Assembly (NCBI GenBank): GCA_020431405.1
Contig: JAGQIK010000432.1
Coordinates: forward strand, 1 to 39,332
Source: Myxococcales bacterium
GTDB lineage: Bacteria; Myxococcota_A; Polyangia; GCA-2747355
Direction of reading: 5' to 3'
DNA: 39,332 nt
Part shown: piece by piece, positions 1 to 39,332 of the stretch
How positions within the stretch are numbered: the first letter of the stretch is position 1
How the letters are laid out: every line of letters begins with the position of its first letter
The notes under the pieces: generated by a model
Seen by the model: the letters and a program-made list of their open reading frames with translations, nothing else
Database searches by the model: none
What the model was told of the DNA's origin: nothing
Translations under genes and position numbers: made by a program

Positions 1-2
1 CC

Positions 3-185
3 AAGAAGCTCGTCGACGACGGCACGATCAAACGCAGCGACAGCATGGCGATCATCTGCACCGCGCACGGGGCGAAGTTCTCCAAGGCTGCAAGCGACTA
101 CCACCAGGGGCGAAGCGGCGCGCGCCGCAACCCGCCGCGCATTCTTCCCGCCACACTCGACGCCGTACGTGGCGCGCTAGGCTAG
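3..185 (+). CDS. thrC: Threonine synthase, C-terminal fragment (partial at left edge)
   Basis: This is the last 60 codons of a gene entering from the left edge, read in the frame starting at base 3 and ending at TAG 183-185. The peptide contains ICTAHGAKF followed by a Tyr-His pair and an NPP...LPATLDAV segment, which resembles the C-terminus of PLP-dependent threonine synthase (the last step of threonine synthesis, O-phosphohomoserine to threonine). The other two frames of this stretch read as low-complexity Arg/Ser-rich shadow. It ends only 5 bp before the next gene, fcl. The link is probably positional, since threonine synthesis has no role in polysaccharide assembly. Only the tail is visible, so the catalytic lysine cannot be checked. 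Family is fairly likely, not certain. Confidence 0.7.
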   Translation, partial: KKLVDDGTIKRSDSMAIICTAHGAKFSKAASDYHQGRSGARRNPPRILPATLDAVRGALG

Positions 186-190
186 CTCAC

Positions 191-1135
191 ATGAAGCGAA
201 TGACTCCCGCGAGCCGTGTGTACGTAGCAGGGCATCGAGGCCTCGTAGGCTCGGCGATCGTCAGAGCACTGCAGGCGCGCAGCTACCGGAGCATCATCAC
301 GGCGACTCGTTCCGAGCTCGACCTAACACGCCAGGCCGCCGTCGAGACGCTATTGGACGAGCAGCGCCCCGACGTCGTGATCGTCGCGGCCGCTCGCGTC
401 GGTGGCATCCTCGCGAACAACACCTACCGGGCGCAGTTCATCGGCGAGAACCTGCAGATTCAATGCAACCTCATCGATGGCGCGCACCGCGCCGGCGTTG
501 AACGTTTGTTGTTTCTCGGGTCGAGCTGTATCTATCCCCGCGACTGTCCTCAGCCGATGCGGGAAGAACATCTGCTAACTGGTCCGCTAGAACCAACGAA
601 CGAGCCCTACGCACTGGCGAAGATCGCGGGCATCAAGATGTGCGAGGCATACAACGCACAGTACCGGCGCCGCTACGCCAGCGTCATGCCCACCAATCTG
701 TTCGGGCCGGGGGACAACTTCGATCTCGAGACGAGCCACGTGCTGCCCGCCTTGTTGCGCAAGTTTCACGAAGCAAAGGAGCGCGGCGCGCCATCGGTGA
801 CGCTATGGGGGACAGGAAAGCCGCGTCGCGAGTTTCTTCACGTCGACGACATGGCGGACGCCTGCGTTTACCTCCTGGAAGAGACAGACGAAACGTCGCT
901 GGTCAACATCGGCGTAGGCAAGGACATTTCGATCCTCGAGCTCGCGCAGTTGATACAGCGGGTCGTTGGCTACGAGGGCGCGATCGAGCATGACCTCGAC
1001 AAGCCCGACGGTACTCCGCGCAAGCTGCTTGACGTATCGCGTCTCCAACGCCTCGGCTGGCGAGCGAAGATCGAGCTTGAGAGCGGCGTTCGCCAGACCT
1101 ACCGGTGGTTTCTCAAGCACGCAGCCGAACGATAG
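191..1135 (+). CDS. fcl: GDP-L-fucose synthase (GDP-4-keto-6-deoxy-D-mannose 3,5-epimerase/4-reductase)
   Basis: This 314-residue SDR-fold protein matches the usual length of GDP-L-fucose synthase. It has a GxxGxxG NADP-binding loop (residues 14-20, GHRGLVG), SSCIYP at 111-116 containing the catalytic Cys113, the Y140-ALA-K144 YxxxK pair, and His183 in ETSHVLP. Cys113 and His183 correspond to the Cys/His acid-base pair of the E. coli enzyme. It converts GDP-4-keto-6-deoxymannose to GDP-L-fucose with NADPH. The gmd gene for the preceding step lies 49 bp downstream on the same strand, so the two make a complete GDP-mannose to GDP-fucose branch. ATG 200 is an alternative start three codons in; no strong ribosome site separates the two. 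Confidence 0.93.
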   Translation: MKRMTPASRVYVAGHRGLVGSAIVRALQARSYRSIITATRSELDLTRQAAVETLLDEQRPDVVIVAAARVGGILANNTYRAQFIGENLQIQCNLIDGAHRAGVERLLFLGSSCIYPRDCPQPMREEHLLTGPLEPTNEPYALAKIAGIKMCEAYNAQYRRRYASVMPTNLFGPGDNFDLETSHVLPALLRKFHEAKERGAPSVTLWGTGKPRREFLHVDDMADACVYLLEETDETSLVNIGVGKDISILELAQLIQRVVGYEGAIEHDLDKPDGTPRKLLDVSRLQRLGWRAKIELESGVRQTYRWFLKHAAER

Positions 1136-1184
1136 AACACCCCACGGTAACGAAACTCTCGAAGACCAATAGGCCCTGCATCAA

Positions 1185-2273
1185 ATGACAAAGAAGCGAG
1201 CGCTCATCACTGGCGTCACCGGACAGGACGGCTCGTATCTCGCCGAGTTGCTGCTCGAGAAGGACTACGAGGTCCACGGCATCATTCGCCGCGGCAGCTC
1301 GTTCAACACTGGAAGGCTAGACAGCATCTACCAGCACCCACACGCGAATCACCGGCGTTTCTTTCTGCACTACGGCGACATGACAGATGCCTCCAATCTC
1401 TCGCGACTGCTCGAGTCGATCGAGCCCGCCGAGATCTACCACCTCGCGGCGCAAAGCCACGTCAAAGTCTCATTCGAGGTCCCCGAGTACACCGCCGATG
1501 TCGACGGTCTTGGAACGCTGCGCCTTCTCGACGCGATCAAGGAGACACGCGTCGAGACGCGTTTCTATCAAGCGTCGACGAGTGAGCTGTATGGAAAGGT
1601 CCAGGAGACACCGCAGTCAGAGCGGACCCCGTTCTATCCGCGTTCGCCCTACGCCGCTGCCAAGCTGTTCGCCTTCTGGGTAACTGTGAACTATCGCGAG
1701 GCCTACGGGCTTCACGCGTCCAACGGTATCCTCTTCAACCACGAAAGCCCTCGGCGCGGAAAGACCTTCGTCACGCGCAAGGTTACCCGCGCCGCGGCGC
1801 GAATCAAGCATGGCTTGCAGGAGAAGCTTTGGCTCGGCAACCTCTCGGCGAAGCGAGACTGGGGCTATGCACCCGAGTTCGTCGAAGCCATGTGGCTGAT
1901 GCTGCAGCAAGACGAGCCAGACGACTACGTCATCGCCACAGGCGAAGCACGCGAGGTTAGAGAGCTCGTCACTCTTGCCTTTCACTACGCGGGCTTCGAG
2001 CTGCAATGGAGCGGCGAGGGTGTCGAAGAAAAGGGCGTTGACAGGCAGAGTGGCAGAGTTCTCGTCGAGGTCGACCCTACATACTACCGGCCTACCGAGG
2101 TCGACCTCCTACTTGGCGATCCGACCAAGGCTGAGACGAATCTGGGCTGGAAAGCGAAGACGAGCTTTCCGGAGCTCGTTCGCATGATGGTCGACCACGA
2201 CGTCGAAGTGGCGCGCAAGATGGTGACCCTGCGAGAAGCAGGCCACATCGTGTCCGAGGATGGCCTCGATTGA
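1185..2273 (+). CDS. gmd: GDP-mannose 4,6-dehydratase
   Basis: A 362-residue extended SDR protein that reads clearly as GDP-mannose 4,6-dehydratase. It has the [10 protein letters not shown] nucleotide loop (residues 10-19), the family signature [19 protein letters not shown] at 131-137 supplying the catalytic Ser/Thr-Glu, and Y156-AAA-K160. It produces GDP-4-keto-6-deoxy-mannose, the substrate of the Fcl encoded just upstream. That product can also lead to GDP-rhamnose or GDP-perosamine, but the adjacent fcl points to L-fucose. The gene ends 16 bp before the convergent methyltransferase gene. Length and motifs are full, with no sign of damage. Confidence 0.95.
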
Positions 2274-2285
2274 CGCCCGCCGTCG

Positions 2286-2299
2286 GGTGCTAGCGCACC
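2286..2299. terminator. Possible small hairpin between convergent genes
   Basis: A 5-bp perfect stem (GGTGC/GCACC) with a TAGC loop sits in the 16-bp gap between gmd and the convergent methyltransferase gene and covers the latter's stop codon. It has no T-tract on either strand, so a role as a bidirectional terminator is only a guess from position. Confidence 0.22.
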
Positions 2300-2991
2300 G
2301 CCTCCACGTATAGACTGTGCTCGCCCATCGGCGTCGCAGTCTCCGCCTGGCGCAGAGACGGCACCGACGAGCCCGCATTTTGGCAGCGTCGAGGACTATT
2401 GAAGCCGGCTTCGATCATCGCCGCGCGCATCGAGCGCCAGTCCCACATCCAGCGGTGACGCATGCCGTGCAGGCCAAACGCGACGAGCAGTGCGGTTCGA
2501 AGCCGCATCATGGGCCGGCGATAGTGCGCGTTGTCGATCACTTCGAGACGCTTGAGATAGTAGTTCGCGGGGGGATCGTTGCTTTCGTCCTCGGCGAGCG
2601 CAGTGACATATTCGCGCGTTAGGTGTTCGAGGTCCGGCACGACGATCCGTACTACGCCACCGGAACGAAGGGCGCGATGGATATCTTTGAGCAGATTCAA
2701 CGCGTCCTCACGATCAATATGCTCAAGAAAGTGCGACGCGTAAACCACATCCAGCGACCCGGTGGGATGTGGAACGCGGTCGATGATACGCCCCCACTTC
2801 ATGTGGTCTTTTACTGCGCGAAACGATTGGATGGTCTCGAGTCGCCTAGCGTCGACGAGCCCGACCTTGCTCAACGCCTCGACAAGCGGATAGACATGGC
2901 TTAGTAGCAGGTTGGGCGAAAGATCGTAGTTGACGAATCCGGGGATTACATTGTCATAACTGCCGATATTGATCTGCGCGTTTTCTTTCAT
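2290..2991 (-). CDS. SAM-dependent methyltransferase, COG4627-like
   Basis: A 233-residue protein resembling the predicted methyltransferases found in polysaccharide clusters. It opens with INIGSYDNVIPGFVNYDLS, which matches the family pattern (LNLGCG...GWINxD), but here the usual Gly-Cys-Gly is Gly-Ser-Tyr. The later motifs are good: DVVYASHFLEHI and a LRSGGVVRIVVPDLEHL strand-loop. The likely role is methylation of a sugar or of a glycan end; the acceptor cannot be told. The ATG at 2991 overlaps the rfbB stop by 4 bp, so it is translationally coupled as the last gene of the minus-strand operon starting at 5627. The changed motif I leaves some doubt about activity. Confidence 0.75.
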   Translation of the reverse strand: MKENAQINIGSYDNVIPGFVNYDLSPNLLLSHVYPLVEALSKVGLVDARRLETIQSFRAVKDHMKWGRIIDRVPHPTGSLDVVYASHFLEHIDREDALNLLKDIHRALRSGGVVRIVVPDLEHLTREYVTALAEDESNDPPANYYLKRLEVIDNAHYRRPMMRLRTALLVAFGLHGMRHRWMWDWRSMRAAMIEAGFNSPRRCQNAGSSVPSLRQAETATPMGEHSLYVEAVR

Positions 2992-4082
2992 CGTGCATCT
3001 CTCGCCTCGAGGCGCTCTGCGTAGTTCTTGTCGATCCAGTCGCGATACTCGCCGCTGGTGGCGCGTTCGACCCAGCGCGCGTTCTCAAGATACCAGCGTA
3101 CGGTCTTCTCCAAGCCAGATTCGAAGGTCTCGCTAGGTTCCCATGACAGCTCGCGCGCGATGCGAGACGCGTCGATGGCGTAGCGAAAGTCATGTCCAGG
3201 CCTATCGTCGACGAAGGTGATCAACTCTTCGTACTGCTTTCCCGCTAGGGCTTCGTTGGTCCGAGCCGGTCTCGCACGCTCGACCTCGGCGCAAATGGCT
3301 CGCACGACATCGATGTTGCGCCTCTCCTGATTGCCGCCAATGTTGTAGTCGCGACCAGGTGTTCCCCGCTCGGCTGCGGCCCACAGCGCCTCGCAGTGGT
3401 CGTCGACGTAGAGCCAATCGCGAACGTTGTTGCCCGCTCCGTAGACTGGCATGGGCTCGCCGCTCAACGCTCGCGTGATCATCAGCGGGATCAGCTTCTC
3501 GGGGAACTGCCGCGGACCATAGTTGTTCGAGCAGTTGGTGACGATGACGGGCAGGCCATAGGTACGAAAGTAGGCGTGAGCAAGATGGTCGGCTCCGGCC
3601 TTGGAAGCTGCATACGGCGAGCTCGGGTCATACCGTGTCGTTTCGGTAAAGAGACCATCGTCGCCCAACGAACCGTAGACTTCATCGGTCGACACGTGAA
3701 CGAACCTACGCGAGTCCACCGCCCTTCCATTTGCCGTCCACAGCTCGCGCGCGACATCCAACAGCGTGAAGGTTCCGAGCACGTTGGTCGTTACAAAGAC
3801 GGCCGGACCTTCGATAGAGCGGTCTACGTGCGACTCGGCGGCGAGGTGAAAAACGAGATCTGGGTCGAACTGCTCAAGCAGCTCGCGCATGGCGTCACGG
3901 TCACGAATGTCAGCTAGCACGAACGTGTAATCGCCCGCTCCGAGATCTGCTAGCGAGTCGAGGTTGGCGGCATACGTCAATGCATCGACGTTGCAAACGG
4001 ATACGCCGTGCGCCAGAAGGAACTTCACGAGATTACTGCCGATGAATCCAGCGCCACCGCTGACAAGTGCACGTCTAGCCAT
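2988..4082 (-). CDS. rfbB: dTDP-glucose 4,6-dehydratase
   Basis: A 364-residue extended SDR enzyme with the features of RmlB: the GGAGFIG loop at residues 9-15, HVSTDEVYG at 129-137 (catalytic Thr-Asp-Glu 132-134), Y157-AAS-K161, and the NNYGPRQFPEKLIP and RDWLYVDDH segments. It makes dTDP-4-keto-6-deoxyglucose, the second step toward dTDP-L-rhamnose. Its start overlaps the end of rfbC by 8 bp, and its end overlaps the methyltransferase start by 4 bp. The first enzyme of the pathway, rfbA, is about 29 kb away in another operon. The length is ordinary for the family. Confidence 0.95.
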   Translation of the reverse strand: MARRALVSGGAGFIGSNLVKFLLAHGVSVCNVDALTYAANLDSLADLGAGDYTFVLADIRDRDAMRELLEQFDPDLVFHLAAESHVDRSIEGPAVFVTTNVLGTFTLLDVARELWTANGRAVDSRRFVHVSTDEVYGSLGDDGLFTETTRYDPSSPYAASKAGADHLAHAYFRTYGLPVIVTNCSNNYGPRQFPEKLIPLMITRALSGEPMPVYGAGNNVRDWLYVDDHCEALWAAAERGTPGRDYNIGGNQERRNIDVVRAICAEVERARPARTNEALAGKQYEELITFVDDRPGHDFRYAIDASRIARELSWEPSETFESGLEKTVRWYLENARWVERATSGEYRDWIDKNYAERLEARDAR

Positions 4083-4647
4083 GGGTCACATGCTCCGGCA
4101 AGTCGGTCTCGGCCATCTCTTCGATGCGCGGCAGACCCGCATCCCGCGGAGAGAGCAAAGGGGTCTTGTGGGGCCAATGGATGCCGAGGCTCGGGTCATC
4201 CCAGCGGACTCCTCGCTCGCGCTCGGGGGCGTACGTCGCGCTGCATTTGTAGAGCACGACAGACTCCTCGAGCGCCCAAAAGCCGTGGGCGAAGCCTGCG
4301 GGGATGTAGAGCATGCGATGCGTCTCGGATGACAGCTCGACCGTCACCGACGCGAGGAACGTGGGCGACCCTCGACGTACGTCCACCGCCACGTCGATGA
4401 CGCGGCCGCTCGTCACACGGACCAATTTCGCTTGGCCCGGGCCACCGTCCTCGCCCAGCTGGAAGTGCATCCCCCGAAGGACCGATGGTAGCGACCAGGA
4501 GTGGTTGTCCTGCACGAAGCGGGTCTCGATGCCAAGGTGCGCCAGCTTCGGCTCGGAATAGCTTTCGAAAAAAAAGCCCCGGTCGTCGCGAAACACCGCC
4601 GGCTCGATGATGACCACGCCGGCGAGCTCTGTCTCGACGAGCTTCAC
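4075..4647 (-). CDS. rfbC: dTDP-4-dehydrorhamnose 3,5-epimerase
   Basis: A 190-residue cupin-fold epimerase, the normal size for RmlC. It shows the FFFESY segment near residue 25, LRGMHFQ with catalytic His61, the YIPAGFAHGF strand, and Tyr139 in KCSATYAPERE, followed by WDDPSLGI. It epimerises C3 and C5 of dTDP-4-keto-6-deoxyglucose, the step after RfbB, which is encoded next in the operon. Its start overlaps the upstream epimerase gene by 4 bp. No rfbD (reductase) gene follows, although these genes usually occur as an rfbABCD group. Confidence 0.94.
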   Translation of the reverse strand: MKLVETELAGVVIIEPAVFRDDRGFFFESYSEPKLAHLGIETRFVQDNHSWSLPSVLRGMHFQLGEDGGPGQAKLVRVTSGRVIDVAVDVRRGSPTFLASVTVELSSETHRMLYIPAGFAHGFWALEESVVLYKCSATYAPERERGVRWDDPSLGIHWPHKTPLLSPRDAGLPRIEEMAETDLPEHVTHG

Positions 4648-5627
4648 CAGTCTAGCGAGTGACGCGGGTCGTTCTGCTGCTCGGCCATCACGTCGCGGAT
4701 GATCTTGTCGACCTTCGTCTCGGGAACGAAGCCGACGAGATCAGCGAGGCGCGTCGTGTCGGGGACGCGACGCATCATGTCCTCAAAGCCGGCAGCGTAG
4801 GCTTCCTCGTAAGGCACGAAGACGATCTCGGAGCCAGACTGCGTCAAATCCTTCACTGTCTTTGCCAGCTCGAGGATCGAGATCTCGTGCTGGCTGCCGA
4901 TGTTAATGACCTTGCCGACAGCCCCAGGATGCTCCGCGAGCGCGATCAGACACTTGACGACATCATCGACGTGCCCGAAACAGCGTTGCTGTTTGCCGTC
5001 GCCATAGACGGTGATGGGCTTGTTCTGCAGCGCTTGCGACACGAAGGTCGGGATGACCATGCCGTAGCGTCCGGTCTGGCGCGGTCCGACGGTGTTGAAC
5101 AGGCGCGCTATCACCGTCGGAAGGCCCTTTTCACGATGATAGGCCAACGCCATGAACTCGTCCATCGCCTTCGAGCACGCGTAGGCCCAGCGTGCGCGAG
5201 CGGTCGAACCCATCACGAGATCGTGGTCCTCGTTGAACGGAAAGACCGTGGTCTTTCCATAGACTTCACTGGTGGAAGCGACGATGACCTTCTTGCTCTT
5301 CTTGGCCGCCTGATCTAGGACGACCTCGGTGCCTTCGAGGTTGGTGGTAATCGTGTGAACCGGGCGCTCGACGATCAGCTTGACCCCGACGGCGGCCGCG
5401 AGATGAAAGACCACGTCGGCCATATCCACGAGCTCTGCCGTCACGCGACGATTGCATACATCGTCGATAACATAGGTGAAACGCCGATTCGCTTTGAGGT
5501 GATTAACGTTGCGGACGCTGCCTGTTGAGAGATCATCGATGATGCTGACCCAGGCGCCCCGCTGAAGGTACGCTTCCGCAAGATGGGATCCGATGAAACC
5601 GGCTCCGCCGGTGATTAGGACGTGCAT
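4644..5627 (-). CDS. NAD-dependent nucleotide-sugar epimerase/dehydratase (GalE/UXS-like)
   Basis: A 327-residue SDR enzyme with TGGAGFIG at residues 6-13, STSEVYG at 118-124 and the Y149-ACS-K153 catalytic pair, followed by ARLFNTVGPRQTGRYGMV. It falls among UDP-glucose 4-epimerase and UDP-glucuronate decarboxylase-like proteins; the substrate cannot be set from sequence. The open frame extends to 5678, but ATG 5627 is preferred because GGAG sits 6 nt upstream and the Rossmann loop then starts in the usual place, right after MHVLI. It is the first gene of the operon with rfbC, rfbB and a methyltransferase, and has a candidate promoter at 5660-5689. It is not a good match to the missing RmlD reductase. 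Confidence 0.85.
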   Translation of the reverse strand: MHVLITGGAGFIGSHLAEAYLQRGAWVSIIDDLSTGSVRNVNHLKANRRFTYVIDDVCNRRVTAELVDMADVVFHLAAAVGVKLIVERPVHTITTNLEGTEVVLDQAAKKSKKVIVASTSEVYGKTTVFPFNEDHDLVMGSTARARWAYACSKAMDEFMALAYHREKGLPTVIARLFNTVGPRQTGRYGMVIPTFVSQALQNKPITVYGDGKQQRCFGHVDDVVKCLIALAEHPGAVGKVINIGSQHEISILELAKTVKDLTQSGSEIVFVPYEEAYAAGFEDMMRRVPDTTRLADLVGFVPETKVDKIIRDVMAEQQNDPRHSLDW

Positions 5628-5659
5628 GGAGGCTCCATGTTCGTGAAAAACGCGCCGAA

Positions 5660-5689
5660 TAATTGCGCTTAACGTCACGGCGCGTCAAG
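5660..5689 (-). promoter_or_regulatory. Candidate sigma70-type promoter for the epimerase-rfbC-rfbB operon
   Basis: Read on the minus strand, TTGACG (5689-5684) is followed after an 18-nt spacer by AATTAT (5665-5660). This matches the -35 consensus at 5 of 6 bases and the -10 consensus at 4 of 6, including the important A2 and T6. It lies about 33 bp before the preferred ATG at 5627, and would place transcription start near 5653. The region between the two divergent genes is 170 bp; no convincing promoter was seen for the plus-strand gene. Confidence 0.45.
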
Positions 5690-5797
5690 GGTCATGCATC
5701 TATGGTTGCGGCGCTTCAACGTCCCGTTCACCGTCGGCAAGGTGAGCCCGTGACGTGAGCTACATCAGCAGGTTAGAGTTGCCTGCCTTTGGGGCCG

Positions 5798-6751
5798 ATG
5801 AATGATCAGACACCAGCGAGTACCTCACCAGCATTCATGAATCACTGCGAAGTCTGCTGCGCAACGAAGTGGTCTGCGGTCGGCACGATCTACCGTGCCA
5901 GGGATCTACCGACGGCGGTCGAGGGCGCTGAAGCGACCCTCTACCGCTGCGACGGTTGTGGCTTTCGCTGGATCCACCCGACCCTGGACGAAGAGGCGTT
6001 GCTCGCTGGATATCGAATGATCGAAGCAGGCGCGTGGGGCGGCGCCGTCGAGAGCGACCACATCGAGCGTCGGCAGTTCGTGCCCAAGGCCCGCCTGCTC
6101 GCTTCGCTTGCGCCCCAGCGCCACGCCGCACTCGATGTCGGCTGCTTTCGCGGCGATTTCGTCTCACTGCTCGATTGCGAAGAGCGTTGGGGAATCGAGA
6201 TTTCTTCCGCTGCCGCTAGCGTGGCCCGACAGCGCGGCGTCAATGTGATCGAGGACAACGTCTTCGACGCTGCGCCCCCACGAGAGCACTTCGACATCAT
6301 CTCGTGCTTCGACGTCGTCGAGCACGTTACCGACCAGCGCGGTCTGGCCGCGCGTCTGGCGGACTGGCTCAAGCCTGGGGGCATCGTTGCAATCGAGACG
6401 GGCAACGCCGACTGCCTCGTTGCGCGCGCGATGGGCGCGCGATGGTACTACTATGCGCTGTCGCAACACCTATGCGCGCACACCGCCCGGTCGCTTGACT
6501 TGGCCATGGGTAGCGCTGGCCTCGAGCTCGTGCACTGCAAGCACGCCTGGCATCAGCCGCCGCAGTCGCAGCTGCGTGCTTTCGCCTATGTCGGCACGGC
6601 GCTGACGCACCGGGTTGCCTCCGACATCCTCGTTTCCCTCGATAGTGCCTGCATCGTGCCATCGCCGGTGATGAACCTGGCCAAGCGTCCATCACCCCAA
6701 CACTACTCTCGCGATCATCTCTGGCGCGTGTACCGCCGCGCGGCTGGTTAG
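5798..6751 (+). CDS. Class I SAM methyltransferase with N-terminal zinc-ribbon
   Basis: A 317-residue protein with two CxxC pairs near its start (CEVC at 17-20, CDGC at 51-54), the N-terminal zinc-binding ribbon seen on many sugar C- or O-methyltransferases. A Methyltransf_23-type core follows, with motif I ALDVGCFRGDF, a SCFDVVEHV segment and LKPGGIVAIETGN. It probably methylates a nucleotide sugar or glycan. ATG 5798 is chosen; a TTG three codons earlier (5789) is also open. Its TAG overlaps the GTG of the Wzx gene by one base, so the two are probably co-translated. Confidence 0.82.
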   Translation: MNDQTPASTSPAFMNHCEVCCATKWSAVGTIYRARDLPTAVEGAEATLYRCDGCGFRWIHPTLDEEALLAGYRMIEAGAWGGAVESDHIERRQFVPKARLLASLAPQRHAALDVGCFRGDFVSLLDCEERWGIEISSAAASVARQRGVNVIEDNVFDAAPPREHFDIISCFDVVEHVTDQRGLAARLADWLKPGGIVAIETGNADCLVARAMGARWYYYALSQHLCAHTARSLDLAMGSAGLELVHCKHAWHQPPQSQLRAFAYVGTALTHRVASDILVSLDSACIVPSPVMNLAKRPSPQHYSRDHLWRVYRRAAG

Positions 6752-8280
6752 TGAGCGATACCAGCAAAGTAGCGACCAACGCCCTATGGGCTTTTGCTGG
6801 GTTCTCTGGCCCCGTCGTGTTGATGCTCGTCGGCGTGCCGCTGTTCATTCGCTACCTTGGCCTCGAAGATTATGGCCTATGGACGCTGGCCAACTCGACG
6901 CTCGCCATCGTGGGGGTTCTCAACCTCGGCCTGGGCGACGCTACAACCAAGTATGTCGCCGAGTACACGAGTACCGGCCGAACTTCGGAGGTGACACGTG
7001 TCGTGATCGCGACAGTATCGCTTTATGCGGTCGTCGGAGTCGTCGGAACGATCGTGCTCGCGTGGCTCGCGGAGCCGATCACGCATGGCGTTCTACGACT
7101 ATCGGGCGCCAAGGCTAGCCGCGCCGCTGATATCATCCGCTTGGTCGCAATAGCTTTCGCACCGGCTGTCACCATGCCAGCCGTAACGGGAATCTTCGAC
7201 GGAAAGCAGCGGTTTCGCGCGTCGCAAATGCTCAATCTCACGCGTGCGACACTGTTCGTCTGTATCGGCCTTCTTGTACTCGCACTTGGAGGCGCCATAT
7301 CGGGCTTGGCTTTCACCAGCGTCGTAGTTACATGGACTGCTTTGATCGTTGGCAGCCTGCTAGCCGCACGCACGCTCGCGTGGCTTCCCTTCCGCGAGTG
7401 GCACGTGCGAAAGACCATGCGCAAGGTGGTCGGCTTTGGCGTCTATTCGATGCTGGTAGCGCTCGGGCGCATGGCGGTGGGGCACCTCGACAAGATGCTA
7501 GTGGGCCGAACCCTCGGTCTGTCGGCCGTCGGCGTCTTCGCCGTCGCACAGAACGCGGCATCGCGCTTGAACGACGCATGCGTTTCGGTGAGCCGAGTCC
7601 TGATGCCGTTCTTCAGCGCGAGGCAAGCGGATAGCGGCACGCAAGCGACGGCAGCCCCTCTCTATCAAGCATGGCGCGTTGGCGTCTTGATGATGATAGG
7701 CATCGCTACGATCGGGGCAGCTGCGGCACCCTCCTTCCTCGAAGTCTGGATCGGAAAGAAGCTGGCCGCGAGCGTCCTGACACCTTTCGTCGTCTTTGTT
7801 GTCGTCTATGCGTTGCAGGGAATCCATGTCGTTCCGTACTTCTACCTGGTCGGCGCTGGATACCCTCAGATCGGTGCACGGGCCATCGTCGTCGGAGGTG
7901 CTGTGACGATCGGCTGTGTCTGGCTTCTCGCCAAGCGCTATGGGGTGGTTGGCGCCGCAGCAGCCGAGCTGGCGTTTCCCATCGTCTCGAGCTGGATCTC
8001 GTTTGCGGCGCTGCGAAAGACCGAGCGGGGTGAGCAGTCTCCCATGCGAAGGGGGCTGGTACTGGTACTGCTCCTTCACGTTGCGGCGTTTGGCGCCGGA
8101 TTTGCCGTCGGTTATGGCCTACGGGCCGTTTACCCAGCGATACGGCTCATCGCAACGGCAGCGACGAGTAGCCTCACGCTGGCCGGCGGCTACTACCTGT
8201 TGCGCTCGGGATCGAACCCGTATGTATCAACCGTCTGGACAATCCTCAGACGTCTGCTGGCGCAACGCACACAACGTTGA
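6751..8280 (+). CDS. Polysaccharide flippase (Wzx/MATE-type)
   Basis: A 509-residue, very hydrophobic protein with about 12-14 predicted membrane helices, in the size range of Wzx-type lipid-linked oligosaccharide flippases. The N-terminus (VPLFIRYLGLEDYGLW followed by NLGLGDATTKY) is the recognisable start of the polysaccharide biosynthesis PST/RfbX-like family. It moves undecaprenyl-pyrophosphate-linked repeat units across the inner membrane. The start is GTG 6751, overlapping the upstream methyltransferase stop by one base. Its last 35 bp overlap the 3' end of the convergent FkbM gene. It is the only flippase in the window and so fits the Wzy-like proteins encoded further along. Confidence 0.9.
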   Translation: MSDTSKVATNALWAFAGFSGPVVLMLVGVPLFIRYLGLEDYGLWTLANSTLAIVGVLNLGLGDATTKYVAEYTSTGRTSEVTRVVIATVSLYAVVGVVGTIVLAWLAEPITHGVLRLSGAKASRAADIIRLVAIAFAPAVTMPAVTGIFDGKQRFRASQMLNLTRATLFVCIGLLVLALGGAISGLAFTSVVVTWTALIVGSLLAARTLAWLPFREWHVRKTMRKVVGFGVYSMLVALGRMAVGHLDKMLVGRTLGLSAVGVFAVAQNAASRLNDACVSVSRVLMPFFSARQADSGTQATAAPLYQAWRVGVLMMIGIATIGAAAAPSFLEVWIGKKLAASVLTPFVVFVVVYALQGIHVVPYFYLVGAGYPQIGARAIVVGGAVTIGCVWLLAKRYGVVGAAAAELAFPIVSSWISFAALRKTERGEQSPMRRGLVLVLLLHVAAFGAGFAVGYGLRAVYPAIRLIATAATSSLTLAGGYYLLRSGSNPYVSTVWTILRRLLAQRTQR

Positions 8281-9157
8281 ACGTCGCGCGTCCACCGAGC
8301 TGGGCGACGCGATCGCGAAGATCGTCGATGGGCTCGAATCCTGCTTCATCGTAGTAGCGATAGCCCACGCGCTCTAGCTCGCAGACGAGCGCATCTAGGC
8401 TATCGCCAACGCGTCGCTGCCAATAGTCGCTTACCTCGATGATCATCGCAGGCTTGAACCGTTTCAATGTCTCGCGGGCGCCGCGCAGAATCTTGGTCTC
8501 GTATCCGTCTACGTCAAGCTTGACGAAATCGAGCGAGGTCACACCGCGCTCGTGCACGAACTCGTCGAGCGTGATGAAGTCGACCTCTCCATGCTCTTCA
8601 GCGGTCTGCTTGCCGTCGGCGTTCCATTGCGACCGGAACGAATACTCGGTACGTGCTCGCGTTTCATCGGATAGTGCGCAATTGACGATATTCAGCGTCT
8701 GCGCCAGGTCCGGGTTGAGCTCGAGGTTCCGTCGCAGCTTCTTTGTTGCCCAGCCGGTCGGCTCGAACGCCCATACGTGCCCCGCGGGGCCTACCAGTCG
8801 AGCTAGCTGCAGCGCGTGGCAGCCAATGTTCGCGCCGATATCAAAGACCACCATGCCCGCCTCGACGATGCGTTCGATGGCCTCGGTCGTTCCAAGCTCG
8901 AAGTACCCGTCGTAGAAGATCGCACTGTCGATCTGTTGGGTCAGGTCGAGCTCGAACTGGATGCCTCTGCGCTCGACAACGACCCCGTTTCTGGCGAGCC
9001 GCTGTCGCACCCACAGGTCAACAGCTTGCAGCGCAGGAAACACCGGAGCCAAAACTGGCGAGCGCAACACGTCCCGAACGTAGCGTCGAAGGCGCAGCAG
9101 CGAGTCGACTGCCTTGTCCTGCAGCATCTTGTCCTGCAGCATCTTGTCTTGCAGCAT
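8246..9157 (-). CDS. FkbM family methyltransferase (start ambiguous)
   Basis: A 303-residue FkbM-type methyltransferase. The SAM-binding motif DIGANIG lies at about residues 106-112, VWAFEPTG follows, and the late motif LDVDGYE is present. FkbM enzymes O-methylate sugars or natural products; here a glycan hydroxyl is the likely target. The N-terminus reads MLQDK three times because of a 15-bp tandem repeat, giving three in-frame ATGs (9157, 9142, 9127). GAGGG lies about 10 nt before the first and AGGA 4 nt before the third, so the true start is open. It lies 6 bp after a second FkbM gene. Its 3' end overlaps the convergent flippase gene by 35 bp. Confidence 0.87.
   Translation of the reverse strand: MLQDKMLQDKMLQDKAVDSLLRLRRYVRDVLRSPVLAPVFPALQAVDLWVRQRLARNGVVVERRGIQFELDLTQQIDSAIFYDGYFELGTTEAIERIVEAGMVVFDIGANIGCHALQLARLVGPAGHVWAFEPTGWATKKLRRNLELNPDLAQTLNIVNCALSDETRARTEYSFRSQWNADGKQTAEEHGEVDFITLDEFVHERGVTSLDFVKLDVDGYETKILRGARETLKRFKPAMIIEVSDYWQRRVGDSLDALVCELERVGYRYYDEAGFEPIDDLRDRVAQLGGRATFNVVCVAPADV
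9113..9157 (-). repeat. 15-bp tandem repeat (3 copies) carrying three start codons
   Basis: Three consecutive 15-bp units (9113-9127, 9128-9142, 9143-9157), identical except for one base at 9149. On the minus strand each unit begins with ATG and encodes MLQDK, so copy number changes would add or remove five residues and one possible start without shifting frame. Confidence 0.9.
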
Positions 9158-9163
9158 CTTGGC

Positions 9164-9898
9164 CTAGCCCTCTTCGCGCCTGCGAAAGACCGCGTCGAGC
9201 GACAGGACTCTGCCGTCAGCCCCGTAGGTCTGCTCGAGGTTGCCCGCGTATTGGAAACCTGCCTCGCTCAAGAGCAGATAGATGTCGTGAAACGACGCTT
9301 GATTCTCGTAGAAGCCCTCGATGCTCGTCTCGACGATGCAGGCAGCGCATCGCTCGAGCGTTTCCAGTCCTCCGCGAATGACCCGGTCCTCGTAGCCCTG
9401 CACGTCGAGCTTGGCGAGAATGGGCGGTACCAACGCCAACTCGGACGCGATGTCGTCGAGGCGTCTAAGCTCGACGGGCTGCGGCCGATGCTCTTTGACT
9501 TGGGGATAGGTCTCCTCGAGCGCGCGTGTGGTGGCGAGCAACGACGACGATGGGGTGAAGTTGGAGTGCATGAACATGTCGACGCTGCCGCACTCGTCTC
9601 CAAGTGCAACATTCATCGCCTGAACACGCGCCTGCTCACCAGCCCATTGCTGCAGCTGCTCGAAGACCTGCGGCAGCGGCTCGAAACAGTAGAGCTGCGC
9701 CTCGGGAAAGACCGTAAGGATGATTCTCGCGAACTGTCCTCGATTGGCCCCGATATCGAGCACCGTGTTGACCTCGAGCGACTTGAGTCCGAAGAAGCCC
9801 TCCACGCGCGAGTATGGCCTTCGGGCGACAGAAAAACCGAGGCGACTGATCGCCACCTTCATCATCGATCGCAGCTGATTTCGAATCGCGTAGAACAT
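9164..9898 (-). CDS. FkbM family methyltransferase
   Basis: A 244-residue FkbM-type methyltransferase. Motif I VLDIGANRG is at residues 46-54, the acidic strand end is LYCFEPLP, and LAKLDVQGYE is the C-terminal motif typical of the family. It resembles the next gene in architecture but differs clearly in sequence, so the pair could be an old duplication or two separate recruitments. It sits between the NTP_transf_5-like gene (59 bp upstream) and the second FkbM gene (6 bp downstream). Substrate unknown; a sugar hydroxyl in the exported glycan is the most likely acceptor. Confidence 0.87.
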   Translation of the reverse strand: MFYAIRNQLRSMMKVAISRLGFSVARRPYSRVEGFFGLKSLEVNTVLDIGANRGQFARIILTVFPEAQLYCFEPLPQVFEQLQQWAGEQARVQAMNVALGDECGSVDMFMHSNFTPSSSLLATTRALEETYPQVKEHRPQPVELRRLDDIASELALVPPILAKLDVQGYEDRVIRGGLETLERCAACIVETSIEGFYENQASFHDIYLLLSEAGFQYAGNLEQTYGADGRVLSLDAVFRRREEG

Positions 9899-9957
9899 CG
9901 AAGTCGTGGCATGCCTGCGTGAGGCGCGCGGAGTTCTTTCAGCTCAAGCGGTGTTGG

Positions 9958-11040
9958 TTAGAGCCCGGCACGGCGTGCTCGATCGTAGCCGCCGAGGAGC
10001 AAGCAACTCGGCACACGAATTGGCGAGTGCTCCTCGAGCGACTTCACTAGTCGTTGTACCACGTCTCGCGATGCGTGACCGATGTCGTCGTGTGTGAGCG
10101 CATCAACCAAGGGTCTCATCATCGCCGGCGGATGCAGTGCTCCTTCTACGATATCGAACGGTGGGTTGAGCAGAGTCAACAGCGCTAGGGTGCCGCGAGA
10201 GAGACGGACGTTCATCGGCGGCTGGACACCCATCAGCATCGACGCGTGCCACAGCGCGTATTGGACCGCGCGGCGAGCGCCCAGCGAGGCGGAAAGCCCC
10301 ACGACCCGCTGCCAGTCCAGCGCTTCTCGCGCCTCGGCGAGCCGAATCAGGTCGAGCGGCCACTTCAAAAGCCCTCGGAATCTATGGGACGCCAGATGCA
10401 GCGCAAGACTGAGCACCTCGTCCTCGGCCGCCAAGCGCCAGTGGCCCGCTGCACCTCTAACCGCGCGGCCCAACGCTTCCGCGCCCTTGCCGCGCCCGTC
10501 GTACATGCGGTAGAAGCAGGTCCAGTGCAGCTCGACCAGGACGTTGCGCTCGCTGACGAAACGCACGTGGTGATGATGCCTCTGCGGCAACGCAGCGCGT
10601 TCGGAACGAAAGCCCAACGCGACGAGCAGCGCGGCGACGTCGTCGAGCTGTGACGGGTGACTGAGTAGATCGATGTCAACCATAGCGCGCTCGCCCGGCG
10701 CGTAAATGCCCGCCAGCATCAATGCGCTCCCCTTGAATGGGATGAGCTTGAGGCCCAGCTGTTCAGCGCGGTCGAGGATTGTGTCAGTGGATGCGAGTAG
10801 CTCGCCGACGTTGGCTTCCACGGCCAGCGAGGCCATCAGAAGCGCGCGGCGCACCGACAATGGAGCGTCTGCCCCTAATCGCTCGCCGACGAGGCCCGGC
10901 AACCCGCTTCGCAACGCGAGCTCGACGAAGCGCTTCCAATCGACGGCGTGACCACCGTGAACGCGCTCGCGGCGGCCCACCAGAGACAGCAACAGCTCGG
11001 CCTCGACACTTGGGGGTTGCGCTCGCCACGCTAACACCAC
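9958..11040 (-). CDS. Putative nucleotidyltransferase-fold protein (NTP_transf_5-like)
   Basis: A 360-residue protein resembling the NTP_transf_5 family, which is common in polysaccharide loci and has no settled function. Visible hallmarks are PFKGSAL, then ERAMVDIDLL with the Asp-x-Asp of a nucleotidyltransferase fold at about residue 120, followed by HHVRFVSE and a basic, helical C-terminal half. The start is GTG at 11040, with a second GTG directly after it. It heads a minus-strand set with the two FkbM genes and is divergent from the lipoprotein at 11144 across 103 bp. The substrate may be a nucleotide and a sugar, or the fold may be non-catalytic. Confidence 0.72.
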   Translation of the reverse strand: MVLAWRAQPPSVEAELLLSLVGRRERVHGGHAVDWKRFVELALRSGLPGLVGERLGADAPLSVRRALLMASLAVEANVGELLASTDTILDRAEQLGLKLIPFKGSALMLAGIYAPGERAMVDIDLLSHPSQLDDVAALLVALGFRSERAALPQRHHHHVRFVSERNVLVELHWTCFYRMYDGRGKGAEALGRAVRGAAGHWRLAAEDEVLSLALHLASHRFRGLLKWPLDLIRLAEAREALDWQRVVGLSASLGARRAVQYALWHASMLMGVQPPMNVRLSRGTLALLTLLNPPFDIVEGALHPPAMMRPLVDALTHDDIGHASRDVVQRLVKSLEEHSPIRVPSCLLLGGYDRARRAGL

Positions 11041-11143
11041 CGTTCACACCCAAGGTCGCGAAAACACGATGCTGTACCGAAACGGTTGAAATCTACTGTT
11101 GTTTGGTCGACTTGCAGCGCAGCCTCCGTCTAGAATGTAACGC

Positions 11144-12121
11144 GTGCTACTCCGCGCCGCTACCCTCACCACTGCGCTCTGCCTCGTAGGTTGTGTGTTC
11201 GACTCCGGTGGCGTCAGCGTCACTAACGACCTCGCCACCGACCGTGGAATCGACGCCGGCGACATAGGTGGCGACGTGCCCGCCGATGCGCCCGAAGCGA
11301 GCGTCGAGACGTCCGGCGACTTGGACTCCGCGCCCGAAGCTGGCGACATGCCGATGGAGCAAGCCGATGACGTGCTCGACTCGGACAACGACGGCGTCCC
11401 CGACGCCAATGACAACTGCCCGACCGTGAGTAACACCAATCAAGACGATGTCGACGCCGATAACGTCGGCGATGCATGCGACAACTGCCCCACGGTGTCG
11501 AACTCGACGCAGGCGGATCTCGACAACGACATGATTGGCGACGAATGCGACCCCGACAAGGACGGCGACACGATCCCCAACGAAGTTGATCCCAACCCCC
11601 TCGTCGCCGACACGCCGCTCTACGGCGCGCCCGCGCCTTCTGCCTCCGTTGGTGACTTCACTGCTACCGGAACGTGGACGCCATCATCAGACGCGATCTG
11701 CAGCACCACCAGCGCGCTCGCCCGCTCTCTGCTGCTGAAGAGCAGTCAGCTCTCTCAAACCAACTTCAAAGCCGTCACCGAGGTAACGATCAGCCAAACG
11801 ACGAGTCCCGCGTTTGTCGGCCTGGGCTTTCGTACCAATGGGCAGACAGGCTATTTCTGCCTGGTGGAACGCGACACGGGGCAGTTGGTGCTGTCGAAAA
11901 CGACGACGACAGGGTCCACCATACTCGGCACTGCGAAAGTACCATCGCAGACTACATATGTACTGTCTGCACGTGCACAAGGCGCGACCCTCGTGTGCAA
12001 GATGGAACCGAGTGGACCCGACGTGACCATGACCGATAGCACTCTCATGTCTGGCACGGTAAGCCTTTACACGAGCAAAGCACAGGCGTGCTTTGGCTAC
12101 CTTTTTGTGCTCCAACCGTAG
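11144..12121 (+). CDS. Lipoprotein with thrombospondin type 3 repeats and a beta-rich C-terminal domain
   Basis: A 325-residue exported protein. The signal peptide ends at the lipobox LVGC (Cys17). An acidic linker (about 30-78) leads to TSP3-type calcium-binding repeats at about 79-153, with the [15 protein letters not shown] pattern and Cys pairs. Residues 157-325 form a Ser/Thr-rich, beta-rich domain of LamG/ConA-like appearance that may bind carbohydrate. GTG 11144 is the only suitable start, since an upstream ATG at 11135 runs straight into a stop. A TAGAAT hexamer at 11131-11136 leaves little or no leader. It is followed after 12 bp by another lipoprotein gene. The function is unknown; a surface role tied to the glycan is an inference from position. 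Confidence 0.8.
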
Positions 12122-12133
12122 TACGGAGTCGAC

Positions 12134-12928
12134 ATGTTTTGGCGCTATTTTAGACTAGTTCTTTCAGCTTGCGTTTTGGTCTCGGCATTCGCGTGCAGCC
12201 TCGCATTGGACACGGGCTCGCTGCAGGGCGGCGACGCGAAAACCAATACGAACGACATGGATGCTGGCGTCACAGACCTCGATACCACGGCGCCAGATCC
12301 CGACATCGGCGACCTTTTTATTCCGACCGAAGCCTCTTCTTGTCAGGACGGAGCGCCCTGCATCGTGCAGGGCAAGCTCGGCGAGTGCGCCATCGGCGAG
12401 CTCGATTGCAGTGGAGGCGGAACCGGCACGTGCAAACAAACGTACGTTCCTCATACGGAAACGTGCAATGGTAAGGACGAGAACTGCAACGGCCTCAAAG
12501 ACGATGTCGACGTCGCGGCACATACACAATGTGGCATCAATCGCCACTGCAACGGCACGCGCTGCGTGGACGGTTGCGTCTCCAACACCGACTGCGGTAA
12601 CGGCAACGCTTGCGACAAGTCTACCGGCAACTGTGTCTGTGGCCCCGCCGGACCGTGCTCGGGACCGCTGCGCTGCGGAGCCGGCGGCTTGTGCTACTGC
12701 AACGGCGACCTTTGCGAAGCGAACGAACGCTGCACGGGATCCGGCTCAAGTCGCGCTTGCACCCCCATCCCGGCCGACACGGGACCCGACACCACCATTG
12801 ATTCGGGCCCTGGCGACACCACCTTCGATCAGCCTGCGGGCGACACCACCGTCGACACCACTTCACCAGACACGTCGGTTGACTCGTCTGTTGATTCTGG
12901 CCCAGCGGACTCGGGCGACGCCGGCTAG
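12134..12928 (+). CDS. Cys-rich lipoprotein with MopE-like motif and Asp/Thr/Ser-rich tail
   Basis: A 264-residue exported protein with a hydrophobic leader ending at Cys21 (SAFAC, an imperfect lipobox). The middle has over 20 cysteines. CNGKDENCNGLKDD at 111-124 matches the MopE-type metal-binding motif found in Myxococcota surface proteins, and an EGF-like Cys pattern follows to residue 209. The last 50 residues are a low-complexity Asp, Thr, Ser and Gly tail (from about 214) of the kind that acts as a flexible surface linker. It lies between the TSP3 lipoprotein (12 bp upstream) and the O-antigen ligase gene (24 bp downstream), so all three are probably co-transcribed. Function unknown. 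Confidence 0.78.
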   Translation: MFWRYFRLVLSACVLVSAFACSLALDTGSLQGGDAKTNTNDMDAGVTDLDTTAPDPDIGDLFIPTEASSCQDGAPCIVQGKLGECAIGELDCSGGGTGTCKQTYVPHTETCNGKDENCNGLKDDVDVAAHTQCGINRHCNGTRCVDGCVSNTDCGNGNACDKSTGNCVCGPAGPCSGPLRCGAGGLCYCNGDLCEANERCTGSGSSRACTPIPADTGPDTTIDSGPGDTTFDQPAGDTTVDTTSPDTSVDSSVDSGPADSGDAG

Positions 12929-12952
12929 CATCAGCGCGGGCTCGTCGTTGAG

Positions 12953-15220
12953 ATGACGGTCGCCCGCTTGTGCGCCACGGTCTCGATGGTCGCGCTCGCC
13001 GTCGTGCCGGCCATCCTCATCGGGTCGGTGCACCGGCCAGCCCAAATCGCCGCGGCGGCGCTGGCGGCAGTAGCGCTTGGGTGCGTGGTGGTCGCGCGGC
13101 GGGCTCACGGCGGCACTGGTGGCGTGGTTACTTGGTATGGCTACGTGTTGCTGGCGTTTGCGTTCTGGACCGCGCTGCAACTCATCCCACTCCCCGTCGC
13201 GTGGCTCGCTACCCTCGCGCCAAACGTCGCCGAGGTCGTCTCGATCTCGTCAAGAGCTCTCGCAAGCCCGCTGACCTCCTTTCCACTGTCGCTCGATCCG
13301 TCCGCAACAAGCTGGGAGCTCCTTCGCCTGCTAACGTGTGCTGTCGCTTTTGTTGCAGCGCTCAATTACCTGCACCGAGAACGACGACGACGCGTCCTAT
13401 CGCTAGCTCTGCTCGCGACGGGAACCTTGATGACGCTCGCCGGGCTGCTCGGCGCGTTCTTCGCCAAAGGAAAGCCCTGGCTACTCTACACGCCTTCATC
13501 GACGCATAGCGGCGACGGCCTCATCACGACAGCATTCGTCAACAGCAACCACGGTGCGTGCTTCCTCGCAATCTGCACGCTGTTGGGCGTCGGCCTTTCA
13601 TTGAAATCCGACAGGAGTCGCGTCTTTCGCTTCGGTGTGGTAGCCGCGACCATCGTATGCGGCGTGGGCGTCGTGCTGACGTTGTCGAGAGGGGGCATCG
13701 CGGCGCTCGCCGCGGGGCTCTTGGCTCTGCTCCTGCTCGGCTATCGCCAAAAGAACGGCAGCTGGATCCCGCTGTTCGTCGCGATCGGACTGCTCGCCGC
13801 GTGTGCTGCCTTCATACCTGCCGTCTTTCGCGAGGTGAGCAACACCAACGTCGACAAGTCGGCGCTGTGGGGTGTGGCGCTCGATATGGCCCGTCAAAAC
13901 CCGCTCTTCGGCGTGGGCAAGGGCGCTTTTGCGACGACCGTGGGCCGGTATCTCGATCCATCGATCGGAATGACGGCTTCGTACACCCACGCCGAAAACC
14001 AGTACGTGCACCTGATGGCCGAGGTCGGCGTCGTCGTGGGCGGGCTCCTCATCATCCTCTCGGCGGTCGCGTTCGTTCGATGGTTGAAGAAGGCAAAGCT
14101 CGACTTCACCACGATGGCCGCAGCAGCTTCGCTGGTCGCCGTCGCGGTCCAAAGCATCGCCGACTTCGGGCTCGAGTTCGCTGGACTGGCCGTACCAGCA
14201 GCGATGCTTGCGGGGGCCGTGGCAGCGGCTGCTGGACGACAGCAGGCCAGTAGGACAAGCCGCGGCATGACGCTCGCCGCGCTCGCCGCGCTCGTCGTCG
14301 CCGCCATCGTCATTCCCGTATCCGCCGGCCAGGACGCCTTCGCCTCTGCACTCACCATCAAGCCCGGTACGTCGGGCTGGCGCCGCCGCGCGAGGCAGGT
14401 GATCCGAAAACACCCGGCCGACTATTTCGCGCATCTCGTGCTCGCCCGCCACGAACGCGACCACCGCAAAGCACTCTCGGCGCTCGGTCGTACACTGGCG
14501 CTCGCGCCGCTGTCGGCAGCGGCACACGCCGAGGCGGCGCGGCGTCTGCACCTGTTGGGCCATCGCTCGCAAGCGATTCTCGAGTATGGGCTCGCGCTCC
14601 GCTACGGACGTCCTCGCCGCCGACTGCTCGAGCGCGGCGTCGACCTGAGCCGTACGACGCGAGAGCTGCAGACGCTTCTGCCCAGCCGCCCCGAAAGCTT
14701 CGTGTCAGCGATCGCGCGCCTACTGCGTACGCGCCGCTTCAAGCTGGCCGACGCGTTGGGGCGGGTTGCGTCGCGCCGCTGGCCGGCACACCTTCGCGTT
14801 CGTATCACGTCGATCACCGCTACCTCGTCGGACGGCGATCGACCTGCCGCGATCGCGGCGGCGAAGAAACTCGTGGCCTCCAACCCGGCGGTCGAAGCGT
14901 TTCGATTGCTGGTCCGCCTGCTTCGCGCGGCCAAGAGCGCCGACGAGAGCGTGTGGTTGCGCAAGGCCAGCCAGCGACATCCCGGAGACGTCAGGTTCGC
15001 CAGCGACCTAGCGCGGATCCTCGCGACGCAGCGAAAATACGACGACGCGATCTCGATCCTCGAGCGTGTCAAGCCGTACCTGAGCCGCCCCGCCCAAATG
15101 GCTCAAGTGTACGATTCGCTGTCCCAAATACACCGGCTCGCGGGTCGCCTTCATCGGGCTCGGTGGGAAAGCCAACAGGCTCGCCACTGGCGACAGCGCG
15201 CGGGACGAACAAAGCCTTGA
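12953..15220 (+). CDS. O-antigen ligase/polymerase family protein with C-terminal TPR-like region
   Basis: A 755-residue membrane protein. Residues 1-450 contain about 11-12 membrane helices with the Wzy_C/WaaL-type core: TLSRGG at 243-248, then GVGKGAFATTVGRY and HAENQYVHLMAEVG, the periplasmic-loop segment typical of O-antigen ligases and polymerases. From about residue 470 the protein becomes basic and helical with repeated Ala/Leu pairs, consistent with TPR repeats and with a soluble domain. Such two-part proteins occur in exopolysaccharide loci and may polymerise repeat units or attach glycan to an acceptor. This is one of two Wzy/WaaL-like proteins in the window. It is in line with the two lipoprotein genes upstream. 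Confidence 0.85.
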   Translation: MTVARLCATVSMVALAVVPAILIGSVHRPAQIAAAALAAVALGCVVVARRAHGGTGGVVTWYGYVLLAFAFWTALQLIPLPVAWLATLAPNVAEVVSISSRALASPLTSFPLSLDPSATSWELLRLLTCAVAFVAALNYLHRERRRRVLSLALLATGTLMTLAGLLGAFFAKGKPWLLYTPSSTHSGDGLITTAFVNSNHGACFLAICTLLGVGLSLKSDRSRVFRFGVVAATIVCGVGVVLTLSRGGIAALAAGLLALLLLGYRQKNGSWIPLFVAIGLLAACAAFIPAVFREVSNTNVDKSALWGVALDMARQNPLFGVGKGAFATTVGRYLDPSIGMTASYTHAENQYVHLMAEVGVVVGGLLIILSAVAFVRWLKKAKLDFTTMAAAASLVAVAVQSIADFGLEFAGLAVPAAMLAGAVAAAAGRQQASRTSRGMTLAALAALVVAAIVIPVSAGQDAFASALTIKPGTSGWRRRARQVIRKHPADYFAHLVLARHERDHRKALSALGRTLALAPLSAAAHAEAARRLHLLGHRSQAILEYGLALRYGRPRRRLLERGVDLSRTTRELQTLLPSRPESFVSAIARLLRTRRFKLADALGRVASRRWPAHLRVRITSITATSSDGDRPAAIAAAKKLVASNPAVEAFRLLVRLLRAAKSADESVWLRKASQRHPGDVRFASDLARILATQRKYDDAISILERVKPYLSRPAQMAQVYDSLSQIHRLAGRLHRARWESQQARHWRQRAGRTKP

Positions 15221-15311
15221 ACTTTCAGAGGCGCTGGCGCACCTGAAACCCTGCGTTGACTCCCACACAGGTGCACGCAATAGTCCCGCGGCGTGAGGCT
15301 CGAGGCATAAG

Positions 15312-17105
15312 ATGAGTGCGGTGTTCGATCTAGGTGCCTTCTCCAGCGCTGTCGGCGCCGCGGTCGCAGCGATCGTCGTAGTCCTGACGATCCCGTTGGT
15401 CAAACGCCTCGCACATCGGGTCGGCGCCGTCTCCCGCCCGCGCGCGGACCGCTGGAAGCAGCGCTCAATCCCGATGTTAGGCGGCGTCGCGATCTTTGCG
15501 GGCGTGATGGTCGCCAGCGTGTTGTTCGCTCCGCTCGACAAGTCGAGGATCGCCCTTCTCGCCTGCGCCTCGGTGATGTTTTTTCTCGGGCTCGTAGACG
15601 ACGTTCACGAGGTCAAACCCTACGTCAAGTTGATCGTCCAGCTGCTCGCCGCGCTGGCGTTTTCCCAGCTGGGAGGCGTGCTGCCCTGGACGAAGAACGC
15701 ACTATTCAACCAAGCCGTCTCCGTCTTTTGGCTTGTCGGTATCTCGAACGCGTTCAACCTGCTCGACAACATGGACGGTCTGTGCGGCGGGATCGGCGCC
15801 ATCGCTGCCGCCTTCCTCGCCTACTTTTTGTGGAGCTACGGACAGACCGACGCCGTCACGCTGTCGCTGGCCATGGCTGCGGCGCTCGCTGGCTTTCTCG
15901 TGTTCAATTTCAGTCCCGCATCGGTGTTCATGGGAGACTCGGGTAGCCAGTTCGTCGGATTTTTTATCGGTGGGCTCGCGTTGCTGAGCAAGACGTATCG
16001 CACGCGAAACCTGCTCGCGGTCGTTGCCGTGCCTCTGCTGGTGCTACTGCTGCCGATCCTCGACACCACCTTCGTCACGGTCTTGCGCCTGCTCAACAAC
16101 CGCCCCGTCTCACAAGGCGGTCGCGACCACACATCACATCGTCTGGTTCAGCTTGGAATGAGCGAGCGTCGCGCTGTACTGATCCTTTACGGATTCACAG
16201 CAGCGTCGGGCGCGATGGCCGTGCTCGTGCGCAGCTGGGATGTTGGCCATAGCATCGCTTTGCTGCCGTTCTTCGCGCTCGCGGTCGTACTCGTCGCCGT
16301 ATATCTGAGCAGCGTCACAGTAATCTCGCAGCCGACCCAGGATGAATCTGGTCGCAACAACCGGCTGCAGTTTCTCGTACGCTTGCGCTACAAGCGTCAG
16401 ATCGCCGCCATCACCGCCGATCTCGTCGTCGTCGCCGCATCCTACTATGGCGCCTATCTGCTGCGCTTCGGTGGCTTCGAAGATCCAGCCCTTCGTGCTC
16501 TCTTCACCGAGTCGCTACCGGTCGTTCTGGGAGTGCAGCTGCTGGCGCTGTGGCTGTTGAGCGGCTACTCAGAAGGCTGGCGTCACTTTTCGGTCGCCTC
16601 TGGCATGCGCTACGCCCGCGCCGTGGTCGTCGGCACCGCCGGAGCAGCGCTGCTCCTGCTGTACATCACACGCTTTGAAGGGTACTCGCGCGCGGTTTTC
16701 GTAATTCATGGGCTGATCTGCCTGATCGCCGTGCTGGCGTTGCGCTCGTCGTTTCGCATGGTCGACGAGCTGCTCACGCGAGCCCGCACCGATGGCGTCG
16801 CGAGCCTTATCTATGGCGCCGGCGCGGGTGGCGATCTACTTGTACGCGAAGCACAGGCCAATCCTGCGATCGCGCTGCGCCCTATCGGCTTCATCGACGA
16901 CGACATGGCTAAGCGCGGATTGAAGATCCGTGGCATCCCCGTGCTCGGCAGCGGCGACGAGATCCTGACGATCCTCAACGACAGGCGTGTCGAGCAAGTG
17001 GTCGTCTCGTCGCAGCAGATCCCGTCGGACAAGGTCGACAACGTCGCCAAAGTCTGTAGCAAGCATCAGATCCCAGTCCGACGCGCGCGCATCGTAATCG
17101 AGTAA
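15312..17105 (+). CDS. WecA/MraY-type phosphoglycosyltransferase fused to a membrane and Rossmann module
   Basis: This 597-residue protein joins two recognisable parts. Residues 1-330 are a polyprenyl-phosphate GlcNAc-1-phosphate transferase (WecA family): DNMDG at 152-156 (Mg-binding Asp pair), MGDSGS at 207-212 and the HTSH motif at 273-276, amid many helices. Residues 350-597 resemble the N-terminal half of WbpM/FlaA1-type proteins: four helices, then a Rossmann domain with GAGAGGDLL near 502 and PIGFIDDD. The SDR catalytic domain of WbpM is absent. It probably primes the repeat unit by putting a sugar-phosphate on undecaprenyl phosphate. ATG 15312 follows a 91-bp gap. No sign of a frameshift at the junction. 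Confidence 0.85.
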   Translation: MSAVFDLGAFSSAVGAAVAAIVVVLTIPLVKRLAHRVGAVSRPRADRWKQRSIPMLGGVAIFAGVMVASVLFAPLDKSRIALLACASVMFFLGLVDDVHEVKPYVKLIVQLLAALAFSQLGGVLPWTKNALFNQAVSVFWLVGISNAFNLLDNMDGLCGGIGAIAAAFLAYFLWSYGQTDAVTLSLAMAAALAGFLVFNFSPASVFMGDSGSQFVGFFIGGLALLSKTYRTRNLLAVVAVPLLVLLLPILDTTFVTVLRLLNNRPVSQGGRDHTSHRLVQLGMSERRAVLILYGFTAASGAMAVLVRSWDVGHSIALLPFFALAVVLVAVYLSSVTVISQPTQDESGRNNRLQFLVRLRYKRQIAAITADLVVVAASYYGAYLLRFGGFEDPALRALFTESLPVVLGVQLLALWLLSGYSEGWRHFSVASGMRYARAVVVGTAGAALLLLYITRFEGYSRAVFVIHGLICLIAVLALRSSFRMVDELLTRARTDGVASLIYGAGAGGDLLVREAQANPAIALRPIGFIDDDMAKRGLKIRGIPVLGSGDEILTILNDRRVEQVVVSSQQIPSDKVDNVAKVCSKHQIPVRRARIVIE

Positions 17106-17149
17106 CCGGGCTCACACCCACAGGTTACGCGCTGGGCCAAACCTCCGGG

Positions 17150-17178
17150 TTGCCAACTTCACCAGAACCTCCTATCTT
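17150..17178 (+). promoter_or_regulatory. Candidate sigma70-type promoter for the four-repeat lipoprotein
   Basis: TTGCCA (17150-17155) and TATCTT (17173-17178) are separated by 17 nt. The -35 element matches at 5 of 6 bases and the -10 at 4 of 6. Transcription would start near 17185, leaving a leader of about 44 nt before the GTG at 17229. The leader contains a strong ribosome site, GGAGGG (17217-17222), 6 nt from the start. Confidence 0.5.
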
Positions 17179-17228
17179 CGGCCTTCCTGGCCCACTCGCA
17201 GTTCCACCCAGACACCGGAGGGATCCAA

Positions 17229-19160
17229 GTGCGTAGAATTACAGGGTTGTTGGTCATTGGTTTCGTGCTTAGTTTGGCAGCGGGCTGTGGTTCAGACGCA
17301 GCGGACTCCATCGGGCAGCGAAAGATGGCAGTCGCGGTGACGTGGACCAATACGGTGTTCGTCAACACCAACGGCTCGAGCATCTCCAAGTCCACCGGCG
17401 GCGCCGCGTGGAATGCTGGCGCGGTGTCCAACGAGAGCTTCACGGGCGACGGCTATGTGCAGTTTTCCACGTCTGAGAACGACACTGCGAAGATGGGCGG
17501 TCTCAGTAACGGCGACGCCGACCAGAGCTACACCGACATCGACTTCGCCTTCTACCTCGCAGCCAACGGCCAGGCGTACGTGTACGAGGGAGGCGTCTAT
17601 CGCGCGTCCGTCGGACCGTACGTGGCCAACGACGTCTTCCGCGTTGCCGTGGTCAGCGGCGAGGTGCGGTACTACATCAACGGCCAGCAGGTCTACACTA
17701 GCGGGGGGACTCCGACCGAGCCGCTCGTACTCGACACGTCGATCTACACCGGCAACGCCACGATCACGAATGGTGACGTCACGGTGGGTGCGCCGCCGAC
17801 GTTCTGGCAGAACCTCGTGGGCGTCAACGAAGGTGCGATGAGCATCACCAAGACCGGCGCCTCGGGCTGGAACGCGGGCGCGTCGAGCCAGGGCACGATC
17901 AATGAGACCGGCTACGCCCAGTTCTCTCCGGGCGCGACCAACACGGCGCAGATGGCTGGCCTGAGCAATGGCGACACCGACACGAGCTACCAAGACATCG
18001 ACTTTGCCGTGTACATGGCTGCCAACGGGAGCTTCTTCATTTTCGAGGGTGGCGCGTCGCGCGGCAGCTTCGGCACTTATCAGGCGGGCGACACGTTCCG
18101 CGTAAGCGTCAGCGCCGCGGGCACCGTGACCTACAGCCGCAACGGCACGGTCTTCTATACCAGCACGGGCACGCCGACGTTCCCGCTGCGCGTCGACACC
18201 TCGCAGTTCACGCCGGGTGCTGTACTCAACAGCGTCTCGATCGCGCGATTCTGGCAGAACATCGTCGGCGTGAGCACCGCCGGCGCCGGCCTAACCAAAA
18301 CCGGCGCGGTCGGCTGGAACGCCGGCGCGTCGAGCTCGGTGTCCATCGCGGGCGACGGCTACATGGAATTCACCACCGCGGAGACGAACACCTACAAGAT
18401 GGCCGGCCTTAGCAACGGCGACACCGACCAGAACTACACCGATATCGACTACGCTGTATATCTCGGCGGCGGCGGGAACGTCTACGTATACGAAAACGGC
18501 GCCTACCGCGGCGTGTTCGGCACGTACAACGTGGGCGACGTCTTCCGTGTTCAGGTTGTCAGCGGCGTCGTGACGTACTACCGGAACGGTCTGCTGTTCT
18601 ACACCAGCGGCGGCACACCGACCTCGCCGCTTCGCGTGGACACCGCGCTGTTCACCAATGGAGCCACGATCAATGGTGTGACCATTGCTGACGGCACTCC
18701 GACGGTGGGCTGGCAGAACCTCGCCAATGTCAGCGTCAACGGCTCGAGCCTGACCAAGACGGTCTACACCGGCTGGAACGGCGGCGCATCGACCACCAAT
18801 ACCATCGCCGCCAACGGCTACGTCGAGTTCACCACTGCCGAGGCCAACACCGCCAAGATGGCCGGCCTGAGCAATGGCGACACCGACGCGAGCTACCAGG
18901 ACATCGACTTCGCGTTCTACCTGGGCGCAAACGGCGTTGTGTACATCTACGAGGGCGGCGCCCTCCGCGCAACCATCGGCGCCTACCAGGCGGGCGATAC
19001 GTTCCGCGTACAGAACACCGGAGGGACGATCACGTACTTGCAGAACGCCAACGTCGTCTACACCAGTGGTGGAACGCCGACGTCCCCGCTGCGCTTGGAC
19101 ACGTCGCTGTTCACCATCGGCGCGACGATCAACAACGTCACGCTCGTTCCCACGATGTAG
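17229..19160 (+). CDS. Lipoprotein with four tandem ~150-residue beta-rich repeats
   Basis: A 643-residue exported protein. GTG 17229 is supported by GGAGGG 6 nt upstream. The signal peptide ends in LAAGC (Cys20). From Trp39 the rest is four end-to-end repeats of 154, 149, 153 and 149 residues, with recurring GWNAGA, KMAGLSNGD, DIDFA, YTSGGTPTxPL and VDTS motifs. Repeats 1 and 3 share YTDID and VVSG features; repeats 2 and 4 share YQDID and YQAGDTFRV. The repeat looks beta-rich, in the style of ConA/jelly-roll surface domains, and probably binds carbohydrate or another surface ligand. It has its own candidate promoter and a hairpin after the stop, suggesting independent expression. Function unknown. 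Confidence 0.82.
   Translation: MRRITGLLVIGFVLSLAAGCGSDAADSIGQRKMAVAVTWTNTVFVNTNGSSISKSTGGAAWNAGAVSNESFTGDGYVQFSTSENDTAKMGGLSNGDADQSYTDIDFAFYLAANGQAYVYEGGVYRASVGPYVANDVFRVAVVSGEVRYYINGQQVYTSGGTPTEPLVLDTSIYTGNATITNGDVTVGAPPTFWQNLVGVNEGAMSITKTGASGWNAGASSQGTINETGYAQFSPGATNTAQMAGLSNGDTDTSYQDIDFAVYMAANGSFFIFEGGASRGSFGTYQAGDTFRVSVSAAGTVTYSRNGTVFYTSTGTPTFPLRVDTSQFTPGAVLNSVSIARFWQNIVGVSTAGAGLTKTGAVGWNAGASSSVSIAGDGYMEFTTAETNTYKMAGLSNGDTDQNYTDIDYAVYLGGGGNVYVYENGAYRGVFGTYNVGDVFRVQVVSGVVTYYRNGLLFYTSGGTPTSPLRVDTALFTNGATINGVTIADGTPTVGWQNLANVSVNGSSLTKTVYTGWNGGASTTNTIAANGYVEFTTAEANTAKMAGLSNGDTDASYQDIDFAFYLGANGVVYIYEGGALRATIGAYQAGDTFRVQNTGGTITYLQNANVVYTSGGTPTSPLRLDTSLFTIGATINNVTLVPTM
17343..19157 (+). repeat. 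Four in-frame direct repeats, A-B-A-B arrangement
   Basis: The repeats begin at the Trp codons at 17343, 17805, 18252 and 18711, with lengths of 462, 447, 459 and 447 nt. The two alternating lengths and the alternating residues at matched positions suggest that an A-B pair was duplicated as one block after A and B had diverged. Confidence 0.85.
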
Positions 19161-19175
19161 CTGCGTCCTACCTAC

Positions 19176-19200
19176 GCCAGGGGCGCTCGGCGCCCCTGGC
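19176..19200. terminator. Bidirectional terminator-like hairpin
   Basis: A perfect 11-bp stem (19176-19186 with 19190-19200) and a TCG loop lies in the 42-bp gap between the four-repeat lipoprotein and the convergent GT2 gene. The GC-rich stem could act in both directions, but neither side has a run of T, so factor-independent termination is not assured. Confidence 0.6.
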
Positions 19201-19202
19201 CG

Positions 19203-20078
19203 CTAGTCGCGCATCCATAGCGTCGACGATCCCACCCTGCCGCCACCCAGTCGATCGACGACCGCGTCGGCGTACATCCCTCTGACCAGTTTCTCCGCGC
19301 GGTAGTAGGCGCGGAAATACGCAGCGAGCGCAGCGCGCGTCGCACGGCGAACGACTGAGGAGTGGCCTAGCCTCAACCCGTAGCGCTGTTCGATGAGCTC
19401 GTGCTCGGCGGCGGCCTTGCGCTTCATCCGCTCGCGGCGCTCGACATCGCCTTGCACCGACTGCAGGTGAACGTTATCGCCATGCTCGCGGAAGGCGCTG
19501 AAGTACCCGCGGACGTGCTCGAGCCGAAAGCCATGGCTGCCGAGATGGGCGAGAAAGTCACGGTCCATGCAGATCCTGAAGTTCTTGTCGAGCAGGATGC
19601 CGCTTTCGAAGATGCGCCGATGGTAGACCGACCCGCTCGTCGGCACATACGGCCCGATGTACGTCACCATCGACGGATTGAAGCGAACCGGCCGCCGGCG
19701 CTTGAGCACGCGCCCTTCGGCGTCGACGTAATAGTAGTCGCTGTAGAAACCGTCGGCTGATGGATCACGGGTAGCCGCCGCCGCGAAGGCATCGAGCGCG
19801 CCTGGCATCAGAAAATCATCAGCATTGAGCCAGATGATCCAATCGCCACTTGCCTGATGCTGCCCCTTGTTGAAGGCGTCGGATTGGCCTTCGTCGGGCT
19901 CCGATTTCCAGCTCAGGTGCTCGTAGGATTCCAGGATGGCGAGCGTTTCGTCTGTCGATCCTCCGTCGGCGATGATGTGCTCCCAGGCCACAGCCGACTG
20001 TTGGCGTCGCACGCTCTCGATGCAATCACGGATAAAGGGCCCTTGGTTCAGCGAGGCCGTCACGATCGACATTTTCAT
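19203..20078 (-). CDS. Glycosyltransferase family 2
   Basis: A 291-residue GT-A enzyme. ASLNQGPFI opens the nucleotide-binding fold, ADGGSTD is at 37-43, EPDEGQSDAFNKG follows, and NADD (85-88) is the Asp-x-Asp-type metal site. The C-terminal third is helical and basic. It transfers a sugar from a nucleotide donor to the growing repeat unit; the donor is not evident. The ATG at 20078 is used; a second Met two codons in is possible. It is a single-gene minus-strand unit between the lipoprotein hairpin and the divergent BY-kinase gene (127 bp, no convincing promoter seen). It is the only GT2 among the window's glycosyltransferases. Confidence 0.88.
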   Translation of the reverse strand: MKMSIVTASLNQGPFIRDCIESVRRQQSAVAWEHIIADGGSTDETLAILESYEHLSWKSEPDEGQSDAFNKGQHQASGDWIIWLNADDFLMPGALDAFAAAATRDPSADGFYSDYYYVDAEGRVLKRRRPVRFNPSMVTYIGPYVPTSGSVYHRRIFESGILLDKNFRICMDRDFLAHLGSHGFRLEHVRGYFSAFREHGDNVHLQSVQGDVERRERMKRKAAAEHELIEQRYGLRLGHSSVVRRATRAALAAYFRAYYRAEKLVRGMYADAVVDRLGGGRVGSSTLWMRD

Positions 20079-20205
20079 TAGACAGGGACACTAGCGACGA
20101 GCGTTGGCGCCCGCAAGCGCGAGCAGCGGCCTCTTGTATTCGCGGGGGGTCTGTGCGAAACGGGTGAACGCGTAGCTCTGTCTGATCAACCTACGACTGC
20201 CCAAA

Positions 20206-22413
20206 ATGGAAATCCTGCCGGACACCATTCATCAGAAACAGGATCAAAGCCGCCCCCGCGCGACGGTGGGGCTCGGCGAGCGCTACCTCACTGTCGTTCG
20301 CAAGCATAAGCTATTGATCTTAGTAGTTTTTATTCTTGTAGCAGGCGCGGCGGCGGCCTGGACGATGACGCGCGTTCGGATCTACGGCGCGACGACCACG
20401 CTACTGCTCGATCGGCGAGCCCCGCAGGTGCTGGGCAAGGAGGTCCGCGAGGTCGTTGACACGTCCATGGGCGCCTTCTGGCGCAACAAAGAGTATCTCC
20501 AAACGCAAATTCTTGTTATCACGAGCAAATCGCTCGCGCTCCGCGTCGTTAAGAAGCACGCACTCGCCCGGGATCCCAAGTTCTGGGCCCACCGCAAGCA
20601 CACTGGCAAACCCCTGCACGAGGCGGGGACCGACGAGCAGGCTGCGACGTACCTCCGCAGCCGGATTCAGGCCTCATCGGTGAAGGCCGCGAACATCATC
20701 GAGATCACGGTTACCCACCCCGACTCCGGCATGGCGGCGCGCCTCGCCAATGCGATCGCCGACAGCTACATGTCCCTCAGTGTCGAACACAAGCTCGCGT
20801 CGACCACGCACGCCGTCAAGTGGCTGTCCAACCAGCTCGACACGCTCAAAAAGCAACTCGACAGCAGCGAGCTCGCGTTGCACAGGTTCAAGCGCAAGAA
20901 CAACATCGTCTCGGTGTCCCTTGAGGACAAGCAGAACCTGCTGGCCAGGCGTATCGCGACGCTCAATACAGCGCTCACTGAGATCAGGCTCAAGCGCATG
21001 ACCGTCGCGTCGAAGCGCCACCAGTACAAGCGTTCGAAGAAGGGCCCGGCGCTCAACGTCGTGCTCAAGGACGTGATCGACAATGACGTGATCAAGAATC
21101 TCAAGTCGATCTACGTGCGCGAGCGTCGCAGCTACGTCGCGCTACTACATCGCTACGGTGACAAATGGCCCGCAGTTCTGCAGCAGAAGGCGCGCGTCGC
21201 GGAGGCGAGAAAAGATCTCGAGCGCGAGGTCGTCAACCTTCAAGCCTCAGTCGACTCCGAATACTCGCGCATTCGCCGCAACGAGGCGGCCATCGCGGCT
21301 GCGCTGCAGGCCGCCAAGGACGCAGCGCTTGATCTCAATAAGCGGGAAGTCGACTACCGCCGTCTCAAGCGCAGCAATCAGAACACCTCAAAGCTCTACC
21401 GGCTAGTGCTCGAGCGGATGAAAGAGGCCAACCTGTCGGCGCAGCTGCGAGTGAGCAACATCCGGCGACTCGATCGCGCGGTCGAGAAGACTGTGCCGAT
21501 CAAGCCGCACGTCCGGCTCAACATCATGTTGGGATGTCTGTTCGGCCTGTTGCTCGGCGTAGCGCTCGCTTTCGTCGTCGACGCACTCGACAGCACCATC
21601 AAGTCACAGGACGAGGTCGAAGCCACCACGCCGCTGACCTTCCTCGGCCTGATGCCTCGCATTCCAGGTAGCGCGCAGGTACGAGCAACGAAGGGGAAGC
21701 GACCCGAGCCTCGTCCCGACCTTGACCTAATCGTTCACCGTCAGCCCAAGTCGCAGATCGCCGAGTCCTGCCGCAACATCCGTACGAATCTGATGTTCGC
21801 GACGACGGACGTGCCAGCACGAACCATCGTTGTCACAAGTCCCGGCCCGCGCGAGGGCAAGACGACGACCGCGTTGAGCTTGGCGATCGCCATGGCACAG
21901 GCGGGCAACTCGGTCTTGATCGTCGACACGGACATGCGACGGCCTCGTATGCACAAGGTGCTGGACGTTCCTGGCACCGAGGGTCTCACTTCAGTGCTCC
22001 TCGGCCATGCCGAGCTCGAAGATGTGGTCAAGACCACCGAAGTTCCCAATCTCTTCCTGTTGCCCTGTGGTCCTACGCCACCAAATCCGGCGGAAATCTG
22101 CCACAGCGAGAGCTTCAAGCGGCTGCTCGACCGTCTGCAGGAGGGCTACGATCACGTCCTGCTCGACTCCCCACCGGTGATGGCAGTGACCGACGCTGTC
22201 GTTCTTACGACGCTCGTCGACGGCACGCTGATCGTCGCGCGCACGGGTGAGACGTCGCGCACGGCGCTTCAGGCCACCGCCAGACAGATCACCGACGTTG
22301 GCGGGCGACTACTCGGCTGCGTTCTCAACGACATGGATGTCGAGAAGAGCGCCTACTCCTACTATCGCTATCGCCGCTACGGCTACAGCTATGGCTACGG
22401 AACGGAAGAATAG
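20206..22413 (+). CDS. Wzc-type polysaccharide co-polymerase and BY-kinase
   Basis: A 735-residue fusion of a Wzz/PCP domain and a bacterial tyrosine kinase. Membrane helices lie near residues 35-53 and about 441-465, flanking a large periplasmic coiled-coil region. The cytoplasmic kinase has Walker A (GPREGKTT, about 547-554), Walker A' (LIVDTDMRR, about 571-579) and Walker B (LLDSPP, about 652). The last 18 residues contain eight tyrosines, the autophosphorylation cluster. It controls chain length and export by cycling of tail phosphorylation. The next gene, 47 bp on, is a Wzy-like protein, as expected for a polymerase pair. No low-molecular-weight or PHP-type phosphatase gene is seen here. 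Confidence 0.92.
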   Translation: MEILPDTIHQKQDQSRPRATVGLGERYLTVVRKHKLLILVVFILVAGAAAAWTMTRVRIYGATTTLLLDRRAPQVLGKEVREVVDTSMGAFWRNKEYLQTQILVITSKSLALRVVKKHALARDPKFWAHRKHTGKPLHEAGTDEQAATYLRSRIQASSVKAANIIEITVTHPDSGMAARLANAIADSYMSLSVEHKLASTTHAVKWLSNQLDTLKKQLDSSELALHRFKRKNNIVSVSLEDKQNLLARRIATLNTALTEIRLKRMTVASKRHQYKRSKKGPALNVVLKDVIDNDVIKNLKSIYVRERRSYVALLHRYGDKWPAVLQQKARVAEARKDLEREVVNLQASVDSEYSRIRRNEAAIAAALQAAKDAALDLNKREVDYRRLKRSNQNTSKLYRLVLERMKEANLSAQLRVSNIRRLDRAVEKTVPIKPHVRLNIMLGCLFGLLLGVALAFVVDALDSTIKSQDEVEATTPLTFLGLMPRIPGSAQVRATKGKRPEPRPDLDLIVHRQPKSQIAESCRNIRTNLMFATTDVPARTIVVTSPGPREGKTTTALSLAIAMAQAGNSVLIVDTDMRRPRMHKVLDVPGTEGLTSVLLGHAELEDVVKTTEVPNLFLLPCGPTPPNPAEICHSESFKRLLDRLQEGYDHVLLDSPPVMAVTDAVVLTTLVDGTLIVARTGETSRTALQATARQITDVGGRLLGCVLNDMDVEKSAYSYYRYRRYGYSYGYGTEE

Positions 22414-22460
22414 AGGCGACCGCCTTCGGCAATCGCTGGTCGTCGACTAGGCCATAGAGC

Positions 22461-23819
22461 GTGTCGTCTGCAGCTCAAAGCGGCCCGCTGGCGCGGACCT
22501 TTGGCTTCGCGGGCGGTGGCTCGCGTCCGCTAACTCTACGCTACTACCTTCTGGCGGCTGCGGCGCTGCTGGCGTGGTGGGGACCCCCGCGTATTATTGG
22601 CGTCGATGCGTCGCGCACGACGGAGTCCGCGCTCAAGTATGACGTCGACGGTGCCGCCCTCCTGATCATCGTCAGCTGGGGTCTGATCTGTGCGGTCGTG
22701 TTCTTCTCGCTGATCAACCGACGCATGCAGCGCAAGCCGGTGCTCTCACCGCGACTAACTCGCGGTCCCCTGCTAGTGCTGTTCGCCTACGGTGCGCTCG
22801 CACTGTTATCGGCGCTGTGGGCTCCGTCGTTTCTGATCACGATCCTGCGAAGCGTACAGCTACTGTTTGCAATCTTGTTGATCGCGCTCTTTCACCAGGA
22901 GTCGATGGAGTGCGATGCCAAGGTTGGCCCACTGCGGCTATTTTACGGATACTGCGTCGCTCGCGTTGCCAATCACCTGTTTTTTCTGCTGGTGTCGCCG
23001 CGAGTCGTCATGGTCAAGGAGAACACGCGCGATCGCATCGGCCGCCTGCTCGGCGGCGGCCTGTTTCATCGCGACTATGGGGCGGCGACGACGTGCGTCG
23101 CAATCATGACGGCACACTCGCTCAGCCAGCGAATCGCCGCGCCAACGGTAGGCACGTGGCTGACATCCAATTGGATGCTGTTTCTCACGCGCATACGTGG
23201 CGTCATCCTGCCGACTGTACCCTGCGAAGCGTACCTTCTGATGCGTGGCCGCAGCCGCAGCCTACCGCTCCTTGTGTTCGGCGGACTCTTGAGCATCGCC
23301 GTCTATGCGGCGCTCTTCCCCGACGCAGTGTCGCAGTTCTTCGAGCAGTACGTCTTACAAAAGCACCGCTCTCTGACGACGCTGTCTGGTCGCACCTTTA
23401 TCTGGCAGTACCTTCTCGCTCGCTTCAGCGACAGCCCACTGTTCGGTTTCGGCTTCGCGACCGGCCCCCGCACGCTACTGCTCGGTCATACCACCGTCAT
23501 TGATGCCCATAACGTGTGGATCGAAGCGCTGCTATCGCTCGGCCTCGTCGGGCTCAGCCTATTGCTCTCGGCGTGCAGCTGGGGCTTCCTCCGCGCCTTG
23601 CGCATGAGCAGGCAAACCACCGACCCCGATGCGAGGTTGCTCGCAGTGTGGCTGCTGCTTCTACTTTCGCAATCGCTGACGTCAACAAGCATCGCGATGC
23701 GAAGCGACGAGCTTATCATCCTGCTGACCTACATCTCGTGCGGGCAGCTGTTGGCGCGCGTCCCAGCGACGCCACGCTCCCCTTCACCTCTACGTCCCCT
23801 GCCGCGCCGAGGAATGTAA
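22461..23819 (+). CDS. O-antigen polymerase-like membrane protein (Wzy family)
   Basis: A 452-residue protein with about 10-12 membrane helices. The late loop contains LSGRTFIWQYLLARF, SPLFGFGFATG and AHNVWIEALLSLGLVG, the pattern typical of the O-antigen ligase/Wzy superfamily. It would polymerise flipped repeat units in the periplasm, and its place directly after the BY-kinase co-polymerase supports this. The start is GTG 22461. Compared with the 755-residue ligase-like protein at 12953, it lacks the C-terminal soluble region. It is followed 4 bp later by a methyltransferase gene. Confidence 0.85.
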   Translation: MSSAAQSGPLARTFGFAGGGSRPLTLRYYLLAAAALLAWWGPPRIIGVDASRTTESALKYDVDGAALLIIVSWGLICAVVFFSLINRRMQRKPVLSPRLTRGPLLVLFAYGALALLSALWAPSFLITILRSVQLLFAILLIALFHQESMECDAKVGPLRLFYGYCVARVANHLFFLLVSPRVVMVKENTRDRIGRLLGGGLFHRDYGAATTCVAIMTAHSLSQRIAAPTVGTWLTSNWMLFLTRIRGVILPTVPCEAYLLMRGRSRSLPLLVFGGLLSIAVYAALFPDAVSQFFEQYVLQKHRSLTTLSGRTFIWQYLLARFSDSPLFGFGFATGPRTLLLGHTTVIDAHNVWIEALLSLGLVGLSLLLSACSWGFLRALRMSRQTTDPDARLLAVWLLLLLSQSLTSTSIAMRSDELIILLTYISCGQLLARVPATPRSPSPLRPLPRRGM

Positions 23820-23823
23820 ACAC

Positions 23824-24504
23824 ATGTGCTCCCACACACCGGACGAAGCGGTCGCGAACTCATCTGACTTGTATCGCGATCGACAGAAGGCGATCCCGCA
23901 TATCACGGACGGCTGCCTTTCATTCGATGTGATCACCGACTATCTCGGTCCGGGTCGCCTTCTCGACCTCGGCTGCGCGACGGGCTACTTCCTCGAGAAG
24001 CTAGGACCCAACGCCCAAGGCTACGACGTCTCACGACCCAACGTGGACGTTTGTCGCGAAAAAGGCCTGACGGCCAACGTCGTCGACCTCAACACCTGGG
24101 ACGGCTCGGTCGACGAGAAGTTCGACGGTGTGTTGCTGTCGCACGTGCTTGAGCACGTCGATGCACCGATCAACCTCCTTCGCGCGATCAACCGCGCGCT
24201 CGCGCCAGGTGGCCGGCTCGTGCTCGGCCTTCCAACCGAGCACACGCTACGCCGTATCCGCTACCCCTACGGATACGACCGCTCCGTGCAGCACCTGTAT
24301 GCGTTCACCTACCACAACGCGAAGTTCTTGCTCGACATGGCGGGGTTCGAGGTCGACCTACGGTGGGTGTGGTATCCGCTCCTTCACCGCTGGAATCTCA
24401 AGCGTGTCGACACGTTTCTTCGGCAGTCGGTGCCCTTCTCCGTTGGGCTGCTCTTCTCCTCCGGCTACTTCGTCGCTGCTCGCAAAGTCAGCGATCTTCG
24501 ATAG
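23824..24504 (+). CDS. Class I SAM methyltransferase
   Basis: A 226-residue methyltransferase. Motif I LLDLGCATGYFLEKL begins near residue 46. GYDVSRPNV marks the acidic end of strand 2, LLSHVLEHVDAP is motif II, and LAPGGRLVLGLP follows. It probably modifies a sugar or glycan terminus; the acceptor is unknown. ATG 23824 lies 4 bp after the Wzy-like gene, so the two are coupled. It ends inside the convergent GT4 gene, with a 17-bp overlap at 24488-24504. Size and motifs are complete. Confidence 0.85.
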   Translation: MCSHTPDEAVANSSDLYRDRQKAIPHITDGCLSFDVITDYLGPGRLLDLGCATGYFLEKLGPNAQGYDVSRPNVDVCREKGLTANVVDLNTWDGSVDEKFDGVLLSHVLEHVDAPINLLRAINRALAPGGRLVLGLPTEHTLRRIRYPYGYDRSVQHLYAFTYHNAKFLLDMAGFEVDLRWVWYPLLHRWNLKRVDTFLRQSVPFSVGLLFSSGYFVAARKVSDLR

Positions 24505-25684
24505 AGCTCGCTTGCACTGGGGGGCGTCCCTCGGCCAGCGCTGCGTACGCATCGGCCATGCGCTGAGCGATCGCGTTCCACGAAAACTCGCTCATGATCA
24601 GCTGGCGGCTCGTCTCACCGAGCTGTGCCCAGTCCGAGCGCCTGCTCAGCAAGGCAGCTATGCCGAGGGCAAGCTCTTGGGGGTATGGCTCCGCCATCAC
24701 AAAAGCGCCCGTATTGTAGAGATACGACACGTACGACGTGCGTGTAACAACGGTCGGGAGCCCCAGCGCGAGTGCTTCGAGCACGGCGATGGACACAACA
24801 TCCGACCAAGCTGGGTGTACATAGAAATCCGCGCCCACGAGCGCCTCGTACTTGGCGCGACCGTAGCGGGCGCCCAGCAGATGCAACCGGTCGACAGTGT
24901 CGTCGGCACGAGCGATGCTCGACAGCAAGTCGTGCGTAGGCTGATCGTAGGGGCCGATCAGCGCGAAATGAACGTCGTGGTGTCCACGCTGACGCAAAAG
25001 CCCCAGGGCCCGAACGAGCCCGTCGACATTCTTTTCCGGTGCCAGCCGGCCAACGAAGGCCCCGACAACTGCGTCGCGCGGCAGCGAAAGCTCTCGCTTG
25101 AGGGACATCTCGTCAAGCTGCGTCGGCAGTGACTCGACATCGACACCGTTGTAGATCTGAAAGAGCGGCGCGCTGACGCCTAGGCGTCGCAGATCTGTCG
25201 CTTCCTCCTTGCAGATTACATGCACCGCGCTCGCGTTGTTAAGCGTCCACGTCTCCCAGGTCGCGAGCGCGAGCTTCTTGCGCCAGCCATGATGTGCAAT
25301 TCGGTCCTGCGTATACCCACAGTGGGTCGTCACTGTGTAGGGCACGCCCGAACGCAGCGCCCAACGCACGATCGGCACCTTGTGTATGTGCCACGCAAGA
25401 TGCAAGTGCAGCACATCGAGCTCTCCTCGACGGCGGAGCGTCTCGAGTCGCTCGACAATCGCCGTCAAGCCACGCAGCGAACCGGACATAGGATCGGGGT
25501 AGACCTCGACCGGCAAGCCATCGCGGTCAAGCGTCGTCGGCGTCGTATCCTTGCGAGAAAAGCTCACGACCCTTACATCGTGGCCTGCGCTCCGCAGGGC
25601 CCGCGAGAGGTTGAGGATTACGTAGTTAACGCCGTTTGCAGACACTGGATTCACGCGGCCATATGTGAAGTGGACGATATTCAT
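24488..25684 (-). CDS. Glycosyltransferase family 4
   Basis: A 398-residue GT-B enzyme. The N-terminus (FTYGRVNPVSANGVNYV) and the C-terminal donor domain (GAFVGRLAPEKN, then HPAWSDVVSIAVLEALALGLP) place it in GT4. The conserved E-x7-E acceptor/donor motif appears as D-x7-E here (the Asp of SDVVS). It transfers a sugar to the repeat unit, donor unknown. It is the last gene of the twelve-gene operon. Its start overlaps the nucleotidyltransferase-like gene by 4 bp, and its end overlaps the convergent methyltransferase by 17 bp. Confidence 0.87.
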   Translation of the reverse strand: MNIVHFTYGRVNPVSANGVNYVILNLSRALRSAGHDVRVVSFSRKDTTPTTLDRDGLPVEVYPDPMSGSLRGLTAIVERLETLRRRGELDVLHLHLAWHIHKVPIVRWALRSGVPYTVTTHCGYTQDRIAHHGWRKKLALATWETWTLNNASAVHVICKEEATDLRRLGVSAPLFQIYNGVDVESLPTQLDEMSLKRELSLPRDAVVGAFVGRLAPEKNVDGLVRALGLLRQRGHHDVHFALIGPYDQPTHDLLSSIARADDTVDRLHLLGARYGRAKYEALVGADFYVHPAWSDVVSIAVLEALALGLPTVVTRTSYVSYLYNTGAFVMAEPYPQELALGIAALLSRRSDWAQLGETSRQLIMSEFSWNAIAQRMADAYAALAEGRPPVQASSIEDR

Positions 25685-26757
25685 GCCGCCCGCTCCCAGA
25701 CGCTAGAAAAACCACGCTGCCGCCTGATGGCCGACGTGGCGAGCCGCTGACACACTTCGGTGGCGGCCACGCTGGCGTCGCTCGGCAAAGCGTCGTGTCG
25801 AATGACGAGGTCGGCGGCAGGGAACGGTGGCGGACTCTTCTCGCTGTGCAATGCCAGCCAGAAGGCCCCTTCGATCGCACGATAGCGCTCGAACCGTAGC
25901 GCGGCGACCATCAGACGATTGGCACTCGGTCGCTCCGCCCAAAACTGGCCCGCTGCCGAGCTCAGAGGCGCAGAGTCAAGAACACGCCACACCTGCTGCG
26001 CGCGCAGGATCGCAGCGCCGGATCCGTAGGAGATGATCCGGTAGCCTGGCCGATCAAGACGTCGCAAGATCTCGCGTCCGACATTGCGCGCCATGCTGTC
26101 GATTGTCGCCATCGGCGAACGCATTCCGTAGGAGACGATTCGGGCGATGATCGGCCTTCGATAGGCGAGGAGCGAGTCGAGCCGCCCCTCGACCATGCCC
26201 GCCACGCAGCGCTCGGTGAGCACCTGTCCGAGGCGTGGCCGCAAGAGCGTAGCGAGTTCCTGGCGATGCTCGCGGGCTACCGCGACGATCATCTCGTGGT
26301 AGCGCGGTTTGGTCATCGCTCCGAATAGGAGCGGATGCAACCAGCAGATAGCCGCCTCGTCAATGCGTGAGATCACCGGCACGCCATCACGCACGCGGCG
26401 GCGCGCGATTAGCTCGTCGGCACTGAATAGGTTGATCCCGCGCCACGATTCGCCGAGGAAAAAGTCGAGCTTCAGCGCTTCGCCAGTACGACGGTCGGCG
26501 AGGCGGAATACGCGAACATACGACAGCATCGCTCCGCCAACGCACACCAGATCCTGATCGTCGCCCCAACCTCGCACGAGTTGCGTGACGCGCTTCAGGT
26601 CGCATGCGCGTATGACCAAGTCGACATCAGTTCCCATGTTGTAGTCGGGCAACGTCTCGTGGTTGCGAAGCACCAAGGTGCCGATGCCCTGTTGTTCGAA
26701 GCGGCCAAACAGATCGACAAGTCGTCCTCGCAACAACGCGTCTACGCGCCTAGACAT
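25681..26757 (-). CDS. Nucleotidyltransferase-like protein with degenerate thymidylate-kinase-like C-terminal half
   Basis: A 358-residue protein. The N-terminal half contains YNMGTDVDLVI, a G-x-D-x-D nucleotidyltransferase motif, and KLDFFLGESWRG. The C-terminal half ends with FPAADLVIRHDALPSDASVA, which resembles the PKPDLCVVCWAPPEVLLA segment of the thymidylate-kinase-like protein encoded at 32335 in this operon. The P-loop position reads ISYGSGAA and lacks the Gly-Lys-Ser/Thr, so ATP binding there is doubtful. The open frame begins at 26823, but ATG 26757 is preferred, since it overlaps the upstream GT gene by only 8 bp. The function is unknown; related NTase-kinase proteins are seen in polysaccharide loci. 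Confidence 0.65.
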   Translation of the reverse strand: MSRRVDALLRGRLVDLFGRFEQQGIGTLVLRNHETLPDYNMGTDVDLVIRACDLKRVTQLVRGWGDDQDLVCVGGAMLSYVRVFRLADRRTGEALKLDFFLGESWRGINLFSADELIARRRVRDGVPVISRIDEAAICWLHPLLFGAMTKPRYHEMIVAVAREHRQELATLLRPRLGQVLTERCVAGMVEGRLDSLLAYRRPIIARIVSYGMRSPMATIDSMARNVGREILRRLDRPGYRIISYGSGAAILRAQQVWRVLDSAPLSSAAGQFWAERPSANRLMVAALRFERYRAIEGAFWLALHSEKSPPPFPAADLVIRHDALPSDASVAATEVCQRLATSAIRRQRGFSSVWERAA

Positions 26758-27838
26758 CGCATAGAACCCGTTCGTACTGGGCGAGCACCGCGGGCCAGTT
26801 GTAGGCCGACTCGATGCGCGCACGCGCTTGCTCTCCGCGTGCGCGACAGAGTTCGGGGCTGTCGAGCAGCGCTGTGAGCGTTTCAGCGAGGCGCCCAGGC
26901 GCTCGGTCTACCGCGATGCCGGCGTCGCCGAGCACTTCGCGATTGAAGATCACGTCGTTGGCCACGACGCAGTTGCCAGCCGCCATCGCCTCGAGCAGCG
27001 ACGGGTTGGTTCCGCCTACTTCGTGACCGTGGATGTAGATCATCGCGTTGCGACGCAGCGCCGCTAATCTCTCACCACTGAGCCGCCCCGTGAAGACTGT
27101 ACGCTCGTCGGCAGCGGCCCGTAGCTTGGCCTCGTACGCGTCGGCGTAAGGTGCATCTCCCACGATCACCAGCGGTAGGTCGCGCTTGACCGACCGATAC
27201 TCTTCGAGGCTCCACAGCGCGTTGTTTTCAGGCTCGAAGCGGCAGATCTGCAGCACGTAGTTTCGGGGTGCGAGGCCAAGCTCGGCGAGTACCCTGCTGT
27301 CGGCGGACTGTGGCTCCTCAAGGTCCGCTCCATAGGGGATGAAGACGGTCGGTGCATTGTACTCGTCGAGGTAGTACTGCTGCATTCCGATGGAATCAGC
27401 CACCAACGTGTGACAGAGTTGAACGGCTGCGCGCTCGGACGCTTTGAGGTACGTGCGGCCCGCCAGCCCCCACTTGCCGCGTTTCCATTCGAGCCCATCG
27501 ACATTGGCCACGAGCCGGCAGCCGCGTAGTCGCGGCAAGAGCGCGAACGCGATGGGAGAAAGGCCAAGCATCAACACCACGTCTACCGCTCGCCACGAGC
27601 TATGCAGCGCCTGAAGCGCCGCGCCACTCAGCTTCTCGAGCGCCTTGCTCCGCAACGTCTGAAAGTTAATGCGCTCGACACCGTGGTACGGCGAATCTTC
27701 ATCGATGTAGCGTTTGTCGCCATAGACGACAACCTGATGCCCGCGCTCGACGAGATGCAACGCGAGTCTTTCCGCCAACGGCTCGAATCCGCCGTAGCTG
27801 ACAGGGATCCCGCGCACGCCGAGGATTGCTATCTTCAT
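26750..27838 (-). CDS. Glycosyltransferase family 4 with N-terminal DUF1972 (rhamnosyltransferase-like)
   Basis: A 362-residue GT-B enzyme. The N-terminus (ILGVRGIPVSYGGFEPLAE) is the DUF1972 signature, found in rhamnosyltransferases such as Cps2T. The donor domain carries GDAPYADAYE and GTNPSLLEAMAAGN. By family it likely adds L-rhamnose from dTDP-L-rhamnose, which fits the rfbA, rfbB and rfbC genes here, though the specificity is an inference. Its start overlaps the preceding GT4 gene by 4 bp and its end overlaps the nucleotidyltransferase-like gene by 8 bp. Confidence 0.88.
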   Translation of the reverse strand: MKIAILGVRGIPVSYGGFEPLAERLALHLVERGHQVVVYGDKRYIDEDSPYHGVERINFQTLRSKALEKLSGAALQALHSSWRAVDVVLMLGLSPIAFALLPRLRGCRLVANVDGLEWKRGKWGLAGRTYLKASERAAVQLCHTLVADSIGMQQYYLDEYNAPTVFIPYGADLEEPQSADSRVLAELGLAPRNYVLQICRFEPENNALWSLEEYRSVKRDLPLVIVGDAPYADAYEAKLRAAADERTVFTGRLSGERLAALRRNAMIYIHGHEVGGTNPSLLEAMAAGNCVVANDVIFNREVLGDAGIAVDRAPGRLAETLTALLDSPELCRARGEQARARIESAYNWPAVLAQYERVLCDV

Positions 27839-29007
27839 CCGAAGCCCCCGGTCAGCAGTCCTTCGTATACCTTCTCCATCTCTCGCGCGTGGCGCTGGAT
27901 GGTAAAGATCTGCCGCTGCTTTCGCTGTCCGTGTTGTCCCATCGACCTGGCGAGGTCGCCGCTGCGAAACTCGAGCATCGCATCCGCGAGCGCTCGTTCA
28001 TCCGTCGGCCTGACCAAGCGCCCGGTCACTCCGTCATCGACAATCTCTAGTGGGCCACCAGCCGCTGACGCGATGACGGGTTTGCCCACGGCCATCGCCT
28101 CGACTACCACTAGCCCAAAGGGTTCTGGCTGAGTCGAAGGGTTAACCACAACGTCGCTCGCCTTCATCACACGCTCGATGGTGTGATGATGACTCCAGCG
28201 CGTGACACGCCCGCGAAGCTTCATTTCGTCGATCTGCCGTTCGAGCCGCTCAACTTGCCGCTGATGTCCCGGCGCTGCATCGCCGACGATCAGAAAGCGC
28301 GCTTGCGACCACCGCTCGCTGACAAGTTTGGCGGCGCTGACAAAGACGTCCTGCCCCTTCCACCAGTGCACGCGCCCCGGCAACAGGAAGACAAATGCGT
28401 CCTGCGGCCAATCACACGCCCGTCGGATATCAGTCGCCTCAGCTTCCGCGAAACGCCGCGAGTCGATGCCGTTGAGAACGACGCTAGTTTTTGCCGCGAG
28501 TGGCGGACAAAAGCGCCGTAGCGCATCGGCGGTCGCTCGCGAGTTGCAGACGACGCGGGTCGAGGCGAGGTGGGTCAGCCAGGGCAGCACGAGCGCTGCT
28601 GTACGAGGCGACTCTACGATCTCGTGTACGTGCCAGACGTGCGGAGCGCGGCTTGACGCCGCTGCCATCGCAGGCCCCAGAGCGGCCACCGTGTTGGTGT
28701 GCACCAGGTCGGGACCAATCCGCACGATAGTCGCCTTCAGCGACCGGTGTCGGCCTAGCATTCGCCGGCCAAGGCTCGGCAGTGACGCCGGCTGAATGTC
28801 GCGACGTGCGACGACCGCCATGGGCTCGATGCGCACGTCGATGTGATCCTGCATGAGCAGGTCGACGAGCGGTCCTGTTCGTGGCAGCAGGACCGTCACT
28901 CGAAAGCGGTCGCGATCCAGCTCGCGAACAAGCTCGCGCAACATCACGTCGGAGCCGTACAGATCGGCGCTCTGGTGCAGATACAGGATATGTCTCTTAG
29001 TGGTCAC
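27835..29007 (-). CDS. Glycosyltransferase family 4
   Basis: A 390-residue GT-B enzyme. It begins [17 protein letters not shown], typical of the GT4 glycine-containing N-terminal loop. The donor domain shows [22 protein letters not shown] and [17 protein letters not shown] with a complete E-x7-E. The open frame runs to 29151, but the first 48 codons are Arg-rich shadow of the upstream gene. GTG 29007 overlaps the acyltransferase stop as GTGA and gives a normal GT4 start. It belongs to the long operon, 4 bp overlaps on both sides. Sugar donor not deducible. Confidence 0.88.
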
Positions 29008-29714
29008 TTTCGCAGCTTGATCACGCGCGCCGGGACGCCTCCGACGATCGCCTGTGGGGGCACATCGCGGTTCACAAGCGCACCAGCTGCGACGATAGCG
29101 CCCTCGCCAATGCACACGCCGTCGAGCACCGTCGCACCTGCTCCGATCCACACGTCGTCTTCAATGACCACACCGCTTCGCGCGATACCTTGCTCCTGAA
29201 TCGTGCGGTCTACGTCGTCGAAGACATGCGTTTCGGCGATGATCGTAACGCGTGGCCCGATCATCACCTTGTTTCCTATGTCGACAAATCCGCCGCAGCC
29301 AATCCAGCCTAGTGGACCAAGGCTTGAGCCGTTGCCCATGCGCAGCCCTTCGCCCAGCACATTCCCATAGTAGGACGACGGACGTATCGACGCGCCGCGT
29401 CCGATCGTAACGTCGTCACCGAACACCAGCCCACGACGCGAAAGGCCGTGCAGCTCGCTGTAGTCCTCGGCCTTGAAGTTCCTTCCCGCTTGGATGAGCT
29501 GCGGGTTCATCACCGTGACGTTGGCACCGATTATGGTGTTGGGACCACAGCGCGACAGTAGCCGCTGCCAGGCCAAACCTCGAACAAACTTCAGCCCGGT
29601 GCGCGACACGATCTGCGCGGCCATCAAAGGTGTCATCGACTCGTCGATCTGATAGCTCGGGTCTCGGCGTACGCGGCGAATCAGCGCCTGCAGCGACGAC
29701 TTCAACACGCTCAC
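29004..29714 (-). CDS. Left-handed beta-helix (hexapeptide) acyltransferase
   Basis: A 236-residue protein whose second half is a run of hexapeptide repeats ([31 protein letters not shown]), ending with the [23 protein letters not shown] tail of the galactoside/serine acetyltransferase-like LbH family. It probably O-acetylates a sugar of the repeat unit using acetyl-CoA. The open frame extends to 29858, but that extension is a shadow of the GT4 gene; GTG 29714 overlaps that gene's stop as GTGA. The neighbours are GT4 genes on both sides. The catalytic His is probably that of AETHVF, an inference from position. Confidence 0.85.
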
Positions 29715-30961
29715 GTCTGTCTCCCGTGCTGCAGGGCGCTCGCGTAGACCTCGGCGATGAACTCGCCTCTGCGGTCCCATACCATGATCTCGTCGGCGAA
29801 CGCTCGCGCAGCTTGGGCCCGCCTGCTTCTCTCGTCTTCGTCGCTGTACAGGCGCCATAGGCCGTCAGCAATGTCCCGCACCGCGCTTTCGTAGGAGCTC
29901 ACGCCAACCACTACACCTCTCGAATTGTCGGTCCAAAGCCCGGGACCACCTGCGTTGAGACACACGACCGGGTTGCCCGACTCCATCGCCTCGGCGACGA
30001 CCATCCCGGCGCCCTCGAAGCTCGGGAACAGAAAGGCGTCCGCTGACATCATCATCTTTAACACCTGTTCGCGAGGCACGTTGCCGTGCAGCTCTATCTC
30101 GTCACGTCCGAGCTTGTCGACCTCGCGCGCCACCACATCGTTGAGAGGACCCGAGCCCACGACGTCGAGGCGCGCTTGGGCACCACGCTCGACAAAACGT
30201 GCAAAAGCCTGCACCGCGAGTAGCGGCTGCTTGATGTACATTAAGCGACCTACACAGAGCACTCGGAACGGCTCGTGGCGTGCGTAGCGTCCTGCGGGCA
30301 AGTCGAGCGGCTCACAGCCCATTGCGGGGCACAGCACTACCTTGTGATGTTCCGAGGGTAGGACGTAGCGCAACACTTCTCGATTCAGCGCAAGGATGGT
30401 CGCGGCACGTCGTTGCATAGCTCGCATGATCGGGTCGATCTTCACCATCGCGCGCCGAACACGCCCTTTGGCGACCTCGCCTGCACGCACCTTCAAGCCG
30501 TAAGGCTCGAGGAATTCCTGCGGCACTGGCTCGTTGGAGCCCACCGAACCCCACACGAAGGGCAGGTCGTCGCTAACAAAAGCAAGAGCCGAAGGTATCC
30601 AGACCGTGGCGAACGTAAGGTGATGCGCTAGGTCGAATTTGATCCTCGCATGCCATCGCCGCGCGAGCGGAAGCATCGCCATCTGCCAGAGGTAGTAGTA
30701 TGGATAGAGGTTGCGTGGTCCGCGCTTGAACCGTCGGATCCACTGCGGAAGATCGTGGCCGATTACCGTGAGACGCTCGCTGAGTCCGAACTCAGCGGCG
30801 CCTGCCTCGACGAGTTCGACGACGTTTTCGCGAGTGATGAGCCAGAGCTCGTGGCGCGAGGCGATCTGCCGCACCCAGTTCCAGCCGATTCCAGCCTCGG
30901 AGCCGGCATGAGGCTCACACGTGTAGGCTGATGCGAGAATTCGTAGCGGGCGGTCAGCCAT
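29711..30961 (-). CDS. Glycosyltransferase family 4
   Basis: A 416-residue GT-B enzyme. The N-terminus has [19 protein letters not shown], a loop shared by a GT4 subgroup in polysaccharide loci. [14 protein letters not shown] and [20 protein letters not shown] follow, with an intact E-x7-E and the usual nucleotide-sugar pocket. Role: adds one sugar to the lipid-linked unit; the donor is not clear. It starts 8 bp inside the end of the APH-type gene and ends in a GTGA overlap with the acyltransferase. Confidence 0.88.
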
Positions 30962-32363
30962 CGACTGCCTCCGAGAGCACCTCCATGCTCATGTTGAACC
31001 AGACACCCTCAAGCCAATCGACCTGCCAGAAAGGCGGTCGCTGCACGAGGTAGTTGGCTTGATAGAAGCTCACCGTGTCGAGCAGATAGAAGGCGAGAGC
31101 AAACTGCTGCTCGCGCCGCGACAGAGGACGTCGGCCGATCGCGGCCATCGTCGATGCATGCTGTAGCACGTCTCGGCATGCGCCGACCGTAGCTCTGACA
31201 TCGCTCTTTTCGACGAGCACAGCATATTGCACCAAGTAATGTACTAGGTCGCACAGCGGCACGTGCTGTGTTTGAGCAAACTCCCAATCGACGACGTTGG
31301 CGCGATCGGCCGTGAGCAGCAGATTCCAAGGCGTGAAGTCGCGATGAGCCAGAACCGTCGTGATCAACTGCGGAGCTGTCTGCCGCACACGCTGCTGCAA
31401 CCTAGCCAGGAGGCGAGGCCAAGGCGGTGCACCTGCTTCTATGACGCGCGCAACGCGACGATAGACCGCTTGTACGCCCGCAGCCTCATCGAAACGCATC
31501 TGCTCGCTCGTCGACTGCGCGAGGACGCGCAAGAGCTCGAGCACACGCGGATCAAGGCGCGCACCTACCGCGGTAGCCGGCGTTCCTTCGACGATGCTCT
31601 GGACGAGAAAGGGACGCGCGCCGATGGTGCCGTGGTCAACCAGGCGTGGTACGCGACTCGCGATTGCAGCATGGGTCGCCGCATACTGCAGTGCCGCAAT
31701 CTCGCGCGAGATCGTCTCGTCGGCGGCGACGTGGGCGGCGACCTTCGCGATGGCGACAAGCTTGCCTGCTTCGTCGAAGAGCCTAATGTTGAGCTTCTGC
31801 GTCGCTCCCGGCAGGCCAGAATGAACGCTGAAATATAGGCGACGTGGCTGCCACCGCGTCAGCAACGCCACGGCGCTGTCATCGGTTGGCGGCGCTGCTG
31901 CGATGACGTACGCGCAGCGAGTCGGCAACCACTGTGCGAGACCAGCCCTCGCGAGCGTGCGATACACCTCTCGAGCGATGCGGGAGATGGCGCGATTCGC
32001 TGGCAGCGTCGAGCTCGCGGCGCCTGCGACAACACGCGGCGCCGTGGGGAGCGCCACCTTGGCGTGGCCGAGGACATCGAGCTCGACATATCGATCTCGG
32101 GTGACCGGTCGCGGGTGCAGCGAGTCTAAGGTGCGCAGCAAGGACGGCGCGGAGCGCAAGTCGCTCCACACCATGATGGCGCCATCTGGCTGCACGGCAC
32201 GCCAAGTCGCGGCGAGCATGTCCAACTGCTTCGGACCAAGACAGACGAGCGCTCCAGGGCGGGGTTCTCTAGGAGCCTCGTCACCTGCACCCGCTCGCAA
32301 ACCGATTGGCGAGATGGCGCGCCATAGTGGCCACCTATGCCAGGGCGCAGTACCGCGCAACAT
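30954..32363 (-). CDS. APH-type phosphotransferase with degenerate methyltransferase-like N-terminus
   Basis: A 469-residue protein. The C-terminal half has the aminoglycoside-phosphotransferase/choline-kinase core: LAHRDFTPWNLLL (His340, Asp342, Asn347: the HxDxxxxN catalytic motif) and VVDWEFA (Asp359, metal-binding). The N-terminal 150 residues contain GALVCLGPKQLDML and VQPDGAIMVWSDL, resembling a methyltransferase that has lost its glycine loop. The kinase half may phosphorylate a sugar, lipid or glycan end; no substrate can be named. It overlaps the thymidylate-kinase-like gene by 29 bp and the GT4 gene by 8 bp. The start at 32363 is the only full-length one and may be late or early by a few codons. 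Confidence 0.7.
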   Translation of the reverse strand: MLRGTAPWHRWPLWRAISPIGLRAGAGDEAPREPRPGALVCLGPKQLDMLAATWRAVQPDGAIMVWSDLRSAPSLLRTLDSLHPRPVTRDRYVELDVLGHAKVALPTAPRVVAGAASSTLPANRAISRIAREVYRTLARAGLAQWLPTRCAYVIAAAPPTDDSAVALLTRWQPRRLYFSVHSGLPGATQKLNIRLFDEAGKLVAIAKVAAHVAADETISREIAALQYAATHAAIASRVPRLVDHGTIGARPFLVQSIVEGTPATAVGARLDPRVLELLRVLAQSTSEQMRFDEAAGVQAVYRRVARVIEAGAPPWPRLLARLQQRVRQTAPQLITTVLAHRDFTPWNLLLTADRANVVDWEFAQTQHVPLCDLVHYLVQYAVLVEKSDVRATVGACRDVLQHASTMAAIGRRPLSRREQQFALAFYLLDTVSFYQANYLVQRPPFWQVDWLEGVWFNMSMEVLSEAVDG

Positions 32364-32982
32364 GCTCTTGTATGTCTCTTACGCAATGTGCGACTGGCGA
32401 CCGGGTATCGACCTCGAGACATGCGCGCATCGAGCTCGCCATCGCGCGGTAGCCCGCTACCTGCCGCACGAGTTCTTCCTCCGGAAGCTCTTGCTTGCGT
32501 GCGAGCAACACTTCCGGCGGCGCCCAGCAGACCACGCAGAGGTCGGGCTTTGGCACCAAGCGCTCGAGCAACGGAAGCACAGCAGCCCCACGCTTGATAC
32601 GTACGCGCTCGGGGTCGACGAGAAAGTCGTGGAAGTAGCGGTCGAACACCACGAGACCACCCCTGCGAAGCAGTGGGGCGATGCGCGTCTGATATCCAAT
32701 GACGTAGTCGGCGCAGTAGTACGACGCTCGTAACGCCGATCCGAGCTCGCCCGAAGGCTTGGCGCGATGGGGGCGCGACATGTCAGCGAGCGTGTAGCTA
32801 GTCTTTCCGCCGTGCAGCAGAGCGTTAATCTGCGGCAGCACTTTGGGTCGCCAGTGAAAGAGCGTTGTCGACGTGAAACTCGGCCGCAGAGCCGTGATCA
32901 CGGCGTCTGCCAGGGTCGACTTGCCCGTTCCGTCGGGACCGAAGAAGGCAACGAGGACCCCGCGCGTCATGGAGGTGCGCAT
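32335..32982 (-). CDS. Thymidylate-kinase-like P-loop kinase
   Basis: A 215-residue P-loop protein with GPDGTGKST (residues 15-23), DRYFHDF, the LRRGGLVVFDR strand and a VPKPDLCVV segment, as in thymidylate kinases. A second Tmk is commonly found in polysaccharide loci, where it may phosphorylate a sugar or nucleotide. It is not likely to be the housekeeping Tmk, given its place between rfbA and the APH-type gene. The start is uncertain: ATG 33012 overlaps rfbA by 26 bp, ATG 32982 lies 4 bp after the rfbA stop, and ATG 32970 also fits. I use 32982. The P-loop and DRY motifs are intact, unlike the protein at 25681. Confidence 0.78.
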   Translation of the reverse strand: MRTSMTRGVLVAFFGPDGTGKSTLADAVITALRPSFTSTTLFHWRPKVLPQINALLHGGKTSYTLADMSRPHRAKPSGELGSALRASYYCADYVIGYQTRIAPLLRRGGLVVFDRYFHDFLVDPERVRIKRGAAVLPLLERLVPKPDLCVVCWAPPEVLLARKQELPEEELVRQVAGYRAMASSMRACLEVDTRSPVAHCVRDIQEHVARYCALA

Positions 32983-32986
32983 GGTC

Positions 32987-33871
32987 TCAGGCGTGTCGCG
33001 CCTTCTCCGCATCTACCAGCGTGCGCAAGTAGCGAGAGTACTCGTTCTGGCCGCGAGCGCCCGCCAAGCGGCCTAACTGATCGAGATCGATCGTACCCAT
33101 GCGGTAGGCTACTTCCTCAAGACAGGCGATCATCAAACCTTGTCGGCTCTGCACGGCCTCGACAAACATGGCCGCCTGTAGCAGCGCTTGTTCGGTACCC
33201 GTGTCGAGCCACGCGGTGCCGCGCCCGAGATTGATCGCGTGCACTTTGCCACGCTCGAGATACGCGCGGTTCACATCGGTGATCTCGAGCTCGCCCCGTG
33301 CGGACGGAACGAGGTTGGCCGCGATGTCCAACACGGTGTTGTCGTAGAAGTAGAGTCCCGTCACAGCAAGGTTAGACTTGGGAGCGCTTGGTTTCTCCTC
33401 GATGCTGAGCACGCGGCCATCGGTACCGATTTCCGCCACACCGTAGCGGCGAGGATCACGAACGGGGTAACAGAAAATCGTGGCGCCAGGGTTTTGGGCG
33501 ACAGCCGAGGACAGGTTCGTCCCGAGCCCGTGGCCGAAGAAGAGATTGTCTCCGAGCACCAGCGCCACATCATCGTCTCCCACGAAGTCGCGGCCGATGA
33601 TGAACGCCTCCGCGAGGCCGCGAGGCTGTGCTTGCTCGGCATAGAGAAGCTCAAGCCCAAAGTCGCTCCCATCACCAAGGAGCTGGCGAAACTTTGGCAA
33701 GTCGTGAGGCGTTGAGATGACGAGGATCTCCTGAAGCCCCGCCAGCATCAACGTCGAGAGCGGATAGTAGACCATCGGCTTGTCATAGACTGGCAGCAGC
33801 TGCTTTGATATGGCGCGCGTCAGCGGGTCGAGTCTGCTGCCGGCACCGCCGGCGAGTATGATGCCCTTCAT
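32987..33871 (-). CDS. rfbA: Glucose-1-phosphate thymidylyltransferase
   Basis: A 294-residue sugar nucleotidyltransferase with the RmlA start [18 protein letters not shown] (activator/substrate loop), [29 protein letters not shown] (metal-binding Asp) and [12 protein letters not shown]. It joins dTTP and glucose-1-phosphate to dTDP-glucose, the first step toward dTDP-L-rhamnose. The start directly abuts the OPX stop codon with no gap. rfbB and rfbC are about 29 kb away in the opposite part of the locus, and no rfbD is visible. The glycine loop is GGAGSR rather than the more common GGSGTR, a mild change. Confidence 0.95.
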
Positions 33872-34501
33872 CTAGAAGACACGCTCAGGAACGTAGATGA
33901 CATCTCCGGGAACGAGGCGGTAGGCCACTGCATTAGGATCAGACATGGAGATTCGATAGTGCTTCGACTGACCCTGGCTCAAACGCGTTAGCGTAATCGA
34001 CCCCTTGTCCGCGAGGGGCGACAGCCCACCCGCAAGCGTGATCGCCTCGATGACCGTCATGTTTGCCTTGTAGCTGAACGTTCCCGACTTTCGCACTTGG
34101 CCCCAGACGATGATCTTCTTCTTCTCTTGGTAGTTCTTCGCGAGGACGCTTACCTGGGGGTTCTTGATGTAACCCGCGGCCAGCTTGCTTCGCAGTATCT
34201 TGGCGACTCTGGGTGGCTGAAGCCCGGCTACCGTGATTCGGCCAACGAGCGGATAGTCGATGGTCCCAGCATCCGAGATCTGAAACTGACCGCTCAGCGT
34301 CTTCTCACCAAACACTTCCACGACGAGTACATCGCCCGCCTCAAGCGATGCGCGGAACGGTAGTGAAGGAGGTGCGGGAGGTGGCTTGTTGGTTTGCCGC
34401 GACCCCGTACACGCCATCAGCGTGCACGAGCACCCGACGATCACAAACAGCGCACAACGAAACGCGTGAGATCGGCTAGTAGGCGATCCCGACCTTGCCA
34501 A
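33872..34501 (-). CDS. Short OPX polysaccharide export lipoprotein (Wza-like)
   Basis: A 209-residue lipoprotein with a basic start and a lipobox near LMAC (Cys31). The poly-export domain has the characteristic GDVLVVEVFG and GTIDYPLVGRITVAG segments, followed by one SLBB-type domain (IIVWGQVRKSGTF, VIEAITLAGG). It is far shorter than E. coli Wza (about 380 residues) and lacks the later repeats and the C-terminal helix that spans the outer membrane. The frame is open to 34561, overlapping the upstream gene by 86 bp. TTG 34501 gives a sensible signal peptide with a 26-bp overlap and is preferred, though not proven. The next gene upstream codes for the likely outer-membrane partner. Confidence 0.85.
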   Translation of the reverse strand: MARSGSPTSRSHAFRCALFVIVGCSCTLMACTGSRQTNKPPPAPPSLPFRASLEAGDVLVVEVFGEKTLSGQFQISDAGTIDYPLVGRITVAGLQPPRVAKILRSKLAAGYIKNPQVSVLAKNYQEKKKIIVWGQVRKSGTFSYKANMTVIEAITLAGGLSPLADKGSITLTRLSQGQSKHYRISMSDPNAVAYRLVPGDVIYVPERVF

Positions 34502-35789
34502 AGACCTGGTGCCTAACGTAGTCGAGCAATCCGATGACACGTTGCTGACTCGAGAAGTCATCTGGTAGCGCCTGAACCTGCAGATCGTAGCCTATGCCTA
34601 TGTAGACCCAATCTTTGATCTGCCAGTCGAAGCCGGCACCGATCGCTAGTAGGTTGGAAGTGATCGACGTGGCGTTCACGTTAATGCCCGAATAGTCGCC
34701 GTTGTACTCGCGGTTGTAGTAGTCGGCTGACAGGCGAAGGATAAAACGTGTCGCGATAAGGTGATCATAGCCGGCGTACACGTGATGATCCGTCGAGAAG
34801 TTGCCGAAGACAGTATCTGAAAAGGATCGCTCGTAGCCAAGGCGGACCTTGGCCAGCGGTCCGAAGCGGTAGCCAATTTCGGCCTTGGCAAGGATGCTGC
34901 TGAAGTTCGCCCCCTCATCGTATATGCCGTTGCCATAGCCGACCTTAAGCACGACGCTGAGACGCGGGGTGAGCAGGCCGAGGAAGCCAAGGTAGACGCG
35001 AAATGGACTGGAACCGACGAAGCGAGTCGTCGTCGCCGTCGCGTTATAGTAGTCGTAGAACTGCTGGATCACATCGAGTGTGATAGCCGTCTTCGGTAGT
35101 AGCCGCCAACGCCCCTTGAAGTTGATCTCATGGAAGAGGCGGTTGTTTTGCGAGAACGCGTCCGCCTCGAACGCATCGAGATTGAGCGCATAGCCCAGGT
35201 CGAATGTCAACCGACCGCCGCCGGGCACGATGCCTACACCCGCCGACATACGATTCTGGTCGCGCGCGATTGTCGAGGAGGTTGTGGGCGCTGCAGCGCC
35301 TTGAACGATCAACGCGTTTTGCGGTGTGACTGTGCGCGCGAAGTTGTCGACGACTTGAAAGTAGAAGTGCCGCGACGGGTTCCAGCGAAAGAGCATACCT
35401 GCGTCGACTTCTACCGCACGCTGATTGACCACTGCGTCTTCGCCGCTGAGATACTCGCGGTAGCCGACCGCACCTTTCAGCCTGAACTGAACTTTCTGAG
35501 GTGCGACCTGTCCGCTGGAGGCGTCGGTGCGACGTTGAGGTGAACGGGTCGCGAGATCGAGATGACCGATGAGCCTGAGGTAGGGAGCGCCTTGAAGCTG
35601 CCTGTTCGTGAAAAGAACGTTTGAGTCGTATCGCATCTCGATCGAAAGACCGGGATGAAACACCAGGGCGTCCGAGAGCTTTATGCCGGGACCCTCGTTG
35701 TACCGAATCGGCGTGGCCTGTTGAGCAGAGGCCGAGAGGGGAAAAAGCAGCAAAACAGCAGCCGCGATGTATTGAACGCGTATTCGCAT
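34476..35789 (-). CDS. Outer-membrane beta-barrel protein, likely polysaccharide export partner
   Basis: A 437-residue protein with a signal peptide ending in SASA (cleavage before Gln) and long runs of alternating polar/aromatic residues, ending in the aromatic C-terminus FGKVGIAY typical of barrel proteins. The repeated strand pairs (for example RFILRLSADYYNREY, WVYIGIGYDLQVQ) suggest roughly 16-18 strands. It resembles the BBP2/VpsM-type barrels of exopolysaccharide loci. Its place next to a short OPX protein suggests that it is the outer-membrane pore (a Wzp-like porin), as described for myxobacterial OPX systems. The ribosome site AGGG lies 7-8 nt before ATG 35789. A 56-bp gap separates it from the upstream gene. 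Confidence 0.8.
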   Translation of the reverse strand: MRIRVQYIAAAVLLLFPLSASAQQATPIRYNEGPGIKLSDALVFHPGLSIEMRYDSNVLFTNRQLQGAPYLRLIGHLDLATRSPQRRTDASSGQVAPQKVQFRLKGAVGYREYLSGEDAVVNQRAVEVDAGMLFRWNPSRHFYFQVVDNFARTVTPQNALIVQGAAAPTTSSTIARDQNRMSAGVGIVPGGGRLTFDLGYALNLDAFEADAFSQNNRLFHEINFKGRWRLLPKTAITLDVIQQFYDYYNATATTTRFVGSSPFRVYLGFLGLLTPRLSVVLKVGYGNGIYDEGANFSSILAKAEIGYRFGPLAKVRLGYERSFSDTVFGNFSTDHHVYAGYDHLIATRFILRLSADYYNREYNGDYSGINVNATSITSNLLAIGAGFDWQIKDWVYIGIGYDLQVQALPDDFSSQQRVIGLLDYVRHQVFGKVGIAY

Positions 35790-35845
35790 TAGCTGCCCTA
35801 AAGGCCCGCTAGCGACAGCGGGAGGTCAAGCGATCGGTGCTTACG

Positions 35846-36451
35846 CTAGTTGAACGGAGATGCGATGGGCGGCCGGACTGGGGGCAGTGGCGGGTCACCC
35901 TGTTGGGTTGGATCATCCTGGGGAATGTCGGGATCGACCTGCACCTGAACCTGCGTCTTGCCAACGTAGGCCAGCTCGTCGCCGATGCACGCCTCTGCCT
36001 CTTGGCCGAGGACGGTGACCTTCTGGAAGATGATCGTCAGCTTCGAGAACTGGTGGTTGCACTCGCTGGTGTTGCCGCGGTTAGCCGCACCTTGCAGCGC
36101 TGACTTGGCCTGGTCGCCGACACGCATGTTCCCCTTGATCTGGATCAGCTTGTCGTTGACGCAGTTGAGCTTGATGATGTCTTTCTCTTTGCGCGCGCGC
36201 TCGGCGAGCTTGGAGACTTTGGTCAGAATGTTCTGCATGCGTCCCTGGTAGACGCCTGTCTGCGTGAGCTGCTCCTGCGGCGTCAGCTGGCTCGACTTGC
36301 GGAACTTGACTTCGGCGTTCGCGCGGCCCCCGCTGCCTCCGCCTTGCGCGGATACGGTGCCGGCGACGAAGACGAGGACCGAAGCGGCGGCGAGCCAACG
36401 CACACGCGAACCCCACACACTGCCACGCTGCGTCGATGATCTACGTTTCAT
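35846..36451 (-). CDS. Secreted protein of unknown function heading the export operon
   Basis: A 201-residue protein with a signal peptide (basic start, hydrophobic core, cleavage after TVSA near residue 35). A glycine-rich stretch is followed by a helical, Lys/Gln-rich middle (about 60-160) with three cysteines, near NCVNDK, ECNHQ and ACIGDE, and an acidic Pro/Gln-rich tail. I do not recognise the family. GAGG 6 nt before ATG 36451 and the near-consensus promoter at 36545-36572 indicate strong expression as the first gene of the operon. The adjacent barrel and OPX genes suggest a periplasmic or surface role in export, but the sequence does not show one. Confidence 0.75.
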   Translation of the reverse strand: MKRRSSTQRGSVWGSRVRWLAAASVLVFVAGTVSAQGGGSGGRANAEVKFRKSSQLTPQEQLTQTGVYQGRMQNILTKVSKLAERARKEKDIIKLNCVNDKLIQIKGNMRVGDQAKSALQGAANRGNTSECNHQFSKLTIIFQKVTVLGQEAEACIGDELAYVGKTQVQVQVDPDIPQDDPTQQGDPPLPPVRPPIASPFN

Positions 36452-36544
36452 CTCATCCTCAACCTAGAGCGAGTTGCCGCGGAAGACATCTCCGCGACCC
36501 AGCCGTGAAAGACGACGGGCGTTCGTTGGTGGGCCAGCTTTGCC

Positions 36545-36572
36545 AGTATATGGGGACCGCTTTGGGTGTCAA
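36545..36572 (-). promoter_or_regulatory. Near-consensus sigma70 promoter for the long operon
   Basis: On the minus strand, TTGACA (36572-36567) and TATACT (36550-36545) are separated by 16 nt: 6 of 6 and 5 of 6 consensus matches. Transcription would start near 36538, giving a leader of about 87 nt before ATG 36451. It points into the operon of twelve genes running to 24488. Confidence 0.65.
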
Positions 36573-36835
36573 CAAGAGTTTCCGCGCGTCGAAATCGTGG
36601 ATTGTTGCGACGTTGGATCATTTTTACCGCGCGCGGCGGGCCGCCTGTTTTACACGTTTCTGACCCCATATTCTGGGCACCTGGAGATGGGATGCCGCAG
36701 CGAGGCGGGGCGTTCATGCTGGGGTGATTACGAGGAGTTGGAAGGTAGGTGGGTGTGTGACAGAGCGGGATCCAACGCCGCGGCCGCACAGTGCCGCGAC
36801 GGATCCGGGTGCCGAGCTACTCGGGCGTCGAGCCT

Positions 36836-36849
36836 CGGCGTGCCCGCCG
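36836..36849 (-). terminator. Weak hairpin after the AgmX-type gene
   Basis: A perfect 5-bp stem (CGGCG/CGCCG, 4-base loop) directly follows the stop codon of the minus-strand gene. There is no T-tract, so termination is only suggested by position. Confidence 0.2.
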
Positions 36850-38277
36850 CTACTTCGAGCTCTGGAAGACGAAGGGCACGATGATCTCGGCAGTGCCGCC
36901 CTTGGCCGGCGGGAACCGCTGGCGGCGGATGACGCGCTTGACGCACGCGGCCACGCCGGCGTCGCCGATGGTGTCCTTGTCGATGGACACCGCAGCGACC
37001 TTGCCGAGCGTGTTGACCTCGATGACGACGTTGAGCTTGCCGCCGAGGCCAGGGTTGCGCTTCAGGCCGCGCTGGTAGCAGGCCTTGACGCCGCGTGCCG
37101 CGCGCCGCAGGTAGCGGCCGAGCGAGCTGCGGTTGATCTCGCCAGAGACCTTCTCCTTCTGGCGCGTGAACTTGAACTTGGGCACCTTCTCCTCGACGGT
37201 GCCGCCGGTGCCGACCTTGCCAGGCCCGCCGACGCGGCCGCCGAGATCGCCGATGCCGGCGCGCTTTCCAGTGCCGCCTCCGCCCTTGACGCGCAGGCCG
37301 CGGCGACCACTGCCGCCCGCTTTGAGGCCCGAGACGCCCTTGAAGGCCGAGTCGAGCTTGCGGCCGGGATCACCGCCCTTGATCAAGTCGCTGGTGGCGG
37401 GGCCGGAGCCCTTCTTGCCGCCGAGCAGCTTGAGCGCGCCGGTGGATGCGATCGCTTTGGCGAGACGCGCTTTGCGGGCCGCGGCGCGCGCGTCTTGGCA
37501 AGCCTTGTCGCAGGGCTTGGCCTTCTTGCGCGGACGTCGGCTCTTCGAGCCGCCGGCGGCGCTCTTCTTGGGCGCGGGGCCTTTCTTCTCGGCCTTCTTC
37601 TCGCCCTTCTCGGTGAGCTTCTTGATGTTGACTTTCTTCGGCTTGATCTTGGCCGGCGGCACGTACTCGGCGAAGTCGTCGGGGACGACATCGGGTGCGA
37701 CGCGCCGCGGGATCGGCATGCTCTTGAGGTAGAGCACGAAGCCAAAGTTGATCACGGCGCAGGCGACGAAGCTCGATGCCAGCACCCAGTCCATGCTGGT
37801 GATGAGGCTGCCGCGAACCGACGGCGGCAGCTGCGGGCGCGGCTGGATCGGCGGCGGCGCGACGAACTGAAAGAGCAGCGTGACCTCGCCGAGCAGCACC
37901 TTGCCACGCGAGCTGTCCGACAGCGGCAGCCGCATGACGTTGCCCTTGCCGCCTTTGGCCTGCGCGTGGCCACCCTGGCGGATCTGCTCGAGCGCCATGA
38001 CCTGGTTGTTGACCGACACGCGTCCGTCCATCGTGTCGGAGAACATCAGCTGGTAGTTGCCGCCCGAAAGCTCGAACAGCGTGAAGCTGCGCGGCAGGCT
38101 CGATGCGGGCACGACGATGGTGTTCTTCGGCGAGGCGCCGATGGTGACGCTCTCGCGCCGGCGGATCAGCCGCTCTTCGACGATCTTGCCCGCCTGGATG
38201 ACGCCGATGCGCAGGATCTTCTGCACCGGTCCGGCTGGCTGTTTTGGCGCGGCTGCGCCCTGCTTAGTGCTCGCCAT
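36850..38277 (-). CDS. FHA-like/AgmX-PglI C-terminal domain (TonB-like) envelope protein
   Basis: A 475-residue protein in three parts. Residues 20-140 resemble an FHA fold (VTIGASPKNTIVV, then DGRVSVNNQ), but lack the usual Ser-x-x-His phosphothreonine pocket. One membrane helix lies at about 163-185. A long Lys/Ala/Pro- and Gly-rich linker (190-380) probably crosses the periplasm. Residues 385-475 match the AgmX/PglI C-terminal domain, a TonB-like fold with conserved Cys (ACYQRGL, AACVKRVIRRQRFPP). Such proteins link inner-membrane energy or signals to the envelope in Myxococcota. GGAG lies 7 nt before ATG 38277. It is not part of the sugar operon. Confidence 0.82.
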   Translation of the reverse strand: MASTKQGAAAPKQPAGPVQKILRIGVIQAGKIVEERLIRRRESVTIGASPKNTIVVPASSLPRSFTLFELSGGNYQLMFSDTMDGRVSVNNQVMALEQIRQGGHAQAKGGKGNVMRLPLSDSSRGKVLLGEVTLLFQFVAPPPIQPRPQLPPSVRGSLITSMDWVLASSFVACAVINFGFVLYLKSMPIPRRVAPDVVPDDFAEYVPPAKIKPKKVNIKKLTEKGEKKAEKKGPAPKKSAAGGSKSRRPRKKAKPCDKACQDARAAARKARLAKAIASTGALKLLGGKKGSGPATSDLIKGGDPGRKLDSAFKGVSGLKAGGSGRRGLRVKGGGGTGKRAGIGDLGGRVGGPGKVGTGGTVEEKVPKFKFTRQKEKVSGEINRSSLGRYLRRAARGVKACYQRGLKRNPGLGGKLNVVIEVNTLGKVAAVSIDKDTIGDAGVAACVKRVIRRQRFPPAKGGTAEIIVPFVFQSSK

Positions 38278-38352
38278 TCATCGCTCCGTAGACACGGCAG
38301 CTTCGCGTTGGGCCCGTACTTCGGTGCCCTAATCTACCGCAGCACGACCGCC

Positions 38353-38383
38353 GCAGCCAACTACAACTGCAGCCAACTACAAC
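38353..38383 (-). repeat. Two 15-bp direct repeats upstream of the AgmX-type gene
   Basis: GCAGCCAACTACAAC occurs at 38353-38367 and again at 38369-38383, one base apart, about 75-105 bp before ATG 38277. The position suits a regulator site, but the 16-bp period is an odd 1.5 helical turns and no regulator is known. Confidence 0.6.
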
Positions 38384-38483
38384 AGCAGCCTCGCAAATTC
38401 GACCGCGTCAGCGGGCGAATCAACCTGATATTCCTCGCGGCGCCAGCCGCGCTGGAAATGCGTTCCCACGCCACGCAGGCCAC

Positions 38484-38798
38484 CTAAAACGGCGCCCCCC
38501 GCACCGTGTCGAGGACGCGCTTTGCCAGCTCGGTCCCCAGCGGCGCGCGCTCGTAGACGCGGGTCGCCCGGTGGAAGCTGAAGATCACGCGCGGCTGAGG
38601 CACCTTCGTCGTGACCGTGATCGGCTTCTTCATGACGAAGGTCAACCGTCCGTCGGGGCCGATGACGCGCTTGACCTGGGTGTAAGACCGCGCCGCGTCG
38701 GCGCGGCTTGGCTGCGAAGCGGCGGTGGGGGCTGCGATGGCGCTGCCGGCGAGGGCCATCAAGGCGGCGGCGGCGAGCGCTGAAGACATGTGTCGCAT
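38484..38798 (-). CDS. Small secreted protein of unknown function
   Basis: A 104-residue protein with a clear signal peptide (MRHMSSALAAAALMALAGSAIA, cleavage after AIA). The mature part holds VKRVIGPDGRLTFVMKKP and a basic C-terminal region. I do not recognise the family. ATG 38798 is used; ATG 38789 (three codons in) is also possible. It ends 206 bp before the AgmX-type start, so the two may be separate units. A longer frame on the same strand (to 38892) lacks the signal peptide and reads as a shadow. Confidence 0.6.
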   Translation of the reverse strand: MRHMSSALAAAALMALAGSAIAAPTAASQPSRADAARSYTQVKRVIGPDGRLTFVMKKPITVTTKVPQPRVIFSFHRATRVYERAPLGTELAKRVLDTVRGAPF

Positions 38799-39006
38799 GT
38801 GGCGTTAGAGCGCCGGCCGGCGGCGAGGTTCCCGAAAATCGTCGCGTCGTCTGGATGGCGCCCGCTGCGCGTGCCACCGCTGCCGCAACCACACGGGATC
38901 TGGAGACTCGGGCGCGGCCCGGCGTTTGCTCTGGTCAGCAGCGCGGAAGATCGGCGGCGGTCGGTGGTTGATCGACGCGCACGACCGGCATCAAATGGAG
39001 AGCACC

Positions 39007-39332
39007 ATGAGCACAGAGATCCTGCGCGTCATCGCCAAGCTGACGACCAGCGTCGACGCCATGCGCGGCGAGATGATCACCAAAGCAGACCTTGCAGCGA
39101 CGCGCGACGAGCTGCGCAACGACATCGCGGACGTTCGCGACGAGCTCGCATCGAGCATCGCCGGCTTGCGCGAAGAGATGGCAACGCGCGAGGAGATGGC
39201 GGCCATGCGCGAAGAGATGGCCACGCGCGAAGAGATGGCCGTTGGGTTCGCCGCGGTGCGCGAAGAGATGGCCACGCGCGAAGAGATGGCCGTTGGGTTC
39301 GCCGCGGTGCGCGAAGAGATGGCCACGCGCGA
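39007..39332 (+). CDS. Coiled-coil protein with tandem repeats (partial, runs off right edge)
   Basis: The reading frame from ATG 39007 is open to the window edge. The GGAG at 38997-39000 lies 6 nt upstream; an in-frame ATG at 38995 has no such site. The first 60 residues are heptad-like, Glu/Arg/Leu/Met-rich helix (TRDELRNDI, VRDELASS). REEM units then follow, and from residue 67 a 17-residue unit (REEMATREEMAVGFAAV) recurs exactly. This suggests a long coiled coil whose length depends on repeat number. The product is not recognised; similar repeats occur in phage-tail-like, adhesin and hypothetical proteins. The opposite strand is also open here but shows no start or homology. Confidence 0.65.
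   Translation, partial: MSTEILRVIAKLTTSVDAMRGEMITKADLAATRDELRNDIADVRDELASSIAGLREEMATREEMAAMREEMATREEMAVGFAAVREEMATREEMAVGFAAVREEMATR
39207..39332 (+). repeat. 51-bp tandem repeat, at least 2.5 copies, cut by window edge
   Basis: Identical 51-bp units at 39207-39257 and 39258-39308, with a third beginning at 39309 and cut off at 39332. The unit encodes 17 residues, so copies are in frame. The full copy number is not visible. Confidence 0.88.

Follow-up and report, generated by a model that had tools for sequence, protein, structure and literature searches.

A tandem-repeat lipoprotein with predicted concanavalin A-like modules in a Wzx/Wzy polysaccharide locus of a Myxococcales bacterium

SPRY/B30.2 domains (PF00622) are known protein-interaction domains, and most of those described bind proteins. 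They share a concanavalin A-like (ConA-like) beta-sandwich with the module described here, a repeat of about 150 residues found four times in a lipoprotein of a Myxococcales bacterium (TMq 0.60-0.72), but SPRY domains belong to intracellular adaptors whereas the repeat forms extracytoplasmic tandem arrays and has no sequence match to them. Laminin_G_3 (PF13385), CBM66 and the galectins are of the same fold class and are likewise found repeated in surface proteins, where they act in binding, and one relative of the lipoprotein bears a Laminin_G_3 domain next to these repeats; however, there is no significant Laminin_G_3 sequence match and the TM-scores are lower (TMq 0.50-0.56 for CBM66). At the level of sequence, the homologue of the repeat is a phage virion domain (phrog_19691 and phrog_26502; chain Q of PDB entry 26gp), which differs in being present once, occasionally up to three times, in a large protein and not as a tandem lipoprotein array. 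A functional analogy, and no more than that, can be proposed with Bap1, RbmC and RbmA of Vibrio cholerae, which are secreted and kept in the cell's own exopolysaccharide matrix, Bap1 and RbmC carrying lectin domains (PMC3161981). The matrix lectins of V. cholerae have a beta-prism fold and no lipid anchor, unlike the ConA-like repeat, and no homology is claimed.

The window, by which we mean the whole stretch of 39,332 nucleotides that was analysed, is filled for the most part by a polysaccharide locus. Pfam searches identified a Wzx-type flippase (Polysacc_synt; 6751-8280, + strand), a Wzy_C polymerase/ligase with TPR (12953-15220, +), a phosphoglycosyltransferase (Glycos_transf_4 and CoA_binding_3; 15312-17105, +), a polysaccharide co-polymerase of the Wzc type (Wzz/GNVR/AAA_31; 20206-22413, +), a second Wzy_C protein (22461-23819, +) and a short OPX export protein of 229 residues made of Poly_export (PES) and SLBB only (33872-34561, - strand). 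Several glycosyltransferases, methyltransferases and nucleotide-sugar genes are also found in the window. With Wzx, two Wzy_C proteins, phosphoglycosyltransferase, Wzc-type protein and OPX all present, the label of polysaccharide locus given by the sequence-only reading, which was made from the letters alone, is right: the locus is a genuine Wzx/Wzy one and the lipoprotein gene sits between the phosphoglycosyltransferase and Wzc genes. The two Wzy_C proteins, the first of which has its TPR at the C-terminus, flank the lipoprotein and Wzc genes on the same strand.

The lipoprotein gene (17229-19160, +) starts with GTG, encodes 643 residues and is single-copy in its own 11.2-Mb genome according to a genome-wide search. 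Its product opens with a lipoprotein signal peptide (17229-17288), MRRITGLLVIGFVLSLAAGC, which ends in the lipobox LAAG-C with Cys20 as the predicted lipidation residue (codon 17286-17288) and is disordered in the full-length model; the protein is on this sequence evidence a predicted lipoprotein. Third-position GC is 0.85-0.90 in the repeats (17343-19157), 0.75-0.79 in the adjoining genes and 0.61 in the signal-peptide part. The gene had also been credited with expression signals of its own. Indeed, the ribosome-binding site GGAGGG (17216-17221, +) is clear, with GGAGG 8-9 nt upstream of the GTG. A separate promoter is unsupported, the candidate site at 17150-17178 (9/12) being at chance level, with 2 such sites found versus 1.3 expected. 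The downstream hairpin (19176-19200; z = -3.1) is real, a perfect 11-bp GC stem in the gap between convergent genes. It lacks a T-tract, however, and terminator prediction did not call it as an intrinsic terminator; a bidirectional terminator is one possible function. The hairpin is the sole copy in the genome in a search allowing up to 2 mismatches, which rules out a dispersed genomic repeat.

As the sequence-only reading had claimed, four repeats follow the signal peptide, each opened by an in-frame Trp codon at 17343, 17805, 18252 or 18711. Repeat 1 (17343-17804, +; 154 residues), repeat 2 (17805-18251, +; 149 residues), repeat 3 (18252-18710, +; 153 residues) and repeat 4 (18711-19157, +; 149 residues) were delineated by alignment, profile and model, repeat 1 being predicted as a SPRY/ConA-like beta-sandwich and repeat 3 being the copy that was also modelled alone. 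They share 51-61 % identity in protein and 60-69 % in DNA, and each scores 258-271 bits against a profile built from the four themselves. A de novo search for DNA repeats independently recovered the same array as a 4-copy family of about 450 nt; together with the profile scores, this places the array far beyond chance.

The proposed A-B-A-B order, with repeats 1 and 3 on one side and 2 and 4 on the other, has modest support from the DNA and none from overall protein identity. Informative DNA sites favour the 13|24 pairing (24 sites versus 13 and 11) and a DNA quartet AU test gives it 0.95, versus 0.044 and 0.069 for the other two pairings; the linkers of the array also alternate between long and short. 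Protein identity is highest between repeats 3 and 4 (61 %), followed by 2 and 3 (59 %), 2 and 4 (58 %) and 1 and 3 (55 %), and the informative protein sites split 4:5:4 over the three pairings; the protein quartet test favours none. In a protein tree including 56 repeats of relatives, repeats 2 and 4 pair (99/71) and repeats 1 and 3 are not recovered together, and none of the repeat pairings tested is rejected. With the DNA quartet for one pairing and the protein split, a duplication of a two-repeat block is plausible and would be old, its support in the DNA being modest and short of proof.

The repeat family had not been recognised from the letters, and no Pfam or NCBIfam model names the module. 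The whole protein has no convincing match in Pfam, NCBIfam or the PDB sequences, nor do 63 family members match any Pfam family convincingly. We rejected membership of Pfam SPRY, which does not match the window protein up to an E-value of 10 and is absent at E ≤ 0.1 from the families listed for the 63 members, and that of Laminin_G_3, which matches 1 of the 63 at a non-significant E-value of 0.026. Phage virion proteins, on the other hand, are clear homologues: 59 of the 63 members match the virion structural protein family phrog_19691 (best E-value 1.8e-20), repeat 3 does so at 4.7e-13, and 26gp chain Q is a sequence homologue at 1.3e-4. The phiST homologue matched no PDB chain by phmmer. Published papers mentioning the peptide motifs of the repeat were not found, the literature on bacterial SPRY or ConA yielded nothing about the family, and entry 26gp has no associated paper that we could find. 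Elsewhere in the same genome, a lipoprotein-like pair (L096, contig C293, 23162-25146) gives weak Pfam SPRY matches, one of them just over the cut-off; it is the sole such pair among the 116 genomes of the class that were searched and has no sequence relation to the repeat, an hhalign comparison of the repeat with the SPRY-positive lipoprotein giving a probability of 0.2 and no profile match.

Structure prediction for a single repeat, a check suggested along with the original description, allowed us to place the module by fold. The AlphaFold2 model of repeat 3, made with a 63-row alignment, is confident (pLDDT 96.1, pTM 0.90) and nearly all beta, a jelly-roll beta-sandwich that can be aligned with solved ConA-like domains. 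All the Foldseek matches listed from the PDB are ConA-like (TMq up to 0.72, E-value about 7e-5), the closest of those listed being the SPRY/B30.2 domains of ASH2L, TRIM9 and MID2 (TMq about 0.70), TRIM25 and others. CBM66, galectin-10, PL7 alginate lyases and a 1,3-1,4-beta-glucanase are also among the matches listed, and a structural protein of Cellulophaga phage phi13:1 is one of the nearest fold matches from viruses (TMq 0.87, 26 % identity). The repeat, a real one, is thereby newly placed by its fold, and on the strength of this model it is almost certainly a ConA-like beta-sandwich nearest to SPRY/B30.2. The full-length model displays four separate beta-sandwiches joined by short linkers, with a mutual orientation that the model does not fix (mean pLDDT 82.8, pTM 0.52). 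Invariant or near-invariant residues, in repeat 3 numbering, are E81 (63/63) and D130 (61/63), and also G52, L53, W22 and Y109; as judged from conservation, these residues and the Y62-x-D64-I-D66 loop are candidates for a binding site.

A contig search with the single repeat sequence gave no match and relatives were found by an alignment-based search, the profile search with a repeat alignment having been the second check suggested. It brought up relatives across several phyla and in phages, and no named bacterial family. Counting the own genome, 13 of the 318 genomes in the class carry repeats, and the module spreads over Myxococcota, Acidobacteriota, Bacteroidota, Gammaproteobacteria, candidate phyla and phage virion proteins, with carriers outside the class in Blastocatellia, Bacteroidia, Flavobacteriales, Gracilibacteria, SR1, Burkholderiales, Hahella, Grimontia, Enterovibrio, Shewanella and Sphingobium. 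In Myxococcota, arrays comprise 1-6 modules, or 11 in one very large protein, and the carriers mostly have a lipobox or a signal peptide. Three loci (L063, L064 and L068) encode an M23 peptidase domain at the end of the protein, one of these M23 fusions having a weak SH3_3 match in addition, two loci (L071 and L073) encode fusions to GH18, and one Myxococcota repeat protein starts with a C-type lectin domain. Relatives are thus attached to carbohydrate-active or cell-wall enzymes (GH18, M23), and the window protein itself has no enzyme domain. In other phyla, the fusion partners are subtilase, PKD/beta-helix, TIG/DUF2341, bacterial Ig with Laminin_G_3, and T9SS-sorted proteins. The phage modules, one and occasionally up to three, lie inside large virion or viral-contig proteins, and one relative from an uncultured phage is annotated as an ash2 subunit. 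In one two-repeat lipoprotein array (L074, 9073-11304; G076, contig C471), an in-frame TAG interrupts the reading frame, which may mean that the gene is broken or that the assembly is wrong there.

How far the tie to polysaccharide export extends was read from the neighbourhoods of the relatives. None of the 11 other repeat-bearing genomes has a Wzy_C gene beside the repeat gene, three of them (G045, G076 and G078) being on short contigs, and where the two share a contig, a distance of about 169 kb or more separates them. Furthermore, when 77 genes neighbouring the relatives' repeat genes were sorted by Pfam family, the 25 most frequent families included no recurrent glycosyltransferase. In a genome of the same family (G001), an empty gap of 174 nt separates the Wzy and Wzc homologues and the repeat is absent; in one of the same order (G003), a membrane-protein-like ORF lies inside such a pair and the repeat is again absent. 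The genomes compared thus give no support to the repeat gene as a conserved component of Wzx/Wzy loci. The sequence-only reading had named conservation outside polysaccharide loci as what would speak against its proposal, and because of the lack of linkage to Wzy_C and of the two loci without a repeat gene, this largely holds for the gene family as a whole, with the window copy excepted. The link with polysaccharide export belongs to the own genome alone, and since these Wzy-Wzc loci do without the repeat gene, the lipoprotein gene is best read as a lineage-specific accessory addition to an older export locus.

Judged by its fold alone, the module could bind glycans, bind proteins or be an enzyme. 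The combination of arrays, lipoproteins and fusions to hydrolases or a lectin domain is typical of non-catalytic modules that bind glycans or cell walls. Non-catalytic, multivalent glycan binding fits best with the M23, GH18 and lectin fusions, the tandem arrays, the lipid anchor and the lack of a catalytic partner, and the module, as modelled, is somewhat more probably a glycan-binding one than anything else. Neither the subtilase fusions nor the occurrence in phage virions calls for glycan binding. Our preferred account, held tentatively and at a little under even chances, is that of a lipid-anchored surface lipoprotein with four glycan-binding modules whose likeliest ligand would be the polymer of its own Wzx/Wzy locus. 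The lipid anchor would place a chain of four ConA-like (SPRY-type) modules probably in the outer membrane and at the cell surface; each non-catalytic module would most likely bind glycan weakly, and four in a row would give the avidity to hold polysaccharide at the cell surface, making the lipoprotein an accessory retention or cross-linking factor and not a part of the export machinery. From the position in the locus, the own polysaccharide is the most economical ligand, although taken as a claim of its own this identification is rather doubtful. The surface, glycan-binding role put forward for the protein suits the fold and the fusion partners best; a conserved tie to polysaccharide loci found no support. 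A version in which the family is a general glycan-recognition domain and the window lipoprotein a dedicated receptor retaining the exported polysaccharide seems improbable.

For a large-genome myxobacterium, the glycans of prey or of the environment have to be taken seriously as another possible ligand. That the modules bind foreign surfaces such as prey walls, chitin or plant and algal glycans, making the lipoprotein an adhesin whose place in the locus is incidental, is unlikely overall but gains from the M23 fusions in the Nannocystis family and in members of the class with genomes of 12-15 Mb and from the GH18 fusions in others, which suggest delivery of lytic enzymes, and from the fact that no related gene adjoins Wzy_C. 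The window copy, however, lacks a catalytic domain and is enclosed by the phosphoglycosyltransferase and Wzc genes, a location with a low prior by chance (about 1 % of the genome), though it was this position that first drew notice. A less likely proposal is that the modules bind protein in the manner of SPRY domains and that the lipoprotein scaffolds an envelope complex, for instance parts of the polysaccharide export apparatus; it draws on the best fold matches (ASH2L, TRIM9, MID2), which are protein-interaction domains by general knowledge, and on the adjacency of Wzc. The absence of the repeat gene from the relatives' Wzy-Wzc loci, which indicates that export does without the lipoprotein, argues against it, as does the lack of sequence match to Pfam SPRY or to the SPRY lipoprotein of the own genome, and the fusions to cell-wall hydrolase, GH18 and lectin domains better suit glycan targeting. 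Finally, ConA-like folds include alginate lyases and beta-glucanases, PL7 and the 1,3-1,4-beta-glucanase are among the fold matches and two acids (E81 and D130) are nearly invariant, but it is very improbable that each module is a glycan lyase or hydrolase, given the poorer fit of PL7 when the domain is taken as a whole (TMq 0.53-0.56, rmsd about 7-8), the binding-module habit of arrays of up to 11 copies, some with separate catalytic domains, and the location of the phage copies in virion structural proteins.

Although it is shared by several bacterial phyla and by phage virions, the module is still without a model in Pfam or NCBIfam. Naming the family and giving it a structural place would allow many proteins now labelled "hypothetical" to be re-annotated, among them surface proteins, bacteriolytic enzymes and proteins of tails or virions. 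Should the module bind glycans, the lipoprotein would become a candidate for a step of which little is known, the keeping of exported polysaccharide on the myxobacterial cell, and the domain's presence in phages would point to recognition in their case as well.

Other features of the window deserve mention. Upstream of the first Wzy_C gene, the region 11144-12928 (+) encodes a protein with thrombospondin type 3 repeats and an adjacent lipoprotein-like, Cys/Asp-rich protein with no Pfam match; TSP3-like stretches also match parts of four repeat-carrying loci (L022, L023, L009 and L007). Two FkbM-type methyltransferases are neighbours at 8246-9898 (-), and a phosphotransferase-like protein (APH) lies beside a thymidylate-kinase-like protein at 30954-33012 (-), amid a run of glycosyltransferases. 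Two long ORFs overlap on opposite strands (36724-38487, +, 587 residues; 36850-38277, -, 475 residues), the shorter of which has no Pfam match. At 33872-35789 (-), the short OPX protein adjoins a predicted outer-membrane beta-barrel (BBP2_2/DUF2490, weak matches), an arrangement that resembles EpsY/EpsX, the composite OPX/beta-barrel export system of Myxococcus xanthus (PMC9601211).
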